Shown piece by piece: positions 1 to 64,000 of a stretch of DNA of 64,000 nucleotides (positions within the stretch are counted from its first letter, which is position 1; each line of letters begins with the position of its first letter). The stretch spans positions 248,001-312,000 of the forward strand of contig NZ_CP114039.1 of NCBI RefSeq assembly GCF_026965535.1. Direction: 5' to 3'. A program made the translations under genes and the position numbers. The stretch is from Corallococcus sp. NCRR. GTDB taxonomy: Bacteria; Myxococcota; Myxococcia; Myxococcales; Myxococcaceae. The notes under the pieces were generated by a model, which was given only the letters and a program-made list of their open reading frames with translations, ran no database searches and was not told the DNA's origin.

Positions 1-449
1 TGGCGGCGCGGCTGGGGCGAAACCGGCGCGAGCGCGAGCGGGCTCGCTCCCACGGAGGTGAGGACGGGCCGCGTCCATCGGTGGCGCTGCTGCTGCGCGT
101 GGACGCGGACTACCGGCGCAGGGCGGAGGCCGGCGAGCTGCGCCGCATCGCGCCCAAGCGCTTCAATCCCTCCGGCGAGGCCTGGCTGCCGGTGATGCGC
201 GAGCACGTGGACGACTGGAACTTCCGCGCGCTGTTCTCCAACACGGCGCTGGCGCACCAGCAGAACGCCACGGATGACTGGGTGGTCCTCTACTACGACC
301 AGGACGACGTGGAGGGCCAGGTCACCGTGGTGACCTCCCACGTCGGCCCGCTCAATGGCAGACGCGTGGTGCGCGGGCGTGAGGACGAATGCCTCGCGTA
401 CTACGCGCGCAGGGATGCGGCGCACGAAGCCCCGCACGCGGGAGCCTGA
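1..449 (+). CDS. C-terminal part of a conserved protein, possibly a helix-hairpin-helix DNA-binding family (5' truncated)
   Basis: The reading frame is open from base 3 to the stop at 447-449. A GTG at 81 could be a start, but the residues before it (around EDGPRPS) run smoothly into VALLLRVDADYRRRA, so I read this as the 3' end of a gene that begins outside the window. Visible conserved-looking blocks are LRRIAPKRFNP, WNFRALFSNTALAH, DDWVVLYYDQDD and GRRVVRGREDECLAYYAR. From memory these resemble the tail of bacterial helix-hairpin-helix/polymerase-X-type DNA proteins, but no catalytic motif lies in the part seen, so the function is not assigned. The downstream kelch gene converges on it. 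Confidence 0.55.
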   Translation, partial: AARLGRNRRERERARSHGGEDGPRPSVALLLRVDADYRRRAEAGELRRIAPKRFNPSGEAWLPVMREHVDDWNFRALFSNTALAHQQNATDDWVVLYYDQDDVEGQVTVVTSHVGPLNGRRVVRGREDECLAYYARRDAAHEAPHAGA

Positions 450-463
450 TTCCCAACGTGACC

Positions 464-492
464 CGGGGCAGGCCGTGCATGCGCCCGCCCCG
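464..492. terminator. Weak candidate hairpin between two convergent genes
   Basis: CGGGGC (464-469) pairs with GCCCCG (487-492), with a few inner pairs and a loop of about 11 nt. It sits between the stop at 449 and the convergent stop at 504. There is no T-tract, so a terminator role is tentative. Confidence 0.3.
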
Positions 493-503
493 TGCCCCCC
501 AGC

Positions 504-2678
504 TCAAGGCGCCGGTGAGTACAGGTCGACGCCCGCGCGCGCGCCGCCGCTTCCACTTCCGCCCACGACCAGCACGCGGCCGGAGGGCAGCAGGGCCAGG
601 CCGTGGTGCGTGTTGCGCGTGGACAGGGTGCCCGCGGGCGTCCACGCGTTCATCGCGACGTCATACACCTCCGCCGAGTCGAGCACGCCCAACCCCGAGC
701 CGCCCTCCCCCGTCACCACCAGCACGCGCCCCGCGGACAGCGCCGTGGCGTGCGGCAGATAGCGCGGCACGTTCATCGACGCCACGGTCCTCCAGGTGCC
801 TTGCGCCACGTCGTACAGCTCCGCCGAGCGCAGCGGTCCATCCACGCCCCAGCCGCCCGCCACCAGCACCTGGCTGCCATTGCCCAGCGGCACCGCGATG
901 TGGCCATAGCGCGCCACCGCCATGGACGCCGTGTTCCGCCACGTGCCCGTGACCGGGTTGAACAGCTCCGCGCTCGCGGTGATGGCGTCCGCCCCGGTGG
1001 AGCTGCCGCCCATCACCAGCACCTCGCCCGAAGGAAGCGGCACGGCCGCGTGGTACGTGCGCGTGTGTCCCATGGCGCCCGTGGGGCTCCAGGTGCCCGT
1101 GGCCGGATTGAACAGCTCCGCGCTGGCGAGCGTGGAGGAGGTGTTCGCGCCCGAAGCTCCGCCCGCCACCAGCACCTGACCGGAGCCCGGTAGCAGCGTC
1201 GCGGTGTGACGGGCCCGTCCCGTCCCCAGGTTTCCCACCGGCGTCCACGTCCCCGTGGCGGGCGCGTACACCTCCGTGGCGGACAGCCAGGTGGAGGCAT
1301 CCCGCTGCCCGCCGCTCACCAGCACGCGGCCGTCATTCAGGGGCGTGGCGGAGTGCAGGAAGCGCGCGGTGCCCAGCGAGCCGGTGTCCTGCCAGCTGTT
1401 CGTCGCCTCGTTGTACAGCACGGCGCTCACGAGCGCGGCGCCCGACGAGGACGCCCCGCCCGCCACCAGCACGTCGCCCGTGTTCAGCCGCGTGGCGCTG
1501 AGCTGCGAGCGCGCGGAGCCCAGGCTCGTGGCCGGGCTCCACGGCAGGCTGGACGGGCGGTAGCGCTCCGCGGACGCACTGCGCGCCCCCACCTGGGGCA
1601 CGCCGCCCAGCACGAGGACCTCGCCCGACGGGAGCAGCGCGGCGGCGTGGCTGATGCGGCGCGAGGACATCGTCGCCGTCGCCGTCCAGACGCCGGTGGC
1701 CGGCGTGTAGAGCGCGGCGCTGTCCAGGTAGGGCTGGCCGCCCGTGGAGCCGCCCGCCACCAGCACCTGCCCGGAGGTGAGCAGCGTCGCGGTGTGGAAG
1801 ACGGACTGGGACGGCAGCGCGCCCTGGGACGTCCAGGTGCCGGTGCCCGGGTCGAACAACTCGGACGTGTTCGTGGCCAGGCTGCCCGCGAAGCCGCCCG
1901 CCACCAGCACCTGCCCGGAGGTGAGCAGCGTCGCCGTGTGCCCCATGCGCTGCGTGACCATGCTGCCCACCGCCGTCCATGCGCCCGTCACTGGGTCATA
2001 GCGCTCCGCCGTCGCGAGCACGTTCCCGTTGGCGCTGTCCCGGCCGCCCGTCACCAGCACCTGCCCATCCGGCAGCAGCGTCGCCGCATGGCCCAGCCGG
2101 GCCGCGCTCATCGGGCCCGTGACGGACCAGGAGTGGGTCGCGGGGGAGTAGAGCATCGCGCTGGACAGCGCGTTGCCAAAGCCGCTGTCACCGCCCGTCA
2201 CCAGCACCCGGCCGTCGGGGAGCAGCGTCGCGGTGTGCTGCGTGCGGGGCAGGTCCAGCCCCGTCGCGGCGGACCAGCTGTTGGTCTCCGGGTCGAAGAG
2301 CTCCGCGCCCGCCGAGGCCAGCACGGAGGTGCCTCCGCCCACCACCAGCACCTTGCCGGAGGCCAGCAGCGTGGCCGTGTGGCGCTGGCGGCTCGTGGCC
2401 ATGGCGCCCAGCGAGAACCAGCGGCCGGTGCGCGGATCATGAAGCTCCGCGGCGGACGTGCCTCCGCCCGCGACGAGCACGTAACCACTGCGCAGCAGCG
2501 TGGCCGTGGCGTCCACGCGCACGGAGGCCATGGTGCCGGCGCTGCCCCACGAGGACGTGTCCAGGCGCGAGGTGGAGGTGGAGGGGGCGTCAATGAAAGA
2601 CGGTGCTTCGGGGGCACAGGCTGTCACGCACGCAAGCGCGAGCGCGGCCAGCAGGCCGTGAAAACGGATACGAGTCAT
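504..2678 (-). CDS. Kelch-repeat lipoprotein, 14 repeats
   Basis: A 724-residue exported protein. The N-terminus is a lipoprotein signal peptide: MTRIR, a hydrophobic stretch, then lipobox VTAC with Cys around residue 21. The rest is kelch-type beta-propeller repeats of about 48-50 residues. I count fourteen copies of the core H-[TAS]-A-T-L-L-x-[SD]-G-x-V-L-V-x-G-G, starting with ATATLLRSGYVLVAGG and ending with HGLALLPSGRVLVVGG. Fourteen repeats would allow two propellers of six or seven blades. Kelch propellers usually bind proteins or sugars; galactose-oxidase-like members use the same fold, but I see no radical-Cys/Tyr copper site. It is probably anchored in the outer membrane or on the surface. 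Ligand unknown. It is divergent from the MBL-fold lipoprotein gene. Confidence 0.85.
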   Translation of the reverse strand: MTRIRFHGLLAALALACVTACAPEAPSFIDAPSTSTSRLDTSSWGSAGTMASVRVDATATLLRSGYVLVAGGGTSAAELHDPRTGRWFSLGAMATSRQRHTATLLASGKVLVVGGGTSVLASAGAELFDPETNSWSAATGLDLPRTQHTATLLPDGRVLVTGGDSGFGNALSSAMLYSPATHSWSVTGPMSAARLGHAATLLPDGQVLVTGGRDSANGNVLATAERYDPVTGAWTAVGSMVTQRMGHTATLLTSGQVLVAGGFAGSLATNTSELFDPGTGTWTSQGALPSQSVFHTATLLTSGQVLVAGGSTGGQPYLDSAALYTPATGVWTATATMSSRRISHAAALLPSGEVLVLGGVPQVGARSASAERYRPSSLPWSPATSLGSARSQLSATRLNTGDVLVAGGASSSGAALVSAVLYNEATNSWQDTGSLGTARFLHSATPLNDGRVLVSGGQRDASTWLSATEVYAPATGTWTPVGNLGTGRARHTATLLPGSGQVLVAGGASGANTSSTLASAELFNPATGTWSPTGAMGHTRTYHAAVPLPSGEVLVMGGSSTGADAITASAELFNPVTGTWRNTASMAVARYGHIAVPLGNGSQVLVAGGWGVDGPLRSAELYDVAQGTWRTVASMNVPRYLPHATALSAGRVLVVTGEGGSGLGVLDSAEVYDVAMNAWTPAGTLSTRNTHHGLALLPSGRVLVVGGSGSGGARAGVDLYSPAP

Positions 2679-2809
2679 CGAGGGGGAAGTCCTTCACTTC
2701 ATGGGGGGACGCGGCTTTCGCCGCACGGGGGGCGGCCCCTTAACCCAGACGAAGGAAAGACAACAGCGGAATTCCTATCAACCAGCACCGGCGCGTATCA
2801 TCGGGATTC

Positions 2810-3727
2810 ATGAGAATGATTCTCGCGGCCGCGCTGGCGTCCGTCCTGTGGGGTTGCGGCGCGACCCAGCCTATCGTCGAGACCCACTACCGCTCCCGTT
2901 CCCTCCAGGAGCAGGGCGACCTCCGGGTCGGCGAATACATCTCCTCCCAGTGGTCACTTCAGACCGCGTCGTACTGGATTGAAGGTCCGGAGGGCCTGGT
3001 CCTCATCGACACGCAATTGCTGCCCTCCGCGCTGCGCAAGGAGCTGGTGTTCGCGAAGGACGTCACCGGCAAGGAGCCGAAGCTCGCCATCGTGCTCCAC
3101 CCGAACCCGGAGAGCTTCAGCGGCACGGCCCTCCTCAAGGAGCTGGGAGTCCCGGTCGTCACCTCCGGCCCGGTGCGCGAGCGCATCCCCGCGGTCCACG
3201 AGAAGTGGGCGCCCTCGCTCTTCAAGCAGTACTGGAACGGCCGCTACCCCCGGGAGCTCGCGCTGGCGGACAGCTTCGGTGACAGCACTCGCGAGCTGAG
3301 CGCGGCGGGTGTCACGCTGAAGGCCCATGTCCTGGGCGCGGGCTCCAGCGCGGCCCATGTCGTCGTGGAATGGGAGGGCCACCTCTTCACCGGCGACCTC
3401 GTCGCGCGGGACACGCACACCTGGTTCGAAGGCGGCGACACCACCGAGTGGCTCCAGCGCCTGGAGGAGCTGCGCGCGTTGAAGTCGAAGTGGATCCACC
3501 CGGGGCGCGGCCTGCCCGGCGGTCCGGAGCTGCTGGACGCACAGACCGCCTACGTCCAGGCCGTGCGCGAGGAGGTGACCCGTGAACGGAACTCGGAGCA
3601 CCCCAGCGCGGATCCGCTCGCGGCGGTGGAGGCGAAGCTGAAGGAGCGCTACCCCGGCCATGCCCACGCGAAGCTCCTGCCCCACGTGGTGCGCGCGGAG
3701 TGGGCCCGGCAGGCACGCCGGCCGTGA
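2810..3727 (+). CDS. Metallo-beta-lactamase-fold lipoprotein with a degenerate metal site
   Basis: A 305-residue protein. The lipoprotein signal is MRMILAAALASVLWGC, with a lipobox Cys at residue 16. The middle looks like the MBL fold: ASYWIEGPEGLVLIDTQLLP matches the first strands, and later VVVEWEGHLFTGDLVARD matches the conserved Gly-Asp strand. Where active members have HxHxDH, this protein has LHPNPESFSG, so at most one metal-ligand histidine remains. It may be a non-catalytic or altered-specificity member. The start is ATG 2810, and an AT-rich palindrome lies across it (see separate entry). The opposite-strand neighbour is the kelch lipoprotein, so the 131-bp gap probably holds both promoters. 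Confidence 0.72.
   Translation: MRMILAAALASVLWGCGATQPIVETHYRSRSLQEQGDLRVGEYISSQWSLQTASYWIEGPEGLVLIDTQLLPSALRKELVFAKDVTGKEPKLAIVLHPNPESFSGTALLKELGVPVVTSGPVRERIPAVHEKWAPSLFKQYWNGRYPRELALADSFGDSTRELSAAGVTLKAHVLGAGSSAAHVVVEWEGHLFTGDLVARDTHTWFEGGDTTEWLQRLEELRALKSKWIHPGRGLPGGPELLDAQTAYVQAVREEVTRERNSEHPSADPLAAVEAKLKERYPGHAHAKLLPHVVRAEWARQARRP
2811..2825. promoter_or_regulatory. Fur-box-like palindrome across a start codon
   Basis: TGAGAATGATTCTCG contains the perfect palindrome GAGAAT-G-ATTCTC (2812-2824). It resembles the Fur 7-1-7 consensus TGATAATnATTATCA and stands out in a roughly 70% GC genome. It covers codons 1-5 of the MBL lipoprotein gene, so it would block initiation or elongation if a repressor bound. 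It could also be chance, because it encodes Met-Arg-Met-Ile-Leu of the signal peptide. Confidence 0.3.
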
Positions 3728-3728
3728 G

Positions 3729-4526
3729 TCAGCTGCTCGCGGACGTGTAGTGGCGGATGGACATCCGCCACACCCACCGCGCCACCGCGGCGAACGCCAC
3801 CGAGCCCACCACCGCGCCCACGAGCCAGGTCCACGGCAGCCGGCCCAGCAGCGCAAGCGCCGGGAAGGTGGTCATCAGCGCCAGCGGGATGATGAAGGTG
3901 AACACCCACGCCAGCGAGCCCCGGAACACCGAGGACGGCCAGCGGGCCGCGTCGAAGATGGACGTGAACAGGTACGTGAGGTTGTCCACCTTCACCACGA
4001 AGAAGGCCGCGCTCACCACGAGGATCCACATCGAATAGAGGATGAGCATGCTCGTCCCGAGCAACACCAGCGACGCGAACACACCCGGCAGCGACGGCCA
4101 GCGCCCCAGCGACACGAACGCGTAGACGAACAGCCCCACGCCGGACAGCACGTTCACCGCCCTCCACGGCAGGAAGCGCTGCGTGGACACCAGGAACTGC
4201 GCGTCCGCGGGCTTGAGCAGCACGAAGTCCAGCGTGCCCTTGCGGATGTGCTCCACCATGCCCGTGAGGCTGGGGCTGATGGCGCCCTCCAGCACGCCCT
4301 GCAAGAGCGTGAACCAGCCCACCACCAGCAGGGCCTCCTGGAACGTCCAGCCCTCGATGCTGGGCCGCGCGCCGAAGACGACGAACAGCGGCGCCAGCGC
4401 GGTGAACGTCCACGCCAGTGACGTCAGCCCCTCCGCCAGGAAGTCCGCGCGGTACTGCAACGCCAGCAGGCCGGAGGCCTTCAGCTGCACGCCCAACAGG
4501 CGCAGGTAGCGCTTCGCGTTCACCAC
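3729..4526 (-). CDS. ABC-2 type exporter permease (second membrane subunit)
   Basis: A 265-residue integral membrane protein with about six hydrophobic segments (for example SLAWTFTALAPLFVVFG, ILYSMWILVVSAAFFVV and WVFTFIIPLALMTTFPALALL). It matches the COG3694-type ABC-2 permease pattern, whose genes travel with a COG4587 permease and a COG4586 ATPase, exactly as here. A conserved cytoplasmic loop HIRKGTLDFVLLKPADAQF follows the first pair of helices. It starts 4 bp after the stop of the partner permease, so the three genes form one operon. The substrate cannot be read from sequence; the family is linked to export of drugs, lipids or other hydrophobic compounds. Confidence 0.85.
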   Translation of the reverse strand: MVNAKRYLRLLGVQLKASGLLALQYRADFLAEGLTSLAWTFTALAPLFVVFGARPSIEGWTFQEALLVVGWFTLLQGVLEGAISPSLTGMVEHIRKGTLDFVLLKPADAQFLVSTQRFLPWRAVNVLSGVGLFVYAFVSLGRWPSLPGVFASLVLLGTSMLILYSMWILVVSAAFFVVKVDNLTYLFTSIFDAARWPSSVFRGSLAWVFTFIIPLALMTTFPALALLGRLPWTWLVGAVVGSVAFAAVARWVWRMSIRHYTSASS

Positions 4527-4530
4527 CGCC

Positions 4531-5337
4531 CTACCCTCCGAACGCCGCGAAGCGCGCCAGGCCCCGCCGCCAGACCGTCAAGGACACCACGCCCAGCCCC
4601 AGCACCCACGCCCACTGCGCGCCGAGCAGCTCCCACGCCTCCTTCGCCGCGTGCGCCCCCGTCATGAGCTCCACCGGCAGCCCCATCTGGTAGCGGAACG
4701 GCAGCCACTCCATGACGGTGCGCACGCCGGGCGGGAAGAACTCCACCGGGAACATGTACCCGGAGCAGACGAAGAACAGCACCATGTAGACTTCCATCAG
4801 CTTCTGGCTGCTCTCCAGGTACAGGCTCAGCGTGCCCAGGAGCACGTTCAGGTAGAACGTGATGAGCCACGCGCCCGTGATGCCCAGCGCGAACAGCCCC
4901 CAGCCTCCCAACGACGTGGGCACCGCCCGCCCGGCGCCCGCCGCCCACGCGCTGATGCCCAGCACGGGGACGACGATGGCGACGCGCAGCGGGATGCCCG
5001 CCAGCACCTCCGTCGCGTACGCGAGCAGCGGGGAGACGGGCCTGAGCAGCCGCATCGCCAGCGTGCCCTGCTTCACCTCGTAGCTGACCAGCCACGCCAC
5101 CCAGGAGCTGGTCATCTGCCGCACGCAGAAGGCCGCGAGGAAGTAGCCCGTGAACTCCGCCTGGCCAAAGCGCCCCACGTCACCGCCGCGCGCCACCGCC
5201 GACCACAGGGCCAGCATGATGAGCGGCATGGTGGTGGCCAGCACCCAGATGATCATCTCCGCGCGGTAGGCCACCGCCTCGGAGAAGCCGATGCGCAGCA
5301 TCGTGGGCAGCGCCTTGAGGGCCGTGCGCAGGCTCAC
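4531..5337 (-). CDS. ABC-2 type exporter permease (first membrane subunit)
   Basis: A 268-residue membrane protein starting at GTG 5337, which overlaps the TGA of the ATPase gene (GTGA). Longer upstream starts would lie inside the ATPase gene and are rejected. It has about six membrane segments (for example MIIWVLATTMPLIMLALW and GLFALGITGAWLITFYLNVLLG). The loop YEVKQGTLAMRLLRPVSP is the usual ABC-2 coupling region and parallels the RKGTLDFVLLKP loop of its partner, which suggests a heterodimeric pore. It belongs to the COG4587-like permeases. Overlap with the ATPase implies translational coupling and fixed stoichiometry. Confidence 0.87.
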   Translation of the reverse strand: MSLRTALKALPTMLRIGFSEAVAYRAEMIIWVLATTMPLIMLALWSAVARGGDVGRFGQAEFTGYFLAAFCVRQMTSSWVAWLVSYEVKQGTLAMRLLRPVSPLLAYATEVLAGIPLRVAIVVPVLGISAWAAGAGRAVPTSLGGWGLFALGITGAWLITFYLNVLLGTLSLYLESSQKLMEVYMVLFFVCSGYMFPVEFFPPGVRTVMEWLPFRYQMGLPVELMTGAHAAKEAWELLGAQWAWVLGLGVVSLTVWRRGLARFAAFGG

Positions 5338-6344
5338 GCGGACACCTCCTCCCGGGCGGCCTCCGCCCGGCGCGCCTTGCCCTCCTGGAACAGCTCGCTC
5401 ATCACCTCTTCCAGGGGCGCGTTCTCCACCGTCAGGTCCGTCACCGGCAGTGTGGACAGCGCGCGGCCCACCGTGGCGTTCACCGCGTCCTGCTGGACCT
5501 GCAACACCGCCGAGCCCGGCTCGTGCGACACCACCTTGCCCAGCGGCGCCAGCAGGCCCGGGTCCACCGGCTGGCCCAGCCGCAGCACCACGCGCTTCTC
5601 CGGGCGCACGCGCTGCACCAGCGCGTCCAGGCTGCCGTCGTAGGACAGCTGCCCCTTGTCGATGACGATGACGCGCGGGCAAAGCGCCGCCACGTCGTCC
5701 ATGTAGTGGCTGGTCAGGATGAGCGTGGCGCCCGTCTGCTCGTTGTAGGCCTTGATGAACGCGCGCATCGTCACCTGCATGGACACGTCCAGGCCGATGG
5801 TGGGCTCGTCCAGGAAGAGCACCCGGGGCCGGTGGATGAGGGCCGCGGCCAGCTCACACTTCATCCGCTCCCCCAGGCTGAGCTGCCGCGTGGGCTTGCC
5901 GATGAGGTCCCCCAGCTCCAGCAGCGACACCAGCTCCTCCAGCGTCTGCTTGTACTGGAGGCGGGGCACGTCGTAGATGGCGCGGTTGAGTTCGAACGTC
6001 TCCGACGGCGGCAAATCCCACAGCAACTGCTGCTTCTGCCCCATCACCAGCATGATCTTCTTGAGGAACGCCTCCTCGCGAAAGCGGGGCACGTGGCCAT
6101 CCACGGTGACCTCCCCCTCGGACGGGTGGAGCAGGCCGGCGAGCACCTTGAGCGTCGTCGTCTTGCCCGCGCCGTTGGGGCCCAGGAAGCCCACGCGCTC
6201 TCCGGGCTTGATATCGAAGGAGATACCGTCCACGGCCTTGACGGTCGTGTAGCTGCGGTGGACGAGCGAGCGCAGGGCCGCCTTCAGGCCAGGCGGGCGC
6301 TTGTGGACCTGATAGTGCTTGCGCAGTCCGCGGACGGAAATCAT
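5334..6344 (-). CDS. ABC exporter ATP-binding protein
   Basis: A 336-residue ATPase of the COG4586 type. Visible motifs are Walker A GPNGAGKTTT (around residues 55-64), signature LSLGERMK, Walker B VLFLDEPTIGLD and the switch histidine in LILTSHYMDD. The C-terminal 80 residues after the ATPase core are an extra domain typical of ABC-2 exporter ATPases. It is the first gene of a three-gene operon with two ABC-2 permeases (GTGA overlap, then a 4-bp gap). It powers export at the inner membrane; the substrate is unknown. Confidence 0.93.
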   Translation of the reverse strand: MISVRGLRKHYQVHKRPPGLKAALRSLVHRSYTTVKAVDGISFDIKPGERVGFLGPNGAGKTTTLKVLAGLLHPSEGEVTVDGHVPRFREEAFLKKIMLVMGQKQQLLWDLPPSETFELNRAIYDVPRLQYKQTLEELVSLLELGDLIGKPTRQLSLGERMKCELAAALIHRPRVLFLDEPTIGLDVSMQVTMRAFIKAYNEQTGATLILTSHYMDDVAALCPRVIVIDKGQLSYDGSLDALVQRVRPEKRVVLRLGQPVDPGLLAPLGKVVSHEPGSAVLQVQQDAVNATVGRALSTLPVTDLTVENAPLEEVMSELFQEGKARRAEAAREEVSA

Positions 6345-6402
6345 GGCGGGATGGGTTTAACGCGGTCGCCTCCGGGTGGCGACCCCTGATGTGAAGGCAA
6401 CG

Positions 6403-7566
6403 ATGAGCAACGCATACAGCAAGGACCTGGAGCGATGGCTGCCCCGGCTCATCTCCGTGTGGCGCGCGTCCCGGGGCCGGGGCGAGGGGCCGGAGACCCG
6501 CCTCACGCCGCAGGAGGTCAAGGAGGTGGGCGCGGGCGTGAAGCAGCTGTCGCACGGCCTCACCCGCGAGCGTCAGCTGGCCGGCGCCCGGTACATGGAC
6601 GACCCGCGCCTGCTCGGCGCCTACCTCCTCTTCTACTGGCCGGTGTCCTACGCCCAGGCGCGCCAGGTGCTGGGCGAGCTGCCGAACCGCCCCCGGCAGG
6701 TGCTGGACCTGGGCAGCGGCCCGGGCCCGGTGGCCTTCGCGGCCATGGACGCGGGCGCCAGCGAAGTCACGGCCGCGGACCGCAGCAAGCCCGCGCTGGA
6801 GCTGGCGCGCAAGCTGGCCACGGAGGCCGGCGAGGCCCTGGCCACGCGCGAGTGGGATCCGCTGAAGAAGAACGCCACGCTGCCGGAGGGCCAGTACGAC
6901 CTCATCACGATGGGACACGTCGTGAACGAGCTCTACGGCGCGACGGACGAAGCGCTGAAGCCGCGCGCGGCGCTGCTGGAGTCGGTGCTCGCGAAGGTGA
7001 AGAAGGGCGGCAGCCTGCTGGTGATGGAGCCCGCGCTGCGCGAGACGAGCCGCAACCTGCTCAAGGTGCGCGACCTGATGGTGGAGCGCGGCTACGCCAT
7101 CCGCGCGCCGTGCATGTATCGCGGCGCGTGCCCCGCGCTGGTGAAGGAGACGGACTGGTGCCACGCCGAGCGCCCGTGGCCCATGCCCCGCGTGGTGGAG
7201 GAGCTGGCGCGCGCGGCGGGCTTCCACAAGGAATCGCTCAAGATGAGCTACCTGGTGCTGGCGCCCAAGGGCGAGGCCTGGCCGGAGCCGCCGCCGGGCC
7301 GGCTGTTCCGCATCGTCAGCGAGTCGCTGGAGGGCAAGGGCCGCCAGCGCTACATCGGCTGCGGTCCGGAGGGGCGCGTGGGCCTGGCCATGCAGGAGCG
7401 CCACCGCGCGGAGAAGAACGAGAAGTTCTTCCACCTGCAGCGCGGCGATGTCATCGAGGCGACGGACCTGGAGACGAAGGGCGACGGCTTCGCGCTCGGG
7501 GAGAACGCCGAGGTGCGCATGGTGGCCCAGGCCGGTCGCGGCGTGCCGCCCGCGCCCAAGCCCTGA
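6403..7566 (+). CDS. Rsm22-type SAM-dependent methyltransferase (ribosomal small-subunit family)
   Basis: A 387-residue protein. ATG 6403 is preferred over GTG 6376 because GAAGG at 6393-6397 is well placed. The SAM-binding motif is VLDLGSGPGPVAFAAMDAG. The C-terminal half has the family cysteine pattern APCMYRGACPAL...DWCH, which in mitochondrial Rsm22/METTL17 binds an iron-sulfur cluster. The family (PF09243) is associated with the small ribosomal subunit and is proposed to act in its assembly or rRNA methylation; whether the bacterial forms are catalytically active is not settled. It is monocistronic by spacing, with a hairpin downstream. Confidence 0.85.
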   Translation: MSNAYSKDLERWLPRLISVWRASRGRGEGPETRLTPQEVKEVGAGVKQLSHGLTRERQLAGARYMDDPRLLGAYLLFYWPVSYAQARQVLGELPNRPRQVLDLGSGPGPVAFAAMDAGASEVTAADRSKPALELARKLATEAGEALATREWDPLKKNATLPEGQYDLITMGHVVNELYGATDEALKPRAALLESVLAKVKKGGSLLVMEPALRETSRNLLKVRDLMVERGYAIRAPCMYRGACPALVKETDWCHAERPWPMPRVVEELARAAGFHKESLKMSYLVLAPKGEAWPEPPPGRLFRIVSESLEGKGRQRYIGCGPEGRVGLAMQERHRAEKNEKFFHLQRGDVIEATDLETKGDGFALGENAEVRMVAQAGRGVPPAPKP

Positions 7567-7574
7567 GCGGGCGC

Positions 7575-7622
7575 GGGGGAGTCGTTCGGGGGCGGACGCG
7601 GTATTTCCGAACGGCTCGCCCC
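7575..7622 (+). terminator. Candidate stem-loop terminator after the Rsm22-like gene
   Basis: GAGTCGTTCGG (7579-7589) pairs with CCGAACGGCTC (7607-7617), 11 bp with one G-U pair. The stem can extend with GGGG (7575-7578) and CCCC (7619-7622) past one bulged base. There is no T-tract, as is common in high-GC myxobacterial terminators. It starts 8 bp after the stop codon. Confidence 0.45.
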
Positions 7623-7678
7623 AGGGGCGCCGTCTGTTGTTAGGTTGCGTGGAATCCCGTTCTCAAGGAAGGAACCCC

Positions 7679-8644
7679 GTGCCCGCTCCCACGCCGCTGC
7701 GAACGCTCTATCCCTCCATCGAGCCCTACCGCACCGGACAGTTGAAGGTCACCGGGGGCCACGCGCTGTACTTCGAGGAGAGCGGCAACCCGAAGGGCAA
7801 GCCCGTGGTGTTCGTGCACGGCGGTCCGGGCGGCGGCACCGACCCGAAGCAGCGCCGCTTCTTCGACCCGGCCGTCTACCGCATCATCCTGTTTGATCAG
7901 CGCGGCTGTGGCCGCAGCACGCCGCACGCCAGCCTGGTGGAGAACACCACCTGGGACCTGGTGGCGGACATGGAGCGGCTGCGCGAGCACCTGGACCTGG
8001 AGCGCTGGATGCTCTTCGGCGGCTCGTGGGGCAGCACCCTGTCGCTCGCGTACGCGGAGACCCACCCGGAGCGCGTCACGGAGCTGGTGCTGCGCGGCAT
8101 CTTCCTGTTGCGCAAGCAGGAGATCGACTGGTTCTACCAGCGCGGCGCGAGCGCGATGTTCCCGGACGCGTGGGAGCACTTCCTCGCGCCCATCCCCGAG
8201 GACGAGCGCGGCGACCTGCTCCAGGCCTACGCGAGGCGGCTGATGGGCGACGACAGGCACTCGCAGCAGGAGGCCGCGAAGGCGTGGAGCGTGTGGGAGG
8301 GCCGCACCAGCTGCCTGTACCCCAACGCGGAGCTCATCGCGCGCAACGCGGGCGACGACTTCGCCATCGCCTTCGCGCGCATCGAGTGCCACTACTTCGT
8401 CAACCGGGGCTTCCTGCGCACGGACACGCAGCTCCTGGACGACGTGCACCGCATCCGTCACATCCCCACCGTCATCGTGCAGGGCCGCTACGACGTCGTG
8501 TGTCCGCCGGAGAGCGCGTGGGCGCTGCACCGCGCGTGGCCGGAGGCCCAGTTCGTGATGGTGCCGGACGCGGGCCACTCCGCCAACGAGCCCGGCAACA
8601 CCTCCGCCCTCATCGAGGCCACGGACCGCTTCCGCGGCCTCTAG
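7679..8644 (+). CDS. pip: Proline iminopeptidase (peptidase family S33)
   Basis: A 321-residue alpha/beta-hydrolase that removes N-terminal proline from peptides in the cytoplasm. GTG 7679 is the start, with AAGGAAGGAA at 7665-7674 upstream. Motifs are the oxyanion stretch VHGGPGGGTD (residues 47-56), FDQRGCGRS typical of S33 PIPs, nucleophile GGSWGST (Ser about 116), the acid in QGRYDVVCPP and the catalytic His in DAGHSANEP. Length matches the family (about 310-320). It converges with the M20 peptidase gene with only 11 bp between stops. No signal peptide is visible. Confidence 0.93.
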   Translation: MPAPTPLRTLYPSIEPYRTGQLKVTGGHALYFEESGNPKGKPVVFVHGGPGGGTDPKQRRFFDPAVYRIILFDQRGCGRSTPHASLVENTTWDLVADMERLREHLDLERWMLFGGSWGSTLSLAYAETHPERVTELVLRGIFLLRKQEIDWFYQRGASAMFPDAWEHFLAPIPEDERGDLLQAYARRLMGDDRHSQQEAAKAWSVWEGRTSCLYPNAELIARNAGDDFAIAFARIECHYFVNRGFLRTDTQLLDDVHRIRHIPTVIVQGRYDVVCPPESAWALHRAWPEAQFVMVPDAGHSANEPGNTSALIEATDRFRGL

Positions 8645-8655
8645 CGGACCGCGCT

Positions 8656-10053
8656 TCAGCCGCGAGGGGTCAGCGACTTCGCCAGCTCCTCGTAGAGGTG
8701 GATGGCGGAGCGGATGGCCTTCTCCCAGTCGCCCAGGTGCAGGCTCTCGTTCTCCGAGTGGGCGTACGTGTACGGGTCCTCCACGCCGATGAGCAGCGCG
8801 GGCACACCGCCCAGCTCCTTCGCGAACGGCTCCACGAACGGGATGGAACCCCCGCATCCGATGGTGACCGGCTTCTTCGCGTAGCCCTTCTCCAGCGCGC
8901 GGAACGCCGCCTGGAACGCCGGGTGCGACGAATCCGTGTACCACCAGCCGGACGCCTGGTCCTCGCGGATCTCCAGCTCCAGACCCCACGGGCACACCTT
9001 CTTCAGGTGCTCCACCAGCCGGCGCTGCACGTCCTCCGGGTTCATGTCCGGCACCACGCGGATGCCCACGCGCGCCCACGCGGACTCCACGACGATGTTG
9101 CGCGCGTCCTTGCGGCTGCTGGCCTGGATGGCGTTGATGGCCAGGCTCGGCTGACGCCAGTTCGTCTCCCAGGGGTGCCGCCCGCCGCCCAGCAACTGCA
9201 CGCCCTGCCGCAGCCCCGCCTGTTCGCGGAAGGTCGCGTCGTCACCGGGCAGCGCCTGGATGCTCTGGCGCTCCGCGTCCGTCAGCGGCTTCACCTGCTC
9301 CATCACGCCTTCAATCGCGATGGTGCCGTCCGCGTGCGTCAGCGACGCCAGCATCCGGCACAGCGCCATCGCCGGATCCGGAATGGGCCCGCCCCACATG
9401 CCGGAGTGCACCGCCTGGTGCAGCCCCCGCACCTCCACGTCCACCGTCACCAGCCCGCGCAGCGCCGTGGTGATGGACGGCAGGCCCGTGTCGAAGTTCG
9501 TCGTGTCCGTCAACACGATGGCGTCCGCCGCCACCAGCTTCGCGTGCTTCTGGAGAAATGCACCCAGGTGGTCACTGCCCGCCTCCTCCTCGCCCTCGAT
9601 GATGACCTTCACGTTGAGTGGGAGTTGGCCGGTGCTCTTGAGCCAGGCGTCCACGGCGGAGGTGTGCACGACGATGCCGGCCTTGTCGTCCGCCGCGCCG
9701 CGGCCGTACAGGCGGCCGTCGCGCTCCTCGGGCTCGAAGGGCGGGCTCTTCCAGGCCGCTTCGTCTCCCGCAGGCTGCACGTCGTGGTGCGCGTAGAGGA
9801 GGAGCGTGGGACGGCCCGGCGCCTTGAGCACCTCGCCATAGACATACGGATGCGCGCCCTCGATTTCGAGCAGCTGCACGTTTTCAAAACCACGGTCCTT
9901 CAACAGGGCCGCGGTGGCCTCCGCGCTCTTGCGCACGAGGCCGGCGTCGAAGCCGGGAAAGGACACACTGGGTATGCGTACGAGGGCCTTGAGGTCCTCC
10001 AGGTACGCGGCCTTGTGGGATTCGAAATGGGACAGCGCGGGGTCGGTGGACAT
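8656..10053 (-). CDS. M20-family metallopeptidase (dipeptidase)
   Basis: A 465-residue di-zinc peptidase. ATG 10053 is chosen over GTG 10059 because AAGGGG lies about 7 nt upstream of the ATG. Motifs are [13 protein letters not shown] (metal His and Asp), [10 protein letters not shown] (bridging Asp), EGEEEAGSD (catalytic and metal Glu), TDTTNFD (metal acid) and HSENES near the C-terminus (metal His). The lid domain lies between about 185 and 345. It resembles the CNDP/ArgE-type dipeptidases that hydrolyse short peptides. Its partner across the stop codons is a proline iminopeptidase, so both may serve peptide catabolism, which fits a predatory, proteolytic lifestyle. Confidence 0.92.
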
Positions 10054-10135
10054 GCCCACCCCTTAACCCAAAAGCCGAGCAGGCACGTGGGATGCGCGCG
10101 CCCAAACGTCGCGCGTCTTATGTATCCTGCCGCCC

Positions 10136-10510
10136 ATGCCTGGACTACCTACCCTGCTGTTGGTGGATGACGACAGCTTCGTGCGTCGCATCCTCAAGGA
10201 CGTCATCGCGGACACGGGGATCGACCTGCGGCTGCTGGAGGCGGCGGACGGGGAGGAAGGGCTGGCGCTGGCGGAGAAGGAGCAGCCGGCGGTGATGTTC
10301 CTGGACCTCTTCATGCCGAAGAAGAGCGGGCTGGAGGTGCTGGGCGCCATCAAGAGTGTTTCACCGGAGACGCGCGTCCTGGTCATCAGCAGCATGGACG
10401 CGGAGCCGGTGGTGGAGCAGGCCATCGCCGCGGGGGCGATGGGCTTCGTGGGCAAGCCCTTCCATCCCCTGGAGATCGCCGCCGCCGTACGCCAGGCGCT
10501 CGCGTCCTGA
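10136..10510 (+). CDS. Single-domain response regulator (CheY-like)
   Basis: A 124-residue receiver domain with no output domain. It has the acidic pocket LLVDDDS (Asp 11-13), phospho-acceptor Asp57 in MFLDLFMPKKSG, Ser/Thr switch in VLVISSMD and the conserved Lys in FVGKPFHP. It starts at ATG 10136 and ends 16 bp before the PilZ-protein gene, so the two are probably cotranscribed. That suggests phosphorylation input connected to a PilZ-type effector. No kinase lies directly alongside; the nearest is the orphan kinase at 12058. Confidence 0.92.
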   Translation: MPGLPTLLLVDDDSFVRRILKDVIADTGIDLRLLEAADGEEGLALAEKEQPAVMFLDLFMPKKSGLEVLGAIKSVSPETRVLVISSMDAEPVVEQAIAAGAMGFVGKPFHPLEIAAAVRQALAS

Positions 10511-10526
10511 TTCCGCCGAGGTCCCC

Positions 10527-11816
10527 GTGTCGTCATCCGTTGTCGGTTACTGGGTCGGAGACTCGCTCGGCCGCGTGCTGGGCCCGCTGCAACTGCAAGC
10601 CTTCCGCGACCTCATCTCCTCCGGTCGCCTGAAGACGGCGGTGCGCGCGTCGCGCGACGGGACGAACTGGATCGCGCTCCAGGACCTCCCGGAGGTGCGC
10701 GACCTGTTCGCCACCGCGGCGCCCACGCCCTCCCTCGAGACCCAGCAGGCCGAGCGCCTGCGCAACCAGCTGCGCGGCCTGCTGCACCTGCCGCCGCACG
10801 AGGTGTTCGGGCTCAAGCCGCAGGCGTCGCTCGATGAGTTCCGGCTCGCCTTCTTCCGCATGGCGAAGCGCTTCTCGCCGGAGCACCTGTCGCCGGATCT
10901 GCATCCGGAGCTGCGCAAGGTCTCCGTGGAGATCTTCGACTTCCTCTCGCGGCGGATCCGCGAGGCGGAGACGCTCTTCCTCCAGGGCGCGCTGCATCCG
11001 CCCGCGCCTCCGCCGCCCCGGTTGGACATGGCTGGCGCGCAGCCCGCCGCGCCGCTCCCGCTGAGCGGAACCGCGGTGCCCGCGCGTCCGCCGCCGGTGA
11101 TGACGCCGCAGGCCGCGCGTCCAGTAGCCGCGTCCATTCCGCCGACGCCTGTTCCAGGTTCGCTCACGCGTCCGGTGGCCGCGTCCATTCCTCCGACGCC
11201 TGCTCCGGGCTCCCTCACGCGTCCGCAGGCCGCCACGATTCAGCCGACGCCTGCTCCGGGCTCCCTCACGCGTCCGGTGGCCGCATCCATTCCGCCCACG
11301 CCCGCGCCGGGCAGCATGACGCGTCCGGGGGTTCCGGCCGCGCCGCCCCGGCCTCCGCCGGTGATGACGCCCACGACGCGTCCGGTGACGCCGCCTCCGC
11401 CCGCTCCCGCGCCGCCGCCACCCGCTCCCGTCCGGCGCCCCATGGCCGCCCCCGCGCCCTCGTATTCGAGCGCCGAGTTCGTGGGCCTGGAGCGCCGGTC
11501 GGACGACCGGCTCCACGCGGACGTGAAGGTGTCGATGAAGAACACGGGCATCTTCACCGACCACCGCATCATCAACCTGTCGTCGGGCGGCCTGTTCATC
11601 GGCACGGACCGGCCGCTGCGGTTGGGGACGCAGGTGGAGCTGACCCTGCGCTTCGAGGATCCGGAGCGCGTGATGACCCTGCGCAGCTCCGTCATCTGGG
11701 AGAACTCCCTGGACGACGGCAAGAACCCCAAGGGCTACGGGCTGCGCCTGAGCTCGCTGCGCGCCGAGGAGCGGGACTTCATCCAGCAGTACGTCCGCCG
11801 CACCAAGAAGCCGTGA
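10527..11816 (+). CDS. GYF-like / J-like / PilZ multidomain protein with Pro-rich repeats
   Basis: A 429-residue protein from GTG 10527 (GAGGT at 10518-10522). Residues about 5-60 (GYWVGDSLGRVLGPLQLQAF, then a GRLKTAVRASRDGTNWIAL stretch) look like a GYF_2/DUF4339-type domain. Residues about 90-150 (HEVFGLKPQASLDEFRLAFF onward) resemble a J-domain-like helical region without an obvious HPD. A Pro/Ala/Thr-rich linker (about 155-310) includes four 17-residue repeats. Residues about 315-420 are a PilZ domain of the myxobacterial TIGR02266 type and keep both c-di-GMP signatures, RRSDDR (RxxxR) and NLSSGG (NxSxxG). It is probably a cytoplasmic c-di-GMP effector or a motility/polarity scaffold. Confidence 0.8.
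   Translation: MSSSVVGYWVGDSLGRVLGPLQLQAFRDLISSGRLKTAVRASRDGTNWIALQDLPEVRDLFATAAPTPSLETQQAERLRNQLRGLLHLPPHEVFGLKPQASLDEFRLAFFRMAKRFSPEHLSPDLHPELRKVSVEIFDFLSRRIREAETLFLQGALHPPAPPPPRLDMAGAQPAAPLPLSGTAVPARPPPVMTPQAARPVAASIPPTPVPGSLTRPVAASIPPTPAPGSLTRPQAATIQPTPAPGSLTRPVAASIPPTPAPGSMTRPGVPAAPPRPPPVMTPTTRPVTPPPPAPAPPPPAPVRRPMAAPAPSYSSAEFVGLERRSDDRLHADVKVSMKNTGIFTDHRIINLSSGGLFIGTDRPLRLGTQVELTLRFEDPERVMTLRSSVIWENSLDDGKNPKGYGLRLSSLRAEERDFIQQYVRRTKKP
11118..11321 (+). repeat. Four in-frame 51-bp tandem repeats
   Basis: Four units at 11118-11168, 11169-11219, 11220-11270 and 11271-11321 encode variants of RPVAASIPPTPAPGSLT. They lie in the linker of the PilZ protein. Unit 3 diverges (RPQAATIQPTPAPGSLT) and unit 4 ends GSMT. 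The repeat keeps the reading frame, so copy number could vary without breaking the gene. Confidence 0.9.
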
Positions 11817-11847
11817 CAGGTTCCCGGGCGGGTGATTCCGCTCGGGA

Positions 11848-11958
11848 CTAGAACAACTGGCCCAGGAAGACCGCGCTCATCGCCACGAAGGCGACCCACA
11901 CGGCCATGACGGACTTCAATTCCAGGTCCCGGCGGTCCAACTCGTTCGCGAAGTTCAT
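11848..11958 (-). CDS. Small 36-residue single-pass membrane protein
   Basis: A short frame with a strong ribosome-binding site: GGAGGAGACACC directly precedes ATG 11958, and TAG is at 11848. The product begins MNFANELDRRDLELKS (charged, probably cytoplasmic), continues as the hydrophobic segment VMAVWVAFVAMSAVFLGQLF and ends there. It would be a small membrane peptide with N-in topology. It lies antisense in the 241-bp gap between the PilZ gene and the histidine kinase and would be missed by length cut-offs. Function unknown; the SD strength and the clean charge/hydrophobic split argue it is real. Confidence 0.7.
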   Translation of the reverse strand: MNFANELDRRDLELKSVMAVWVAFVAMSAVFLGQLF

Positions 11959-12057
11959 GGTGTCTCCTCCAGTGCTCAACGTCTTCATCCCTTCCTACGG
12001 AGCACCCGCGCGGCGATTGCCTCTGGGCCTCCGTCCCCCTGGAACGAAGGCGCGGCG

Positions 12058-13662
12058 ATGAGCACCTCCGTTCCGCCCGGCACGCTGGATGGCCTGCTGC
12101 CCGCGCTGCCGGTGCCGCTGTTCGTGATTCGCGGCGACCGGGTGGTGTTCACCAACGCCGCGCTGCGCACGTTGCTGGGCCTGCGAGAGGACGAGCTGCC
12201 GTCGCTGCTGGAGCTCGCCGCGCGCTTCGGGCCGGAGGAGCGCGCCTGGGTGGAGCCCCTGAGCGAAGCGCTGATGCGCGGCGAGCAGCCCACGCCGGTG
12301 CGGCCCGCCTGGGTGCGCGTGCGCGGCGCGGACGGCCGCCAGCACATGCTCTCCCCTGTCACCGCGCCGGGCCGCGTGCCGGAGGAGCAGCTCGTGCTGC
12401 TGCTGGACGCGGACGGCGGCGACGCGGTGCGCACGCTGTCCACCATGCTGGTGGCCACCGCGGCGGAGCTCCTGCGCTGCCGCGACGAGGGCGCGGTGCT
12501 GGAGCTGGCGGTGGAGTCCCTGCACCGGCAGGGCTTCTACGTCTCCGTGATGCTGCTGGAGGGGGACTTCCTGCGCCACGGGCCCATGCGCCAGGAAGCG
12601 GAGAGCCTGGCGGCGGCGGCGCGGCTGTACGGACAGGACGTGCACGCGGTGCGCTTTCCCCGCTCGGGGATGCCGCACCTGGAAGAGGTGCTCACGAGCC
12701 GCCGGGCGGCCTTCCATCCGGACGCGTTCAGCATGGCGCGGCGGCTGCATTCGCCGGAGGTGGCGGACAACATCCAGCGCATCTACCCGCCGGGCTCACG
12801 CGCGCTGGACGCGCCCATCTTCGTGGGGGACGAGCCCTTTGGCGTGCTGGCGGTGCAGTCCACCACGCTGACGCCCGCGAACGCGGGGGCGCTGGAGCTG
12901 TTCGCGCAGTTGATTGGCGGCGCGCTGGAGAACGTGCGGCACCACCGCGCGGCGGAGGCGCGGCTCGCGGAGGTGTCCCGGCTGCAGAACGAGCTCATCG
13001 CCAGCGAGCGGCTGACGGTGCTGGGCGAGGCGGCGGGCGTCGTGGCCCATGAAGTCCGCAATCCCCTGGGCGCCATCCTCAACACGGTGGCGGTGCTCAA
13101 GCGTGAGCCCCGCCTGGGGCCCGCGGGCGCCTCCGCGGTGGAGATGCTGGAGGAGGAGGCCATCCGGCTGGAGGACATCGTGCGCGACCTGCTGGACGCG
13201 GTGCGCCCGCTGGAGCCAAGGCCGCGCCCCGTCTCGCTGGGCGAGCTGGTGCACCGCGCGCTCGCGCAGCTGCTCCACGGCCGGGAGGAGCTGCCCAAGC
13301 CGCGCGTGGCGTTCGACGAGGCGCCGGACGTGCCGGAGCTGTCCGGAGACGAGACGCTGTTGCAGCTGGCGGTCACGCACCTGATGCGCAACGCCATCCA
13401 GGCCTCGCCCCAGGGAGGCACGGTGCGCGTGGAGGTGCGCCGCGTGCCGGACGGGGTCTCGCTGAGCGTGGAGGACGAGGGCCCGGGCATCGCCGGATTG
13501 GATCCGCAGCGCGTCTTCGAGCCCTTCTTCCTCACCCGCGCCAACGGCCGCGGCCTGGGCCTGGCCATCGTGCGGCGCGTGGTGCTCGCACACGGAGGCA
13601 AGGTGCGCGCGGGCGCGCGTCCCGAGGGCGGCGCACGCTTCGAGCTGGTGCTGCCGCTCTAG
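12058..13662 (+). CDS. Sensor histidine kinase (PAS-GAF-HisKA-HATPase)
   Basis: A 534-residue soluble kinase with no membrane segment. Residues about 10-110 are PAS-like (LPVPLFVIRGDRVVFTNAAL), and about 140-290 are GAF-like with an FVGDEPFGVLAVQS strand. HisKA has the phospho-acceptor His331 in VVAHEVRNPLGAILN. The ATPase has N-box HLMRNAIQAS, G1 DEGPGIAG and G2 GRGLGLAIVRRVV. The start is ATG 12058. No response regulator follows, so it is an orphan kinase. Candidate partners are the REC protein at 10136 or unlinked regulators. Confidence 0.9.
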   Translation: MSTSVPPGTLDGLLPALPVPLFVIRGDRVVFTNAALRTLLGLREDELPSLLELAARFGPEERAWVEPLSEALMRGEQPTPVRPAWVRVRGADGRQHMLSPVTAPGRVPEEQLVLLLDADGGDAVRTLSTMLVATAAELLRCRDEGAVLELAVESLHRQGFYVSVMLLEGDFLRHGPMRQEAESLAAAARLYGQDVHAVRFPRSGMPHLEEVLTSRRAAFHPDAFSMARRLHSPEVADNIQRIYPPGSRALDAPIFVGDEPFGVLAVQSTTLTPANAGALELFAQLIGGALENVRHHRAAEARLAEVSRLQNELIASERLTVLGEAAGVVAHEVRNPLGAILNTVAVLKREPRLGPAGASAVEMLEEEAIRLEDIVRDLLDAVRPLEPRPRPVSLGELVHRALAQLLHGREELPKPRVAFDEAPDVPELSGDETLLQLAVTHLMRNAIQASPQGGTVRVEVRRVPDGVSLSVEDEGPGIAGLDPQRVFEPFFLTRANGRGLGLAIVRRVVLAHGGKVRAGARPEGGARFELVLPL

Positions 13663-13701
13663 CGACGTGCCATTGCTTCGGGCGGGTGCTGCCGCTTCAA
13701 C

Positions 13702-14817
13702 TCAAGCGCCCGCCAGCACCAACAGACAGCGCAGGCCGCCGTTCTTCACGGGGAGCTGCCGCGCTCCCTTCAGCCCCAACGCCGCAACGAGCTTCGGCTC
13801 CTCGGGGACGATGAGCGCCTTGCGCCATTCGGCGAACGCTCCGTTCAACGTCGCGCCCAGCGCGCGGTAGAGGTCCGGCAGGTCCTCCACATCTCCCACG
13901 CGCTTGCCGTAGGGCGGATTGGCCACCACCAGCCCGGGTGCGTCCGGCGGGGCCTTCAGCGTGCGCAGGTCGTGCCGCTCCAGCGTCAGCGTCACGCCCG
14001 CGCGCTTCGCGTTGCGCCGCGCCGTGCCCAGCGCGCCCGCGTTGAGATCAAACCCGCGCATCGGCGCGCGAGGCTCCGCCAGCCCCTCGGCTTCCGCCTC
14101 CGCGCGGCGCTGTACCCAGGCGGCCTTGTCGAAGGACGGGAAGGACTGGAACGCGAACGTGCGCAGCATGCCCGGTGCGCGGCGCTGGGACATCCACGCG
14201 CCCTCCACCAGGAACGTGCCCGAGCCGCACATCGGATCCACCAGCGGCACGTCCCCCGCGTAGCCCGCGAGCCGGAGGATGCCCGCGGCCAGCGTCTCGC
14301 GCAGGGGCGCGCGCCCCACCTCCTGCCGGTAGCCGCGCTGGTACAGGGGCGCTCCAGACGTGTCCACGCTCACCGTCCAGCGCGATCCTTCGCCGCGCAC
14401 CAAGAGCGTGAGCTCCGGCCCCCCGCCCTCTTCGTCCAGGTGTCCCGCGGCCGTCACCTCGCCCGGCGCCCAGGCCACGGCCGCGGACTCCAGCACCACC
14501 GCCGGCCCCGGGGCCACCGAGCGGTGCAGCGTCACGGACAGCCGCAGTGGCACCTTGCCGTCCCAGACGCCCGCCATGGGCAGCGCTCGCAGCCCCTCCA
14601 CCAGCGCATCCGCGGTGGGCGCCGTGAAGGTGCCCAGCCGCAGGAGCACGCGGCTCGCGGTGCGCAGGCGCAGGTTCGCCGTCTGGTGCAGGCCGGACGG
14701 GCCCTCGCACTCGATGCCGCCCTCCGCGCGCCGGAAGGACAGCCCCAGCTCGCGCGCCTCCGCCTCCAGCGCGGGCTCCAGCCCCGGCAGCGTGGACACG
14801 TAGATTGTTTCACCCAT
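13702..14817 (-). CDS. THUMP-domain RNA N2-guanine methyltransferase (RlmL/Trm14-like)
   Basis: A protein of 371 residues from ATG 14817, or 378 if it starts at GTG 14838, which overlaps the TGA of the upstream kinase gene as GTGA. The ATG gives MGETIYVSTLPGLEPALEAE, which fits the usual family N-terminus. Residues about 3-160 are a ferredoxin-like/THUMP RNA-binding region. The Rossmann methyltransferase shows VPLVDPMCGSGTFLVEGAW and the catalytic NPPYGKR, the N-P-P-Y signature of amino-group methyltransferases. It corresponds to the N-terminal half of RlmL, or to archaeal Trm14. The likely target is an exocyclic amine of guanosine in rRNA or tRNA; the exact site is unknown. Confidence 0.87.
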   Translation of the reverse strand: MGETIYVSTLPGLEPALEAEARELGLSFRRAEGGIECEGPSGLHQTANLRLRTASRVLLRLGTFTAPTADALVEGLRALPMAGVWDGKVPLRLSVTLHRSVAPGPAVVLESAAVAWAPGEVTAAGHLDEEGGGPELTLLVRGEGSRWTVSVDTSGAPLYQRGYRQEVGRAPLRETLAAGILRLAGYAGDVPLVDPMCGSGTFLVEGAWMSQRRAPGMLRTFAFQSFPSFDKAAWVQRRAEAEAEGLAEPRAPMRGFDLNAGALGTARRNAKRAGVTLTLERHDLRTLKAPPDAPGLVVANPPYGKRVGDVEDLPDLYRALGATLNGAFAEWRKALIVPEEPKLVAALGLKGARQLPVKNGGLRCLLVLAGA

Positions 14818-14834
14818 CCGGGCCCAGGCCTCCG

Positions 14835-17432
14835 TCACGCCGGCCGCGCCCGAGCGGAGGTCCCCGCGTCCATCGCCGCCTGCTCCAACGCGCGCTCCAT
14901 CTGGTTCAGGTCATACGGCTTGGGCAGCAGCACCACGCGCTCCAGCGCCTTGCCGTCTTCCGCCGACACCGCGCGCGAATCGCCGGACGCGATGATGATT
15001 CGCAGGGACGGATAGCGCTTCACGGCCTCGCGCGCCAGCTCCACGCCGGACCTGCCCGGCAGCGTCACGTCCGTGAAGAGCAGGTCGAAGGGCTCCTTCG
15101 CCAGCGCCTCGCCCGCCGCCTCCGCGCTCTCCACCGCGAGCACGGTGTGCCCCAGGTCCGACATCAGCTCGGACGCGGACTCGCGGATGTCCGCGTCATC
15201 CTCCACCAGGAGGATGCGCAGCAAACCCTTCGACGGTGGCTCCACGGGCGCGGGCGCGCGGTACGGCTTCGCCGCCAGCCGCTGCTCGCGTCCGCGCAAC
15301 AGCGCGCGGATCTTCCGCGCCAGGTCCTCGCGCCGGTACGGCTTGGACAGGAGGCTCACGCCGGGGTCCAACCGGCCGCCGTGCACGATGGCGTTCTCCG
15401 TGTAGCCGGACGTGAAGAGCACCTCGAGGTCCGGCAGGTGCGCCTTCGCCTGCCGCGCCAGCTCCGGGCTGCGCACCGGCCCCGGCATCACCACGTCCGT
15501 GAAGAGCAGGTCCACCGGCAGGCCGCTCTGGATGACCGCGAGCGCGCTCTGGCCATCGTGCGCCTTGAGCACGCGGTAGCCCAGCTCCGTCAGCACCTCC
15601 ACCACCGTGGCGCGCACCGCCGCGTCGTCCTCCACCACGAGGATGGTCTCCGTGCCGCCCTCCACCTGCCCCGGCCCCGTCTCCGCCGGCTGCACCGCCG
15701 CCTGGAAGGTGCGCGGCAGGTAGATCTTGATGGACGTGCCGTGGCCCAGCTCGCTGTAGATTTTGACGTGGCCGCCGGACTGCTTCACGAAGCCATACAC
15801 CATGCTCAGCCCCAGGCCCGTGCCGCGCCCCTCCGGCTTCGTGGTGAAGAACGGCTCGAACGCGCGCTGCATCACCTCCGGCGTCATGCCGGAGCCCGTG
15901 TCGGAGATGGCCAGCAGCACGTACTGCCCCGCCGTCACCTCCGGGTGCAGCATCGCGTAGTGGTCATCCAGCATCGCGTTGCCGGCTTCGATGGTCAGCT
16001 TGCCCCGGCCGTCCATGGCGTCGCGCGCGTTGATGGCCAGGTTGAGGATGACGTTCTCCAACTGGTTGCGGTCCACGGACGTGTTCCAGAGCCCGCCCGC
16101 GATGACCGTCTCCACCTCCACGTCCTCTCCCAGGGCGCGGCGCAACAGGTCGTCCATGTCGCGCACCAGCCGGCCCAGGTTGAGCGCCGTGGGCGCCAGG
16201 GGCTGCCTGCGCGCGAACGCGAGCAACTGCGACGCCAGCCGCGCCCCGCGCTCCACCGCGCCCAGCGCCGTCTCCAGGCGCCGCTGCGCGCGCGTGTCGC
16301 CCACCGCGTCGCGCTGGAGCAACTGGAGATTCCCGCTCACCACCTGGAGCAGGTTGTTGAAGTCATGCGCCACGCCGCCGGTGAGCTTGCCCACGGCCTC
16401 CATCTTCTGCGCCTGGAGCAGCGCGGCCTCCGCCTGGCGGCGCTCCGCCTCGCTCTCTTCCAACGCGCGCGTGCGCTCGCGCACCAGCTCCTCCAGGTGG
16501 TCGCGGTGGCGCGCGAGTTCGTCCTCCGCCCGCTTCTGCGCCGTCATGTCGTGGCCCTGGACGAAGATGCCGGAGACGCGGCCGTCCGCCTCGATGACGG
16601 GCTGGTAGACGAAGTCCAGGAAGGCCTCCACCAGCGGCCCCCCGGGCTCGCGCTGCAGGTACAGCCCCATGTTGTGCCCGACGAAGGGCTCGCCGGTCGT
16701 GAACACCCGGTCCAGCAGTTCGAAGAAGCCCTGCCCCGCCACCTCTGGCAGCGCCGCCCGCACCGTCTTGCCCAACAGGTCCCGGTGCCCCACGAGCTGG
16801 AGGTAGGCGCGGTTGGCCAGCTCGAACACGTGCTCGGGCCCCTTCAGCGAACACATGAAGCCCGGCGCCTGTTCGAACAGGCGCCGCAGGTGCCGGCGCT
16901 CGTCGTCCAGCACCCGGTTGGCCTCCTGCACCGCCTGGGCACGCGCGAGCACCCCGCTCATCAACTGCGTCCGCGGCCCGCCTGCGTCCAGCGACGTCTC
17001 CGCGCCGCGCATGGCCTGCTTGAGCTGGTGCAGCTCCGTCACGTCCATCGTGTGCTGGAGGATGAAGGCCACCTCGCCCTTCCCGTCGAACAGGGGCGTG
17101 TGCGTGGCGCTCCAGTAGCGGTCCTCCAGCACCACGCCGGCGTCCGTCTGGCGGGGCACCCGGTAGGGAATGAACGCCAGCGTGTCCAGCGTCCGCTCCG
17201 TCAACACGCGGAAGAACGAGTCGCGCAGCATCCGTGCGCTGGCGTTGTTCGGGTCGTCCGGGTCATGCGGGAACGCCTCGAAGATGGTGCGCCCGACCAG
17301 GTTCTCCAGCCGGCTGGCGGTCACCCGCAGGTAGGCGGCGTTCGCCGTGACGTAACGCAGCTCCCGGTCCACCAGCATGTAGGGATTGGGCGACAGCTCG
17401 AAGAGCTTCTGGAAGTCGAAGGGTGCCTGCAT
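14835..17432 (-). CDS. Hybrid sensor kinase, PAS-PAS-HisKA-HATPase-REC-REC
   Basis: An 865-residue soluble hybrid kinase. PAS 1 starts at FDFQKLFELSPNPYMLVDRE (about 5-125), and PAS 2 includes LFEQAPGFMCSLKGPEHVFE (about 185-310). A coiled-coil linker (about 305-345) leads to HisKA, with His356 in GGVAHDFNNLLQVVSGNLQ. ATPase motifs are NLAINARDAMDG, DTGSGM and GRGTGLGLSMVYGFV. Two receiver domains follow: LLFTDVVMPGPVRS near residue 640 and LLFTDVTLPGRSG near 785. There is no membrane segment. The PAS domains lack a visible haem or flavin signature. It is translationally coupled to, or adjacent to, the THUMP methyltransferase gene downstream. Confidence 0.92.
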   Translation of the reverse strand: MQAPFDFQKLFELSPNPYMLVDRELRYVTANAAYLRVTASRLENLVGRTIFEAFPHDPDDPNNASARMLRDSFFRVLTERTLDTLAFIPYRVPRQTDAGVVLEDRYWSATHTPLFDGKGEVAFILQHTMDVTELHQLKQAMRGAETSLDAGGPRTQLMSGVLARAQAVQEANRVLDDERRHLRRLFEQAPGFMCSLKGPEHVFELANRAYLQLVGHRDLLGKTVRAALPEVAGQGFFELLDRVFTTGEPFVGHNMGLYLQREPGGPLVEAFLDFVYQPVIEADGRVSGIFVQGHDMTAQKRAEDELARHRDHLEELVRERTRALEESEAERRQAEAALLQAQKMEAVGKLTGGVAHDFNNLLQVVSGNLQLLQRDAVGDTRAQRRLETALGAVERGARLASQLLAFARRQPLAPTALNLGRLVRDMDDLLRRALGEDVEVETVIAGGLWNTSVDRNQLENVILNLAINARDAMDGRGKLTIEAGNAMLDDHYAMLHPEVTAGQYVLLAISDTGSGMTPEVMQRAFEPFFTTKPEGRGTGLGLSMVYGFVKQSGGHVKIYSELGHGTSIKIYLPRTFQAAVQPAETGPGQVEGGTETILVVEDDAAVRATVVEVLTELGYRVLKAHDGQSALAVIQSGLPVDLLFTDVVMPGPVRSPELARQAKAHLPDLEVLFTSGYTENAIVHGGRLDPGVSLLSKPYRREDLARKIRALLRGREQRLAAKPYRAPAPVEPPSKGLLRILLVEDDADIRESASELMSDLGHTVLAVESAEAAGEALAKEPFDLLFTDVTLPGRSGVELAREAVKRYPSLRIIIASGDSRAVSAEDGKALERVVLLPKPYDLNQMERALEQAAMDAGTSARARPA

Positions 17433-17834
17433 CCACTCACGGGGAGTTCCAGCAACCTCCCCGCCTTTCCTGGGCCGCCGCGAACGCGGAAAGGGGTTCC
17501 TGTCCAGTGTACGGACATCCCCTCCATCTCACCGGCCAAAAGGCCCGGGGCCCAAGCCTTCCGGACGCCTGCTCTCCCCAGGGGCGTCCTTCTGGACACC
17601 ACTCAACACAAGCCCTTCCCAGCCACCCCTTGGACCCGCCACGTCCGTCCAGGCTGTAAGACTGAGCGGGTCTTTCAGACCTCTGCATTCCTATGATATG
17701 AGATTATTACCGCCAAGGCGGTGCAATCCCACATGAACCGGGGTGCGCGGCAGGGGGTCGCCTTGGACGGGGGAGGAAACGACCTCCCGGCCTTCCGCCA
17801 GAGCGCTCGCGCCCGGCAGGAGGTCTGTCCCCAG
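17433..17834. other. Intergenic region between divergent kinase and desaturase genes
   Basis: About 400 bp with no supported gene. It must hold the hybrid-kinase promoter (minus strand) and the desaturase promoter and leader (plus strand). The only AT-rich patch is 17686-17709. AGGAGG at 17818-17823 serves the desaturase start at 17835. Nothing else stands out. Confidence 0.6.
17692..17697 (+). promoter_or_regulatory. Possible -10 element upstream of the desaturase
   Basis: TATGAT matches the sigma-70-type -10 consensus at five of six positions, inside an AT-rich patch (CCTATGATATGAGATTATT) in otherwise GC-rich DNA. The -35 position at 17-bp spacing is poor (GGTCTT). It would give a leader of about 130 nt, which is plausible for a temperature-responsive desaturase gene. 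Confidence 0.3.
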
Positions 17835-18872
17835 ATGCTCGCCGTTCCAGAACCGTTGTCGCTGGATGACTCGGAAGCGGTCACCTCCCGTGTGTTCGAC
17901 CGTCGCGCCCTGACGGCGTCGGTGCGGGAGCTGTCGGTGGTGGCCAACGCGCGCGGCCTGTGGGCGGTGGCGCGCCAATGGCTCGTCATCGCGCTGTCGG
18001 TGGCGTTCGTGGTGCAGGTGGACCGGTGGTGGGCGTGGGTCCTGGCCGCGGTGGTCATCTCCTCGCGGCAGCACGCGCTGCTCAGCCTGGTGCACGAAGC
18101 CTCGCACTACCACCTGCTCACGAACCGCAAGGCCAACGACATCCTGGCGGACCTCTTGTGCGCGTTCCCCATGAACATCACCACGGAGGGCTACCGCAAG
18201 GAGCACGCGGAGCATCACCGCTACATCAACACGGAGCGGGACCCGTACTGGCGCACGGCGCAGCGTGACTCCGCGTGGATGTTCCCGCGCACGCGCGGGG
18301 GCATGGCGCTGGTGCTCCTGGGGGACCTGGTGGGCTTCTTCACCCCGTCCCACGTGCGCATCATGATTCCCTGGTCCTATACGGGCCGCGCGCTGGGCAA
18401 GGGCGGCTCGCCGCCGTCCCGCGCGGAGCACGTGCGCTACGCGCTGTGGCTCGTGGGCTTCATCACCTTCCTCACGCTCACGGGCGGCTGGCTCCACTAC
18501 CTGCTCCTGTGGTCCATCCCGTCCCTGACGCTGATGATGGTGGCCTTCCGCATCCGCGCGGTGGTGGAGCACCCCTTCACCCCCGCCACCCCGGATGAGA
18601 CGCACGAGACGCGGGACGTGGAGGCCGCCACCCTCTTCGAGCGCTTCTTCATCGCGCCCTTCAACGCCAGCTACCACCTGTCCCATCACCTCTTCCCGTC
18701 CGTGCCCTACTACCACCTGCCCGCGCTGCACGAGCGGCTCAAGCAGACGGACCTCTACCGCCCCGGGGAGAACCATTTCCAGACGTACCTGGGCGGCGAA
18801 CAGAGCGCGTGGAGCTTCCTCACGTCTTTGGGCCGGAATAAAAGCCGTGATACATTGCCTGTGAAGGATTGA
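17835..18872 (+). CDS. Membrane fatty-acid desaturase (three-histidine-box type)
   Basis: A 345-residue protein from ATG 17835, preceded by AGGAGG at 17818-17823. An upstream ATG frame would add 38 poorly conserved residues. The di-iron histidine boxes are HEASH (in SLVHEASHYHLL), HAEHH (in YRKEHAEHHRYIN) and HLSHH (in NASYHLSHHLFPSVPYYHLP). Membrane segments lie around VIALSVAFVVQV, WAWVLAAVVIS and YALWLVGFITFLTLTGGW. It introduces a double bond into acyl chains at the inner membrane, or acts on a related lipid; regiochemistry is not evident. A perfect hairpin terminator follows. It stands alone rather than next to a chemosensory cluster, as Des7 does in M. xanthus. Confidence 0.88.
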   Translation: MLAVPEPLSLDDSEAVTSRVFDRRALTASVRELSVVANARGLWAVARQWLVIALSVAFVVQVDRWWAWVLAAVVISSRQHALLSLVHEASHYHLLTNRKANDILADLLCAFPMNITTEGYRKEHAEHHRYINTERDPYWRTAQRDSAWMFPRTRGGMALVLLGDLVGFFTPSHVRIMIPWSYTGRALGKGGSPPSRAEHVRYALWLVGFITFLTLTGGWLHYLLLWSIPSLTLMMVAFRIRAVVEHPFTPATPDETHETRDVEAATLFERFFIAPFNASYHLSHHLFPSVPYYHLPALHERLKQTDLYRPGENHFQTYLGGEQSAWSFLTSLGRNKSRDTLPVKD

Positions 18873-18904
18873 AGCCGCATCCATCCCGGCCTGGCTGGCT
18901 TTCC

Positions 18905-18933
18905 CCTGGAGGCACCAACGTGGTGCCTCCAGG
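18905..18933 (+). terminator. Perfect 13-bp hairpin after the desaturase gene
   Basis: CCTGGAGGCACCA (18905-18917) and TGGTGCCTCCAGG (18921-18933) form a perfect 13-bp stem closed by a 3-nt loop (ACG). It begins 33 nt after the stop codon. The T-tract is missing, but this is the strongest hairpin in the first half of the window. Confidence 0.7.
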
Positions 18934-19235
18934 CGTGGGAAGCCCCCGCCGGCCCCTGTCGTCACCAGGCGCGTTCCGCTCTGAAGACAGACGCTCGCCG
19001 CCCTGCTGATACAGCGGCCTGGCGTCCTCGTGACGTGCCGAAATAGCCCACCCCGTGGCTTGAACACAGACGAAGAATCGCGGTGTTTCTCTGCCTGCGA
19101 TTCGCCAGGTCCCCCCTCCCCCGCCCGCCAATTCCGGCGCGCGACAGGGCGACCGGGGGACTCCTGCCACGCGCCGCGGGCAGGGGGATGCGGTTCCCCC
19201 GGCCCCGCCCCTTTCACCTGGCCGCAGGAGAGAAC
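18934..19235 (+). other. Structured 5' leader region of the GH18 gene
   Basis: About 300 bp without a supported gene. It contains an inverted repeat GAATCGC (19075-19081)/GCGATTC (19097-19103). It also has two hairpins that cannot form together: CCTGCC (19173-19178)/GGCAGG (19189-19194) and GGGGGA (19193-19198)/TCCCCC (19205-19210). The second ends 15 nt before the SD of the GH18 gene. I see no known riboswitch consensus here. Confidence 0.35.
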
Positions 19236-21401
19236 TTGAGAAGGCAGCTCATTGGGTTCCTCGTGGCGTTGGGCGCCATGCACACCGGCTGCGGTGGCGC
19301 GCCGGACTTCACGTCCACCGCGGGCGACGACGACTCGCTGGGGATGTCCGGGGACGCGCTCGCGAGCGCGACCACGCTGTTCGACGACGCGCTCGGTTCA
19401 GGCTGGCAGGACTGGTCCTGGGCGACGCACAGCCTCAGCGCGACCCGGCCCGTGTACGCGGGCACCCGTTCCATCTCCGCGACGTTCGGTCCGTGGACGG
19501 GCCTGTACTTCCACCACGCGGGCGTGCCCACCACGGGCTATGGCTTCGTGGAGTTGCAGGTGAACCCCGGCGCGACGGCCAACCCCGCCATCGCGCTCTA
19601 CGCGAGCGTGGGCGGCGTGGCGAAGCCGCCCGTGGCGCTCAACCCCACCTGCGCGGGCGGCACCCTCAAGGCCAACGCGTGGACGCTGTGCCGCATGCCG
19701 CTGTCCACGCTGGGCGCGGCCAACACCAGCCTGGATGGCCTGGTGGTGATGGAGAACGCGGGCCGCAAGCTGGCCACGGTGTACTTCGACAACGTGCGCC
19801 TGGCGGCGAGCACCACCGCCCCTTCCGCGCCCACGGCCCTGAAGGCCACGGGCTCCACCACGGACGTGGCCCTCACCTGGGGCACGGTGACGGGCGCCAC
19901 GGGCTACCACGTCTACCGCTCCACGTCGCAGACGGGCACGTACGCGCGGCTGACGTCCTCGGCGCTCACCGCCGCGTCCTACAAGGACACCAGCGCGGCC
20001 GTGGGCACGACGTACTGGTACGCCGTCACCGCGCTGAACGCGGCCGGTGAGAGCGCGAAGTCCACGGCGGTGTCCGGCAAGCGGACGTCCACCACGGGCG
20101 TGAGCGTCAGCGTCAGCCCCACCACCGCAACGCTGTCGCTGGGCGGCGTGCAGACCTTCACCGCGACGGTGACGGGCAGCACCAACACGGCCGTGACCTG
20201 GAGCGTGCTGGAAGGCTCCACGGGCGGCACCGTCACCTCCAGCGGCACGTACACCGCGCCGCGAACGGCGGGCACCTACCACGTCGTGGCCACGAGCAGC
20301 GCGGACACGACGAAGAAGGCCACGGCGGACGTGGTGGTGACGGGCCCGGTGGGCACCACCAACAAGTGGGTGTCCGGCTACTACACGGGCTGGAACGCGG
20401 ACGAGTACCCGCCGGAGAAGGTGGACTTCAGCGCGATGACGCACATCATCGTGGGCCGCGTGACGCCGAACACGGACGGCACGGTGGACGCCATCTTCGA
20501 CAACTCGAACGGCTCCGCCATCGCGAAGACGCTCTCCTCCCGCGCGCACGCCGCGGGGCGCAAGGCCATCATCATGGTGGGCGGCGCGGGCGAGCACGAC
20601 AACTGGGTGGGCGCGGCCTCTGCCGCCAACCGGGAGAAGTTCGTGCAGAGCCTGCTCAAGGCGATGGACGACCACGGCTACGACGGGCTCGACATCGACT
20701 GGGAGCCGGTGGAGGAGGTGGACAAGCCGAACCTGCTCGCGCTGGTGCAGCGGCTGCGTCAGGCGCGCCCCAACATGCTGCTGACGTTCCCCATCGGGTG
20801 GATCAACAACAACTTCGCCACGGACGCGTCGCTCAAGTGGTACCCGCAGCTGGCCCAGTACCTGGACCAGGTGAACGTCATGTCCTACGAGATGATTGGC
20901 GTCTGGGACGGCTGGGATTCGTGGTTCACGTCCGCGCTCAAGGGCGAGTCCGGCACCCACCCGACCTCCGTGGAGTCCAGCCTCAAGGCCTGGGTGGCCG
21001 CGGGCATCCCCAAGGAGAAGCTGGGCATGGGCATCCCGTTCTACGGCCTCGCGTGGCGGCACATCACCGGCCCGCGCCAGCCCTTCACCAACTGGTCCGA
21101 CTACGTGGGCGGGGACAACTCCTTCACGTACAAGAAGATTTTGGCGCTCTCCAAGACGGGCAAGCTCCAGTGGGACGCGGCGGCGCAGGCCAACTACGTC
21201 ACGTTCGACACGCCGGTGGAGGACGGCACGGTGCGCTGGATTACCTATGACGGTCCGGAGGCCATCCAGGCCAAGGGTCAGTACGCCAAGGCCAACGGCT
21301 ACGGCGGCACCATCATCTGGACCATCAACCAGGGCTGCACCGACCCCGCGACGGGCACCAACCCGCTGCTCACCGAGGTCAAGAAGGCGTTCCTCCAGTA
21401 A
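19236..21401 (+). CDS. GH18 chitinase-like lipoprotein with FN3 and Ig-like modules
   Basis: A 721-residue protein from TTG 19236. That start is chosen because AGGAG (19226-19230) is 5 nt upstream and gives a clean lipoprotein signal (RRQLIGFLVALGAMHTGC, lipobox MHTGC). Domains in order: a beta-sandwich carbohydrate-binding-like region (about 45-190), FN3 (about 195-280, APSAPTALKATGS), a bacterial Ig-like domain (about 290-370) and GH18 (about 380-720). The GH18 signature DGLDIDWEP carries the catalytic Glu, and SYEMIGVWDGWD holds the usual Met-Tyr region. It hydrolyses chitin or related beta-1,4-GlcNAc polymers at the cell surface, fitting a predator of fungi and bacteria. Confidence 0.9.
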   Translation: MRRQLIGFLVALGAMHTGCGGAPDFTSTAGDDDSLGMSGDALASATTLFDDALGSGWQDWSWATHSLSATRPVYAGTRSISATFGPWTGLYFHHAGVPTTGYGFVELQVNPGATANPAIALYASVGGVAKPPVALNPTCAGGTLKANAWTLCRMPLSTLGAANTSLDGLVVMENAGRKLATVYFDNVRLAASTTAPSAPTALKATGSTTDVALTWGTVTGATGYHVYRSTSQTGTYARLTSSALTAASYKDTSAAVGTTYWYAVTALNAAGESAKSTAVSGKRTSTTGVSVSVSPTTATLSLGGVQTFTATVTGSTNTAVTWSVLEGSTGGTVTSSGTYTAPRTAGTYHVVATSSADTTKKATADVVVTGPVGTTNKWVSGYYTGWNADEYPPEKVDFSAMTHIIVGRVTPNTDGTVDAIFDNSNGSAIAKTLSSRAHAAGRKAIIMVGGAGEHDNWVGAASAANREKFVQSLLKAMDDHGYDGLDIDWEPVEEVDKPNLLALVQRLRQARPNMLLTFPIGWINNNFATDASLKWYPQLAQYLDQVNVMSYEMIGVWDGWDSWFTSALKGESGTHPTSVESSLKAWVAAGIPKEKLGMGIPFYGLAWRHITGPRQPFTNWSDYVGGDNSFTYKKILALSKTGKLQWDAAAQANYVTFDTPVEDGTVRWITYDGPEAIQAKGQYAKANGYGGTIIWTINQGCTDPATGTNPLLTEVKKAFLQ

Positions 21402-21421
21402 CCGGGACGGCTTGAAGCACG

Positions 21422-21453
21422 ACGGCCGCGTGGGCACCCGCCCGCGCGGCCGT
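21422..21453. terminator. Bidirectional hairpin between GH18 and acyltransferase genes
   Basis: ACGGCCGCG (21422-21430) pairs perfectly with CGCGGCCGT (21445-21453), with a GC-rich loop. It lies between the stop at 21401 and the convergent stop at 21470, so it could serve both genes. Confidence 0.55.
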
Positions 21454-21469
21454 TCGCGTTCGAGCGGCC

Positions 21470-22231
21470 CTAGGCGGAGGGCGGCACGGCGGAGGGCGGA
21501 GCCGTGGGGGCGACCGGCTCCGGGCCTCCCGCGTAGACGCCCTGGTACGCGGGCGGCAGCAGCGCGGCCACCCGGCGCATCATCGCGTCCACCAGCGCCT
21601 GGCGCGCGTCGGAGGCGCCGGCCACCTCCGGCTCCAGGTCCTCCATGCGGAAGGCGGGCCCGAAGGTCACGGTGACGTCCGCGTGGAAGAGCCGCTCGCC
21701 GCCCATGTCGGAGTCGTTGATGGGCATCAGCTTCTCCGTGCCCGTGAGCGCCACCGGGACGATGGGCACGCCCGCGCGCTTGGCGATGAGCCCCACGCCC
21801 TTCTTCGCCTGGAGCAGGCCCGCGGAGCGGCTGCGGCCCCCTTCCGGGAAGATGAGGACGGACTGGCCGCCCTTGAGCAGTTCCACGCAGCGGCGCAGCG
21901 CCTCGATGTCCGGCGAGTTGGGCGTGATGTCGATGGTGTCCATCGTCTCCGCCGCCAGCCGGGTCATCACGGTGCCGTGCAGCTTCACGCCCGCCAGGAA
22001 GACGACGCGCCGGGGACGCAGCGCCCGGTAGAGCGTGAAGCCGTCCGCGTTGGACAGGTGGTTGCAGATGAAGAGGCAGGGGCCGGCGGGCAGGTCCTTG
22101 AGTCCGTACACCTTCGCGTGGGACAGCCGGCCCCACACGCCGTGCATCAGGCCGCGCACGACATGGCGGCGCAGTCCGTAGGGGAGCAGCGACATCAAGG
22201 CGAAGAGAAGTCGAAGCACAGGCCGGCCCAC
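21470..22231 (-). CDS. 1-acyl-sn-glycerol-3-phosphate acyltransferase (PlsC family)
   Basis: A 253-residue membrane-associated acyltransferase. Motif I is NHLSNAD (H-x4-D), motif III is FPEGGRSRS, and motif IV lies around VPIVPVALTGTEKLMP. The N-terminus (VLRLLFALMSLLPYGLR) is hydrophobic and probably membrane-embedded. The family transfers an acyl chain to lysophosphatidate or a similar acceptor in phospholipid synthesis. The GTG at 22231 sits almost on the AGGAGGAG sequence, so the functional start may be GTG 22219 or further upstream. The C-terminus is a Pro/Ala-rich tail. Confidence 0.85.
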   Translation of the reverse strand: MGRPVLRLLFALMSLLPYGLRRHVVRGLMHGVWGRLSHAKVYGLKDLPAGPCLFICNHLSNADGFTLYRALRPRRVVFLAGVKLHGTVMTRLAAETMDTIDITPNSPDIEALRRCVELLKGGQSVLIFPEGGRSRSAGLLQAKKGVGLIAKRAGVPIVPVALTGTEKLMPINDSDMGGERLFHADVTVTFGPAFRMEDLEPEVAGASDARQALVDAMMRRVAALLPPAYQGVYAGGPEPVAPTAPPSAVPPSA

Positions 22232-22347
22232 CTCCTCCTGGAAGATGTAGTCCTGCCCGGTGGGGTGGGTCAGCGGTCCTCCGGGAGCGCGGGTCCGCCC
22301 GCCTGCCCAACCGTCATCCAGCCAACGAATGGCCGCCCCTGCGTGTT

Positions 22348-23253
22348 ATGGGAAACCCCATGAGCGCCGAAGCCACGCCCTCCCGAGCGAAGCGGCCCGT
22401 CGAGTACGAGGCCACCGTCACTGACCTGCGCATGGAGACCCATGACACGGCGACGCTGTGGCTGGAGCTGGACGCGAGCGCGGGGCCGCTCGACTACAAG
22501 GCAGGCCAGTTCATCAACATCGACCCGCACCAGTTCCGGTCGCTCGCGCAGCAGTGCGCGTACCTGCAGGAGCAGAAGGGGCGCAAGGAGCCGCCGCGCT
22601 CGTATTCGCTCGCCTCCGCGCCGCACGAGCGGCACGTGGCCATCACGGTGAAGGACGAGGAGTTCATCCCCGGCGTCACGCGCTACCCGCCGCTCTTGTC
22701 GCCCCTGCTGGTGCACGGGCGGCTGGTGGGCGCGAAGCTGAAGGTGACGGGCTTCATGGGGCCGTACGTGCTGCCGGACGACGTGACGGAGAAGGCGGAC
22801 CACGTGCTGCACGTGGTGGCGGGCTCCGGCGCGGTGCCGAACTTCGCCATCGTGAAAGACGCGCTGCACCGCGGGCTGAAGCTGCGGCACACGTTCCTCG
22901 CGTCCAACAAGACGTGGGCGGACATCCTCTACCGCGAGGAACTGGCCGCGCTGGAGCGCTCGGCGCCGGACCGCGTGCGGGTGGTGCACACGCTCACGCG
23001 TGAACTGGATGAGACGAAGTACGGCGCCCAGGTGCGCAAGGGCCGCGTCGCGGAGGCGCTCCTGCGCGAGCTGATTCCCGCGCCCGACACCTGCCTCGTG
23101 TACGTGTGCGGGCCCGCCATCACCCCGTGGGACCGGCGCAAGGCGCTGGAGACGCGCACGCCCGCCACGCCGCGCTTCATGGAGGCGGTGCTGGGCCACC
23201 TGCACGAGCTGGGCATCCCGGACAAGCGCATCAAGCGCGAGGCCTACGGCTGA
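22348..23253 (+). CDS. Ferredoxin-NADP reductase-like flavoprotein
   Basis: A 301-residue protein of the FNR superfamily. RSYSLAS (FAD-binding RxYS) lies near residue 85. GFMGPYVLP and the pyridine-nucleotide segment VLHVVAGSGAVPNFAIVKDAL follow, then LVYVCGPAITPWDRR. There is no CxxxxCxxC 2Fe-2S motif, so the partner iron-sulfur or oxygenase protein must be separate. The C-terminus ends KREAYG, like oxygenase-reductase subunits whose final Tyr stacks on flavin. ATG 22348 and 22360 are both possible starts. No redox partner gene lies next to it. It is convergent with the hydrolase gene. Confidence 0.85.
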   Translation: MGNPMSAEATPSRAKRPVEYEATVTDLRMETHDTATLWLELDASAGPLDYKAGQFINIDPHQFRSLAQQCAYLQEQKGRKEPPRSYSLASAPHERHVAITVKDEEFIPGVTRYPPLLSPLLVHGRLVGAKLKVTGFMGPYVLPDDVTEKADHVLHVVAGSGAVPNFAIVKDALHRGLKLRHTFLASNKTWADILYREELAALERSAPDRVRVVHTLTRELDETKYGAQVRKGRVAEALLRELIPAPDTCLVYVCGPAITPWDRRKALETRTPATPRFMEAVLGHLHELGIPDKRIKREAYG

Positions 23254-23260
23254 CCGGGCC

Positions 23261-24124
23261 TCAGTGCGTGGTGACGTCCACCGGAGGCAGTTGGTCCAGG
23301 AAGTTCAGCACGTGCTCGGCCGTCTCGCGGGGCTTCTCCATGGGGAACAGGTGCGAGGCGAGCGGCAGCGTGTCCGCCCGCGTGCGCTTCATCTCCCGCT
23401 CCGCCCGCGCCAGCGCGTCCGGCAACAGCGTGTCGGAGCGCTCGCCGCGCAGCACCAGCGTGGGCGCCGCGTTGGCGCGGATGAGCGACCAGGGGTCCGC
23501 GGGGAAGGTCTCGAAGATGCGGGCCTCCCACTCGCGAGGGAAGCGCAAGCGGAAGTCACCCGCCTCCGTGGGCACCAGCCCGTGCGTGATGTAGTCGCTG
23601 AAGCAGTCCGCGTCCCAGTCCTTGAACAGCTTGCGCTGGCGGTACGCGGTGGCCGCCTCCTCGCGCGTCGCCCAGCGGTCGCGCCGCCGCAGCGCGCCCT
23701 GCACGATGGCGCCGCGGTCCATGCGGCCCAACAGCTTCATCAGGCGCAGCGCCCACAGGCGTGAGCCGGTGATGAGCACGGGGTCCAGCGCCACCACCGC
23801 GCGGAACAGCCCCGGGTTCGCGGCGGAGGCCATCAGCGTGCTCGTGCCGCCCACGCTGTGTCCCACGCCCAGCACGCCGGAGCGCCCGCGCGCCTTCAGC
23901 TCGCGCGCGAGGTCCTCGCCCAGCTCCTTCCACGTCGTGAGCGACTTCGGGTCCTGGCCGGGCACCAGCGGCCGCATGCGCAGCGACACCACGTGGTAGC
24001 GGGTCGCGAGCCGCGCGAAGAGCTTCCGGTACGTCTCCGGAGGGAAACCGTTCGCGCAGGCGAAGTGCAGGAGCGGCCCGCTCCCACCCCAGTCATCCAG
24101 CTCCAAGGCCATGCCCCTTCCCAT
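23261..24124 (-). CDS. Alpha/beta-fold hydrolase
   Basis: A 287-residue hydrolase from ATG 24124 (GGGAGG about 6 nt upstream). The nucleophile elbow is GVGHSVGGTS, the acid lies near VLRGERSDTLLP, and the catalytic His is in LASHLFPME, just before the C-terminus. LLHFACANGFPPETYRKLF is a short oxyanion-loop variant typical of the esterase/lipase-like AB_hydrolase_6 group. No signal peptide is visible. The substrate is unknown. It is convergent with the flavoreductase (7 bp between stops), and nothing ties the two functionally. Confidence 0.85.
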   Translation of the reverse strand: MGRGMALELDDWGGSGPLLHFACANGFPPETYRKLFARLATRYHVVSLRMRPLVPGQDPKSLTTWKELGEDLARELKARGRSGVLGVGHSVGGTSTLMASAANPGLFRAVVALDPVLITGSRLWALRLMKLLGRMDRGAIVQGALRRRDRWATREEAATAYRQRKLFKDWDADCFSDYITHGLVPTEAGDFRLRFPREWEARIFETFPADPWSLIRANAAPTLVLRGERSDTLLPDALARAEREMKRTRADTLPLASHLFPMEKPRETAEHVLNFLDQLPPVDVTTH

Positions 24125-24539
24125 CGACACCCTCCCCCGCGTCACGGCGGAGGGACTTCACAGCTCGCCCCACACGTCTCCGGCGCCCTGATGGACACCG
24201 GCCGGCCCCATCCCGGGACGAGACTGCGTACCCCGACATTCAGACACCGCGAACGCCGCCCTGGGTCCTGCCGCCGAGCCCGACCTCCCGCATCGACGCC
24301 ATCCTGCCCGGGACCCCTGACGTGCCCACGTCCTCCGACATCCTCCCGGAGGTTTCCTCAAGGAACCCGGCCCCCTGGAATGTCGTCCCGTGCGCAACGC
24401 CCGGACGGAGGGCATGTAACGGCTGCCCGGCCGCCTCGCACGGCCGGGGAAGGCGGCCGTCCCGGCGCGGGGGCACACGCCGCCCCCTCCCGTGAGGTCA
24501 CCTGCCCCACCCTACGGTCCAGGTGGGGTCCGCTTGCGT
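24125..24539. other. Intergenic region, promoter of the hydrolase and terminator of the methyltransferase
   Basis: About 415 bp without a convincing gene. A minus-strand frame over 24158-24478 exists but is Arg/Gly-rich, has no good SD and looks like a high-GC artefact. The region includes a 9-bp hairpin (24428-24459) that suits termination of the upstream minus-strand gene. Confidence 0.5.
24428..24459 (-). terminator. Candidate terminator after the SAM methyltransferase gene
   Basis: CGGCCGCCT (24428-24436) pairs perfectly with AGGCGGCCG (24451-24459), with a 14-nt loop. It lies about 80 nt downstream of the minus-strand stop at 24540. Confidence 0.45.
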
Positions 24540-25478
24540 TCAGGATTCGGACTGCGACGGGGGCGCCGCGTCCGGCGTGGGCTCCACCTCCGGCGGGAGC
24601 TCCGGGGCCGGCTCCGACGCCTCCGTGGGCTCCTGCGCCGCGCCCGCGGGCGTGATGCCCAACAGCCGCGTCAACCGGGGCTGCACGCCCGTCTCCGCGA
24701 GCAGCGCCTGGAGCTGCAGCCGCGCGCGCCGGTTGTCCCGGTGCACGCGCCGCCCGAGGATGAGCTCGTTCTTCAGCGAGTGCTCCCACCCGGTCAGCTC
24801 CGTCACCGTCACCTGGTAGCCGAACGCCTCCAGCGTCAGCGCGCGGATGACGTTCGTCAGGTGCGAGCCGAACTCGCGCCGGTGCCACGGGTGCTGGAAG
24901 AGCAGCGACATGGAGCCGGCCGGCCTCGCCTTCTTCTCCTTGAGCTGCGCGGCCACCTCCGCCTGGCAGCACGGCACCACCGCCACGTGGTCCGCGCCGT
25001 GCTTGATGGCCGCCACCAGCGCGTCGTCCGTGGCCGTGTCGCACGCGTGCAGCGCCATCAGCACGTGGATGCGCTCCGGGTACTCCGCCTGGTCGATGTG
25101 CGCCGTCTGGAAGCGCATCCGGTCGAAGTGCAGCCGCTCGGCGCGGCCCTTCGCGCGCTCCGTCAGCTCCGGCCGCCCTTCAATGGACAGCAGCTCGCCG
25201 CCGGCCGCGTCCTTCAGGAACAGCTCGTAGACGACGAAGCCCAGGTACGCGTTGCCGCTGCCCGCGTCCACCACCAGGGGGGTCGCGTGGCGCTGCTGCA
25301 CGTCCTCCATGGCGGGCCGGAGCAGGCCCACCAGGTGGTTGACCTGCTTCAACTTGCGCAGCGCGTCCGCGTTGAGGTTCCCCTCGCGCGTGAGCAGGTG
25401 CAGCTCACGCAGGAGCGCGGGGGACTGGTCCGGGAGCAGCTCCTTGCGGACCTGTGGCGCCTTGACGTTGCGTCTCAG
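24540..25478 (-). CDS. SAM-dependent methyltransferase (Methyltransf_32-like), possible CTG start
   Basis: About 312 residues. The SAM motif is PLVVDAGSGNAYLGFVVYEL, followed by LLSIEGRPELTERAK, and MALHACDTATDDAL with VPCCQAEVA resembles the motif block of the PF13679 family. The C-terminal 40 residues are acidic and Pro-rich. There is no in-frame ATG or GTG near the expected N-terminus. A CTG at 25478 overlaps the TGA of the Nfu gene as CTGA, in the same way ATGA and GTGA overlaps join other genes here. The next upstream ATG/GTG (25574) would overlap Nfu by about 100 nt. The methyl acceptor is unknown. Coupling to nfuA is by position only. Confidence 0.72.
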   Translation of the reverse strand: MRRNVKAPQVRKELLPDQSPALLRELHLLTREGNLNADALRKLKQVNHLVGLLRPAMEDVQQRHATPLVVDAGSGNAYLGFVVYELFLKDAAGGELLSIEGRPELTERAKGRAERLHFDRMRFQTAHIDQAEYPERIHVLMALHACDTATDDALVAAIKHGADHVAVVPCCQAEVAAQLKEKKARPAGSMSLLFQHPWHRREFGSHLTNVIRALTLEAFGYQVTVTELTGWEHSLKNELILGRRVHRDNRRARLQLQALLAETGVQPRLTRLLGITPAGAAQEPTEASEPAPELPPEVEPTPDAAPPSQSES

Positions 25479-26035
25479 ACGGACACCACTTCGGTGACCT
25501 CCGGGATCATCTCCCGGAGCCGGCCCTCGATGCCCATCTTCAGCGTCGCCGTGGACGACGGGCAGCCCGCGCACGAGCCCTTCATGTGCAGGTACACGAT
25601 GCCGTCCTCGAAGCGGTCCAGCGTGATGTCACCGCCGTCCTGCGCCACCGCCGGGCGGATCTCCTCGTCCAGGATGAACTGGATGCGCTGCTCCACCGTG
25701 CCGTCCGCGCTCGTCGCCTGACGCGCCGCCGCCACCGCCGCCTCGTCCACCACCGGCAGGCCCTCCGACAGGTGCGTGTCCAGCGTGGACATCACGGAGT
25801 CGTTGAGCTCGTCCCACTCACCGGACTCGCCCTTCGTCACCGTGACGAAGTTCGTGCCCAGCATCACCGCCGTCACGCCCTGGATGTCCATGAGCCGCAG
25901 CGCCAGGGGCGACTTCGCCTGCGCTTCGTCCCGGTTGGTGAAGTTCACCGCGCCACCGCCCAGCAGCTTGCGGTCCACCACGTACTTCAGCGTGCTGGGG
26001 TTGGGGGTCCACTCGAGCTGGATGTTCACTGACAT
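25475..26035 (-). CDS. NfuA-like iron-sulfur carrier (Nfu_N + NifU domains)
   Basis: A 186-residue protein from ATG 26035 (AGGGAG 7 nt upstream). Residues about 3-90 are the Nfu N-terminal domain (IQLEWTPNPSTLKYVVDRKL). Residues about 115-185 are the NifU C-terminal domain with the cluster-binding C-x-x-C in GSCAGCPSS. Dimers carry a [4Fe-4S] cluster on the paired CxxC motifs and hand it to apo-proteins in the cytoplasm. The combination of both domains matches the mitochondrial/alphaproteobacterial Nfu1 layout. It is the first gene before a coupled SAM methyltransferase. Confidence 0.92.
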   Translation of the reverse strand: MSVNIQLEWTPNPSTLKYVVDRKLLGGGAVNFTNRDEAQAKSPLALRLMDIQGVTAVMLGTNFVTVTKGESGEWDELNDSVMSTLDTHLSEGLPVVDEAAVAAARQATSADGTVEQRIQFILDEEIRPAVAQDGGDITLDRFEDGIVYLHMKGSCAGCPSSTATLKMGIEGRLREMIPEVTEVVSV

Positions 26036-26175
26036 GCTGTTCTCCCTACGAAAGTCCGCTTCCTCTAAAGGGCGCCGGGCCCCATAGCAACCTGTCCGGC
26101 TGTCAGGCAAACGCCCCGCGCCGACCTTTCACTCCGGATGGAGCCCGGGCCGCCGCCGATGTAAGACAGGGCCCC

Positions 26176-26616
26176 ATGCCCTTCCCGCCACGTCTCGCCC
26201 ACCTCGCCACCAAGGCCGTGGTGGTGGCCAAGCTGGGCCCCACCTACGCGGATGCCCACCGCGTGGACCCCGAGGAGGCCGCCCAGCGCCTCTCCACCGC
26301 CCTCAAGGGCCCCCTGCTGACCTCCCTGCTGGAGGCCACCTGGACGCAGATGCTCGGGAGCACGAAACGTCTCAAGGAAGAGGGCCTCCTGGAGAAGGTG
26401 GCCACCACCCTGGCCGACCGGCCGCAGCGGCCGGGCAAGGTCGCCACCGTCACGGCCGGGTGGAGCGCCTTCCTCATCCTGGTGGACCTGGAGGTGGGCA
26501 CCGCCAGCGACGCCGCCCGCCGGGTCATGGAGTCGGACGAGGGGCGCAAGCGCGCCGCCGCGGGCATCAAGGAGGTCGCCGGATTTCTCGCCCAGGAGCT
26601 CACGCGCGGCAGATAG
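26176..26616 (+). CDS. Hypothetical protein, 146 residues
   Basis: I do not recognise this family. It is soluble, mostly helical in appearance and has no signal peptide. Segments are MPFPPRLAHLATKAVVVAKL, a KEEGLLEKVATTLADRP helix and a hydrophobic strand VTAGWSAFLILVDLE, with an amphipathic helix at the C-terminus. The start is ATG 26176, with no strong SD. It lies between divergent nfuA and the FemAB-like gene, on the same strand as the latter (64 bp apart). Confidence 0.65.
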   Translation: MPFPPRLAHLATKAVVVAKLGPTYADAHRVDPEEAAQRLSTALKGPLLTSLLEATWTQMLGSTKRLKEEGLLEKVATTLADRPQRPGKVATVTAGWSAFLILVDLEVGTASDAARRVMESDEGRKRAAAGIKEVAGFLAQELTRGR

Positions 26617-26679
26617 GGCGGCTGGCCGGTCGTGGCGGCAGCCGTCACCCGCCGTTATAGGCTGGCGCTCGCCACGTCC

Positions 26680-27840
26680 ATGTCCGCTTCGCTCCCCACC
26701 ACCCTGCGCCTGCTCACGTCCATCACCGACGTCCCCGCGTCGGCCTGGGACGCGCTCGTGGACCCGGGGTCGGTGCCGTTCCTGGAGTGGGGCTTCCTCG
26801 CCGCGCTGGAGGAGAGCGGCAGCGTGGTGCCCGAGCGGGGCTGGCACCCGCGCCACCTCACCCTGTGGCGGGGCTCGCGCCTGGTCGCCGCCGCGCCCGC
26901 GTACCTGAAGGACGACAGCCACGGCGAGTTCGTCTTCGACGCCGCCTGGGCCACCACCGCCGAGCGCGCCGGCATCCGCTACTACCCCAAGCTCGTCCTG
27001 GGCGTGCCCTTCACGCCCGCCACCGGCCGCCGCGTGCTGGTGGCCCCGGGTGAGGATGCCCCGTCCCGCGAGGCGGAGCTGTACAACGCCGCGCTGGAGT
27101 ACGCACGCGCGGAGGGGCTCTCCAGCGTCCACGTCCTCTTCCCCACCCCGGCGGAGCTGCCGGTGCTGGAGGCGCAGGGCTACGCGCTGCGCCTGGGCGT
27201 GCAGTACCTGTGGCGCAACGCGGGCTACCGGACGTTCGAGGACTTCCTCGCCCGCTTCCGCTCCAAGCGGCGCCACCAGCTCCAGCGGGAGCGGCGCGAC
27301 GTAGAGGACCGGGGCATCACCCTGCGCACGCTCCGGGGCGACGCACTGGAGGAGGTGGACGCGGCCTGCGCCCACCAGCTCTACGTGTCCACGGTGGACC
27401 GCTATCCGTGGGGCGTTCGGTCGCTGACCGAGGACTTCTTCGCCCGCCTGCTCGCCGGCTTCAAGCACCGGTGCGAGTTCGTGGAGGCCCGGCGGGAAGG
27501 CCGCAGGGTGGCGGGCGCGTTCAACTTCACCGGGCCGAGCACGCTGTACGGCCGTTATTGGGGTGCGTTCGAGGAACATCCGTTCCTGCACTTCAACGTG
27601 TGCCTCTACCACCCGGTGGAGGACTGCATCGCCCGGGGCCGTGAGCGCTTCGAGCCCGGGGCAGGCGGCGAGCACAAGCTCACCCGGGGTTTCGAGCCGC
27701 ACCTCACGTACAGTGCGCATCTGTTCCTTCACCCCGGCCTGGACCGGGCGGTGCGCGGCTTCCTGGCGCACGAGCGGGCAGCCGTCGAAAGCGGCCTGCC
27801 GCTGTGGTGGGCGGAGACGGGTTTCAAGGAGCGGGTCTGA
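26680..27840 (+). CDS. FemAB-like/GNAT-fold protein (PF04339, COG3146)
   Basis: A 386-residue protein from ATG 26680. It has the blocks typical of the family misleadingly called peptidogalycan biosynthesis proteins: FLEWGFLAALEESGS (about 30-45), PFTPATGRRVL (about 110), FRSKRRHQLQRERR (about 195-210), GRYWGAFEEHPFLHFNVCLY (about 290-308) and EPGAGGEHKLTRGFEP (about 327-342). FemAB-like folds are double-GNAT enzymes that often use aminoacyl-tRNA. The role of this family is not established. It ends 61 bp before clpS on the same strand with no terminator between, so it may be cotranscribed with clpS-clpA. Confidence 0.85.
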   Translation: MSASLPTTLRLLTSITDVPASAWDALVDPGSVPFLEWGFLAALEESGSVVPERGWHPRHLTLWRGSRLVAAAPAYLKDDSHGEFVFDAAWATTAERAGIRYYPKLVLGVPFTPATGRRVLVAPGEDAPSREAELYNAALEYARAEGLSSVHVLFPTPAELPVLEAQGYALRLGVQYLWRNAGYRTFEDFLARFRSKRRHQLQRERRDVEDRGITLRTLRGDALEEVDAACAHQLYVSTVDRYPWGVRSLTEDFFARLLAGFKHRCEFVEARREGRRVAGAFNFTGPSTLYGRYWGAFEEHPFLHFNVCLYHPVEDCIARGRERFEPGAGGEHKLTRGFEPHLTYSAHLFLHPGLDRAVRGFLAHERAAVESGLPLWWAETGFKERV

Positions 27841-27901
27841 GCGGTTTCAAGCAGGCCCGCCAGAGGCAAAGCGAAGCGAAGGCAAGGGAGTCCGCAAGCC
27901 C

Positions 27902-28228
27902 ATGGCTCAGAAGCACCAACACGATGACGGCCAGGTCGTCACGGAGACCGTCCCCAAGCAGAAGCTGAAGAGGCCGACGCTCTACAAGGTCCTCCTGCAC
28001 AACGACAACTACACCACGCGTGAGTTCGTGGTGGCCGTGCTCAAGGAGATCTTCCACAAGTCGGAGACGGATGCCGTGCAGATCATGATGCACGTTCATT
28101 ACAACGGCATCGGTGTGGCGGGCGTTTATACCTACGACGTCGCCGAGACGAAGCTCAAGACAGTGGAGGCCGCGGCGAGGGACAACGGGTTCCCCCTGCG
28201 GCTGTCCATGGAACCCGAGGAAGGCTGA
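27902..28228 (+). CDS. clpS: ATP-dependent Clp protease adaptor ClpS
   Basis: A 108-residue adaptor. The family signature is TLYKVLLHNDNYTTREFVV (residues about 26-44), with the N-degron pocket residues Asn-Asp-Asn and downstream MMHVHYNGIGVAGVYTYDVAETK. ClpS binds proteins with destabilising N-terminal Leu, Phe, Tyr or Trp and delivers them to ClpA. The clpA start codon is 3 bp downstream. The first 22 residues are a flexible hydrophilic extension (MAQKHQHDDGQV). Confidence 0.97.
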   Translation: MAQKHQHDDGQVVTETVPKQKLKRPTLYKVLLHNDNYTTREFVVAVLKEIFHKSETDAVQIMMHVHYNGIGVAGVYTYDVAETKLKTVEAAARDNGFPLRLSMEPEEG

Positions 28229-28231
28229 ACC

Positions 28232-30514
28232 GTGGCGGGACCATCGATTGCCAAAGAATTGCAGGCCAGCTTCCGCACCGCGCTCGACGAGGCGCGGAAG
28301 ATGCGTCACGAGTACCTGACCCTGGAGCACCTGCTCCTGGCCCTCACCCGTGAGTCGCGCACCCGCGAGGTGCTCAAGGGCTGCGGCGCGAACGTCAAGC
28401 GCCTGCAGGAGAACCTGACCTCCTTCCTGGAGGAGACGGTCGAGCGCCTGCCCGACGACGTGGACGCCGAGCCGCAGCAGACCATCGGCGTGGAGCGCGT
28501 GCTCCACCGCGCCGCCATGCACGCGCTGTCCGCGGAGCAGAAGTACATCGACGGGGGCGACGTGCTGGTCGCCATGTTCCGTGAAGAGGAGAGCCACGCG
28601 CTCTACCTGTTGCAGCAGGAGGGCGTCACGCGCCTGGACCTGCTCAACTTCATCTCCCACGGCACCACCAAGGACGGCGAGTCCGAGGGCGAGCCGCGCG
28701 CCACGCCCGCCGGGGATGACGAGGACGGCGAGTCCCAGAAGAAGAGCCCGCTGGAAGCGTACGCCGTGCAGCTCAACGTGGAGGCGAAGGCGGGCCGCAT
28801 CGACCCGCTCATCGGCCGCGACAAGGAGCTGGAGCGCACCATCCAGGTGCTCTGCCGCCGCCGCAAGAACAACCCGCTTTACGTGGGTGAGGCCGGCGTG
28901 GGCAAGACGGCCATCGCTGAAGGCCTGGCGCTCCACATCACGGAGGGCCGCGTGCCGGCCGCGCTCAAGGACGCGGTCGTCTACTCGCTGGACATGGGCG
29001 CGCTGCTCGCGGGCACCAAGTTCCGCGGCCAGTTCGAGGAGCGGCTGAAGGGCGTGCTCAAGGCGCTCCAGGAGCTGCCGGACGCCATCCTCTTCATCGA
29101 CGAAATCCACACCATCGTCGGTGCCGGCGCCACGAGCGGCGGGTCCATGGACGCGTCCAACCTGCTCAAGCCGGCGCTGGCGTCGGGCCGGCTGCGCTGC
29201 ATCGGCTCCACGACGTTCCAGGAGTTCAAGGCGTCGTTCGAGCGCGACCGGGCGCTGTCCCGCCGCTTCCAGAAGATTGAAGTGGACGAGCCCAGCGTGG
29301 AGGACACCGTCAAGGTGCTGGAGGGCCTGCGCAGCCGCTACGAGGAGCACCACCACGTGAAGTACGGCGAGGGTGCGCTCCAGGCGGCGGCGGAGCTGGC
29401 GGCCAAGCACATCAACGACCGGTTCCTGCCGGACAAGGCCATCGACGTCATCGACGAGGCCGGCGCCGCGGAGCGGCTCAAGCCGGAGGGCGTACGCACG
29501 GGCGTCGTCTCCGCGCACGACGTGGAGCAGGTCGTCTCCAAGATGGCCAAGATTCCGGCCAAGAGCGTGTCCGCGAGCGAAGGCGTCCAGATCCAGAACC
29601 TGGACAAGGAGCTCAAGGGCGTCATCTACGGGCAGGACAAGGCCATTGAAGAGATGGTGGGCGCCATCAAGCTGTCGCGCTCCGGCCTGCGCGCGCCGGA
29701 GAAGCCCATTGGCAGCTTCCTCTTCTCCGGCCCCACGGGCGTGGGCAAGACGGAGCTGGCGAAGCAACTGGCGCAGAGCCTGGGCGTGGAGTTCCTGCGC
29801 TTCGACATGAGCGAGTACTCCGAGAAGCACACGGTGAGCCGGCTCATCGGCGCGCCTCCGGGCTACGTGGGCTTCGACCAGGGCGGCCTGCTCACGGACG
29901 CCGTGCGCAAGCACCCGTACGCGGTGCTGGTGCTGGATGAGATTGAGAAGGCCCACCCGGACCTCTTCAACATCCTGCTCCAGGTGATGGACCACGCGAC
30001 GCTCACGGACAACAACGGCCGCAAGGCGGACTTCCGCAACATCATCCTCATCCTGACCACCAACGCGGGTGCGCAGGAGATGAGCACCAAGGCCATGGGC
30101 TTCGGGGACACCAGCGTGGTGGTGGACGGCTCGCGGGCGAAGAAGGCCATCGAGCGCACCTTCACGCCGGAGTTCCGCAACCGGCTGGACGGCTGGATCC
30201 TCTTCTCCGGCCTGCCCCCCGAGGTCATCCTCAAGGTCGTGGACAAGGAAGTGCGCCTGCTCCAGAAGGTGCTCGACGAGAAGAAGGTCAAGCTGGAGCT
30301 CACGCCCGCCGCCCGCGCGTGGCTGGCGGAGCACGGCTACGACCCGGCCTTCGGTGCGCGCCCCATGGCGCGGCTCGTGGACAACACCCTCAAGAAGCCG
30401 CTCGCGGAGGCGCTGCTGTTCGGCTCCCTCAAGAGCGGTGGCGTGGCCCGCTTCGACGTCGTGGACGACGCGGTGAAGCTCCAGGCGGAAGCCACGGAGG
30501 CCGTGCCGGCTTGA
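28232..30514 (+). CDS. clpA: ATP-dependent Clp protease ATPase subunit ClpA
   Basis: A 760-residue AAA+ unfoldase from GTG 28232, with GAGGAAGG upstream inside the clpS 3' end. Clp N-domain is at about 1-145. D1 has Walker A GEAGVGKTAIAEG and Walker B AILFIDEIHTIVGAGA. D2 has Walker A GPTGVGKTELAKQ and Walker B AVLVLDEIEKAHPD, with the sensor TTNAGA. There is no M-domain between D1 and D2, which separates it from ClpB. It feeds substrates to ClpP in the cytoplasm; clpP is not in the window. A strong hairpin follows. Confidence 0.97.
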   Translation: MAGPSIAKELQASFRTALDEARKMRHEYLTLEHLLLALTRESRTREVLKGCGANVKRLQENLTSFLEETVERLPDDVDAEPQQTIGVERVLHRAAMHALSAEQKYIDGGDVLVAMFREEESHALYLLQQEGVTRLDLLNFISHGTTKDGESEGEPRATPAGDDEDGESQKKSPLEAYAVQLNVEAKAGRIDPLIGRDKELERTIQVLCRRRKNNPLYVGEAGVGKTAIAEGLALHITEGRVPAALKDAVVYSLDMGALLAGTKFRGQFEERLKGVLKALQELPDAILFIDEIHTIVGAGATSGGSMDASNLLKPALASGRLRCIGSTTFQEFKASFERDRALSRRFQKIEVDEPSVEDTVKVLEGLRSRYEEHHHVKYGEGALQAAAELAAKHINDRFLPDKAIDVIDEAGAAERLKPEGVRTGVVSAHDVEQVVSKMAKIPAKSVSASEGVQIQNLDKELKGVIYGQDKAIEEMVGAIKLSRSGLRAPEKPIGSFLFSGPTGVGKTELAKQLAQSLGVEFLRFDMSEYSEKHTVSRLIGAPPGYVGFDQGGLLTDAVRKHPYAVLVLDEIEKAHPDLFNILLQVMDHATLTDNNGRKADFRNIILILTTNAGAQEMSTKAMGFGDTSVVVDGSRAKKAIERTFTPEFRNRLDGWILFSGLPPEVILKVVDKEVRLLQKVLDEKKVKLELTPAARAWLAEHGYDPAFGARPMARLVDNTLKKPLAEALLFGSLKSGGVARFDVVDDAVKLQAEATEAVPA

Positions 30515-30539
30515 AGCACGGCTGAGGCTTGAAGCACCG

Positions 30540-30576
30540 AGGCCCCGGGCCCCCTTCACATGGGGACTCGGGGCCT
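30540..30576. terminator. Bidirectional terminator between clpA and the MCP gene
   Basis: AGGCCCCG (30540-30547) pairs with CGGGGCCT (30569-30576), and CCCC (30551-30554) with GGGG (30562-30565) extends the stem. TTCGTGTTT follows on the plus strand. It lies between the convergent stops at 30514 and 30587. Confidence 0.75.
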
Positions 30577-30586
30577 TCGTGTTTCC

Positions 30587-32206
30587 CTACTCCGGCTTGG
30601 ACTCGACCTTGTAGGCGCCCACGGCGTTGGAGAGCTGCTCGGAGATGATCTGCAGCGTGGTGGCCGCCTCACCGGTGGACCCGATGCGGGCCACGGTGTC
30701 GTCCATCATCCTGGACAGGTCATTCACCGCCAGGGTGATTTGGTTGATGCCCACGTTCTGCTGATTCACCGCGGCGGCGATCTGCCGGACGGCGGCGGCG
30801 TTGTCCTGGACGATGGAGGACAGCTCGCGCAGGTTCTGCCCGCTGTCGCGCACCTGCGCCAGGCCCGCCTCCATCCGCTCCGCGCCGCGCTCGGTGATGC
30901 GCACCGCGGCGGTGACGGAGTTGGCGATGTCGTCCAAGAGCTCCCGCACCCGCGTGGTCGCCTGGATGGACTGGTCCGCCAGGGCGCGGATTTCGCGCGC
31001 CACCACGCTGAAGCCCTTGCCGTGCTCACCGGAGCGCACCGCTTCGATGGCCGCGTTGAGCGCGAGCATGTTGGACTGGTCCGCCAGGTCCTTCACCGTC
31101 TGGGTGATGCCGCCAATCTGGCGCGTGCGCTCGCCCAGCTCGAGGATCTTCTCCGCGATTTCGCCCACCTGCGCGCGGATGTCGTTGAGGCCCGCCATCG
31201 TCTGCTCGATGGAGGCCTCGCCCGCCCTGGCCAGGGAGTCCGCGCGCTCGGCGACGCTGAGCACGCTCTCCGCCTTCTGCGCGGCCAGCGTGGACGTCTG
31301 CTTGATCTCCTGCGCCGTCACCTGCGTCTCCTGGAGCGCGGCGGCCTGGCGGGAGATGGTCTGCGCCTGCTCGGTGGAGGACGCGTTGAGGTGGTCCGTG
31401 GACTGGGTGAGCGCGGTGGCGGCGTGCTGGAGGTTGACCGTCACCTCGCGCAGCTTGCCCACCATCTGGGAGAAGGAATTGGCCAGCTTCCCCACCTCGT
31501 CGTTGCCGCGCGTCTTGATGGGGCGGGTGAGGTCGCCGGACGACACGATGTGGCCCGCCACGGACGTGAGTTCCGCCAGCGGCCGCACGATGCTCCGGCC
31601 GAACAGCGCCGCCAGCACCACGCCGCCCGTCACCAGCAGGAGCGCGAACCCCAGCATCTCCCAGCGCAGCGCATCCACCCTCGCGTCGATGAACTCGCGC
31701 GCCATGCCCACGTGCACGGTGCCCAGCCGCCCCTTCTCCGCCACGGCCGCGGACACGTCCAGGGCGCGCAGCGTCTTGCCGCCGCGCAGGATGCGCACCT
31801 CCGGCACCACGCGCGTGCGGCCCGTGCCCACGCCCGGCTGCGCGTCGAGCGCGGCCTTCAGGTTCTCCGGGAAGGGGCCCTGGAAGGAGTGCACCAGCAC
31901 GAAGCCCGTGGGGTCCTGGATGAAGATGTAGGCCAGGTCCTCGCGCTCGCGGAACGTCTCCAGCAGCGGCTGGAGCGAGCCCATGCCCGCGGACACGCCC
32001 TGCTCCGCAGCGATGGCCAGGCTCAGCGCCACGGCCTCGCCCTCGCTGGCGTGGCGCTCCTCCAGGTTGGACTCCAGCTGGCGGGTGGCGATGATGGTCA
32101 GCAGCAGGGCCACGGAGGCGCTGATGACGGCCGTGACGAGCACGAACTTCGGCGCGAGCCCGAGCCCGCGCAGGAAGGAGACAGGGAGCGCGGCGGAGGG
32201 CTTCAA
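30587..32206 (-). CDS. Methyl-accepting chemotaxis protein (membrane, HAMP)
   Basis: A 539-residue receptor, last gene of the chemosensory operon. TM1 is about residues 20-40 ([20 protein letters not shown]), the periplasmic sensor about 41-182, TM2 about 183-203 and HAMP about 204-256. The signalling domain is a long coiled coil with the hairpin tip [20 protein letters not shown]. The small periplasmic domain (about 140 residues) looks PAS/dCache-like ([20 protein letters not shown]). Many Gln/Glu pairs could be methylation sites for the cluster's CheR and CheB. There is no C-terminal CheR-tethering pentapeptide. The layout matches WspA-type receptors. Confidence 0.93.
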
Positions 32207-32249
32207 GAGAACACTCCCGGGCGACTTCGGTGTGTTGCAGGGAAACGGC

Positions 32250-33317
32250 TCACCGGGCCCCCCCCTCAGGGCCCCGGGATGGACGGAACGACGGACGCTG
32301 ACAGCTCTGCAGGATGAGCTCCGCCACCAGCGCGAGCGGCGTGCCCCCGTCGGTGGCCTTCAGCTCCACGGCGGCGCGAGGCATGCCGTAGACGACGCTG
32401 GACGCCTCGTCCTGGGCCAGGGTGACGCCCCCGGCCTGACGGATGGCCAGGAGGCCCCGCGCGCCGTCCTCGCCCATGCCAGTGAGCACGCCGCCGCCGC
32501 TGCGCCGGCCGTACGCCATGGCCAGCGAGCTCAAGAGCACGTCCCCGTTGGGGCACGGCCCGCCGGTGCTGCGCTGCAGGCGCGCCAGGCCCACGCTGTC
32601 CACCAGCAGGTCATGGCCATCCAGCGGGAAGTACACGCGGCCCGGCTCCAGCCGCTCGCCGTCCCGCGCCACGCCCACCTGGAGCTCGCACACCTGGGAC
32701 AGCCAGCGCACCATGCCCTGCGTGAAGCCCACGGTGATGTGCTGCGCCACGAGCATGGGCACCGGCAGGTCGCGGGGCAGCTTGGACAGCACCTCCGCCA
32801 GCGCGGGCGGCCCACCGGTGGAGGCGACCAGGCCGAACACGTCCACCCGCGCCCCGCTGGGCACGGGCGGCGGCGCCACGGCGCGCGGACGGCGGGAGAT
32901 GACGGGCACCTCCGCCATCAGGCACACCGAGTGGGCCAGCTCCCGGCCCCAGCGGCGCAGCTCCTCCGCGTTGGTGACGTTGGGCTTGCCGATGAGCTCC
33001 AGCGCTCCGGCGCTCATGGCCTGGAAGCCCAGGTCCACGCCGCGCTGCTCCGCCACCGCGCTCACCACCAGGATGCGCGCGGGGGCCTGCGACATGATGT
33101 GCCCGATGGCCGCCGGGCCATCCAGGCCGGGCAGGAGCAGGTCCATGGTGATGACGTCCGGGCGCAGCAGGCGCGCCAGCTGCACGGCGCGGTTGCCGTC
33201 CCCCGCCCGGCCCACCACTTCGATGCGCGGCTCCTCCGTGAGCAGCGCGGTGAGGGTGTTGGCCATGGTGGGCGAGTCATCCACCACGAGCACGCGAATG
33301 GGCTTTTTCGAGCTCAC
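32250..33317 (-). CDS. cheB: CheB-type receptor methylesterase with receiver domain
   Basis: A 355-residue protein from GTG 33317, which overlaps the CheA stop as GTGA. The receiver domain (about 5-125) has Asp13-Asp14 and phospho-acceptor Asp59 in [13 protein letters not shown]. The methylesterase domain (about 165-345) has the triad Ser in VASTGGP, His in [12 protein letters not shown] and Asp in GMGEDGARG. It removes methyl groups from, or deamidates, the receptor, controlled by CheA. It corresponds to wspF by order. MCP follows after 43 bp. Confidence 0.95.
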
Positions 33318-35473
33318 TCGCGGCTCCCCCGGCGGCTCATCACGTCCAGCACCTCCGCGAGCAGGCGGCCCGCGGCGCACTCGCGTTTGCTGAGGAAGCC
33401 GTCCGCCCCGGACGACAGGCCGCGCTCACGCGCCACGGCGCTGTCGTGCGCGGAGACCAGGATGACGGGCAGCGTGCGCGTGTCCTTGCGCTCGCGCAGC
33501 CGGGCAATGAGCTCGATGCCGTCCATCTCTTCCATGTCCAGGTCACAGATGACGACGTCGTAGGTGTCCGCCTGCAGCCGCTCCAGCGCCCGCGCCCCGC
33601 TGGCCGCCAGGTGCACCTGGAAGCCGCCGGCCTCCAGCATCGCCCGGTGCAGCGCGCGCGCGGTGAGCGAGTCATCCACCACCAGCGCCCGCCGGCTCAC
33701 CGCGGACACCGTCACCTTCTCCGAATCCGACACCACCCAGTCCGGCCGGAGGATGAGCAGCAGCTCACCCCGGCTGAGCGTCGCCGCGCCCTGCCAGGCC
33801 GCCACCTCGCGCACCTCCGACGGCAGCGGGCGGATGACCAGGTCCCGGTCCCCCACCACCGAGTCCACGCCGAGCGCCACGCGCTTGCCGCCGCTCTGGA
33901 CGATCAGCAGCGGCTGCCCCTCCGTGGGCGGAGACGACGCGCGCAGCCCCAGCCGCGCGCCCAGGTCCACCACCGGCAACAGCTGCCCCTGGTGTTCCAG
34001 GTGCGTGCGGCGCTTGCCCACGCGCAGCATGTCCGGGCGCGCCAGCTGCGTGGACTCCACCGCCAGCATGGGCAGGCCCACGAACTGCTCCAGCGCGCGC
34101 ACCATCAGCACCGGGGAGCTGCCCAGGTCCACCGGCAGGGTCAACACGAAGCGCGTGCCCTGCCCGCGCGTGCTCGACACCTCGATGCGGCCCTGGAGCG
34201 ACTCCACCGTGGCGCGCACCGCGTCCAGGCCCACGCCGCGCCCGGAGGTGTCCGTCACGTCCGTGCGCGTGCTGAAGCCCTCGCGGAAGATGAGCTCGCG
34301 CACCTGGTTGTCGTTGAGGCGCGCCGCCTCCTCCGCCGTGACGAGCCCGCGCTTCTCCGCGGCCTTGCGCACCTGCGCCAGGTCGATGCCGCGCCCGTCG
34401 TCGCTCGCCTCCAGGTACAGGAGGTTGCCCTGCTGCTCCACGCGCAAGGTGAGCGCGCCCTCGTGGTGCTTGCCGGCCTTCTCGCGCTCGGCGGGCATCT
34501 CCAGGCCGTGGTCCACCGCGTTGCGCAGGATGTGCACCAGCGCGCCCTGGAGCTTCTCCAGCAGGCGCCGGTCCAGCGACACCTCCGCGCCCACCACCGA
34601 CAGGCGCGCTTCCTTCCCCAGCTGGCGCGACAGGTCGCGCACCATGCGCTGCAGCGGATCCAGGATGGTGCGCGTGGGGCGCGTGGTGATGGCCTTGAGG
34701 CCCTCCTCCAGCGCGTCCACGACGTCGCTCGTCTCCTCGCCGTCGGTGCGCAGCGAGCGGCCCGTGCCGGACAAGAGCGTGCGTGCCTCCGCCGTCTCCG
34801 CCAGCAGGCCCTGCTTCGCGAGCAGCGCGGACACGCGCTCCAGCTCCCGGCTGCGCTCCTCCACCCGCAGGCGCACCTCGCGCAGGCGCTCCACCTCGCG
34901 CATCAGCGACGTCACCTGGGTCGCGCTCACGCGCCACCCGGCGTCGGAGGACTCCCCCGCGGGCTCCAGCGCGGCGGGCGCTTCCGGCGGGACACTGGCC
35001 GGCGCGGCCGGGGCGGCGGGCGGCGGCTGCGCGAAGGCGCCCCCCGGCAGCACCGCGGCCTCCTCCGGGGGCGGCGCGGCGGCGACCAGTTGGGCCAGCG
35101 CGGCGGCGGGGTTCGGCAGGTCGTCCCCGCGCCCGTCCGCGTGCGCCTGGGCGCGCAGCATGAAGAGGTCCAGCCCGTGCAGCAGCACGTCCACCACCGG
35201 GCGCGGCATCTTCTGCGTGTTCGCCTTGAGCGGCGCCAGCGCGTCCTCCAGCTTGTGGGCGATGTCGCCCAGGTCCTGGAGCCCCAGCGACGCGGCGCTG
35301 CCCTTCAGCGTGTGCAGGTGCCGGCCCAGCCGCGTGTAGATCTTCGCGAGCGCGTCGTTCTCCAGCCCCTCGCGCTCCAGCTCCAGCAGGTCCATGGTGA
35401 CCTTCTGGATGACCTCCTGGGCCTCCACGGCGAAGCCCGCCACCAGCGGCTGCAGCATCGGATCAACGGGCAT
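33314..35473 (-). CDS. cheA: Hybrid CheA histidine kinase with C-terminal receiver
   Basis: A 719-residue chemosensory kinase. HPt is at about 1-110 with phospho-His54 in RHLHTLKGSAASLG. A Pro/Ala-rich linker (about 130-185) stands where a classical P2 would be. Dimerisation and HATPase follow, with N-box HILRNAVDHGLE, DDGRGIDLAQV and SGRGVGLDAVRATV, then a CheW-like domain. The C-terminal receiver (about 595-715) has VICDLDMEEMDG. A REC domain fused to CheA is typical of FrzE and WspE-type systems. It starts inside the 3' end of cheW (11-bp overlap) with GGGGAG as SD. Confidence 0.95.
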   Translation of the reverse strand: MPVDPMLQPLVAGFAVEAQEVIQKVTMDLLELEREGLENDALAKIYTRLGRHLHTLKGSAASLGLQDLGDIAHKLEDALAPLKANTQKMPRPVVDVLLHGLDLFMLRAQAHADGRGDDLPNPAAALAQLVAAAPPPEEAAVLPGGAFAQPPPAAPAAPASVPPEAPAALEPAGESSDAGWRVSATQVTSLMREVERLREVRLRVEERSRELERVSALLAKQGLLAETAEARTLLSGTGRSLRTDGEETSDVVDALEEGLKAITTRPTRTILDPLQRMVRDLSRQLGKEARLSVVGAEVSLDRRLLEKLQGALVHILRNAVDHGLEMPAEREKAGKHHEGALTLRVEQQGNLLYLEASDDGRGIDLAQVRKAAEKRGLVTAEEAARLNDNQVRELIFREGFSTRTDVTDTSGRGVGLDAVRATVESLQGRIEVSSTRGQGTRFVLTLPVDLGSSPVLMVRALEQFVGLPMLAVESTQLARPDMLRVGKRRTHLEHQGQLLPVVDLGARLGLRASSPPTEGQPLLIVQSGGKRVALGVDSVVGDRDLVIRPLPSEVREVAAWQGAATLSRGELLLILRPDWVVSDSEKVTVSAVSRRALVVDDSLTARALHRAMLEAGGFQVHLAASGARALERLQADTYDVVICDLDMEEMDGIELIARLRERKDTRTLPVILVSAHDSAVARERGLSSGADGFLSKRECAAGRLLAEVLDVMSRRGSRE

Positions 35474-36008
35474 GGCGCACTCCCCCGTCGGACCGGCCGA
35501 ACAGGCGCTTCGGGTCGATGAGGTGGATGAGCTGCCGGTCGTGGGTGAAGACCTCCATCACCGGGCCCTCCGCGCGGGCGCGCGCGGCCTCCACGGACGC
35601 GAGTGGCAACGTCGTGGGGCGCGGGATCGCCTCGCAGTCGAGCGCGCACAGCTCGCCGTCGCCCCGGTCCACCACCAGCAGCACGGCGGGGTCCTGCCGC
35701 CACCCGTGGCCGCCCAGGAGCGACGCCAGGCGCAGCGCGGACAGCACCTGCCCCTGGAAGCGCAGCACGCCAATCACGGCGGGCGCGGACAGCGGCACCG
35801 GCGTCACCATGCGCAGGGGCAGCGCGGCGCGCAGCGACTCCAGCGGCAGCGCGTAGCGCTCCTCGCCCAGAGGGAACTCGGCGATCCAGTGGACCGCCTC
35901 CTCCACCGTGGACTCGCCCTGCTCGCGCAGGCGCGCGGCCCGGCGTGCGAGCAGGTCCCGCGTCTCCGATTCCAGGGTTTCGTCCACCACCAGCGGCGTC
36001 CCCTTCAT
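35463..36008 (-). CDS. cheW: CheW-type coupling protein
   Basis: A 181-residue CheW domain. It couples the receptor to CheA. The beta-barrel core is visible in WIAEFPLGEERYALPLESLR, VIGVLRFQGQVLSALRLASL and AVLLVVDRGDGELCALDCEA. The N-terminal 40 residues (TRDLLARRAARLREQ) are an extra helical stretch, like WspD-type CheWs. ATG 36008 overlaps the CheR stop as ATGA. Confidence 0.92.
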   Translation of the reverse strand: MKGTPLVVDETLESETRDLLARRAARLREQGESTVEEAVHWIAEFPLGEERYALPLESLRAALPLRMVTPVPLSAPAVIGVLRFQGQVLSALRLASLLGGHGWRQDPAVLLVVDRGDGELCALDCEAIPRPTTLPLASVEAARARAEGPVMEVFTHDRQLIHLIDPKRLFGRSDGGVRHAR

Positions 36009-37237
36009 TCCAGCGCCCCCAGATTCAGGTAGGCGTCAGCGGACGCCAGATAGAAGCGCGCGGGCAGCGCCTCCGGTCCATCCACCAGCGCGTCCGGTGG
36101 CAGTTGCCCTGCCCGCGTGCGCAAGGCGCGCATCAGCGGGAAGGCCGCGTCCCGGGCGCCCGCGCGCTCGCGCAGGAGCGCCAGCTCCAGCAGGCCCGGC
36201 AGGTAGTCCGGCGCCTGCTTCACGAGCAGCTCCAGCACCGCCGTCGCCCCGGCCACGTTGCCCTCTTCAATGCGCTCCAGCGCCTGCAGGTGCATCCGCG
36301 CGGGCGAGGGCGGAGGAGCCGGCGGCGGCGTGGGCGACACCGGCGTGGGCGCGGACAGCCGCCGGGGGGCGGGCGTCATGCGCGGCACGGGCACGGGCTG
36401 CGCCGCGGGCAGCTGCGCGAAGGTGCGCTCCTCCGGGCGGGGCTTGCGGAAGGCCTGCAGCTCCGGGGGCCCCTCGCGCGTGAGCCCCGGCGGCGTGCGG
36501 TCCACCTCCACCGTGCCCAGGAACAGCAGGCCCCCCGGCGCCAGCGCCCGCGCCAGGTGGACGATGGCCGCGTCGCGCGCGGACGGGGAGAAGTACGTGA
36601 GCACGTTGCGGCAGAGGATGAAGTCGAACTGCCCGAAGCGCTCCGGCAGGGGCGCCAGCAGGTTCGCCGCGGAGAAGCGCGTCACCTTGCGCACCTCCGG
36701 GAGGATGGACACCTGCCGCCCGTTGAGCAGCTCGTAGACGGGGTGCAGCGCGGGGGCGGACTCCCGGCGGGACCACGCGCCGTAGGTGCCGCGCCGCGCG
36801 GCCTCCAGGCTGGCCTCGTGCAGGTCCGTGCCCACCACCTCCACCGGCATCCCCGGGGGCGCGCACGCCAGGAGGCACGCGGCCAGCGAATAGGCCTCCT
36901 CGCCGGTGGCGCACCCGGCGCTCCAGCCGCGCAGGTGCATGGCGCCCTGGCGCAGCGCGGTCGGGATTCCCTCGTTCGTGATGTAACGGAAGTGCTCCGG
37001 CTGGCGGAAGAAGTACGTCTCCCCCACCAGGACCGCGCGCACCAGCGTGTAGGCCAGGGGCGAGCCCAGCTGCTGCAGTTCGCTCAGGACCTCCGTGGGC
37101 ACGCGCCCCCGGGCCAGCTCCGCCCGAAGCACGCGCTCCACCGCGTCCTGGGCGATGGCGTCGTCCCGGAAGCCGGTGGTGTCCGCCACCACTTCCCGGG
37201 CACGGGCCAGAAGCCTCGGGTCGAGCCCCGCACTCAT
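36005..37237 (-). CDS. cheR: CheR methyltransferase with C-terminal TPR-like tail
   Basis: A 410-residue protein. The CheR N-domain and Rossmann domain span about 1-265: SAGCATGEEAYSLAACLLA is the SAM loop, with VVGTDLHEASLEAARRGTYG and FILCRNVLTYFSPSARD after it. A Pro-rich linker (about 275-305) leads to a helical, TPR-like tail (about 310-400). TPR-fused CheRs are characteristic of FrzF and WspC and modulate methylation specificity. It methylates glutamates on the MCP. ATG 37237 overlaps the stop of the REC-CheW gene as ATGA. Confidence 0.94.
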   Translation of the reverse strand: MSAGLDPRLLARAREVVADTTGFRDDAIAQDAVERVLRAELARGRVPTEVLSELQQLGSPLAYTLVRAVLVGETYFFRQPEHFRYITNEGIPTALRQGAMHLRGWSAGCATGEEAYSLAACLLACAPPGMPVEVVGTDLHEASLEAARRGTYGAWSRRESAPALHPVYELLNGRQVSILPEVRKVTRFSAANLLAPLPERFGQFDFILCRNVLTYFSPSARDAAIVHLARALAPGGLLFLGTVEVDRTPPGLTREGPPELQAFRKPRPEERTFAQLPAAQPVPVPRMTPAPRRLSAPTPVSPTPPPAPPPSPARMHLQALERIEEGNVAGATAVLELLVKQAPDYLPGLLELALLRERAGARDAAFPLMRALRTRAGQLPPDALVDGPEALPARFYLASADAYLNLGALE

Positions 37238-38100
37238 GCGCTCCGCTCTTCCTCCACCGGCGCGAGCAGCGCGGGCAGGTCACGCAAGAGGCCCCGCGCG
37301 ATGAACACCTTCGGATCCAGGATGGGCAGCGCGCGGCCGCCCGTGCGCAGCATGCCCACGAGCCCTTCCTGCAACAGCCCGTGCTCGGCGCCGCCCACCT
37401 TCTCGCGCCGGTCGATGTCGCTCGCCTGGAACTCCTCCGGGTCCTTCACCGTGTCCACGGTGAGCGCCAGCGACACGCCCTCCACGTCGATGACCACCAG
37501 CATCCGCTCCGCGATGGACACCTTGTGCTTCACGCCCAGCCGCAGCGCCACGTCCAGCACGCACACCGCCCTGCCGCGCAGCTCCACGTACTCGCGCAGG
37601 TACGACGGCCCCGCGGGCAACGGCCGCGTCAGCGGCTGCAGGAGGACCTCCTTCACGGAGTCCAGCGGCACGGCGAACTCGCGCTCGCCCACGCTGAGCC
37701 GCAGCACCAGCATGGCCCCGCTGCGCGAGCGCCGGCGCGCGTTCTCCAGCGCCTCGCCCACGCGCAGGAGCAGCTCGTCCGCGCGGAAGGGCTTGGCCAG
37801 GAACGCCTCCGCGCCGAAGGCCAGGCACGCCTCCGCGCGCTGCTTCTCCGAGGAGATGATGATGACCGGGATGTCCGCCGTGCCCGCGTCCGCCTTCATC
37901 CGCTGGAGCACCTCGTCCCCGTCCATCTCCGGCATGGACAGGTCCAGCAGTACCGCCGCCGGGTGTAGCCGCCCCACCTTGTCCAGCGCCTCACGGCCGT
38001 TGCTGGCCGTGTGGATGGTGTAGTGCCCGGAGAGGATGGCCCGCTCCAGCGCCAGGATGGCGTCGCTGTCATCCACCAGCAGCAGGGTCGGCAGGCTCAC
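37234..38100 (-). CDS. REC-CheW fusion (reverse of CheV domain order)
   Basis: A 288-residue protein. The receiver (about 1-120) has LLVDDSD, phospho-acceptor Asp53 in VLLDLSMPEMDG and FLAKPFRADE. A CheW domain (about 128-285) follows: MLVLRLSVGEREFAVPLDSV, REYVELRGRAVCVLDVALRL and ILDPKVFIARGLL. CheV has CheW first and REC second; here the order is swapped, so I do not call it CheV. It could couple CheA to the receptor under phosphorylation control, or act as a phosphate sink. It starts at GTG 38100, 5 bp after the stop of the first gene in the operon. Confidence 0.92.
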   Translation of the reverse strand: MSLPTLLLVDDSDAILALERAILSGHYTIHTASNGREALDKVGRLHPAAVLLDLSMPEMDGDEVLQRMKADAGTADIPVIIISSEKQRAEACLAFGAEAFLAKPFRADELLLRVGEALENARRRSRSGAMLVLRLSVGEREFAVPLDSVKEVLLQPLTRPLPAGPSYLREYVELRGRAVCVLDVALRLGVKHKVSIAERMLVVIDVEGVSLALTVDTVKDPEEFQASDIDRREKVGGAEHGLLQEGLVGMLRTGGRALPILDPKVFIARGLLRDLPALLAPVEEERSA

Positions 38101-38105
38101 GGTCT

Positions 38106-38483
38106 TCAGCCCCCGCCCAGGAACTGACGCACCGTCTTCGTCAGCTCGTCGTGGGACACGGGCTTCTGGATGAAGGCGTTGGCCCCCGCCGCCGAGCCGC
38201 GCTGGCGCAGGTCCTCTCCCTTCTCCGCCGTCAGCAGGATGACCGGCACCTTCTGCACCTGCGCCTGGGCGCTGGCGCGAACCTCCTTCACGAAGGTGAT
38301 GCCATCCATGTTCGGCATGTTGATGTCGGCGATCACCACGCTCACCGGCACCAGCCGCAACAACTGCAGCGCGCGCTGCGCGTCCTCCGCCTCCACGATG
38401 CTGACCTTGAGGTTCATCAGGTAGATCTTGAGGATGTTGCGGACGGTCGGGCTGTCGTCCACCAGCAAGACGTTGGTGCTCAC
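38106..38483 (-). CDS. Single-domain response regulator, first gene of the chemosensory operon
   Basis: A 125-residue receiver from GTG 38483. It has Asp9-Asp10 in LLVDDSPTVRNILKIYLM, phospho-acceptor Asp53 in VIADINMPNMDG, the Thr switch in VILLTAEKG and Lys in FIQKPVSHDE. It occupies the place where Wsp systems carry the REC-GGDEF output, but it has no output domain, so its target is unknown. It shares the LLKIYLM-type helix and overall pattern with the separate regulator at 56091, which suggests paralogy. The promoter of the operon must lie in 38484-38644. Confidence 0.92.
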   Translation of the reverse strand: MSTNVLLVDDSPTVRNILKIYLMNLKVSIVEAEDAQRALQLLRLVPVSVVIADINMPNMDGITFVKEVRASAQAQVQKVPVILLTAEKGEDLRQRGSAAGANAFIQKPVSHDELTKTVRQFLGGG

Positions 38484-38644
38484 TGTGCCACGGCTCCTCG
38501 CGCAGGCTCCGCGGAGTGCGGGATGCGCCTGCGCTGCATGAGTGATCCTACCGTGAGCGCTCCAACGGGCGGAAGCGGGGGGCTCCCGTCCGCCGGGATG
38601 CCTGGCAGGCGGATGTCTGGACTTTCCAGGAAGGTTGGATGGAT

Positions 38645-39478
38645 TCAGCCTTCCTTGGGCGTGGGGTTCGCAACGACCCCTTCTGCCGGTGCTTCCACCG
38701 TCTCCACCGGGGGTGCGCCCACGGCGTGATAGCCGCCGTCGACGTGAATCATCTCGCCGGTGGTGGAGGACAGCCAATCGGACAGAAGTGCACAGGCCGT
38801 CTTCGCCACGTGGTCGTGGCTGTCCTTGTCGCTCCAGCCCAGCGGCGCCTGCTTGCCCCAGTACTGGGCCAGCGCCTTGAAGCCCGGGATGCCCTTGGCC
38901 GCCACGGTGGCGAGCGGCCCCGCGGCGAGCGCGTTGACGCGGATGCCCTTGGGCCCCAGGTCGCGCGCCAGGTAGCGCACGGTGGCCTCCATGGCCGCCT
39001 TGCACACGCCCATCCAGTCATAGATGGGCCACGCCTGCCGGTTGTCGAAGTCCAGCGCCACGATGGAGCCGCCCTGGGTCATCAGCGGCGCGCACGCCAC
39101 CGCCAGCTCCTTCACGGAGAAGGTGGAGATGCGGAACGCGGTCTGCGCGCTCTCCCACGGCGTGTTGAGGAAGTTTCCGCCCAGCGCGTCCTCGGGCGCG
39201 AACGCGATGGCGTGCAGCACGCCGTCCACGCGGCCCCACTTCTGCCGCAGCGACTCCGTCAGCGCCGGGAAGTGCGCCGGGTTCGTCACGTCCAGCTCCA
39301 GCACCTCCGTGCCGGGCTTGAGCCGCTTCGCGCTGCGCTCGGTGAGGGACCTGGCCCGGCCAAAACCGGTGAGGATGACCTCCGCCCCCTGCGCGATCGC
39401 GTGCTCCGCGACGCCAAAGGCCAGGGACTGCGGAGTGAGCACACCGGTGATGAGCAGCTTCTTGCCCTGAAGGAGCAT
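38645..39478 (-). CDS. fabI: Enoyl-[acyl-carrier-protein] reductase, InhA/FabI type
   Basis: A 277-residue SDR enzyme from ATG 39478; the longer upstream frame is rejected because homologous sequence starts at MLLQGKKLLITGVLTPQSLA. The GVLTPQSLAFGVAEHAIAQG cofactor loop, the LTGFGR segment and the catalytic Tyr/Lys block IYDWMGVCKAAMEATVRYLA look closer to mycobacterial InhA than to E. coli FabI. It reduces the trans-2-enoyl-ACP double bond with NADH in fatty-acid elongation. The C-terminal 20 residues (ETVEAPAEGVVANPTPKEG) are an extra acidic tail. It is divergent from sucA. Confidence 0.92.
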   Translation of the reverse strand: MLLQGKKLLITGVLTPQSLAFGVAEHAIAQGAEVILTGFGRARSLTERSAKRLKPGTEVLELDVTNPAHFPALTESLRQKWGRVDGVLHAIAFAPEDALGGNFLNTPWESAQTAFRISTFSVKELAVACAPLMTQGGSIVALDFDNRQAWPIYDWMGVCKAAMEATVRYLARDLGPKGIRVNALAAGPLATVAAKGIPGFKALAQYWGKQAPLGWSDKDSHDHVAKTACALLSDWLSSTTGEMIHVDGGYHAVGAPPVETVEAPAEGVVANPTPKEG

Positions 39479-39792
39479 GTCGGTACGTTCTCGAAAAGAA
39501 GTGAGTGGAAAGCGGGGGCGTGTGCTTACCACTCCTCCAACCGCCGTGGGGGCCCCCGGACCCCGTGTCCCGTTCGCCTCGGATGTACGTCCGTTCAGCA
39601 TGCCAGGGGCCCGGGCGGCTCTTTTGAGATCCTCCCAGGTGGGGGAATCCCGTGCTCGGTGAAGCTGCGCTCACGCGGCGCATGATTCCATCTGCTCCCC
39701 CAAATGAGGCCTGGCAGCCGGGCATGACGCGGTTCAACAATCTGAGGCGAAAACCCCCCAACACGTCCCCCATCCAGTAAAAGACCCCCGCC
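39479..39792. other. Divergent promoter region, fabI / sucA
   Basis: 314 bp without a gene. It contains a self-complementary GGGGGCCCCC just after 39540 and an AT-richer stretch near 39700-39750 (GGTTCAACAATCTGAGG), which could carry the sucA promoter. No clear -35/-10 pair was found. Confidence 0.5.
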
Positions 39793-42672
39793 ATGGCGAA
39801 TTTCCAGGACAGTTTCCTCTCGGGTGGAAACATCGACTTCATCGAGGGGCTCTACGCGCGCTTCCTCGAGGATCCGGGCAGCGTGGACGCGAGCTGGCGC
39901 GAGGTGTTCGAGCGCAACGACGGCACGGGCCGCCCCATCTTCAACACGAAGCTTCTGGAGGCCCCGACACCCGCCGCACCGGAGGGCAAGGGCAAGGGCA
40001 AGGCGAACGGCGCCGCCGTGCAGGCCGCCGCCGCGCCGCAGGCCCCGGCCGCTCCGGCGCAGGACATCGGGCTGCAGTCGAAGGTGGATCAGGCCATCAC
40101 CGCCTTCCGCCTGCGCGGCCACCTGCGCGCGAAGCTGGATCCGCTGGCGCGTCCGCGCCCGCAGCTGGGCCACGTGGCGGACGTGGCGCTGATGGATGAG
40201 AACCACTTCTCCGCGAAGGAGCTGGAGCAGGCGGTGGAGTGCAACGGCGTCTTCCCGCAGCAGCGCGTGCGCCTGGCGGACCTGGTCACGCGGCTGCGCC
40301 GCACGTACTCCGACCACATCGGCGTGGAGTTCATGCAGATGCTCGACAGCGAGCGTCGCCGCTGGCTCATGAAGCGCATGGAGCACAGCGACAACCGCAC
40401 GCCGTTCTCCGTGGAGGAGCAGCGCCACATCCTCACGAAGCTGTCGTACGCGGAGGGCTTCGAGAACTTCCTGCACACGAAGTACGTGGGCGCCAAGCGC
40501 TTCAGCCTGGATGGCGGCGAGGCGCTCATCCCCATGCTGGACGCGCTGCTGGAAGTGGGCAGCGGCATGGGCCTGAAGGAGCTGGTCATCGGCATGGCCC
40601 ACCGCGGCCGCCTCAACGTGCTGACCAACATCCTGGGCAAGAAGCCGGATCAGATCTTCAGCGAGTTCGACGGCCCCAAGGACCCCAAGGCGTACCTGGG
40701 CCGCGGCGACGTGAAGTACCACATGGGCTTCTCGTCGGACCACGCCACGCGCGCCGGCAAGAACGTGCACCTGTCGCTGGCCTTCAACCCCAGCCACCTG
40801 GAGTGCGTGGGCCCCGTGGTGGAGGGCCGCGTGCGCGCCAAGCAGGACCGCGGAGGGGACACCGAGCGCACCGGCGTGATGCCGCTGCTCATCCACGGCG
40901 ACGCGGCCTTCATCGGCCAGGGCATCACGTCGGAGACGCTGAACTTCTCCGGCCTCAAGGGCTACACCACGGGCGGCACGGTCCACATCGTCATCAACAA
41001 CCAGGTGGGCTTCACCACCGACCCGTCGGACTCGCGCACCAGCATCTACTCCACCGCCATCGCGCAGATGCTGGACATCCCGGTGTTCCACGTGAACGGG
41101 GATGACCCGGAGGCGTGCGTCCACGCGGCGCGCCTGGCGGCGGAGTACCGCCAGACGTTCAAGAGCGACGTGGTCATCGACCTCATCTGCTACCGCCGCT
41201 ACGGCCACAACGAGGGTGACGACCCGTCCTTCACCCAGCCGGCGATGTACGACCTCATCCGCAAGCACCCGCCCGTGCGTGCGCTGTACGCGAAGGCGCT
41301 GGCGGAAGCGGGCCGCATCAGCGCGGAGGACTCGGACGCCCTCAAGCAGCGCTGCTTCCAGGACTTCGACGCGGCGCTCACCCGCGCCCGCCAGGAGAGC
41401 CAGTTCAAGGAGCCCAACGCGTTGGAGGGCCTGTGGAAGCCCTACAAGGGCGGCCTCTTGAAGAACGCGCCCCAGGTGTCCACGGCGGTGGCCAAGCCCA
41501 CCCTGCGGGACGCGCTCCAGAAGCTGGCCACGGCGCCGGAGGGCTTCAACGTCCACCGCGACGTGGAGCGCACGGTGCTCAAGAAGCGCCAGGGCATGCT
41601 GGAGAGCGAGGAGCTCCAGTGGAGCGAGGGCGAGTCGCTGGCGTACGCGACGCTCCTGTCGGAAGGCTACGGCATCCGCCTGTCCGGCCAGGACAGCGAG
41701 CGCGGCACGTTCAGCCACCGCCACGCGGTGCTGCACGACACGCAGACGGGCGCGGAGTACACGCCGCTGCGCCAGTTCGCCACCGGCAAGGCGACCTTCA
41801 ACGTCTACAACAGCCCCCTGTCGGAGATGGGCGTGCTGGGCTTCGACTACGGCTATAGCCTGGACGTGCCGGACGGCCTCACCCTGTGGGAGGCCCAGTT
41901 CGGTGACTTCGCCAACGGCGCGCAGATCATCATCGACCAGTTCATCGCCGCGGCGGAGAGCAAGTGGCGCCGGCTGTCCGGTATCACGCTGCTGCTCCCG
42001 CACGGCTACGAAGGCCAGGGCCCGGAGCACTCCAGCGCGCGCCTGGAGCGCTTCCTGGACCTGTGCGCCGAGGACAACCTCCAGGTCTGCTACCCCACCA
42101 CGCCCGCGCAGATCTTCCACCTGCTGCGCCGCCAGGTGCTGCGCCCCGTGCGCAAGCCGCTGGTCATCATGTCTCCCAAGAGCCTCTTGCGCCGCCCGGA
42201 GGCGACCAGCCGCATGGACGACCTGGCCACGGGCGCGTTCCAGGAAGTGATTCCGGACGCGAAGGCGGACGCCGCGAAGGTGAAGCGGCTGCTGCTGTGC
42301 AGCGGCAAGGTGTACTACGACCTGGCCAAGGCCCGGGACGAGCGCAAGGACGACTCCATCGCCATCGTGCGCTTGGAGCAGCTCTACCCGTTCCCGCAGG
42401 ACGAGCTGTCCAACCTGGTGGCGAAGCTGCCGGCGCTCCAGGAGCTGTACTGGGTGCAGGAGGAGCCGCGCAACGCGGGCGGCTGGCACTTCATGTTCCC
42501 CCGCCTGCACGACCTCCTCTCCGGCCGTTCGCAGCAGCAGACGGTGAAGCTGGGCTACATCGGGCGCGCCGAGGCCGCCAGCCCCGCCACCGGTTTCACG
42601 AAGACGCACGACTACGAGCAGCAGCTCATCATCGAAGAAGCCATCCTCCGAGGACCCCAGAATGGCCGTTGA
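39793..42672 (+). CDS. sucA: 2-oxoglutarate dehydrogenase E1 component
   Basis: A 959-residue thiamine-diphosphate enzyme of the TCA cycle that decarboxylates 2-oxoglutarate. The N-terminal assembly segment is [20 protein letters not shown], followed by an Ala/Pro/Lys linker (about 60-85). Key blocks are [33 protein letters not shown], the ThDP-binding [17 protein letters not shown]...[10 protein letters not shown] and [15 protein letters not shown]. Length is normal for the family. The last 11 bp overlap sucB. No close SD is visible at ATG 39793. Confidence 0.97.
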
Positions 42673-43876
42673 ACTGAAAGTCCCGCCGCTCGGCGAATCC
42701 ATCACCGAAGCCGTCGTCGGCAAGTGGAACAAGAAGCAGGGTGAGGCTGTCACCGCGGACGAGCCGCTCGTCGTGCTGGAGACCGACAAGGTCACCATCG
42801 ACGTGCCGGCCCCCGCCGCGGGCAGCATCGCGTCCATCGCCTTCAAGGAGGGCGACAAGGTCCGCGTGGGTGACGTGCTGGGCACCATCGAGGCCGGTGC
42901 CGGCGCTGCCGCCTCTCCCGCAGTGGCCGCCGCCACGCCCGCGCCCGCCCAGGCCGCGGCGCCCGTGTCCACGCCCGCCGCTCCGGCCCAGGCCGGCAGC
43001 GACGCGCGCATCACCCCCACCGCGAAGAAGATGGCGGAGGAGAACCGGGTGGACGTGGGCCAGCTGAAGGGCTCCGGCACCGGTGGCCGCATCATGAAGG
43101 AGGACGTGCAGGGTCAGTTGAACCGCCCGTCCGCGCCCCCGGCCCCGGCCGCGCCGTCCGGTCCCCGCCCCAACGCCGCGCGCGAGGAGCGCGTGCGCAT
43201 GACGCCGCTGCGCAAGCGCGTGGCGGAGCGCCTCCTCCAGGCCCAGTCCAACGCCGCCCTGCTCACCACCTTCAACGAGGTGGACATGGGCGAGGTGATG
43301 GCGCTGCGCAAGAAGTACAACGACAAGTTCCAGGCGAAGCACGGCGTGAAGCTCGGGTTCATGAGCTTCTTCATCCGTGCGTCCGTGGAGGCCCTCAAGG
43401 CGTTCCCGCAGATCAACGCGGAGATCGACGGCGAGGACGTCATCTTCAAGCACTACTACGACATCGGCGTGGCCGTGAGCGGCAGCCGTGGCCTGGTGGT
43501 GCCGGTGGTGCGTGACGCGGACAAGCTGTCGCTCGCGGACCTGGAGAAGACGGTCGGTGACTACGGCGGCCGTGCGCGCAACGACAAGCTGACGATGGCC
43601 GACCTCACGGGCGGCACGTTCACCATCACCAACGGCGGCATCTTCGGCTCCATGCTGTCCACGCCCATCCTGAACCCGCCGCAGACGGGCATCCTGGGCA
43701 TGCACAACATCGTGGAGCGCCCCGTGGCCCGCGACGGTCAGGTGGTCATCCGGCCCATCATGTACATCGCCCTGACGTACGACCACCGCCTGGTGGACGG
43801 CCGGGAGGCGGTGCAGTTCCTGGTGCGCGTGAAGGAGTGCATCGAGGACCCCGAGCGCCTGCTGCTCGACATCTGA
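42662..43876 (+). CDS. sucB: Dihydrolipoyllysine succinyltransferase (2-oxoglutarate dehydrogenase E2)
   Basis: A 404-residue E2 component. The lipoyl domain (1-77) carries the lipoyl-Lys in [14 protein letters not shown] (about residue 43). An Ala/Pro linker leads to the E1/E3-binding domain (about 115-150, [20 protein letters not shown]) and the catalytic domain (about 175-404), with [12 protein letters not shown] carrying the catalytic His and Asp. It starts inside the 3' end of sucA (11-bp overlap), so E1 and E2 are coupled. The E3 gene (lpd) is not adjacent. Two hairpins follow. Confidence 0.97.
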
Positions 43877-43883
43877 CTTACTC

Positions 43884-43905
43884 CCCCGCACATGACAGTG
43901 CGGGG
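43884..43905 (+). terminator. Hairpin after sucB
   Basis: CCCCGCAC (43884-43891) pairs perfectly with GTGCGGGG (43898-43905), loop ATGACA. It starts 8 bp after the sucB stop and is the first of two hairpins in tandem. Confidence 0.6.
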
Positions 43906-43926
43906 TTGCAAGTCGGGCAATCCCGG

Positions 43927-43957
43927 AGGGCCGGCTGGACTTCCAGTCGGCCCTTTC
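43927..43957 (+). terminator. Strong intrinsic terminator between sucB and the cold-shock gene
   Basis: AGGGCCGGCTGG (43927-43938) pairs with CCAGTCGGCCCT (43943-43954), 12 bp with one G-U pair and a 4-nt loop, followed by TTTC. It insulates the cold-shock gene from sucAB. Confidence 0.75.
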
Positions 43958-44039
43958 ACTACAAATAGCTCTGTCTCCCGGTCGTCGGGCAGAACGGGTG
44001 GCCTTCCCCACGGCTGCCCTGCAAACGCAAGGAAGCGCA

Positions 44040-44243
44040 ATGGCAACTGGTACCGTGAAGTGGTTCAACGACGCGAAGGGCTTCGGCTTCATCACCCAGG
44101 ACGGCGGCGGCGAGGACGTGTTCTGCCACCACACCGCCATCAACATGGATGGGTTCCGCACGCTGGCCGAAGGCCAGAAGGTGGAGTTCGAAGTCACCAA
44201 GGGCCCGAAGGGCCTGCAGGCGCAGAACGTCCGCGCGGCGTGA
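44040..44243 (+). CDS. Cold-shock domain protein (CspA family)
   Basis: A 67-residue OB-fold nucleic-acid chaperone from ATG 44040 (AAGGAAG at 44029-44035). RNP1 is KGFGFIT. RNP2 is DVFCHHTAI, where the usual DVFVHF has become DVFCHH, so an aromatic RNA-contacting Phe is replaced by His and a Cys is added. The start [18 protein letters not shown] is otherwise canonical. It is flanked by terminators on both sides, so it is a single-gene unit. Confidence 0.95.
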
Positions 44244-44286
44244 AGTGACGCGTCTCAGCCATTCCTCACGGACTGGTTGAAGCAAC

Positions 44287-44320
44287 AGAGGCCCGGTCCC
44301 CGAAAGGGAGCCGGGCCTCT
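44287..44320. terminator. Bidirectional terminator, cold-shock gene / dpp4
   Basis: AGAGGCCCGG (44287-44296) pairs perfectly with CCGGGCCTCT (44311-44320), with CCC/GGG inner pairing and a GAAA-containing loop. It is followed by GCCTTTGC. It lies between the stop at 44243 and the convergent stop at 44348. Confidence 0.8.
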
Positions 44321-44347
44321 GCCTTTGCAGCGTCTTCGCCGCGCGGC

Positions 44348-46572
44348 CTACTTCTTCAGGTTCTGCTCGAAGTGGGCGATGACGCGCTCGTACTGGCGCT
44401 CGGTGATGAGCGGATCCGGCACCATGTGCGTGAGGCCGGACAGGGGCAGGAGCTGGTGCGGCTTGCCCGCGCGGAAGAGCGCGTCCGACAGCTTCAGCGT
44501 GTGGAAGAAGTACACGTTGTCATCCGCGGTGCCGTGGATGAGCAGCAGCGCGCCAATGGGGCTGTCCTTCTTCGCGTACGTCAGCAGGCTGCTGACCTCG
44601 TAGGCCTGGGGCGTCTCCTCGGGCAGGCCCAGGTAGCGCTCGGTGTAGTGCGTGTCGTAGTCGCGCCAGTCCACCACCGGGGCGCCGGACACCGCGGCCT
44701 TGAAGAAGTCCGGGCGCTTCAGCGCGGCGAGCGCCGCCATGTAGCCGCCGAAGCTCCAGCCGGTGATGCCCACGCGGGAGAGGTCCATCTCCGGGACCTC
44801 CTTGGCCAGCGCCTGCACCGCTTCAATCTGGTCATCCAGGGTGACGGTGGCGAAGTCGTTCTTCACCGCGCGGTTCCACTCGGAGGTGCGCAGCGGCGTG
44901 CCGCGGCCGTCCACCTTCACCACCAGGAAGCCGTGGTCCGCGAACCACTGGCTGAGCAGGTGCGCGGCCATGGACTGGTGCACCACGGTGACGGTGGGGC
45001 CCGCGTAGACCTCCACGATGACGGGCAGCTTCTGGCCGGGCTTGAAGTCGCGCGGCTTCACCAGGGACGTCCAGAACTTCTTCGCGCCCACCTGACGGAT
45101 CTCGAAGTTCGGCGTGAAGGACGGCTCCTGCGCCACCTCCGGCAGCTCGCCCAGCTTCGTGCCGTCACCCTTGAGCACCACCGTGCGCGGCATGCTCTTG
45201 GGGCCCTGCGTGTTGAGGACGATGAGGCCCCCGTTCTTGGACACGAGCCCGTTCTCCACCGCCGGGCCGCTGGTGCCCGTGGCCACCTGCTCCGGGGCGC
45301 CGCCCATCTTCACGCGCCACAGGTGGCTCTGCGTGGGGTTCGGGTCGCCGGTGAAGAAGAGCGTCTTGTCCGCCTGCACGAAGCGCGACAGGTTGCGGTA
45401 GCCCGCGTCCGGCTTCACCACGGAGCGGTCCAGCTCACCCGTCGCCTTGCGCAGCTCCACCTCCGGGCCGCCGTTGCGCTCGGTGTACCAGAGGAAGCCG
45501 GAGCCATCCTCCAGCCACAGCGGGTAGTCCTGCGCGAGCTCCACCCAGGCGTTGTCCTTCTCCGTGAGGAGCACGCGCGTCTTGCCCGTGGCCGGGTCCA
45601 CCGCCAGCACCTGCTCCTCCGTCTGGAGCCGGTTCTGCACCACGAGGGTGAGCGGCCCGCCCTTGTCCCACTTCACGGTGGCCAGGTACGGGTACTTCTG
45701 CGCGTCCCACTGCGCCCACACCGTCTTGCCGCCGGTGACGGGCGTGACGCCCAGGCGCACCTTCGCGTTGGCCTTGCCGGGGCGGGGGTACGGGAAGATC
45801 TCCCCGCCCTTCCCGGGTGCATCACGTCCACGATGGTGAGCTTCTCCACGTCGGACGTGTCGGACTCCGTGTACGCGATGGACTTCGAATCCGGGCTCCA
45901 CCAGTAGCCGGCGAAGCGGCTCATCTCCTCCTGCGCCACGAACTCCGCCAGGCCGTGCGTCTTCTGCGCCGTCCCACCCTGCGTGACGCGCTTCTCTCGG
46001 TTGGCCGCCAGGTCCACCCGGTACACGTCGTGCTCACGGACGTACGCTACCTGCTTGCCGTCCGGCGACAGGCGCGGGTCGATGACGCCGGGGCCCGTCT
46101 TCAGCTCCGTGGACTTCCCCGTGGCGCGGTCCACCACGTAGAGCCGGCCGGAGAGGGGCACCAGCAGCTGGGTGCCGTCCTCGGAGAGGCTGTAGGAGGT
46201 GAAGCCCCGGGCGCTCACGCGCATGCGCTCGCGGCGGGCCTTCTCCTCGGGGGACAGCGTCTCTTCCGAGCCCTTGAGCAGGGCCTCCGGCGTGAGCAGC
46301 TCACGCGCCTGACCGCCGGCCACGTCGAACGCGTAGAGCATCTGCACGTTGGACGTGGGGGAGGTGCGCAGGAAGAGGACGGACTTCTCGTCCGGAGTGA
46401 TGCGCGTGCCCACCGGGCGGCCGCTCTGGAAGCGGCGCGTTTCGGCGTACTGACGCAGGAAGGTGTCCGGCTGCTTTTGCGAAGGGGCCATGGCGGAGGG
46501 TTTGCGCTCCTGGGCGATGGAGGGGGCGCTGCTCATGAGGAGAAGCGCGGCGGCGGTAAGGACCTGACGCAT
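44348..46572 (-). pseudogene. Dipeptidyl-peptidase IV (S9) with an apparent one-base frameshift
   Basis: Two minus-strand frames make one protein. The 5' frame (from ATG 46572) has signal peptide MRQVLTAAALLLMSSAPSIA and propeller sequence, including the DPP4 double-Glu motif EFVAQEEMSRFAGYWWSPD. It runs into junk after TIVDVMHPG. The 3' frame resumes at KGGEIFPYPRPGK and carries the catalytic domain: Ser in GITGWSFGGYMA, Asp in HGTADDNVYFF and His in SGLTHMVPD. Adding one G to the GGG run at 45815-45817 (plus strand) restores HPGKGGEIFPYP and a protein of about 741 residues, the normal DPP4 length. This is either a real inactivating mutation or a sequencing error. The intact product would cleave X-Pro dipeptides in the periplasm. 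Confidence 0.88.
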
Positions 46573-46691
46573 GCGTAGCTGAATCCCCGCGCGGGGCGGG
46601 GCTCCTTTCGCGGGAAGGTGCGGGCAAGCCTACACTCCGGCCACCGCGCGGCCCCCTCAACGTCCGGCCCAGGAGAGGATTCCCACCCCCA

Positions 46692-47471
46692 ATGAACCCG
46701 AAAAATGACGACGCCCTGCGCCACCTGCGCCTCGCGGGCGTGGTGCGGCTGGGCCTGGGTGGAGGCCGGGGGCCGACGGACGCCTATGTGTTCGACCCGC
46801 ATCGGCTCGCGCTGCCCGCGTGGGCGTGCGCCCTGGGCGACGCGGGTCCCCCTGCCCTGCTCGTCACGCTGGACCGGCACCTGGACATCGTCGTGCCCGA
46901 GCATCCCGCCGACATGCCGGACCGCTCCGCCGGCCTGCACGCGCTGGACGAGCACGCGAGGTGGAAGCTGGACGTGCGCAACTACGACCACATCCTCGCG
47001 GCCATGGAGGCGAACCTCGTGGGCGACGCGCTCATCATCGCGCGCACCCGGCCCCGGGGCTCCTTCGCCGGGGACGCCTACGTGGACACGCGTGGCCGCA
47101 CGCACCGCATCGCGACGGTGACGACCGTGGACCGCGCGGCGGAGGCGTACGTGCACCCCGGCCCCACGGACGCGGTGCGCGACGTGCTGGAGGCCGCGTC
47201 CGCCGTGCTGCTGGACGTGGACCTGGACTGCTTCACCAGCCTGAGCGACGCGGACCCCACCACCGTGCTCCCGTGGCCAAAGGCCGTCATCCGCGAGTTC
47301 CTCCTGCCCTCTGACTCGGAGCCCTTCTGGGACGCGGTGCTGGGCAAGGCGGTGGCGCTGACGCTCGCGCGCGAGCCGCATCACTGTGGCGGGCTGCTCG
47401 CGTCCGGGGAGCTGTTCCGCGACGTGGCGGAGGTCCTCTTCCGCGAATTGCTCCGCGTCGAACCGCCCTGA
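46692..47471 (+). CDS. UPF0489-like / arginase-fold-like protein
   Basis: A 259-residue soluble protein. LLVTLDRHLDIVVPEHP and VLLDVDLDCFTSL look like the paired acidic/histidine metal-site strands of the UPF0489 (C5orf22) family, which is distantly similar to the arginase/deacetylase fold. HHCGGLLASGELF near the C-terminus may add ligands. No enzyme activity is established for the family. ATG 46692 has AGGAGAGG about 20 nt upstream. It is convergent with the Omp85-like gene with 6 bp between stops. Confidence 0.6.
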   Translation: MNPKNDDALRHLRLAGVVRLGLGGGRGPTDAYVFDPHRLALPAWACALGDAGPPALLVTLDRHLDIVVPEHPADMPDRSAGLHALDEHARWKLDVRNYDHILAAMEANLVGDALIIARTRPRGSFAGDAYVDTRGRTHRIATVTTVDRAAEAYVHPGPTDAVRDVLEAASAVLLDVDLDCFTSLSDADPTTVLPWPKAVIREFLLPSDSEPFWDAVLGKAVALTLAREPHHCGGLLASGELFRDVAEVLFRELLRVEPP

Positions 47472-47477
47472 GCCGCG

Positions 47478-49433
47478 TCAAGGAGAGTCGAGGAAGCTGG
47501 GCCGGTAGTCCGTCACCTGCCCGCTGCTGAGCGACAGGCGGCTGCCCACGGGGGGACGGTCTCCGTTGAGCACGTAGCCGAAGTCGATGCGGAACGGGAA
47601 CACGTTGAACTGGGGGAACAGCACCCGCAGGCCCACGCCCACGGTGGTCACCATCTCCGGGCGTTCGTTGAAGGCGCTGCCCGAGTCGAGGAAGAACACG
47701 CCGCCCAGGTGCACCGTGCGCACGACGAGCGGCGCGGTGCGGTACTCCAGGTTCACCAGCAACAGCCGCCTGCCGGAGTACGCATCCACCGCCGCGCCGC
47801 GCAGGCCGTTGCTGCCGCCCAAGAGGCTCACGCGCTCGGCCAGGTCGTCGATGTTCACGTCCAGCAGGCCGCGCGCCACGAAGCGCCCCCCGAGCACGCG
47901 CGGCGACACCTGCACCAGCTCCGCGGCCCAGCGGCGGTTCGTCCAGCCCTCCTTCACGCCCGGCTGCTGGGCGCTGAACTGCTGGCGGATGGACGCGGCC
48001 GCGGACGCGGTGGTGAGCGCGTCCCCCCAGTGCACGCGGTAGCGGAGGGACAGGCCCCCTTCCGCGAAGTGCGCGGCGGAGGGGAACACCGGCGGCGCGT
48101 AGCGCAGCGTGGCCAGCACGGAGTGCCCCAGCTGGAAGTCCTCCGACAGCGTGTATGAGTCCACGTTGCGAAGCACGTCGTAGCGGGCCTCGAAGGCGCT
48201 CAAGGAGAAGTTCGCGTACCCCGCGTCCTCCGCGCGCGGCAGGTAGTTGCGGCGGAACCAGTCCTCTTGCGCGCCGGTGAGCTGGGACGCCACCGGCGCG
48301 GCGTAGGCGTAGTGGTAGGCCCCCGCGCCCATGCCCACGTTCCACTTGTAGCGCTGGCCGTAGGAGCGCGTGTACGTGGCGCCCGCGGCCACCTCGCGCG
48401 CGTTGTAGATGTACGGCACGGGCTCGCCGTCCGGGAACGGGAGCTGCCAGATGTCCGCGCCCCGGAACTGCCGCGCGGTCTCCATGTTCCACGCCACGGA
48501 CGTGCTCAGGCTCCACGGCGTGGCCAGCGAATACAGCGGCCGGCTGACGACCAGGCTCCCGCGCGAGCCCTCCGCCTTGCCCGTGTCGCGATTGATCAGC
48601 ACCGCGGCGGACTCCGTCAGCGACCAGCGGCTGCCGAGCACACGCCGGTCCGTGTAGCTCTGGCCGAAGCTGAACGTGTCCAGGCGCATGATGAAGTCCA
48701 GCGCCACCTTCTTGCCGCGCCCCAGGAAGTTCTGCTCCGTGCCCTGCAAGCGCAGGTAGAGCAGCAGCGAGCCCACGGCGGAGAACTCGTTGTTGAGCCG
48801 CAGCGACCACAGGTCCTTGGTCACCAGCAGCAGCGCGACCTTGTCCGGGGCGCTGCCCTTCACCGGCACCGCGCGCACGACGGAGAACAGGCCCAGCTTG
48901 CGCAGGTTGCGCACCGACTCCGCGACGAGCGCCTCCGAGTACGGCTGCCCCGGCGTAATCAACACCTCCTGACGCACGACCTCATCGCGGGTGCGGACGT
49001 GGAAGATGTTGAGCAGCGATGGATACGGATCCATCGGCGCGACGACCTCTTCCGCGGTGACGAGCACCTCCTCCAGCATCTTGCCCTGGGGCTCAGGCTC
49101 CACCTGACGCTCGACCTCGCCCAGGCCCCAGGCGATGAGCGCCTCCTCGTAGTTCTTCGTGCGCTCCGCGTCCGAGGTGGCCACGGGCGCCTGCGTGCCC
49201 TCCGGCCCCACCGGGACCTGCTCCGAGCGGGGCGGTGCCGCGACCTCCGTGTTCGACACGCCCGACGGCTCGACGTCCGGCGAGCGCACCGGCGCATCCG
49301 GCGCATCCGGCGGCGTGACGTCCTGGGGTTTGCCGGCGCCTTCAGGCTCGGGCGGAGTGGGCGTATCGGAAGGCGACGCCTGTCCCGTCGCGACGAGCAC
49401 GGTCAGCAGCAGGACGGACAGTGGGAGCGGCAC
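47478..49433 (-). CDS. Omp85/BamA-superfamily outer-membrane protein
   Basis: A 651-residue protein with signal peptide MPLPLSVLLLTVLVATGQA. A long Pro/acidic linker (about 20-95) is followed by one POTRA-like domain (about 135-215, DEVVRQEVLITPGQPYSEAL then RNLRKLGLFSVVRAVPV). A 16-strand-type barrel spans about 225-651. SLLGGSNGLRGAAVDAY and LLLVNLEYRTAPLV match the conserved Omp85 L6-loop and strand regions, with RG in place of VRGY. A single POTRA suggests a specialised translocator or assembly factor rather than BamA itself. It lies 42 bp downstream of the cobalamin-binding-like gene on the same strand. Confidence 0.82.
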   Translation of the reverse strand: MPLPLSVLLLTVLVATGQASPSDTPTPPEPEGAGKPQDVTPPDAPDAPVRSPDVEPSGVSNTEVAAPPRSEQVPVGPEGTQAPVATSDAERTKNYEEALIAWGLGEVERQVEPEPQGKMLEEVLVTAEEVVAPMDPYPSLLNIFHVRTRDEVVRQEVLITPGQPYSEALVAESVRNLRKLGLFSVVRAVPVKGSAPDKVALLLVTKDLWSLRLNNEFSAVGSLLLYLRLQGTEQNFLGRGKKVALDFIMRLDTFSFGQSYTDRRVLGSRWSLTESAAVLINRDTGKAEGSRGSLVVSRPLYSLATPWSLSTSVAWNMETARQFRGADIWQLPFPDGEPVPYIYNAREVAAGATYTRSYGQRYKWNVGMGAGAYHYAYAAPVASQLTGAQEDWFRRNYLPRAEDAGYANFSLSAFEARYDVLRNVDSYTLSEDFQLGHSVLATLRYAPPVFPSAAHFAEGGLSLRYRVHWGDALTTASAAASIRQQFSAQQPGVKEGWTNRRWAAELVQVSPRVLGGRFVARGLLDVNIDDLAERVSLLGGSNGLRGAAVDAYSGRRLLLVNLEYRTAPLVVRTVHLGGVFFLDSGSAFNERPEMVTTVGVGLRVLFPQFNVFPFRIDFGYVLNGDRPPVGSRLSLSSGQVTDYRPSFLDSP

Positions 49434-49475
49434 GCGCGCATCCTGTCATGCGCTGGGCCTGCCGCCAGCCTCCCC

Positions 49476-50345
49476 TCACTCCAGCGCGGTGCGCAGGTCG
49501 CCCGGCCGGGCCATGGGCAGCTTCTCCCCCTTCGCGATGGCCGCCACGATGCGCGCCAGCTGATCCACCCCGTCCGACAGCGCCGCCGGCCCCGGCTGGA
49601 GGATGTAGGAACTCCTCACTTCGTAGAGCTGGTCGTCCACCACCGCCCGCACGCCGGACCAACCCGGCCGGGAGGCAATCTTCTCCCGCTTCGCCTTGCG
49701 CCCGCACCAGCTGGCGATGACGCCCTCCGGGTCGCGCCGGGCCACCTCCTCCGGGTCGAAGATGCGGCCCTTCGCCCCCTGCGACGCGCGCGACTCCTGG
49801 CACACGTCCACCCCACCCACCACCTCCACCAGCTCCGAACACCAGCGGATGCCGGAGATGAGCGGCTCGTGCCACTCCTCGAAGAAGATGCGCGGCCGCT
49901 TCGGCAGCGACTGCGCCGCGTCCGAGTGGCGCTCCAGGTTCTTCTCCAGCTCCACCGCCAGCGCCTCCGCTGCTTCCGCGCGCCCCACCAGCGCCCCGGT
50001 GAGCCGCACCGCCTGCAATATCTCCGCGAGCGAGCGCTGGTTGAACAGGTACACGGGCACCCCGCGCTTGCACAGCTCCCGGCCGATGTCCGCCTGCAGG
50101 TCGCTGAAGCCCAGCACCAGGTCCGGCTTCAGCTCCAATATCCGCTCGAAGTTCGCGTCCAGGAACGAGCTGACCCGCGGCTTCTTGCGCGCCTCCGGAG
50201 GCCGCACCGTGAACCCCGACACGCCCACCACGAGGTCCCCCGCGCCAATGCGGTAGAGCACCTCCGTCGTCTCCTCCGTCAGGCACACCACCCGCCGCGG
50301 ATAGCGCGGCGCGGACGACAACAGCGCGGACAGCAGGGCATTCAT
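49476..50345 (-). CDS. BtuF-like cobalamin/metal-chelate binding protein without signal peptide
   Basis: A 289-residue protein from ATG 50345. The two-lobed periplasmic-binding fold (COG0614) is visible: VVCLTEETTEVLYRIGAGDL, ILELKPDLVLGFSDLQADI, FFEEWHEPLISG, CSELVEVVGGVDVCQESR and RSSYILQPGPAALSDGVDQL. EEWHEPL is a hallmark of the cobalamin-binding subgroup. No signal peptide or lipobox is visible (MNALLSALLSSAPRYPRR), so it is predicted cytoplasmic, unlike transport BtuF. No BtuCD genes adjoin. It is divergent from the Ser/Thr kinase-TonB operon. Confidence 0.8.
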   Translation of the reverse strand: MNALLSALLSSAPRYPRRVVCLTEETTEVLYRIGAGDLVVGVSGFTVRPPEARKKPRVSSFLDANFERILELKPDLVLGFSDLQADIGRELCKRGVPVYLFNQRSLAEILQAVRLTGALVGRAEAAEALAVELEKNLERHSDAAQSLPKRPRIFFEEWHEPLISGIRWCSELVEVVGGVDVCQESRASQGAKGRIFDPEEVARRDPEGVIASWCGRKAKREKIASRPGWSGVRAVVDDQLYEVRSSYILQPGPAALSDGVDQLARIVAAIAKGEKLPMARPGDLRTALE

Positions 50346-50541
50346 GCGGGAGACCCTAACCCGCCCCAGCCCCCGGCACCGGGGATGACGCGACGCACCA
50401 GCGGCCTCGGACTGTGCGGCAACGGACGCTGATTTCCCCGTTTTCCAATCACCACCGGGGACGCGATGCGCACGGGAGGTGTGGGAGTGCGAGCGCGCGG
50501 CGCGGGCCGGAAACTCGGCGCCGGGGCGTGGCGATGATAGC

Positions 50542-50581
50542 GGCACGTCTCTTGGGCGGTTTTCAAAGGCGGTGCTAGCAT
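50542..50581 (+). promoter_or_regulatory. Candidate promoter for the kinase-TonB operon
   Basis: TTGGGC (50552-50557) and TAGCAT (50576-50581) with 18-bp spacing give a weak sigma-70-like pair. The overlapping GGCACGTCTCTTGG (50542-50555) resembles a sigma-54 -24/-12 element, but the invariant -12 GC is GG. Either would start about 45 nt upstream of ATG 50635. Confidence 0.25.
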
Positions 50582-50634
50582 CCGCCGGGTCCGAAACGAC
50601 GTATGCGGTCCTTCTCTTCGCCTTGGGGGAACAC

Positions 50635-52245
50635 ATGATCGAAAGCGACGCCCGCCGCCAGGGCGCGCCCGCCGACGTGCCGGATCCCCTGCTCGGGCGG
50701 ATCCTCAACGAGCGCTTCCGCATCCTGGAGACGCTTGGCGCCGGAGGCATGGGCCGCGTCTACAAGGCGATGCAGGCCCCGTTGGACCGGCTGGTGGCGC
50801 TCAAGGTCCTCAACCCGCAGTACAGCGGCGAGGGCAAGGACCCGGGCTTCCAGAAGCGCTTCTTCCTGGAGGCCAGCGTCACCGCGAAGCTGCGCCATCC
50901 GAACACCGTCACCGTCATCGACTACGGCAAGACGGAAGACGGCATCTACTACATCGCCATGGAGTACCTGGAGGGGCTGACGCTGTCGCAGCTGCTCACC
51001 CAGGAAGGGCCGCTGCCGTGGGAGCGCGCGCTCGCCATCGGGCAGCAGGTGGCCCGCTCGCTGCGCGAGGCGCACAAGGTCGGCCTCATCCACCGCGACC
51101 TGAAGCCCGCCAACGTGATGATCCTCAACCAGGAGGCGGATCACGACGTGGTGAAGGTGCTGGACTTCGGCCTGGTGAAGTCCTTCACCGGTGACGCCGC
51201 CATGAAGGAGGACACCACGCTCACGCAGGCGGGCGTCATCCTGGGCTCGCCGCAGTACATGGCGCCGGAGCAGGCGCGCAACATCGCGGATCCGCGCAGC
51301 GACGTGTACAGCCTGGGCGTGGTGCTCTACCAGGTGCTGATGGGCCGGCCGCCCTTCCAGGCGGCGCAGAGCATCGACGTCATCGTCAAGCACATCAACG
51401 ACCCGCCGCCTCCCTTCCACACCGTGTGGCCGGACCACAACGTGCCCGCGGAGGTGGAGGCGCTGGTGATGAAGTGCCTGGCCAAGCGCCCCGTGGACCG
51501 CTACGCGTCCATGGACGCGGTGCTCCAGGGCATGCGCACCGCCGCGTCCGCGTCCGGCGTCAGCGGCGTCTTCGCCACGCGCACCGGCCTCAACGCGGTG
51601 GGCTCCGGCCCCCACAGCGGTCCGCACAGCGGCATCCACACCGGCCCCCACCAGGCGCTGGGCTCCGGCCCCACGCCCGCGCCCAACACCATGGCGCTGG
51701 ACATCTCCGTGGACGAGGCCGGCGGCCTCGCGGAGAAGAAGTCCAGGAAGGGCCTGGGCCTCGCGCTGTTCGGCGCGTCCCTGGTCGTGGGGCTGGGCGT
51801 GGCGGGCATCCTCGTGCTGAAAGGGGCCCAGAAGCCCCCGGTGGAGCCTGCCGTGTCCGCCCCCGTGGCGCGCGCGCCCGTCGCGCCGCCGCCCGCCCGC
51901 GAGCCCGCCACGCAGACCGCCGCCGTCACGCCGCCGCCCGCCGCCCCCCTGCCCGTGCGCTTCGACCTGGACAGTGAGCCCCAGGGCGCGGAGATCATGC
52001 TCGACGGCAAGGTGCGTGGCACGACGCCCCTGGTCATCAACCACACCCCTGATGGCCCGGGCCTCGCGTCCGTGGAGGTCTCGTTCGCCATGGACGGCTA
52101 CCAGACCGTCAGCAAGAAGTACGCGGGCGAGCCGGGCTCCACCGTCAGCGTCTCCATCAAGCTTCCGCGCATCAAGAAGCAACCGGGACCGAAGCCTTCC
52201 CCCAAGGCGCCGGCCTCCTCGTACAAGGACGATCCGTACCAGTGA
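50635..52245 (+). CDS. Membrane Ser/Thr protein kinase with PEGA domain
   Basis: A 536-residue kinase from ATG 50635 (GGGGGA 5 nt upstream). The kinase domain is about 25-295: P-loop LGAGGMGRVY, catalytic Lys in VALKVL, HRDLKPANVM, DFGLVK and MAPEQAR. A Gly/His-rich juxtamembrane linker (GPHSGPHSGIHTGPH, about 325-340) could bind metal. A single TM (about 383-402, LFGASLVVGLGVAGILVL) is followed by a Pro/Ala stretch and a periplasmic PEGA domain (about 443-515, DSEPQGAEIMLDGKVRGTTP). All catalytic residues are present. The stop overlaps the next start as GTGA. Confidence 0.93.
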   Translation: MIESDARRQGAPADVPDPLLGRILNERFRILETLGAGGMGRVYKAMQAPLDRLVALKVLNPQYSGEGKDPGFQKRFFLEASVTAKLRHPNTVTVIDYGKTEDGIYYIAMEYLEGLTLSQLLTQEGPLPWERALAIGQQVARSLREAHKVGLIHRDLKPANVMILNQEADHDVVKVLDFGLVKSFTGDAAMKEDTTLTQAGVILGSPQYMAPEQARNIADPRSDVYSLGVVLYQVLMGRPPFQAAQSIDVIVKHINDPPPPFHTVWPDHNVPAEVEALVMKCLAKRPVDRYASMDAVLQGMRTAASASGVSGVFATRTGLNAVGSGPHSGPHSGIHTGPHQALGSGPTPAPNTMALDISVDEAGGLAEKKSRKGLGLALFGASLVVGLGVAGILVLKGAQKPPVEPAVSAPVARAPVAPPPAREPATQTAAVTPPPAAPLPVRFDLDSEPQGAEIMLDGKVRGTTPLVINHTPDGPGLASVEVSFAMDGYQTVSKKYAGEPGSTVSVSIKLPRIKKQPGPKPSPKAPASSYKDDPYQ

Positions 52246-54800
52246 ATCCCCCGACAGCCTTCCGACGTGGGGCGCTCCTCGCGCTGTGTCTTTGCGCGAC
52301 CGAGGCCCTGGCGGACGCGCGCCTCGAAGCGCGCCGCCACTTCCGCAATGGCATGAGCCTCATCGAGCAGAAGAACTTCGATGAAGGCATCGCCGAGTTG
52401 GAAGCGGCCTATGCCATCAAGCCGCACCCCAGCGTCCTCTACAACATCGCCCGGGCGTACCAGGACGCGGGCCGGCTGGACGAAGCGCTGGACGCCTACA
52501 AGCGCTACCTCGCCTCCAACCCGCCGGACGCCGCCAACGTGCAGGCCCAGGTGACGCGCCTGGAGTCCACGCAGAAGGCGGCCCAGGCGGAGGCGCCCGC
52601 CCCCGGCACCGAGACCGGCACGACGGGCACCACCGGCCTGCCCATGCCGCCGCCGCCCGCCACGAGCATCCAGGCCCAGCAGCAGATGGCCTCGCTCATG
52701 GAGCGGCTGGAGAAGGCCGTCGCCCGCGCGGAGTCCATGTCCGCCCAGCCCCAGGGCGCGCAGCAGCCCGCGGCCACGCCCGGCCCCACCACCGTCAGCT
52801 CCAGCGGCAGCGCCGAGTCCGGCGACACCTCCGGCGACCAGGGCCTGGTGCCGTATGAAGAGCGCGTCGTGACGGCGAGCCGCCGCGCCCAGTCCTCGCT
52901 GGAGGCGCCCAACGCCACCACCGTCATCACCGCGGAGGACATCCGCCTGTCGGGCGCCACCACGCTGCCGGAGCTGCTGCGCCGCGTGCCCGGCGCGGAC
53001 GTGATGGCCATGGGCGTGGGCAGCGCCAACGTCAGCCTGCGCGGCTTCAACCAGCGCCTGGCCAACAAGGTGCTGGTGCTGGTGGACGGCCGCACGGAGT
53101 ACCAGGACTTCCTCGGCCTCACGGTGTGGGCGGGGCTGCCCATCGGCCTGGAGGAAATCGACCGCATCGAGGTCATCCGCGGTCCGGGCAGCGCGCTGTA
53201 CGGCGCCAACGCGATGCTGGGCGTCATCAACATCATCACCCAGGCCCCCGGCACCGGCCGCCGCGCGCGCTTCGGCGCCATGGCGGGCGGCGGCAACACC
53301 GTGCAGGGCTCCTTCGTCAGCCACGGCCAGAACGGGGGCCTGCGCTACCGCGCGTCCGCCGCCTACCAGCAGCAGGACAAGTGGAGCCGCGATTACGAGT
53401 CCGGCCGTCCGGACTTCGCGCTTCAGGGGCCCGCGGATCCGGACCTGGGGCAGCGCGGGGCCCGCGCCAACCTGTCCACCGTCTACACGTTCCAGGAGGG
53501 CCAGGCGATTGGCGTCTCCGGCGGCGTGCACCGCTACCTGACGGAGATCTACCCGCTGGGCCTCTTGCGCAACTACTACATCGACGGCCTGGGCGCGTAC
53601 GCCAAGGCGGACGTGGAGTTGGGCGCGGTGAAGCTCAAGGCGTTCTGGAACCACCTGTCCGGCGACGCGGGCCCCCAGTACGAGGCCATCGGCCAGCGCT
53701 CGCTGGGCATCCAGGTCGCCTCCAACGTCTTCAACGGTGAAGCGCTGTACGCGCGCGGCTTCGAACTGGCCGGTGAGCACCAGGTGAACATCGGCGTGGA
53801 GGGCCGCCTGAAGCGCGTGGCCTTCACGTACCTGGACGACCTGCGCGAGGAGTTCCACGCCGCGGCCTTCGTCCAGGACGACTGGCGCATCGTGCAGCCG
53901 TTGCGGCTCATCGTCAGCTACCGCGTGGACCGCCACCCGCTGCTCGACAAGGGCAACCCGGGCATCGCGCAGTCGCCGCGTCTGTCCGCGGTGTTCCAGC
54001 CCATTGAAGGGCACGCCTTCCGCGCGTCCGTGGCCACCGCCTTCCGCGAGCCCACGTTCCTGGAGAGCTACACCCGGCTGCCCGTGCCCGTGCCGGGCGT
54101 CAACGGCGTGAGCCTGCTGACCACCGGCAACCGGACGCTGCGCCCCGAGCGCCTCAACGCGCTGGAGCTGGGCTGGCGCGGTGAGTCCCCGCGCCTGGGT
54201 CTGGACTGGGACGTGGCCCTCTACCAGAACACGGTGAAGGACCTCATCGCCCTGTCACCCGTGCAGTCGCTGCCCGCCGGTGAGTCCTTCGACAGCGGCA
54301 CCGGCAGCTACCTGCTGGGCCGCTCCATGTTCACCAACGAGGCCGCCATCTACACCGCGCGCGGCGTGGAGGCGGGCATCAACGTGTCCCCCATCGACGG
54401 CCTGGGCGTGAAGGCGAGCGCGGCGTACCAGCACATCAGCTCCGACCTGCCGGACGAGGGCCAGTGCGGCACGTGCAGCCAGACGCCGGCCTTCCGGCTC
54501 TTCGGCGGCGTCACCTACCGCACGCGCACGGACCTGGAGTTCGGCATCGAAGCGGCGTTCACCACCTCCACCACCTGGGTGGAGCGCGAGCCCTCCGCGT
54601 CCGACCCGACGCGCGTGGACCTCATCGCCAACAACCTCCCCGCGTACACCGTCGTCAACGCCCGCGTGGGCTACACCGTGGTGAAGGACTTCGTCTCCGT
54701 GGCGCTGCAGGGCAGCCAGCTCGGTGGCGGCCACGCGGAGCACCCCTTCGGCAACCGCATCGAGCGGCGCGTGTTCGCCAACCTCACGGTGACCCCATGA
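52242..54800 (+). CDS. TPR-TonB-dependent receptor fusion
   Basis: An 852-residue outer-membrane protein. The signal peptide is followed by two TPR repeats (about 28-100, RHFRNGMSLIEQKNFDEGIA and YNIARAYQDAGRLDEALDAY). A coiled-coil/Pro linker (about 105-200) leads to the plug domain (about 205-325): EERVVTASRRAQSSLEAPNA, VLVLVDGRTEYQD and IEVIRGPGSALYGANAMLGV. The rest is a 22-strand-type barrel. TPR fused ahead of a TonB receptor is unusual and suggests a periplasmic partner. The substrate is unknown. GTG 52242 overlaps the kinase stop, and the stop overlaps the lipoprotein start (ATGA). Confidence 0.9.
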   Translation: MNPPTAFRRGALLALCLCATEALADARLEARRHFRNGMSLIEQKNFDEGIAELEAAYAIKPHPSVLYNIARAYQDAGRLDEALDAYKRYLASNPPDAANVQAQVTRLESTQKAAQAEAPAPGTETGTTGTTGLPMPPPPATSIQAQQQMASLMERLEKAVARAESMSAQPQGAQQPAATPGPTTVSSSGSAESGDTSGDQGLVPYEERVVTASRRAQSSLEAPNATTVITAEDIRLSGATTLPELLRRVPGADVMAMGVGSANVSLRGFNQRLANKVLVLVDGRTEYQDFLGLTVWAGLPIGLEEIDRIEVIRGPGSALYGANAMLGVINIITQAPGTGRRARFGAMAGGGNTVQGSFVSHGQNGGLRYRASAAYQQQDKWSRDYESGRPDFALQGPADPDLGQRGARANLSTVYTFQEGQAIGVSGGVHRYLTEIYPLGLLRNYYIDGLGAYAKADVELGAVKLKAFWNHLSGDAGPQYEAIGQRSLGIQVASNVFNGEALYARGFELAGEHQVNIGVEGRLKRVAFTYLDDLREEFHAAAFVQDDWRIVQPLRLIVSYRVDRHPLLDKGNPGIAQSPRLSAVFQPIEGHAFRASVATAFREPTFLESYTRLPVPVPGVNGVSLLTTGNRTLRPERLNALELGWRGESPRLGLDWDVALYQNTVKDLIALSPVQSLPAGESFDSGTGSYLLGRSMFTNEAAIYTARGVEAGINVSPIDGLGVKASAAYQHISSDLPDEGQCGTCSQTPAFRLFGGVTYRTRTDLEFGIEAAFTTSTTWVEREPSASDPTRVDLIANNLPAYTVVNARVGYTVVKDFVSVALQGSQLGGGHAEHPFGNRIERRVFANLTVTP

Positions 54801-55969
54801 AGCGCGCCCTTCCCTTCCTCGCGTTCACGCTCGCGTCGCTCCTGTCGGGCGGCTGTGATGCCCCGGACGTGGTGCCCACGGCGGACGGCCGCCAGCACAC
54901 GCGCTCGGCCCGCATCGAGGGCAACCTGGTGGTGCAGTCGCGCGCCCGCGGCAACGCCATCGTGTTCCTCTACGACGCGGCCAACCCGCCGCCGCCCGCG
55001 GGCTCCGGCCGCCCGCTGGCCTTCACCGTCATCACCGCGGCGGAGCTGTTCGGCGCGTCCCTGGGGGACAACTCCACGGGCCCGTTCACCGCGCCGTTCT
55101 CGCTGAGCCTCGTGGAGCCGGGCCGCTATCTCCTGCGCGGCTTCATCGACGCGGACACCTGCCGCAGCGGCACGCAGCCCTGCCACGTGTCTGACTTCAA
55201 CCCCTGGTACGGCGTCACCTCCGAGCCCAACGCGGGCGACGTGGGCGGCGGCGCGGTGGACCCCGCCACCAGCGCCACGCGCATCCTGGAAATCACCACG
55301 GACGCGGACGGCTGGCCCCAGCCGCTCACCGGCGTCTCCGTGTCCTTCGCGGACTCGGCCACCGTGCCCTTCGACCGGCCGGCGTTCCAGACCGCGGACG
55401 CGCGCGAGTTCAACACCGCGACCACGCCCCTGAAGACGCTCACGCTCACGCCGCAGACGCTCACCGGCGCGGTGGACCAGCGTCCTCCGGGCTTCTGGGT
55501 GCAGCTGGGGGACGCCAACAAGGACGGCATCCCGGACGACGCCAACGCGGACGGCAAGCCGGACGTCGTCTGGCCGCGCGTCATCGTGCGCAAGCTGGCG
55601 GAGGGCGTGACGGGCTACGCGGACGACACCGACCACAACCGCGACGGCCAGCCGGACGCGGTGGTGCTGGCGGCCGGGCTGGTGCCCGACCCGCTGCTCG
55701 CCGCGCTGCTCGATGAACAGGGGAAGCCCCGCCCGCAGCCCGTCTTCGTTCCGCAGCTGGTGGTGGCCATCCGCGCCCAGGCGCTGGACGCGCGCGACCC
55801 CGCCGCGCCCACGCCGCTCACGGCCGTGCCCCCGGGCCGCTACAGCGTCATCCTGCTGCAGTCCACGGGGCAGACGTGGCGGCTGCCCAACGAGCTGGAC
55901 CCGGCGCTCGCGGAGGCCGTGGGGCTGCCGGGCGTGCAGTCCCAGGCCTTCGTGCTGGAGGTCCGCTGA
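54797..55969 (+). CDS. Lipoprotein with calcium-binding-like Asp repeats
   Basis: A 390-residue lipoprotein. The signal is MKRALPFLAFTLASLLSGGC, with lipobox Cys20. I do not recognise the family. Two Asp-rich loops, DANKDGIPDDANADGKPD and DDTDHNRDGQPD (about 240-300), resemble thrombospondin-type-3/dockerin calcium loops. Two cysteines in TCRSGTQPCHV may form a disulfide. It is translationally coupled to the TonB receptor by ATGA, so it is likely a surface or periplasmic partner of that receptor, much as SusD-type lipoproteins pair with SusC, though it shows no SusD similarity. Confidence 0.82.
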   Translation: MKRALPFLAFTLASLLSGGCDAPDVVPTADGRQHTRSARIEGNLVVQSRARGNAIVFLYDAANPPPPAGSGRPLAFTVITAAELFGASLGDNSTGPFTAPFSLSLVEPGRYLLRGFIDADTCRSGTQPCHVSDFNPWYGVTSEPNAGDVGGGAVDPATSATRILEITTDADGWPQPLTGVSVSFADSATVPFDRPAFQTADAREFNTATTPLKTLTLTPQTLTGAVDQRPPGFWVQLGDANKDGIPDDANADGKPDVVWPRVIVRKLAEGVTGYADDTDHNRDGQPDAVVLAAGLVPDPLLAALLDEQGKPRPQPVFVPQLVVAIRAQALDARDPAAPTPLTAVPPGRYSVILLQSTGQTWRLPNELDPALAEAVGLPGVQSQAFVLEVR

Positions 55970-56002
55970 GGTCGTTTTCGCCCTCCCCCCATCGCGGTGC
56001 GT

Positions 56003-56032
56003 GGCCCTGGGTTGCTTTGACTTCGCAGGGCC
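56003..56032 (+). terminator. Candidate terminator of the kinase-TonB-lipoprotein operon
   Basis: GGCCCTG (56003-56009) pairs with CAGGGCC (56026-56032), loop 16 nt, about 30 nt after the lipoprotein stop. There is only a short pyrimidine tail. Confidence 0.45.
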
Positions 56033-56090
56033 CTTCCGCGACCATGGGCGGAGCCGCTGGAGGCGTTTCCTCCCCGAGGTTTTGATTCCG

Positions 56091-56573
56091 ATGAAGGCCG
56101 GTCCTCTCTCCGTCCCCGAAAACGCGCCCGCCCGTCCCACGGGGAGCACGCCCACGGTCCGTCCGGCCGGGGGGACCGGTCCGCAGCGCGTGTTGCTGGT
56201 GGACGACAGCCGCTCCATCCGCACGCTGCTGAAGATCTACCTCATGGCCCGCAGCTTCGAGTTCCTGGAGGCGGAGTCCGCCGAGGAGGGCCTCAAGGTC
56301 GCCGAGGCGGAGCACGTGGACCTCATCCTCACCGACTTCCACATGGACGGGATGAACGGCGCGGACTTCGCCGGGCAGATCCGCGCCAGCAGCAACGCCA
56401 GGCTGTCCAAGGTCCCCATCCTGATGATGACGGGCGACCCGAACGTGGCGGAGGTCCGCGCGCTGGGTCAGAAGGCCGGCATCAGCGCCTTCGTGCGCAA
56501 GCCGGTGAGCTGCGCGCAGTTGATGACGCTGGTGGACACCATCCTCCCGCTGCCCCGCGCCGCCGCGAAGTAG
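56091..56573 (+). CDS. Response regulator with a 30-residue N-terminal extension
   Basis: A 160-residue protein from ATG 56091 (GAGGT at 56076-56080). The first 30 residues are Pro/Gly-rich (ENAPARPTGSTPTVRPAGG). The receiver follows with LLVDDSRSIRTLLKIYLM, phospho-acceptor Asp in LILTDFHMDGMNG, Thr in ILMMTGDP and Lys in FVRKPVS. It resembles the first gene of the chemosensory operon (38106-38483) more than generic CheYs, so the two may be paralogues. No kinase adjoins. It is convergent with msrQ, 6 bp between stops. Confidence 0.88.
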   Translation: MKAGPLSVPENAPARPTGSTPTVRPAGGTGPQRVLLVDDSRSIRTLLKIYLMARSFEFLEAESAEEGLKVAEAEHVDLILTDFHMDGMNGADFAGQIRASSNARLSKVPILMMTGDPNVAEVRALGQKAGISAFVRKPVSCAQLMTLVDTILPLPRAAAK

Positions 56574-56579
56574 TCCGCT

Positions 56580-57197
56580 TCAGGCCGGGCGCTCCCGCGC
56601 GAGCGCCCGCCGCTTTCGCAGCGCCTCGCCCACCCGCACCGCGAAGAGCAGCGCCAGGACGGCCCCGTAGAGCACAGGCTCCGTGACGTCCTTCTTCACC
56701 CGCCACACGAAGTGCACCACGCCCAGCACCGCGGCCACGTAGGCCAGCCGGTGCAGGCGCTGCCACTTGGGGAAGCCCAGCCTCCGCACCCACGTGTTGG
56801 TGGACGTGACGGCCAGCGGCACCAGCAGCATCAGCGCGGTGAAGCCCACGGTGATGAAGGGCCGCGTGAAGACGTCCTTCCCCATGGCGCGCACGTCCAG
56901 GCCCTGATCCAACACGGCGTAGGTGAGGAAGTGCGCCGCCGCGTAGGTGAAGGCCAGGAGGCCCAGCGTGCGGCGGATGCGCGCGGGCCACGTCCAGCCC
57001 GTCACCAGCCGCACCGGCGTGCACGCCAGGGAGCCCACCAGCACCGCCAGCGCGAAGAGGCCCGTCTGGTTGAGGGCGAACTCGATGCCGTTGGCCCCCA
57101 GCTGTCCCTGCGCCCCCTGCATCGCGAGGAGCAGCAGCGGAGAGAGCCCTCCGACGGCGATGGCGGGGTTCAGCCAGGGGAGCTTGGAGGAGGCCAT
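56580..57197 (-). CDS. msrQ: MsrQ, haem b membrane subunit of the methionine sulfoxide reductase system
   Basis: A 205-residue membrane protein of the ferric-reductase-like family with about six helices. Haem-ligand histidines are visible in YAAAHFLTYAVLD and WQRLHRLAYVAAVLGVVHFVW. It passes electrons from the quinone pool to periplasmic MsrP. The start is ATG 57197, 3 bp after the msrP stop, so the pair is one operon. Length is normal for the family. Confidence 0.93.
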   Translation of the reverse strand: MASSKLPWLNPAIAVGGLSPLLLLAMQGAQGQLGANGIEFALNQTGLFALAVLVGSLACTPVRLVTGWTWPARIRRTLGLLAFTYAAAHFLTYAVLDQGLDVRAMGKDVFTRPFITVGFTALMLLVPLAVTSTNTWVRRLGFPKWQRLHRLAYVAAVLGVVHFVWRVKKDVTEPVLYGAVLALLFAVRVGEALRKRRALARERPA

Positions 57198-57200
57198 GGT

Positions 57201-58190
57201 TCAGAAGTCCCGCTTCAGGTCCATGCCGCGGTAGAGGCCGGCCACGGCGTCCGCGTAACCGTTGAAGGGCAGCGTGGGCCGGCGCGACGTCTCACCGATG
57301 CGGCGCTCCGTGGCCTGGCTCCAGCGCGGGTGGTCCACCGCCGGGTTCACGTTGGCGTAGAAGCCGTATTCGCGCCGGTTGGCGATGTTCCACGTCGTGG
57401 GCGGCTGCTCGCGCGTGAGCGTGATGCGGACAATGGATTTGATGCCCTTGAAGCCGTACTTCCACGGCACCACCAGCCGCAGCGGGGCGCCGTTCTGCGC
57501 GGGCAATTGCTTGCCGTACAGGCCCGTGGCCAGCAGCGTCAGCGGGTGCATGGCTTCATCCATGCGCAGGCCCTCCACGTAGGGCCAGTTCAGCACCGGG
57601 CTCTTCTGGCCGGGCAGCTGCTCCGGGTCCTCCAGCGTGGTGAAGGACACGTACTTCGCGAAGGACGTGGGCTGCACGCGGTCCAAGAGCTTGCCCAGGG
57701 GCAGGCCCAGCCACGGAATCACCATGGACCAGGCCTCCACGCACCGCATCCGGTAGACGCGCTCCTCCAGCGGGAAGGCGGAGATGAGCTGATCCACGTC
57801 CACGGTCCACGGCTTGTGCACCTCCCCGTCGATGACGACCGTCCACGGCCGCGTCTTCAGCAGGTGCGCGCGGCGGGCCGGGTCGTTCTTGTCCAGGCCC
57901 AGCTCGTAGAAGTTGTTGTAGGTGGTGACGTCCTCGTAGGGCGTGCGCGGCTCGTCCGTGCTGAAGAGGCCCTGCGCGGGCGCCACCGGCTGGTCCACCG
58001 TGCCCGCGTCCGGCACGAAGCCGTCCATGGGCCGGGTGCGCTTCATGCCCAGCAGGTACAGCCCTCCGCCCACCACCGCGGCGGTGCCCGCGAACAGGCC
58101 CGCGTTCTTGAGGAACTCGCGGCGGCGCAGGTAGAGCTTCTCGGGCGTGACTTCGGAGCCAGGGGGCTCGGGAGGGAGCTTGTCGCGCAT
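57201..58190 (-). CDS. msrP: MsrP, periplasmic molybdopterin protein-methionine-sulfoxide reductase
   Basis: A 329-residue sulfite-oxidase-fold enzyme. The Tat signal [20 protein letters not shown] (about 22-41) explains export of a folded molybdenum protein. The Mo-ligand Cys is in [15 protein letters not shown]. It repairs oxidised methionine in envelope proteins, with electrons from MsrQ. The gene order msrP-msrQ is conserved across proteobacteria. Upstream, 34 bp away, is the crtW-like gene on the same strand. Confidence 0.94.
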
Positions 58191-58224
58191 GACTCCCTCT
58201 ATAACGCCCCAGCGCCTTTTCCGG

Positions 58225-58950
58225 TTACCGCCGGGCGTCCTTCACCCGCCACAGCCGCCACCAGGGCGTGCCGGGGGACTGATGGTGCTCCCAGTGGTAG
58301 CCGAAGAAGAAGCACGACAGCAGGGCCCACAGGTGGTTGCGCGGCAGGGAGCGCGCGTGGTGCGGCGCCATGCCCTCCGCCTCCGGGCGCCGGTGCGGCA
58401 GGTACGTGCCGAAGTAGAACAGCTGCACGGTGGCCAGCACCGACGGCAGCACCCAGAAGGCCAGGATGCGCGCCTGGGGGACGCCCAGCCACAGCAGCAC
58501 GTTGAACTTCAGCGCCATGACCGCGATCTGCGGCCACGTGGTGTAGCGGACCATGAAGGCCCCGAACCACGGCCAGAACGACAGGCCCCGCGCCGCGAAG
58601 TCCGGGTCGTGCTCACCGGTGGGGTCCGCGTGGTGCGCGCGGTGGTTCACCACCAGCCGGCGGTAGGACAGCCCCGCGAAGAGGAAGCAGGCCAGCCCCC
58701 CCACCGCGGCGTTCACCCGGCGGTCCAGGGACACCGTCCCATGCATGGCGTCATGCCCGGTGATGAAGAGGCCGGTGGACAGCCACATCTGCAGCAGGAC
58801 ATGCAGCCAGGGGAGCGGCGAGGCCCACGGCAGCCCGGGCCCCGCCAGCATCCACGCCAGGTGCCCGCCCCACGCGCCCACCACCGCGAGCGCGAGCACG
58901 ACGCCCCATGGGTCGGGAGGGGCGGCACGGATGGAGGGCTCGGGCGCCAT
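58225..58950 (-). CDS. CrtW-type beta-carotene ketolase-like membrane di-iron enzyme
   Basis: A 241-residue protein from ATG 58950 (AAGGA close upstream); ATG 58968 or a start at 58986 are alternatives. It would be labelled a fatty-acid desaturase by family, but the histidine boxes and their spacing match CrtW ketolases: [43 protein letters not shown] and [18 protein letters not shown]. CrtW adds a 4-keto group to beta-ionone-type rings. Myxobacterial carotenoids of the myxobactone type carry such a keto group, so that role fits. It stands apart from any other carotenoid gene and sits before msrPQ (oxidative-stress repair). Confidence 0.82.
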
Positions 58951-59027
58951 GGCTTCCTTACTGGCCATGCCCCGCCCCCCGCGCACGAAGAAACGCGCGC
59001 GGGAGGGGCGGAAGCGCGGCCGGGACG

Positions 59028-60734
59028 CTACTTCGCGGCGGGGGCACCGAAGTCCTTCACCAGCGAGTCGGCGGTGACGTAGCGCGGCTCGATGTCCACC
59101 GGCACGTTCTTCAGCCGCTCCAGCACCTTCTGCACGGAGGGGCGCACCACGCCCTGCTTCGCGAGCAGCGCCTCCGCGGCGGCGCGGTCACCCTGGGCCT
59201 GGAGCGTCATGAGCTGGTTCGTCAGCGACGTGACGGCGGCATGCATCTTGTCCGGCACGACTTCGAACGTGTCGTCCGCGTTCACCTTCACCGCGCCGGT
59301 GTCCAGGAAGTGGTTGAGCTGGAGCGCGATGCCCTTGCCGTGCGCCTCGTCGATGCCGAAGCGGATGGAGCGGAACGCGGACGCGAGGAACGTCGTGTAC
59401 ATGGTCCGCTGCAGGTCCTTGTCCAGCGTGCCCTTGTCCACCAGCCGCTGGAGCGCCCACAGGCCGGAGATGTCCGCCTTGGCCTCTTCAATCGCGCTGG
59501 AGGCCGCCTGCAGCGCCTGACGCACCGTCGTCTGCTTCCCGGCCACGGTGACGTTGTGGGGCCCCAGGCCGTGCATCAGCTCGTGCATGAGGATGTGCGT
59601 GAAGAAGGCGTCGAAGGACACGTCCTTGCGGTCCTTCGCGGGCAGCGCCACCTTCGCGATGGGCACCAGCACCCGCTGGAACTTGGCCTCCTGGATGTTC
59701 TTGAGCATCACGCGCTTGGTGCCCTTCTCCGCCGCCACGCGCTCGTCGTTGGGCAGGTTGAAGGCCGCCGTCTGCACGCCCCGGTTGCCGTCACCGGACG
59801 AATAGATGCTGTTGATGACGCGGATGGGGGCCAGGGCGCCCAGCTTCGGGTTGCGCAGACCCTGGTCAATCGGGAGGTTGTTCTCCAGCTCCTGGAGCTC
59901 CGCGCTGAACTTCGCCAGCTTCTGCGTCTCCGCGTCGTCGCGCACGCCGATGAAGGCCTCGAACGCGGCCTTGTAGTTGAACCAGCCGTCCTCGTAGACC
60001 TCATAGGGCCCGATGGTGGGCTCCACGCTCGCGTCCAGCTCCATCCACGCGACCTCGCTCGCGTAGTAGTCGTTGGACAGGAACGCCGCCGCGCGCGCCT
60101 CCAGGAAGCGCTTCAGCGTGGGCTGCTGGGTGAGCGCCGCGGCCTCACGCAAGAGCTGCGCGGCCATGCCCAGCTCGCCCTGGTACTCGACGCTGTAGGG
60201 CACGCTCACGAACTTGCCGTCCGGCCCCTTGCGCAGCGTGGTGAAGAAGCCCGTGGCCGCGTGCTGCTGCGCCTCCGGCAGGCTCTTCACCCACGCCTCC
60301 ACCTCCGCCTTGGTGGCGCCGGCGGGGTAGAAGTTCCCCTCGTCCGGCTTGGCCGGTACGCCAGGGATGAACGGCTTCGCCTCGTCCAGGCGCGACCAGG
60401 GGCCCTTGTTGAGCAGGAACGCGTGCAGCCGCTCCTTGCCCAGGGGCGTGGTGTCCTTCACCAGGTCCAGCAGCAGGGTCTGGTTGCCCGCCCACGCCTG
60501 GCTCAGGAAGAGGGGGTCCATGATGCGGGCGGCCTGGAGGATCTTGGCCAGGGCGCGCTTCTCCGCGTCCGGCAGCTTGGACACGTCCACCTTGACGTCC
60601 ACGGGGGCGAAGCGCGCGGTCATCCGCTTCAGCGTCGGGGCGTCCGGCAGGCGGGCGGGGGCTTCCTGGGCGGGGGCGGCGCCCGACAGGAGCAGCGCGC
60701 CGAGCAGGGGCAGCAGGGTTCTGGACTTGGGCAT
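59028..60734 (-). CDS. M49 (dipeptidyl-peptidase III-like) zinc metallopeptidase, secreted
   Basis: A 568-residue protein from ATG 60734 (AGGGAAGGGGG just upstream). The signal peptide is MPKSRTLLPLLGALLLSGAAPAQ. The zinc site is ILMHELMHGLGPHN (HExxH form rather than the HExxxH of eukaryotic DPP III) with the second motif SAIEEAKADISGLW supplying the Glu ligand. SNDYYASEVAWMELDA resembles the bacterial DPP III/NUDIX-associated branch. It is probably a periplasmic or secreted peptidase acting on peptides. It is divergent from htpG (132-bp gap). Confidence 0.85.
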   Translation of the reverse strand: MPKSRTLLPLLGALLLSGAAPAQEAPARLPDAPTLKRMTARFAPVDVKVDVSKLPDAEKRALAKILQAARIMDPLFLSQAWAGNQTLLLDLVKDTTPLGKERLHAFLLNKGPWSRLDEAKPFIPGVPAKPDEGNFYPAGATKAEVEAWVKSLPEAQQHAATGFFTTLRKGPDGKFVSVPYSVEYQGELGMAAQLLREAAALTQQPTLKRFLEARAAAFLSNDYYASEVAWMELDASVEPTIGPYEVYEDGWFNYKAAFEAFIGVRDDAETQKLAKFSAELQELENNLPIDQGLRNPKLGALAPIRVINSIYSSGDGNRGVQTAAFNLPNDERVAAEKGTKRVMLKNIQEAKFQRVLVPIAKVALPAKDRKDVSFDAFFTHILMHELMHGLGPHNVTVAGKQTTVRQALQAASSAIEEAKADISGLWALQRLVDKGTLDKDLQRTMYTTFLASAFRSIRFGIDEAHGKGIALQLNHFLDTGAVKVNADDTFEVVPDKMHAAVTSLTNQLMTLQAQGDRAAAEALLAKQGVVRPSVQKVLERLKNVPVDIEPRYVTADSLVKDFGAPAAK

Positions 60735-60866
60735 GCCCCCTTCCCTACCCCAACCCGCCCCCTCCTCCCAGCGACGGATGTGGGTGGATTCCCTCTTCTC
60801 GACAAGTCCGCCGGCATGGTTATGGGGAAGGGCATTGGCGCGTTCCGTCAGCGCCCGGAGGCCTTC

Positions 60867-62819
60867 ATGTCCGCAGAGACCCACCCCCAGCGGGAAACCC
60901 ATTCATTCCAGGCGGAGATCCAGCAGCTCCTGAGCCTGGTCATCAACTCGCTCTACAGCCACCAGGAGATCTTCCTGCGTGAGCTGGTGTCCAACGCGTC
61001 CGACGCGCTGGACAAGCTGCGCTTCCGCTCCATCACGGAGCCGGAGCTGCTCAAGGACGAGCCCGCGCTGGAGCTGCGCATCATCCCGGACGCCGACAAG
61101 GGCATCCTCACCATCGAGGACACCGGCATCGGCATGACGCACGACGAGCTGGTGAAGAACCTGGGCACCATCGCGCACTCGGGTTCGCGCGAGTTCCTCC
61201 AGGCGCTGGCGCAGAAGGGCAAGAACGACGTGCAGCTCATCGGCCAGTTCGGCGTGGGCTTCTACAGCGCGTACCTCGTCGCGGACCGCGTGGAGGTGGT
61301 GAGCCGCGCGGCCGGTGAGACATCCGCGTGGAAGTGGGCGTCGGAGGCGCACGGCACGTTCACGGTGGAGCCGGCGGAGAAGGCCACGCGCGGCACCGCC
61401 ATCACGCTGCACCTGAAGGCGGACCAGAAGGAGTTCCTGGACGAGTGGAAGCTGAAGCAGCTCATCACCCAGTACTCGGACTACGTGGGCCACCCCATCA
61501 AGCTCCAGGTGACGAAGCACGTGGGCAGCGGGGACACGCAGGCCACGGAGACGGCGCTGGAGGTGGTGAACAAGGCCAGCGCCCTCTGGCAGCGTCCGAA
61601 GAGCGAAATCACGGACGAGCAGTACCAGGAGTTCTACAAGCACCTGACGCACGACTACGACAAGCCGCTGGCGTGGACGCACTTCAAGGCGGACGGCACG
61701 CAGCAGTTCACCGGCCTGCTCTTCGTGCCCCGGCACCCGCCGTTCGACATGAACTCGCAGCAGCAGCGCGGCGTGCGGCTGTTCGTCAAGCGCGTGTTCA
61801 TCATGGACCGCTGCGAGGACCTGGTGCCGCAGTGGCTGCGCTTCGTGCGCGGCGTCATCGACTCGGACGACCTGCCGCTCAACGTGTCGCGTGAGATGTT
61901 GCAGGACTCGGCGGTGGTACGAGCCATCCGCAAGCACGTGGTGAAGAAGTCGCTGGACCTCCTGGAGAAGCTGGCCAAGGACAAGCCGGACGACTACCGC
62001 GCGTTCTGGGAGTCCTTCGGCACGGTGCTGAAGGAGGGCCTGACGCTGGAGACGGAGTACCGCGAGAAGCTGGGCGCGCTGGTGCGCTACGAGTCCTCGC
62101 GCGAGGAGGGGCTCACGTCGCTGGCGGACTACGTGGGCCGCATGAAGGAGGGCCAGGAGGCCATCTATTACGTCTACGGCGAGAGCCGGAAGGCGGTGGC
62201 GGACAGCCCGCACCTGGAGGCGCTGAAGCAGCGCGGCTACGAGGTGCTCTTCATGACCGACCCGGTGGACGAGTGGGCCGCGCAGGGCCTGCGTGAGTTC
62301 CAGGGCAAAGCGCTGGTCTCCGCGCTCAACGCGGACCTGAAGCTCCAGTCCACGGAGGAGGAGAAGAAGGCGAAGGAGCAGCAGTCCGAGGGGCTCAAGG
62401 GCCTGACGGACAAGATGAAGGACGTGCTGAAGGAGGACGTGCGCGAGGTGCGCGTGTCGGACCGCCTCACGGACTCTCCGGTGTGCCTGGTGGTGTCGGA
62501 GGGCGGCACGCCGGCCTACCTGGAGCGCCTGCTCAAGGAGCGCGGCAAGGGGATGCCGCGCATCAAGCGCATCCTGGAGGTCAACCCCAAGCACCCGGTC
62601 ATCGAGCACCTGCGCGGGCTCCTCGCGAACGACCCGGCCGCGCCGCAGGTGGGCGAGTGGATTGAACTGCTCCACGACCAGGCGCTGCTCACGGAAGGAA
62701 GCCCGCTGAGCGACCCGAACCGCTTCGCCCGGCGCATGACGGCGCTGCTCACGCAGGTGGCCACCCAGATGCCGCCGCCCACGGCCACTCCGGCGGCGAC
62801 GCAGGCGCAGTCCACCTGA
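60867..62819 (+). CDS. htpG: Molecular chaperone HtpG (Hsp90)
   Basis: A 650-residue Hsp90 from ATG 60867 (GGAGG 6 nt upstream). A much longer frame runs upstream across the opposite-strand peptidase gene and is rejected. The GHKL ATPase motifs are [25 protein letters not shown] and [20 protein letters not shown]. The middle domain has [14 protein letters not shown]. The C-terminal dimerisation domain extends to about 625, followed by a short Pro/Thr/Ala tail. Length matches the family. No CIRCE element is visible upstream. Confidence 0.97.
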
Positions 62820-62837
62820 GTCAGGGCACGGCGGAGC

Positions 62838-63872
62838 TCATCCCCAGTTCTCGAGCTCCGCCTGCTTCAGGTCCGCGAGCAGCGCCTCCCCGGTCCACGG
62901 GCGGCGCTGCCCACTTTCCGCCTCGCGGATGAGCTCCACGAGCCGCGAGTTCACCGGCGCGGAGAGGTTGTGTTGGTGGGCCAGCCGGACCACCTCGCCG
63001 TTGAGATAGTCCACCTCCGTCTTGCGGCCCGCGTGCAGGTCGTCCCACATGGACGAGCGCGCCTTCGGGTCGATGGCCAGCATCTTCTTCGCCAGCACTC
63101 CGAACACCGCGTCCGGTGAGCCCAGCAGTACCGGAATCCATCCCGGCGGCAGCGGCGTCAGCTTCGCGGGCTTCACCCCGGCACGCTCCAGCACCGCCAG
63201 CGCCTCGCCCTGCGCGAGCGCTAGGCACCGCCGCCACGCGCGCTGTGACAACTCCTCCTTCAACGGCAGGTTCGCCAGCGCGTTGAGCGCGTTGTTGAGG
63301 TTGAACAACAGCTTCGCCCACTGGACCGCGACGATGTCCGCGTGCTGCTTCAGCGCCAGCCCCGCGCGGGTGAAGGCCTCCACGAACGGCGCGAGCACCG
63401 CGTGCCGCTCCACCTCCAGCGTGCCCTCCGACCCCGCGTGGAAGTGCCCCTGCCCCTGCGCCGCGACGTTGAAGGGCACCATGCCCGTGAGCACCGTGAG
63501 GCCGGGCAGCAGTCCCCGCAGCACCGCCGCGTTGTGCAGGCCGTTCTGGAAGCTGATGACGATGGCCCCGGGCTTGAGCCGCGGCGCGAGCGTCTGTCCC
63601 GCCTCCTCCGTCGCCGCGGACTTCACCGTGACGAGCACCAGGTCCGCCGTGGACAGCGCCTCCGGCCCCGTGTCGATGCGCACGTCCGCCGAGGGCACCT
63701 TCAGGTCCGCGCCCTGCCAGTCCGTCAGGTGCAGGCCATGCGCACGCACCTCCGCCACGATTCGCTCACGGCCGATGAAGCGCACCGTCGCGCCCGTCGC
63801 GGCGAGCCGCCCGCCCACGTAACAGCCGATGCTGCCCGCGCCGAAGACGACCACTTCAGGAGTCGAAGCCAT
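62838..63872 (-). CDS. 2-dehydropantoate 2-reductase family protein
   Basis: A 344-residue NADPH-dependent reductase from ATG 63872. The Rossmann motif is VVVFGAGSIGCYVGGRL. VLVTVKSAATEE carries a conserved Lys, and ISFQNGLHN and WAKLLFNLNNALNALANLP are family signatures (PanE/ApbA). Later SMWDDLHAGRKTEVDYLNG carries the usual catalytic Lys-Ser-Asp region. It would reduce ketopantoate in pantothenate synthesis, but it could be a paralogue with another substrate, so no symbol is given. Its stop is 18 bp from the htpG stop (convergent). Confidence 0.9.
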   Translation of the reverse strand: MASTPEVVVFGAGSIGCYVGGRLAATGATVRFIGRERIVAEVRAHGLHLTDWQGADLKVPSADVRIDTGPEALSTADLVLVTVKSAATEEAGQTLAPRLKPGAIVISFQNGLHNAAVLRGLLPGLTVLTGMVPFNVAAQGQGHFHAGSEGTLEVERHAVLAPFVEAFTRAGLALKQHADIVAVQWAKLLFNLNNALNALANLPLKEELSQRAWRRCLALAQGEALAVLERAGVKPAKLTPLPPGWIPVLLGSPDAVFGVLAKKMLAIDPKARSSMWDDLHAGRKTEVDYLNGEVVRLAHQHNLSAPVNSRLVELIREAESGQRRPWTGEALLADLKQAELENWG

Positions 63873-63896
63873 GGGCGCGCATTGTGGCACGCGCGC

Positions 63897-64000
63897 TCAC
63901 GTCGCGGGCCACACCACGACGATGAGCACGTCCCACAGGGCATGGCTCACCCAGGCCGCGGCGGGCGTCCGGCGCCACTCGGCCAGCGCGCCCCAGGCGA
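63897..64000 (-). CDS. C-terminal end of a CPBP-type membrane protein (5' part outside the window)
   Basis: The minus strand reads through from the window edge to a TGA at 63897-63899. The last 33 residues include AAAWVSHALWDVLIVVVWP, with the His-x-x-x-Asp pattern found in the last motif of CPBP (CAAX protease/bacteriocin-processing) intramembrane proteins. The fragment is short, so the family call is tentative. It lies 24 bp upstream of the reductase gene on the same strand and may be cotranscribed with it. Confidence 0.5.
   Translation of the reverse strand, partial: AWGALAEWRRTPAAAWVSHALWDVLIVVVWPAT

Follow-up and report, generated by a model that had tools for sequence, protein, structure and literature searches.

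The window, a 64,000-nucleotide stretch of the genome of Corallococcus sp. NCRR, carries a unit of three overlapping genes encoding a membrane Ser/Thr kinase, a TonB-dependent receptor (TBDT) with N-terminal TPRs, and a lipoprotein (Table 1). Beyond its periplasmic PEGA domain the kinase ends in a near-invariant tail, [YF][KR][DE][DN]PY, which is a new finding. We read the unit, with a probability of roughly 0.6, as a trans-envelope TBDT unit in which an inner-membrane Hanks kinase takes the place of an anti-sigma factor, the tail makes contact in the periplasm, most likely with the TPR block of the TBDT.

Table 1. Features of the kinase–TBDT–lipoprotein unit and its immediate neighbours (window coordinates; residues are those of the respective protein).
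Feature	Position	Strand	Basis
Peripla_BP_2 (BtuF-like) gene, divergent, loosely linked neighbour outside the unit	49476..50453	-	Pfam, relatives
Membrane Ser/Thr (Hanks-type) kinase with PEGA domain	50635..52245	+	Pfam Pkinase and PEGA; invariant catalytic residues
Kinase catalytic domain, residues 29-295	50719..51519	+	Pfam
Single transmembrane segment, residues 376-394	51760..51816	+	Hydropathy; KKSRK ahead
Periplasmic PEGA domain, residues 446-512	51970..52170	+	Pfam
Periplasmic tail YKDDPY, residues 530-535	52222..52239	+	Column identity, pattern search, reading of 99 sites
GTGA stop/start overlap, kinase/TBDT	52242..52245	+	Sequence; start-to-stop offsets in relatives
TBDT with N-terminal TPRs	52242..54800	+	Frame and Pfam
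Periplasmic TPR block, residues 25-108	52314..52565	+	Pfam; AlphaFold2 helices; conservation
Predicted linker helix, residues 143-164	52668..52733	+	Low-confidence model; conserved residues
TonB-box-like EERVVTAS, residues 206-213	52857..52880	+	Conserved in alignments A3/A4
Plug domain	52902..53225	+	Pfam
Beta-barrel	53337..54707	+	Pfam
ATGA overlap, TBDT/lipoprotein	54797..54800	+	Sequence; offsets in relatives
Lipoprotein, beta-rich model, Asp-rich loops	54797..55969	+	Frame, alignment, predicted structure
First DxNxDGxPDD loop, D239-D248	55511..55540	+	Alignment, 29 rows
Second DxNxDGxPD loop, to D287	55625..55657	+	Alignment, 29 rows
Single-domain response regulator, downstream, outside the unit	56091..56573	+	Pfam

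The stop-to-start overlaps reported in a preliminary description of this DNA are exact when the coordinates are re-read, with 4 nt shared at both joints (kinase ATG at 50635 and TGA at 52243-52245; TBDT GTG at 52242 and stop at 54800; lipoprotein ATG at 54797 and stop at 55969), and its assignments of the three genes are borne out, by Pfam for the first two and by a lipobox for the third. Among loci L001-L058 the lipoprotein ATG lies at -3 relative to the TBDT stop wherever a value was obtained, so this overlap is not a product of chance. For most named loci the TBDT starts at -3 or 0 relative to the kinase stop; L054 has +5, L055 has no assigned start, and distant families range from -16 to +37.

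The kinase matches the Pfam families Pkinase (E 1.6e-47) and PEGA (E 1.2e-06), and has a predicted Hanks-type signature (K57, HRDLKPAN at 153-160 and DFG at 177-179). The catalytic residues K57, E79, D155, N160, D177 and G179 are invariant in 21 aligned kinase rows. By hydropathy, the protein has a sole hydrophobic span, preceded by KKSRK, and therefore the kinase domain is placed in the cytoplasm and the PEGA domain and tail in the periplasm, an envelope topology that had been proposed correctly for the PEGA domain. PASTA repeats are absent among the Pfam matches at E <= 1, with PEGA found instead, and the best NCBIfam model, NF033483, scores 316.7 bits, under its cut-off of 450. Mean column identity is 0.94 in the tail, 0.78 in the kinase domain, 0.53 in PEGA and 0.42 in the linker ahead of the tail. 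The PEGA domain is only moderately conserved, and in L077 it goes undetected by Pfam at E 0.01.

A DNA pattern for the tail, TWYAARGANRAYCCNTAY, was searched in 195 Myxococcota genomes with the reversed pattern as control, and gave 105 matches in 101 genomes, the control giving 14. Ninety-two of these lie 2.5-3.1 kb upstream of a lipoprotein gene on the same strand, and in seven more (G020, G021, G147, G068, G086, G089 and G139) the kinase is the same one, its contig being split or lacking the lipoprotein. The other six are unrelated chance matches inside other frames (G142, G115, second matches in G061, G062 and G064, and G167, where the frame has 20 codons). All 99 genuine sites, one per genome, were read. 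At every one the tail lies no more than one residue from the stop codon (49 end at the Tyr, 50 with one extra residue) and is followed on the same strand by a TPR match, about 1.3 kb past the tail in G068; a kinase-domain match precedes it at 90, the contigs of the other nine starting within the kinase gene. The tail of G030, YRDDPY, is missed by the DNA pattern. Among 50 loci the tail closes the kinase frame in 47, and in L055, L064 and L154 it is found at the correct place in another frame, which we read as frameshifts in drafts.

The tail codons might be conserved as DNA, serving the overlapping TBDT gene as ribosome-binding site (AAGGA). In the window AAGGA ends 12 nt ahead of the GTG, a rather long spacing that would still be possible, but the tail is retained where the TBDT starts 13-37 nt past the stop (L066, L067 and L069) and where the codons read AAAGA. 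Its codons vary synonymously, and the Pro and final Tyr are invariant despite differing codons, making this explanation most improbable. In its own genome, a looser form of the pattern gave four matches, one of them in a 12-codon frame, and only in this kinase does the motif form the C-terminus of a gene product. The other PEGA frames examined there close without it (a rough longest-frame look at 27 matches, with four frames left open).

The lipoprotein has relatives in 104 of the 195 genomes, some of them weak or located elsewhere. Seventy-three loci were read (28 named, 20 distant, 4 and 20 further, plus that of the window), with four contigs counted twice (L041/L172, L051/L183, L056/L178 and L058/L182). 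A TBDT/TPR match is found in 67, and none in L060, L070, L071, L073, L075 and L079, of which L070, L071 and L075 are short contigs. Of the 67 TBDT loci, 50 have a same-strand kinase immediately upstream and seven more show its contig-cut C-terminus (in L063 the tail only); nine end before the kinase position, and L078 holds an unrelated TBDT. Among loci of sufficient length the kinase is directly upstream in 57 of 58, all 57 with the tail, and the set spans seven Myxococcota families (f1, f2, f7, f8, f10, f17 and f26). Myxobacterial kinases are numerous, so a single kinase–TBDT neighbour pair would mean little; co-occurrence on this scale shows one conserved unit, and the condition that would have refuted the preliminary description, absence of the grouping from related genomes, turned out in its favour. 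Of 23 genomes whose lipoprotein is absent or weak, 18 are also without a TPR-TBDT at E 1e-20, including all eight tested of family f3. In G030, G147, G020 and G021 kinase and TPR are retained together, and the TBDT of G072 is a different one. One locus (L048, BNCN01000001.1) comes from a record for Comamonas sp. KCTC 72670 with a Myxococcus-like operon, its TBDT being 71% identical to that of the window, and the organism label looks wrong.

The TBDT matches TPR_19 (E 2.9e-08), Plug (PF07715, E 5.3e-23) and the barrel family PF00593 (E 1.2e-34); NCBIfam models NF053590 and TIGR01779 match below cut-off, and the best PDB sequence match is the colicin I receptor, CirA (E 6e-26). The N-terminal TPRs of the preliminary description are present, and can be refined to two repeats plus a capping helix in the AlphaFold2 model, which has a pLDDT of 76-91 over the TPR block (residues 31 to 110) and a mean of 49.5 overall, being good only in the TPR helices. 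In the predicted linker helix, L152, R155, L156, E157 and other residues are invariant in alignment A4. We take EERVVTAS to be the TonB box, by comparison with the motif of BtuB/CirA. The TBDT of L062 has two TPR stretches. An STN domain is absent from the 20 Pfam families matched at E <= 1, the N-terminal matches being to TPR models instead.

Identity to the window protein across 11 distant rows is 58-75% in the plug, 49-63% in the TPR block and 30-44% in the barrel. Conservation of the TPR block is intermediate, above that of the barrel and below that of the plug, and the lower variation of the TPR beside a varying barrel suggests a conserved periplasmic partner. Outside the cytoplasm, strong conservation in the kinase is confined to the tail, and ahead of the plug no part of the TBDT is conserved better than the TPR block. 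The simplest guess is therefore a contact between the two, to which we give about even odds. In EEVD–TPR pairs, a C-terminal peptide is clamped in the TPR groove by its free carboxylate; a strict clamp of this kind is unlikely here, because about half of the tails carry an extra residue. In G021 (L156:6592-8889), directly after a tailed kinase comes a TPR frame of 226 residues, ending at the TonB-box region. Barrel and lipoprotein are both missing, and the remnant is either a decayed unit or a TPR partner existing on its own.

Related combinations occur elsewhere in the same genome, which has 20 plug matches (one below cut-off). By eye, TPRs precede the plug in two of them, the TBDT of the window and L090/L136. 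The latter (L136:7126-12326, C1 about 2577.1-2582.3 kb) is a TBDT with TPR and PEGA fused before the plug, beside which lies a divergent lipoprotein gene whose product contains a CarboxypepD_reg domain and also a DxDxDG stretch. A second operon (L138:6365-10962, C1 about 9208.4-9213.0 kb) encodes, on one strand, a kinase with a C-terminal transmembrane segment, a TM-TPR-PEGA-PEGA protein and a TBDT, and is contiguous in eight of 15 chosen genomes of the window's family, the other seven giving no match at E 1e-20. The 20 fetched TBDT stretches contain two more kinase matches, about 5 kb (L136) and about 2 kb (L137) from the TBDT.

These data bear on whether the kinase acts on its own, as a stress or envelope kinase that senses the wall or periplasm through PEGA and tail and shares an uptake operon for common regulation. 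PEGA domains are common in this genome (27 matches), as kinases are in myxobacteria at large, and the contact between kinase and TBDT is a proposed one. We nevertheless consider a lone sensor rather unlikely: the TPR follows the kinase at all 99 tail sites, is better conserved than the barrel, persists with the kinase in G021 where the barrel is gone, and is combined with PEGA at two more TBDT loci of the genome.

The third gene product carries a lipobox (LSGGC20) together with DxNxDGxPD loops. Across 29 rows, D239 and D247 of the first loop are invariant and D243, G244, P246 and D248 nearly so; in the second loop D279, D283, G284 and P286 are invariant and D287 nearly so. These Asp-rich loops look like calcium loops, and are putative calcium sites. 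No Pfam family matches the lipoprotein above cut-off (best FG-GAP_3, E 3.5e-04, 21.5 bits vs 26.9), SusD is absent among its Pfam matches, and the best sequence match to a solved structure has an E of 0.55. The predicted structure is beta-rich (mean pLDDT 69), with beta-sandwich domains weakly like Bacteroidetes surface lipoproteins and fimbrial anchors (best Z 7.2). A fold identity from Foldseek/VIA was not adopted, the matches reflecting a common beta-sandwich likeness. Among 70 of 71 lipoproteins with a recognised lipobox, some from loci on the same contig, the +2 residue is E in 41, D in 19 and another residue in 10. In M. xanthus, 8 of 12 inner-membrane lipoproteins are reported to have Lys at +2, and those of the outer membrane to share no conserved residue (PMC3222651); for this reason the +2 residue does not fix the location of the lipoprotein.

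The lipoprotein is a single unit of about 390-419 residues in L001-L058, and several distant genomes have two or more units per frame. In distant families (L062, L064, L066 and L067) it is enlarged to about 960-1400 residues with several unit copies. No lipoprotein match follows the TBDT in G030 among ORFs of at least 250 aa, it is missing from the G021 remnant, and relatives without a nearby TBDT match occur in L060, L073 and L079. The idea that it is an equal third member is not upheld: the core consists of the kinase and the TPR-TBDT, and we treat the lipoprotein as an accessory that has in some genomes been lost or expanded. Some of these observations also count against a tail that binds peptidoglycan, the lipoprotein or another envelope protein instead of the TPR. 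Such a partner would be in keeping with a lipoprotein encoded two genes on, and the docking of the tail on the TPR is itself a proposal, but G030 retains tail and TPR with no lipoprotein match and the number of lipoprotein units ranges from one to several, so that we regard it as unlikely.

The divergent BtuF-like gene is found near the operon in many named loci and apparently lacks a signal peptide. Vitamin B12 uptake, which this neighbour and a BtuB-like TBDT might indicate, was not adopted as a function, the BtuF-like gene being loosely linked and, by eye, without a signal peptide. No RNA family reached gathering scores in window positions 44000-64000, and therefore no cobalamin riboswitch is present there. 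The response regulator was dropped as a unit member, as it occurs at only some loci within the window's family. A promoter scan of 50400-56400 found none. The same region has six terminator-like sites (1.9 expected), of which one (56001-56015, +) lies between the lipoprotein and response regulator genes, two (+, near 52266) just within the TBDT gene, and three on the opposite strand. By Pfam, sigma and anti-sigma genes are absent among the 15 proteins scanned (45.7-63.9 kb), and TonB/ExbBD families among the neighbouring proteins scanned.

TonB-dependent transducers of the FecA/FecR/FecI and FpvA type combine an N-terminal STN domain, an anti-sigma partner and a sigma factor. The present unit resembles them in having a TBDT with an N-terminal periplasmic domain before the TonB box, and a co-encoded inner-membrane protein whose C-terminal part is periplasmic and whose regulatory part is cytoplasmic. 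It differs in having TPR rather than STN, a Ser/Thr kinase rather than an anti-sigma factor, and no sigma factor among the scanned neighbours. The departure from the usual sigma/anti-sigma TonB receptors had been anticipated in the preliminary description. With neither an STN domain nor a sigma/anti-sigma gene found in the proteins scanned, the unit is filed as a variant of TBDT trans-envelope units outside the STN/anti-sigma family. Like PknB-type kinases, its kinase has an N-terminal Hanks domain, one transmembrane segment and an extracytoplasmic domain, but PEGA and the conserved tail replace PASTA, and it is tied to an outer-membrane receptor. The TBDT shares plug and barrel with BtuB and CirA, and differs from them in the TPR and linker (about 180 residues) ahead of the TonB box. 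In SusC/SusD-type pairs a lipoprotein gene also follows the TBDT gene; here, SusD, whose fold is helical and TPR-like, is not found by Pfam, and the lipoprotein model (mean pLDDT 69) suggests beta-sandwich domains. Kinase, TPR, PEGA and TBDT are each known, and neither their stable combination nor a description of a kinase–TBDT operon or a TPR-TBDT was found in the open-licence literature, as represented by titles and abstract openings.

Around the observed gene order, its conservation, the tail, the restriction of the tail to this kinase among the pattern matches, and the hydropathy-based topology, we infer tail docking, a ligand, kinase activation and kinase targets as follows. The TBDT would import or bind a ligand at the outer membrane, with its N-terminal TPR block, before the TonB box, hanging into the periplasm. 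The kinase, crossing the inner membrane once, would reach through the periplasm by way of PEGA, a flexible linker and the tail, and the tail would dock on the TBDT, most likely in the TPR block. The state of the receptor (ligand bound, TonB pulling) may then alter the clustering or freedom of the kinase, and cytoplasmic Ser/Thr phosphorylation would report on the receptor, in line with the suggestion in the preliminary description that ligand sensing could feed the kinase. The lipoprotein may assist the TBDT, perhaps in binding the ligand or in gating, although we hold this role to be doubtful. A signal running from the receptor to the inner membrane is expected from the layout, which is that of a TonB-dependent transducer with TPR for STN and a kinase for the anti-sigma factor, and this direction is probably correct. 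The same gene data would also fit a reverse signal in which the kinase gates uptake, for example by tethering the periplasmic domain of the TBDT or by phosphorylating TonB/ExbB partners, and a tail bound to the TPR before the TonB box could block or aid access of TonB. The periplasm contains no ATP, so the TBDT cannot be a phosphorylation substrate; with no TonB/ExbBD family encoded among the scanned neighbours either, gating by the kinase appears quite improbable.

Returning to the kinase as reporter of the receptor, the endpoints of TonB-dependent signalling are, to our knowledge, sigma factors or two-component systems. Myxococcota may add Ser/Thr phosphorylation as an output of TBDTs, through a peptide at the kinase end that docks on the receptor TPR, with kinase, TPR, PEGA and TBDT modules shuffled within a single genome into three layouts (a TPR-PEGA-TBDT fusion and two in which a kinase is adjacent); this wider proposal is tentative, and we place it somewhat short of even odds. 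The six-residue tail and the TPR block are small targets, making the proposal testable by small deletions. If correct, it would supply a rule for finding such units, namely TPR and PEGA modules beside TBDTs, and many orphan myxobacterial kinases would gain an outer-membrane input through receptors coupled to Ser/Thr kinases. The conserved pairing of an inner-membrane kinase with an energy-driven outer-membrane receptor suggests an unusual route for signals across the two-membrane cell wall.
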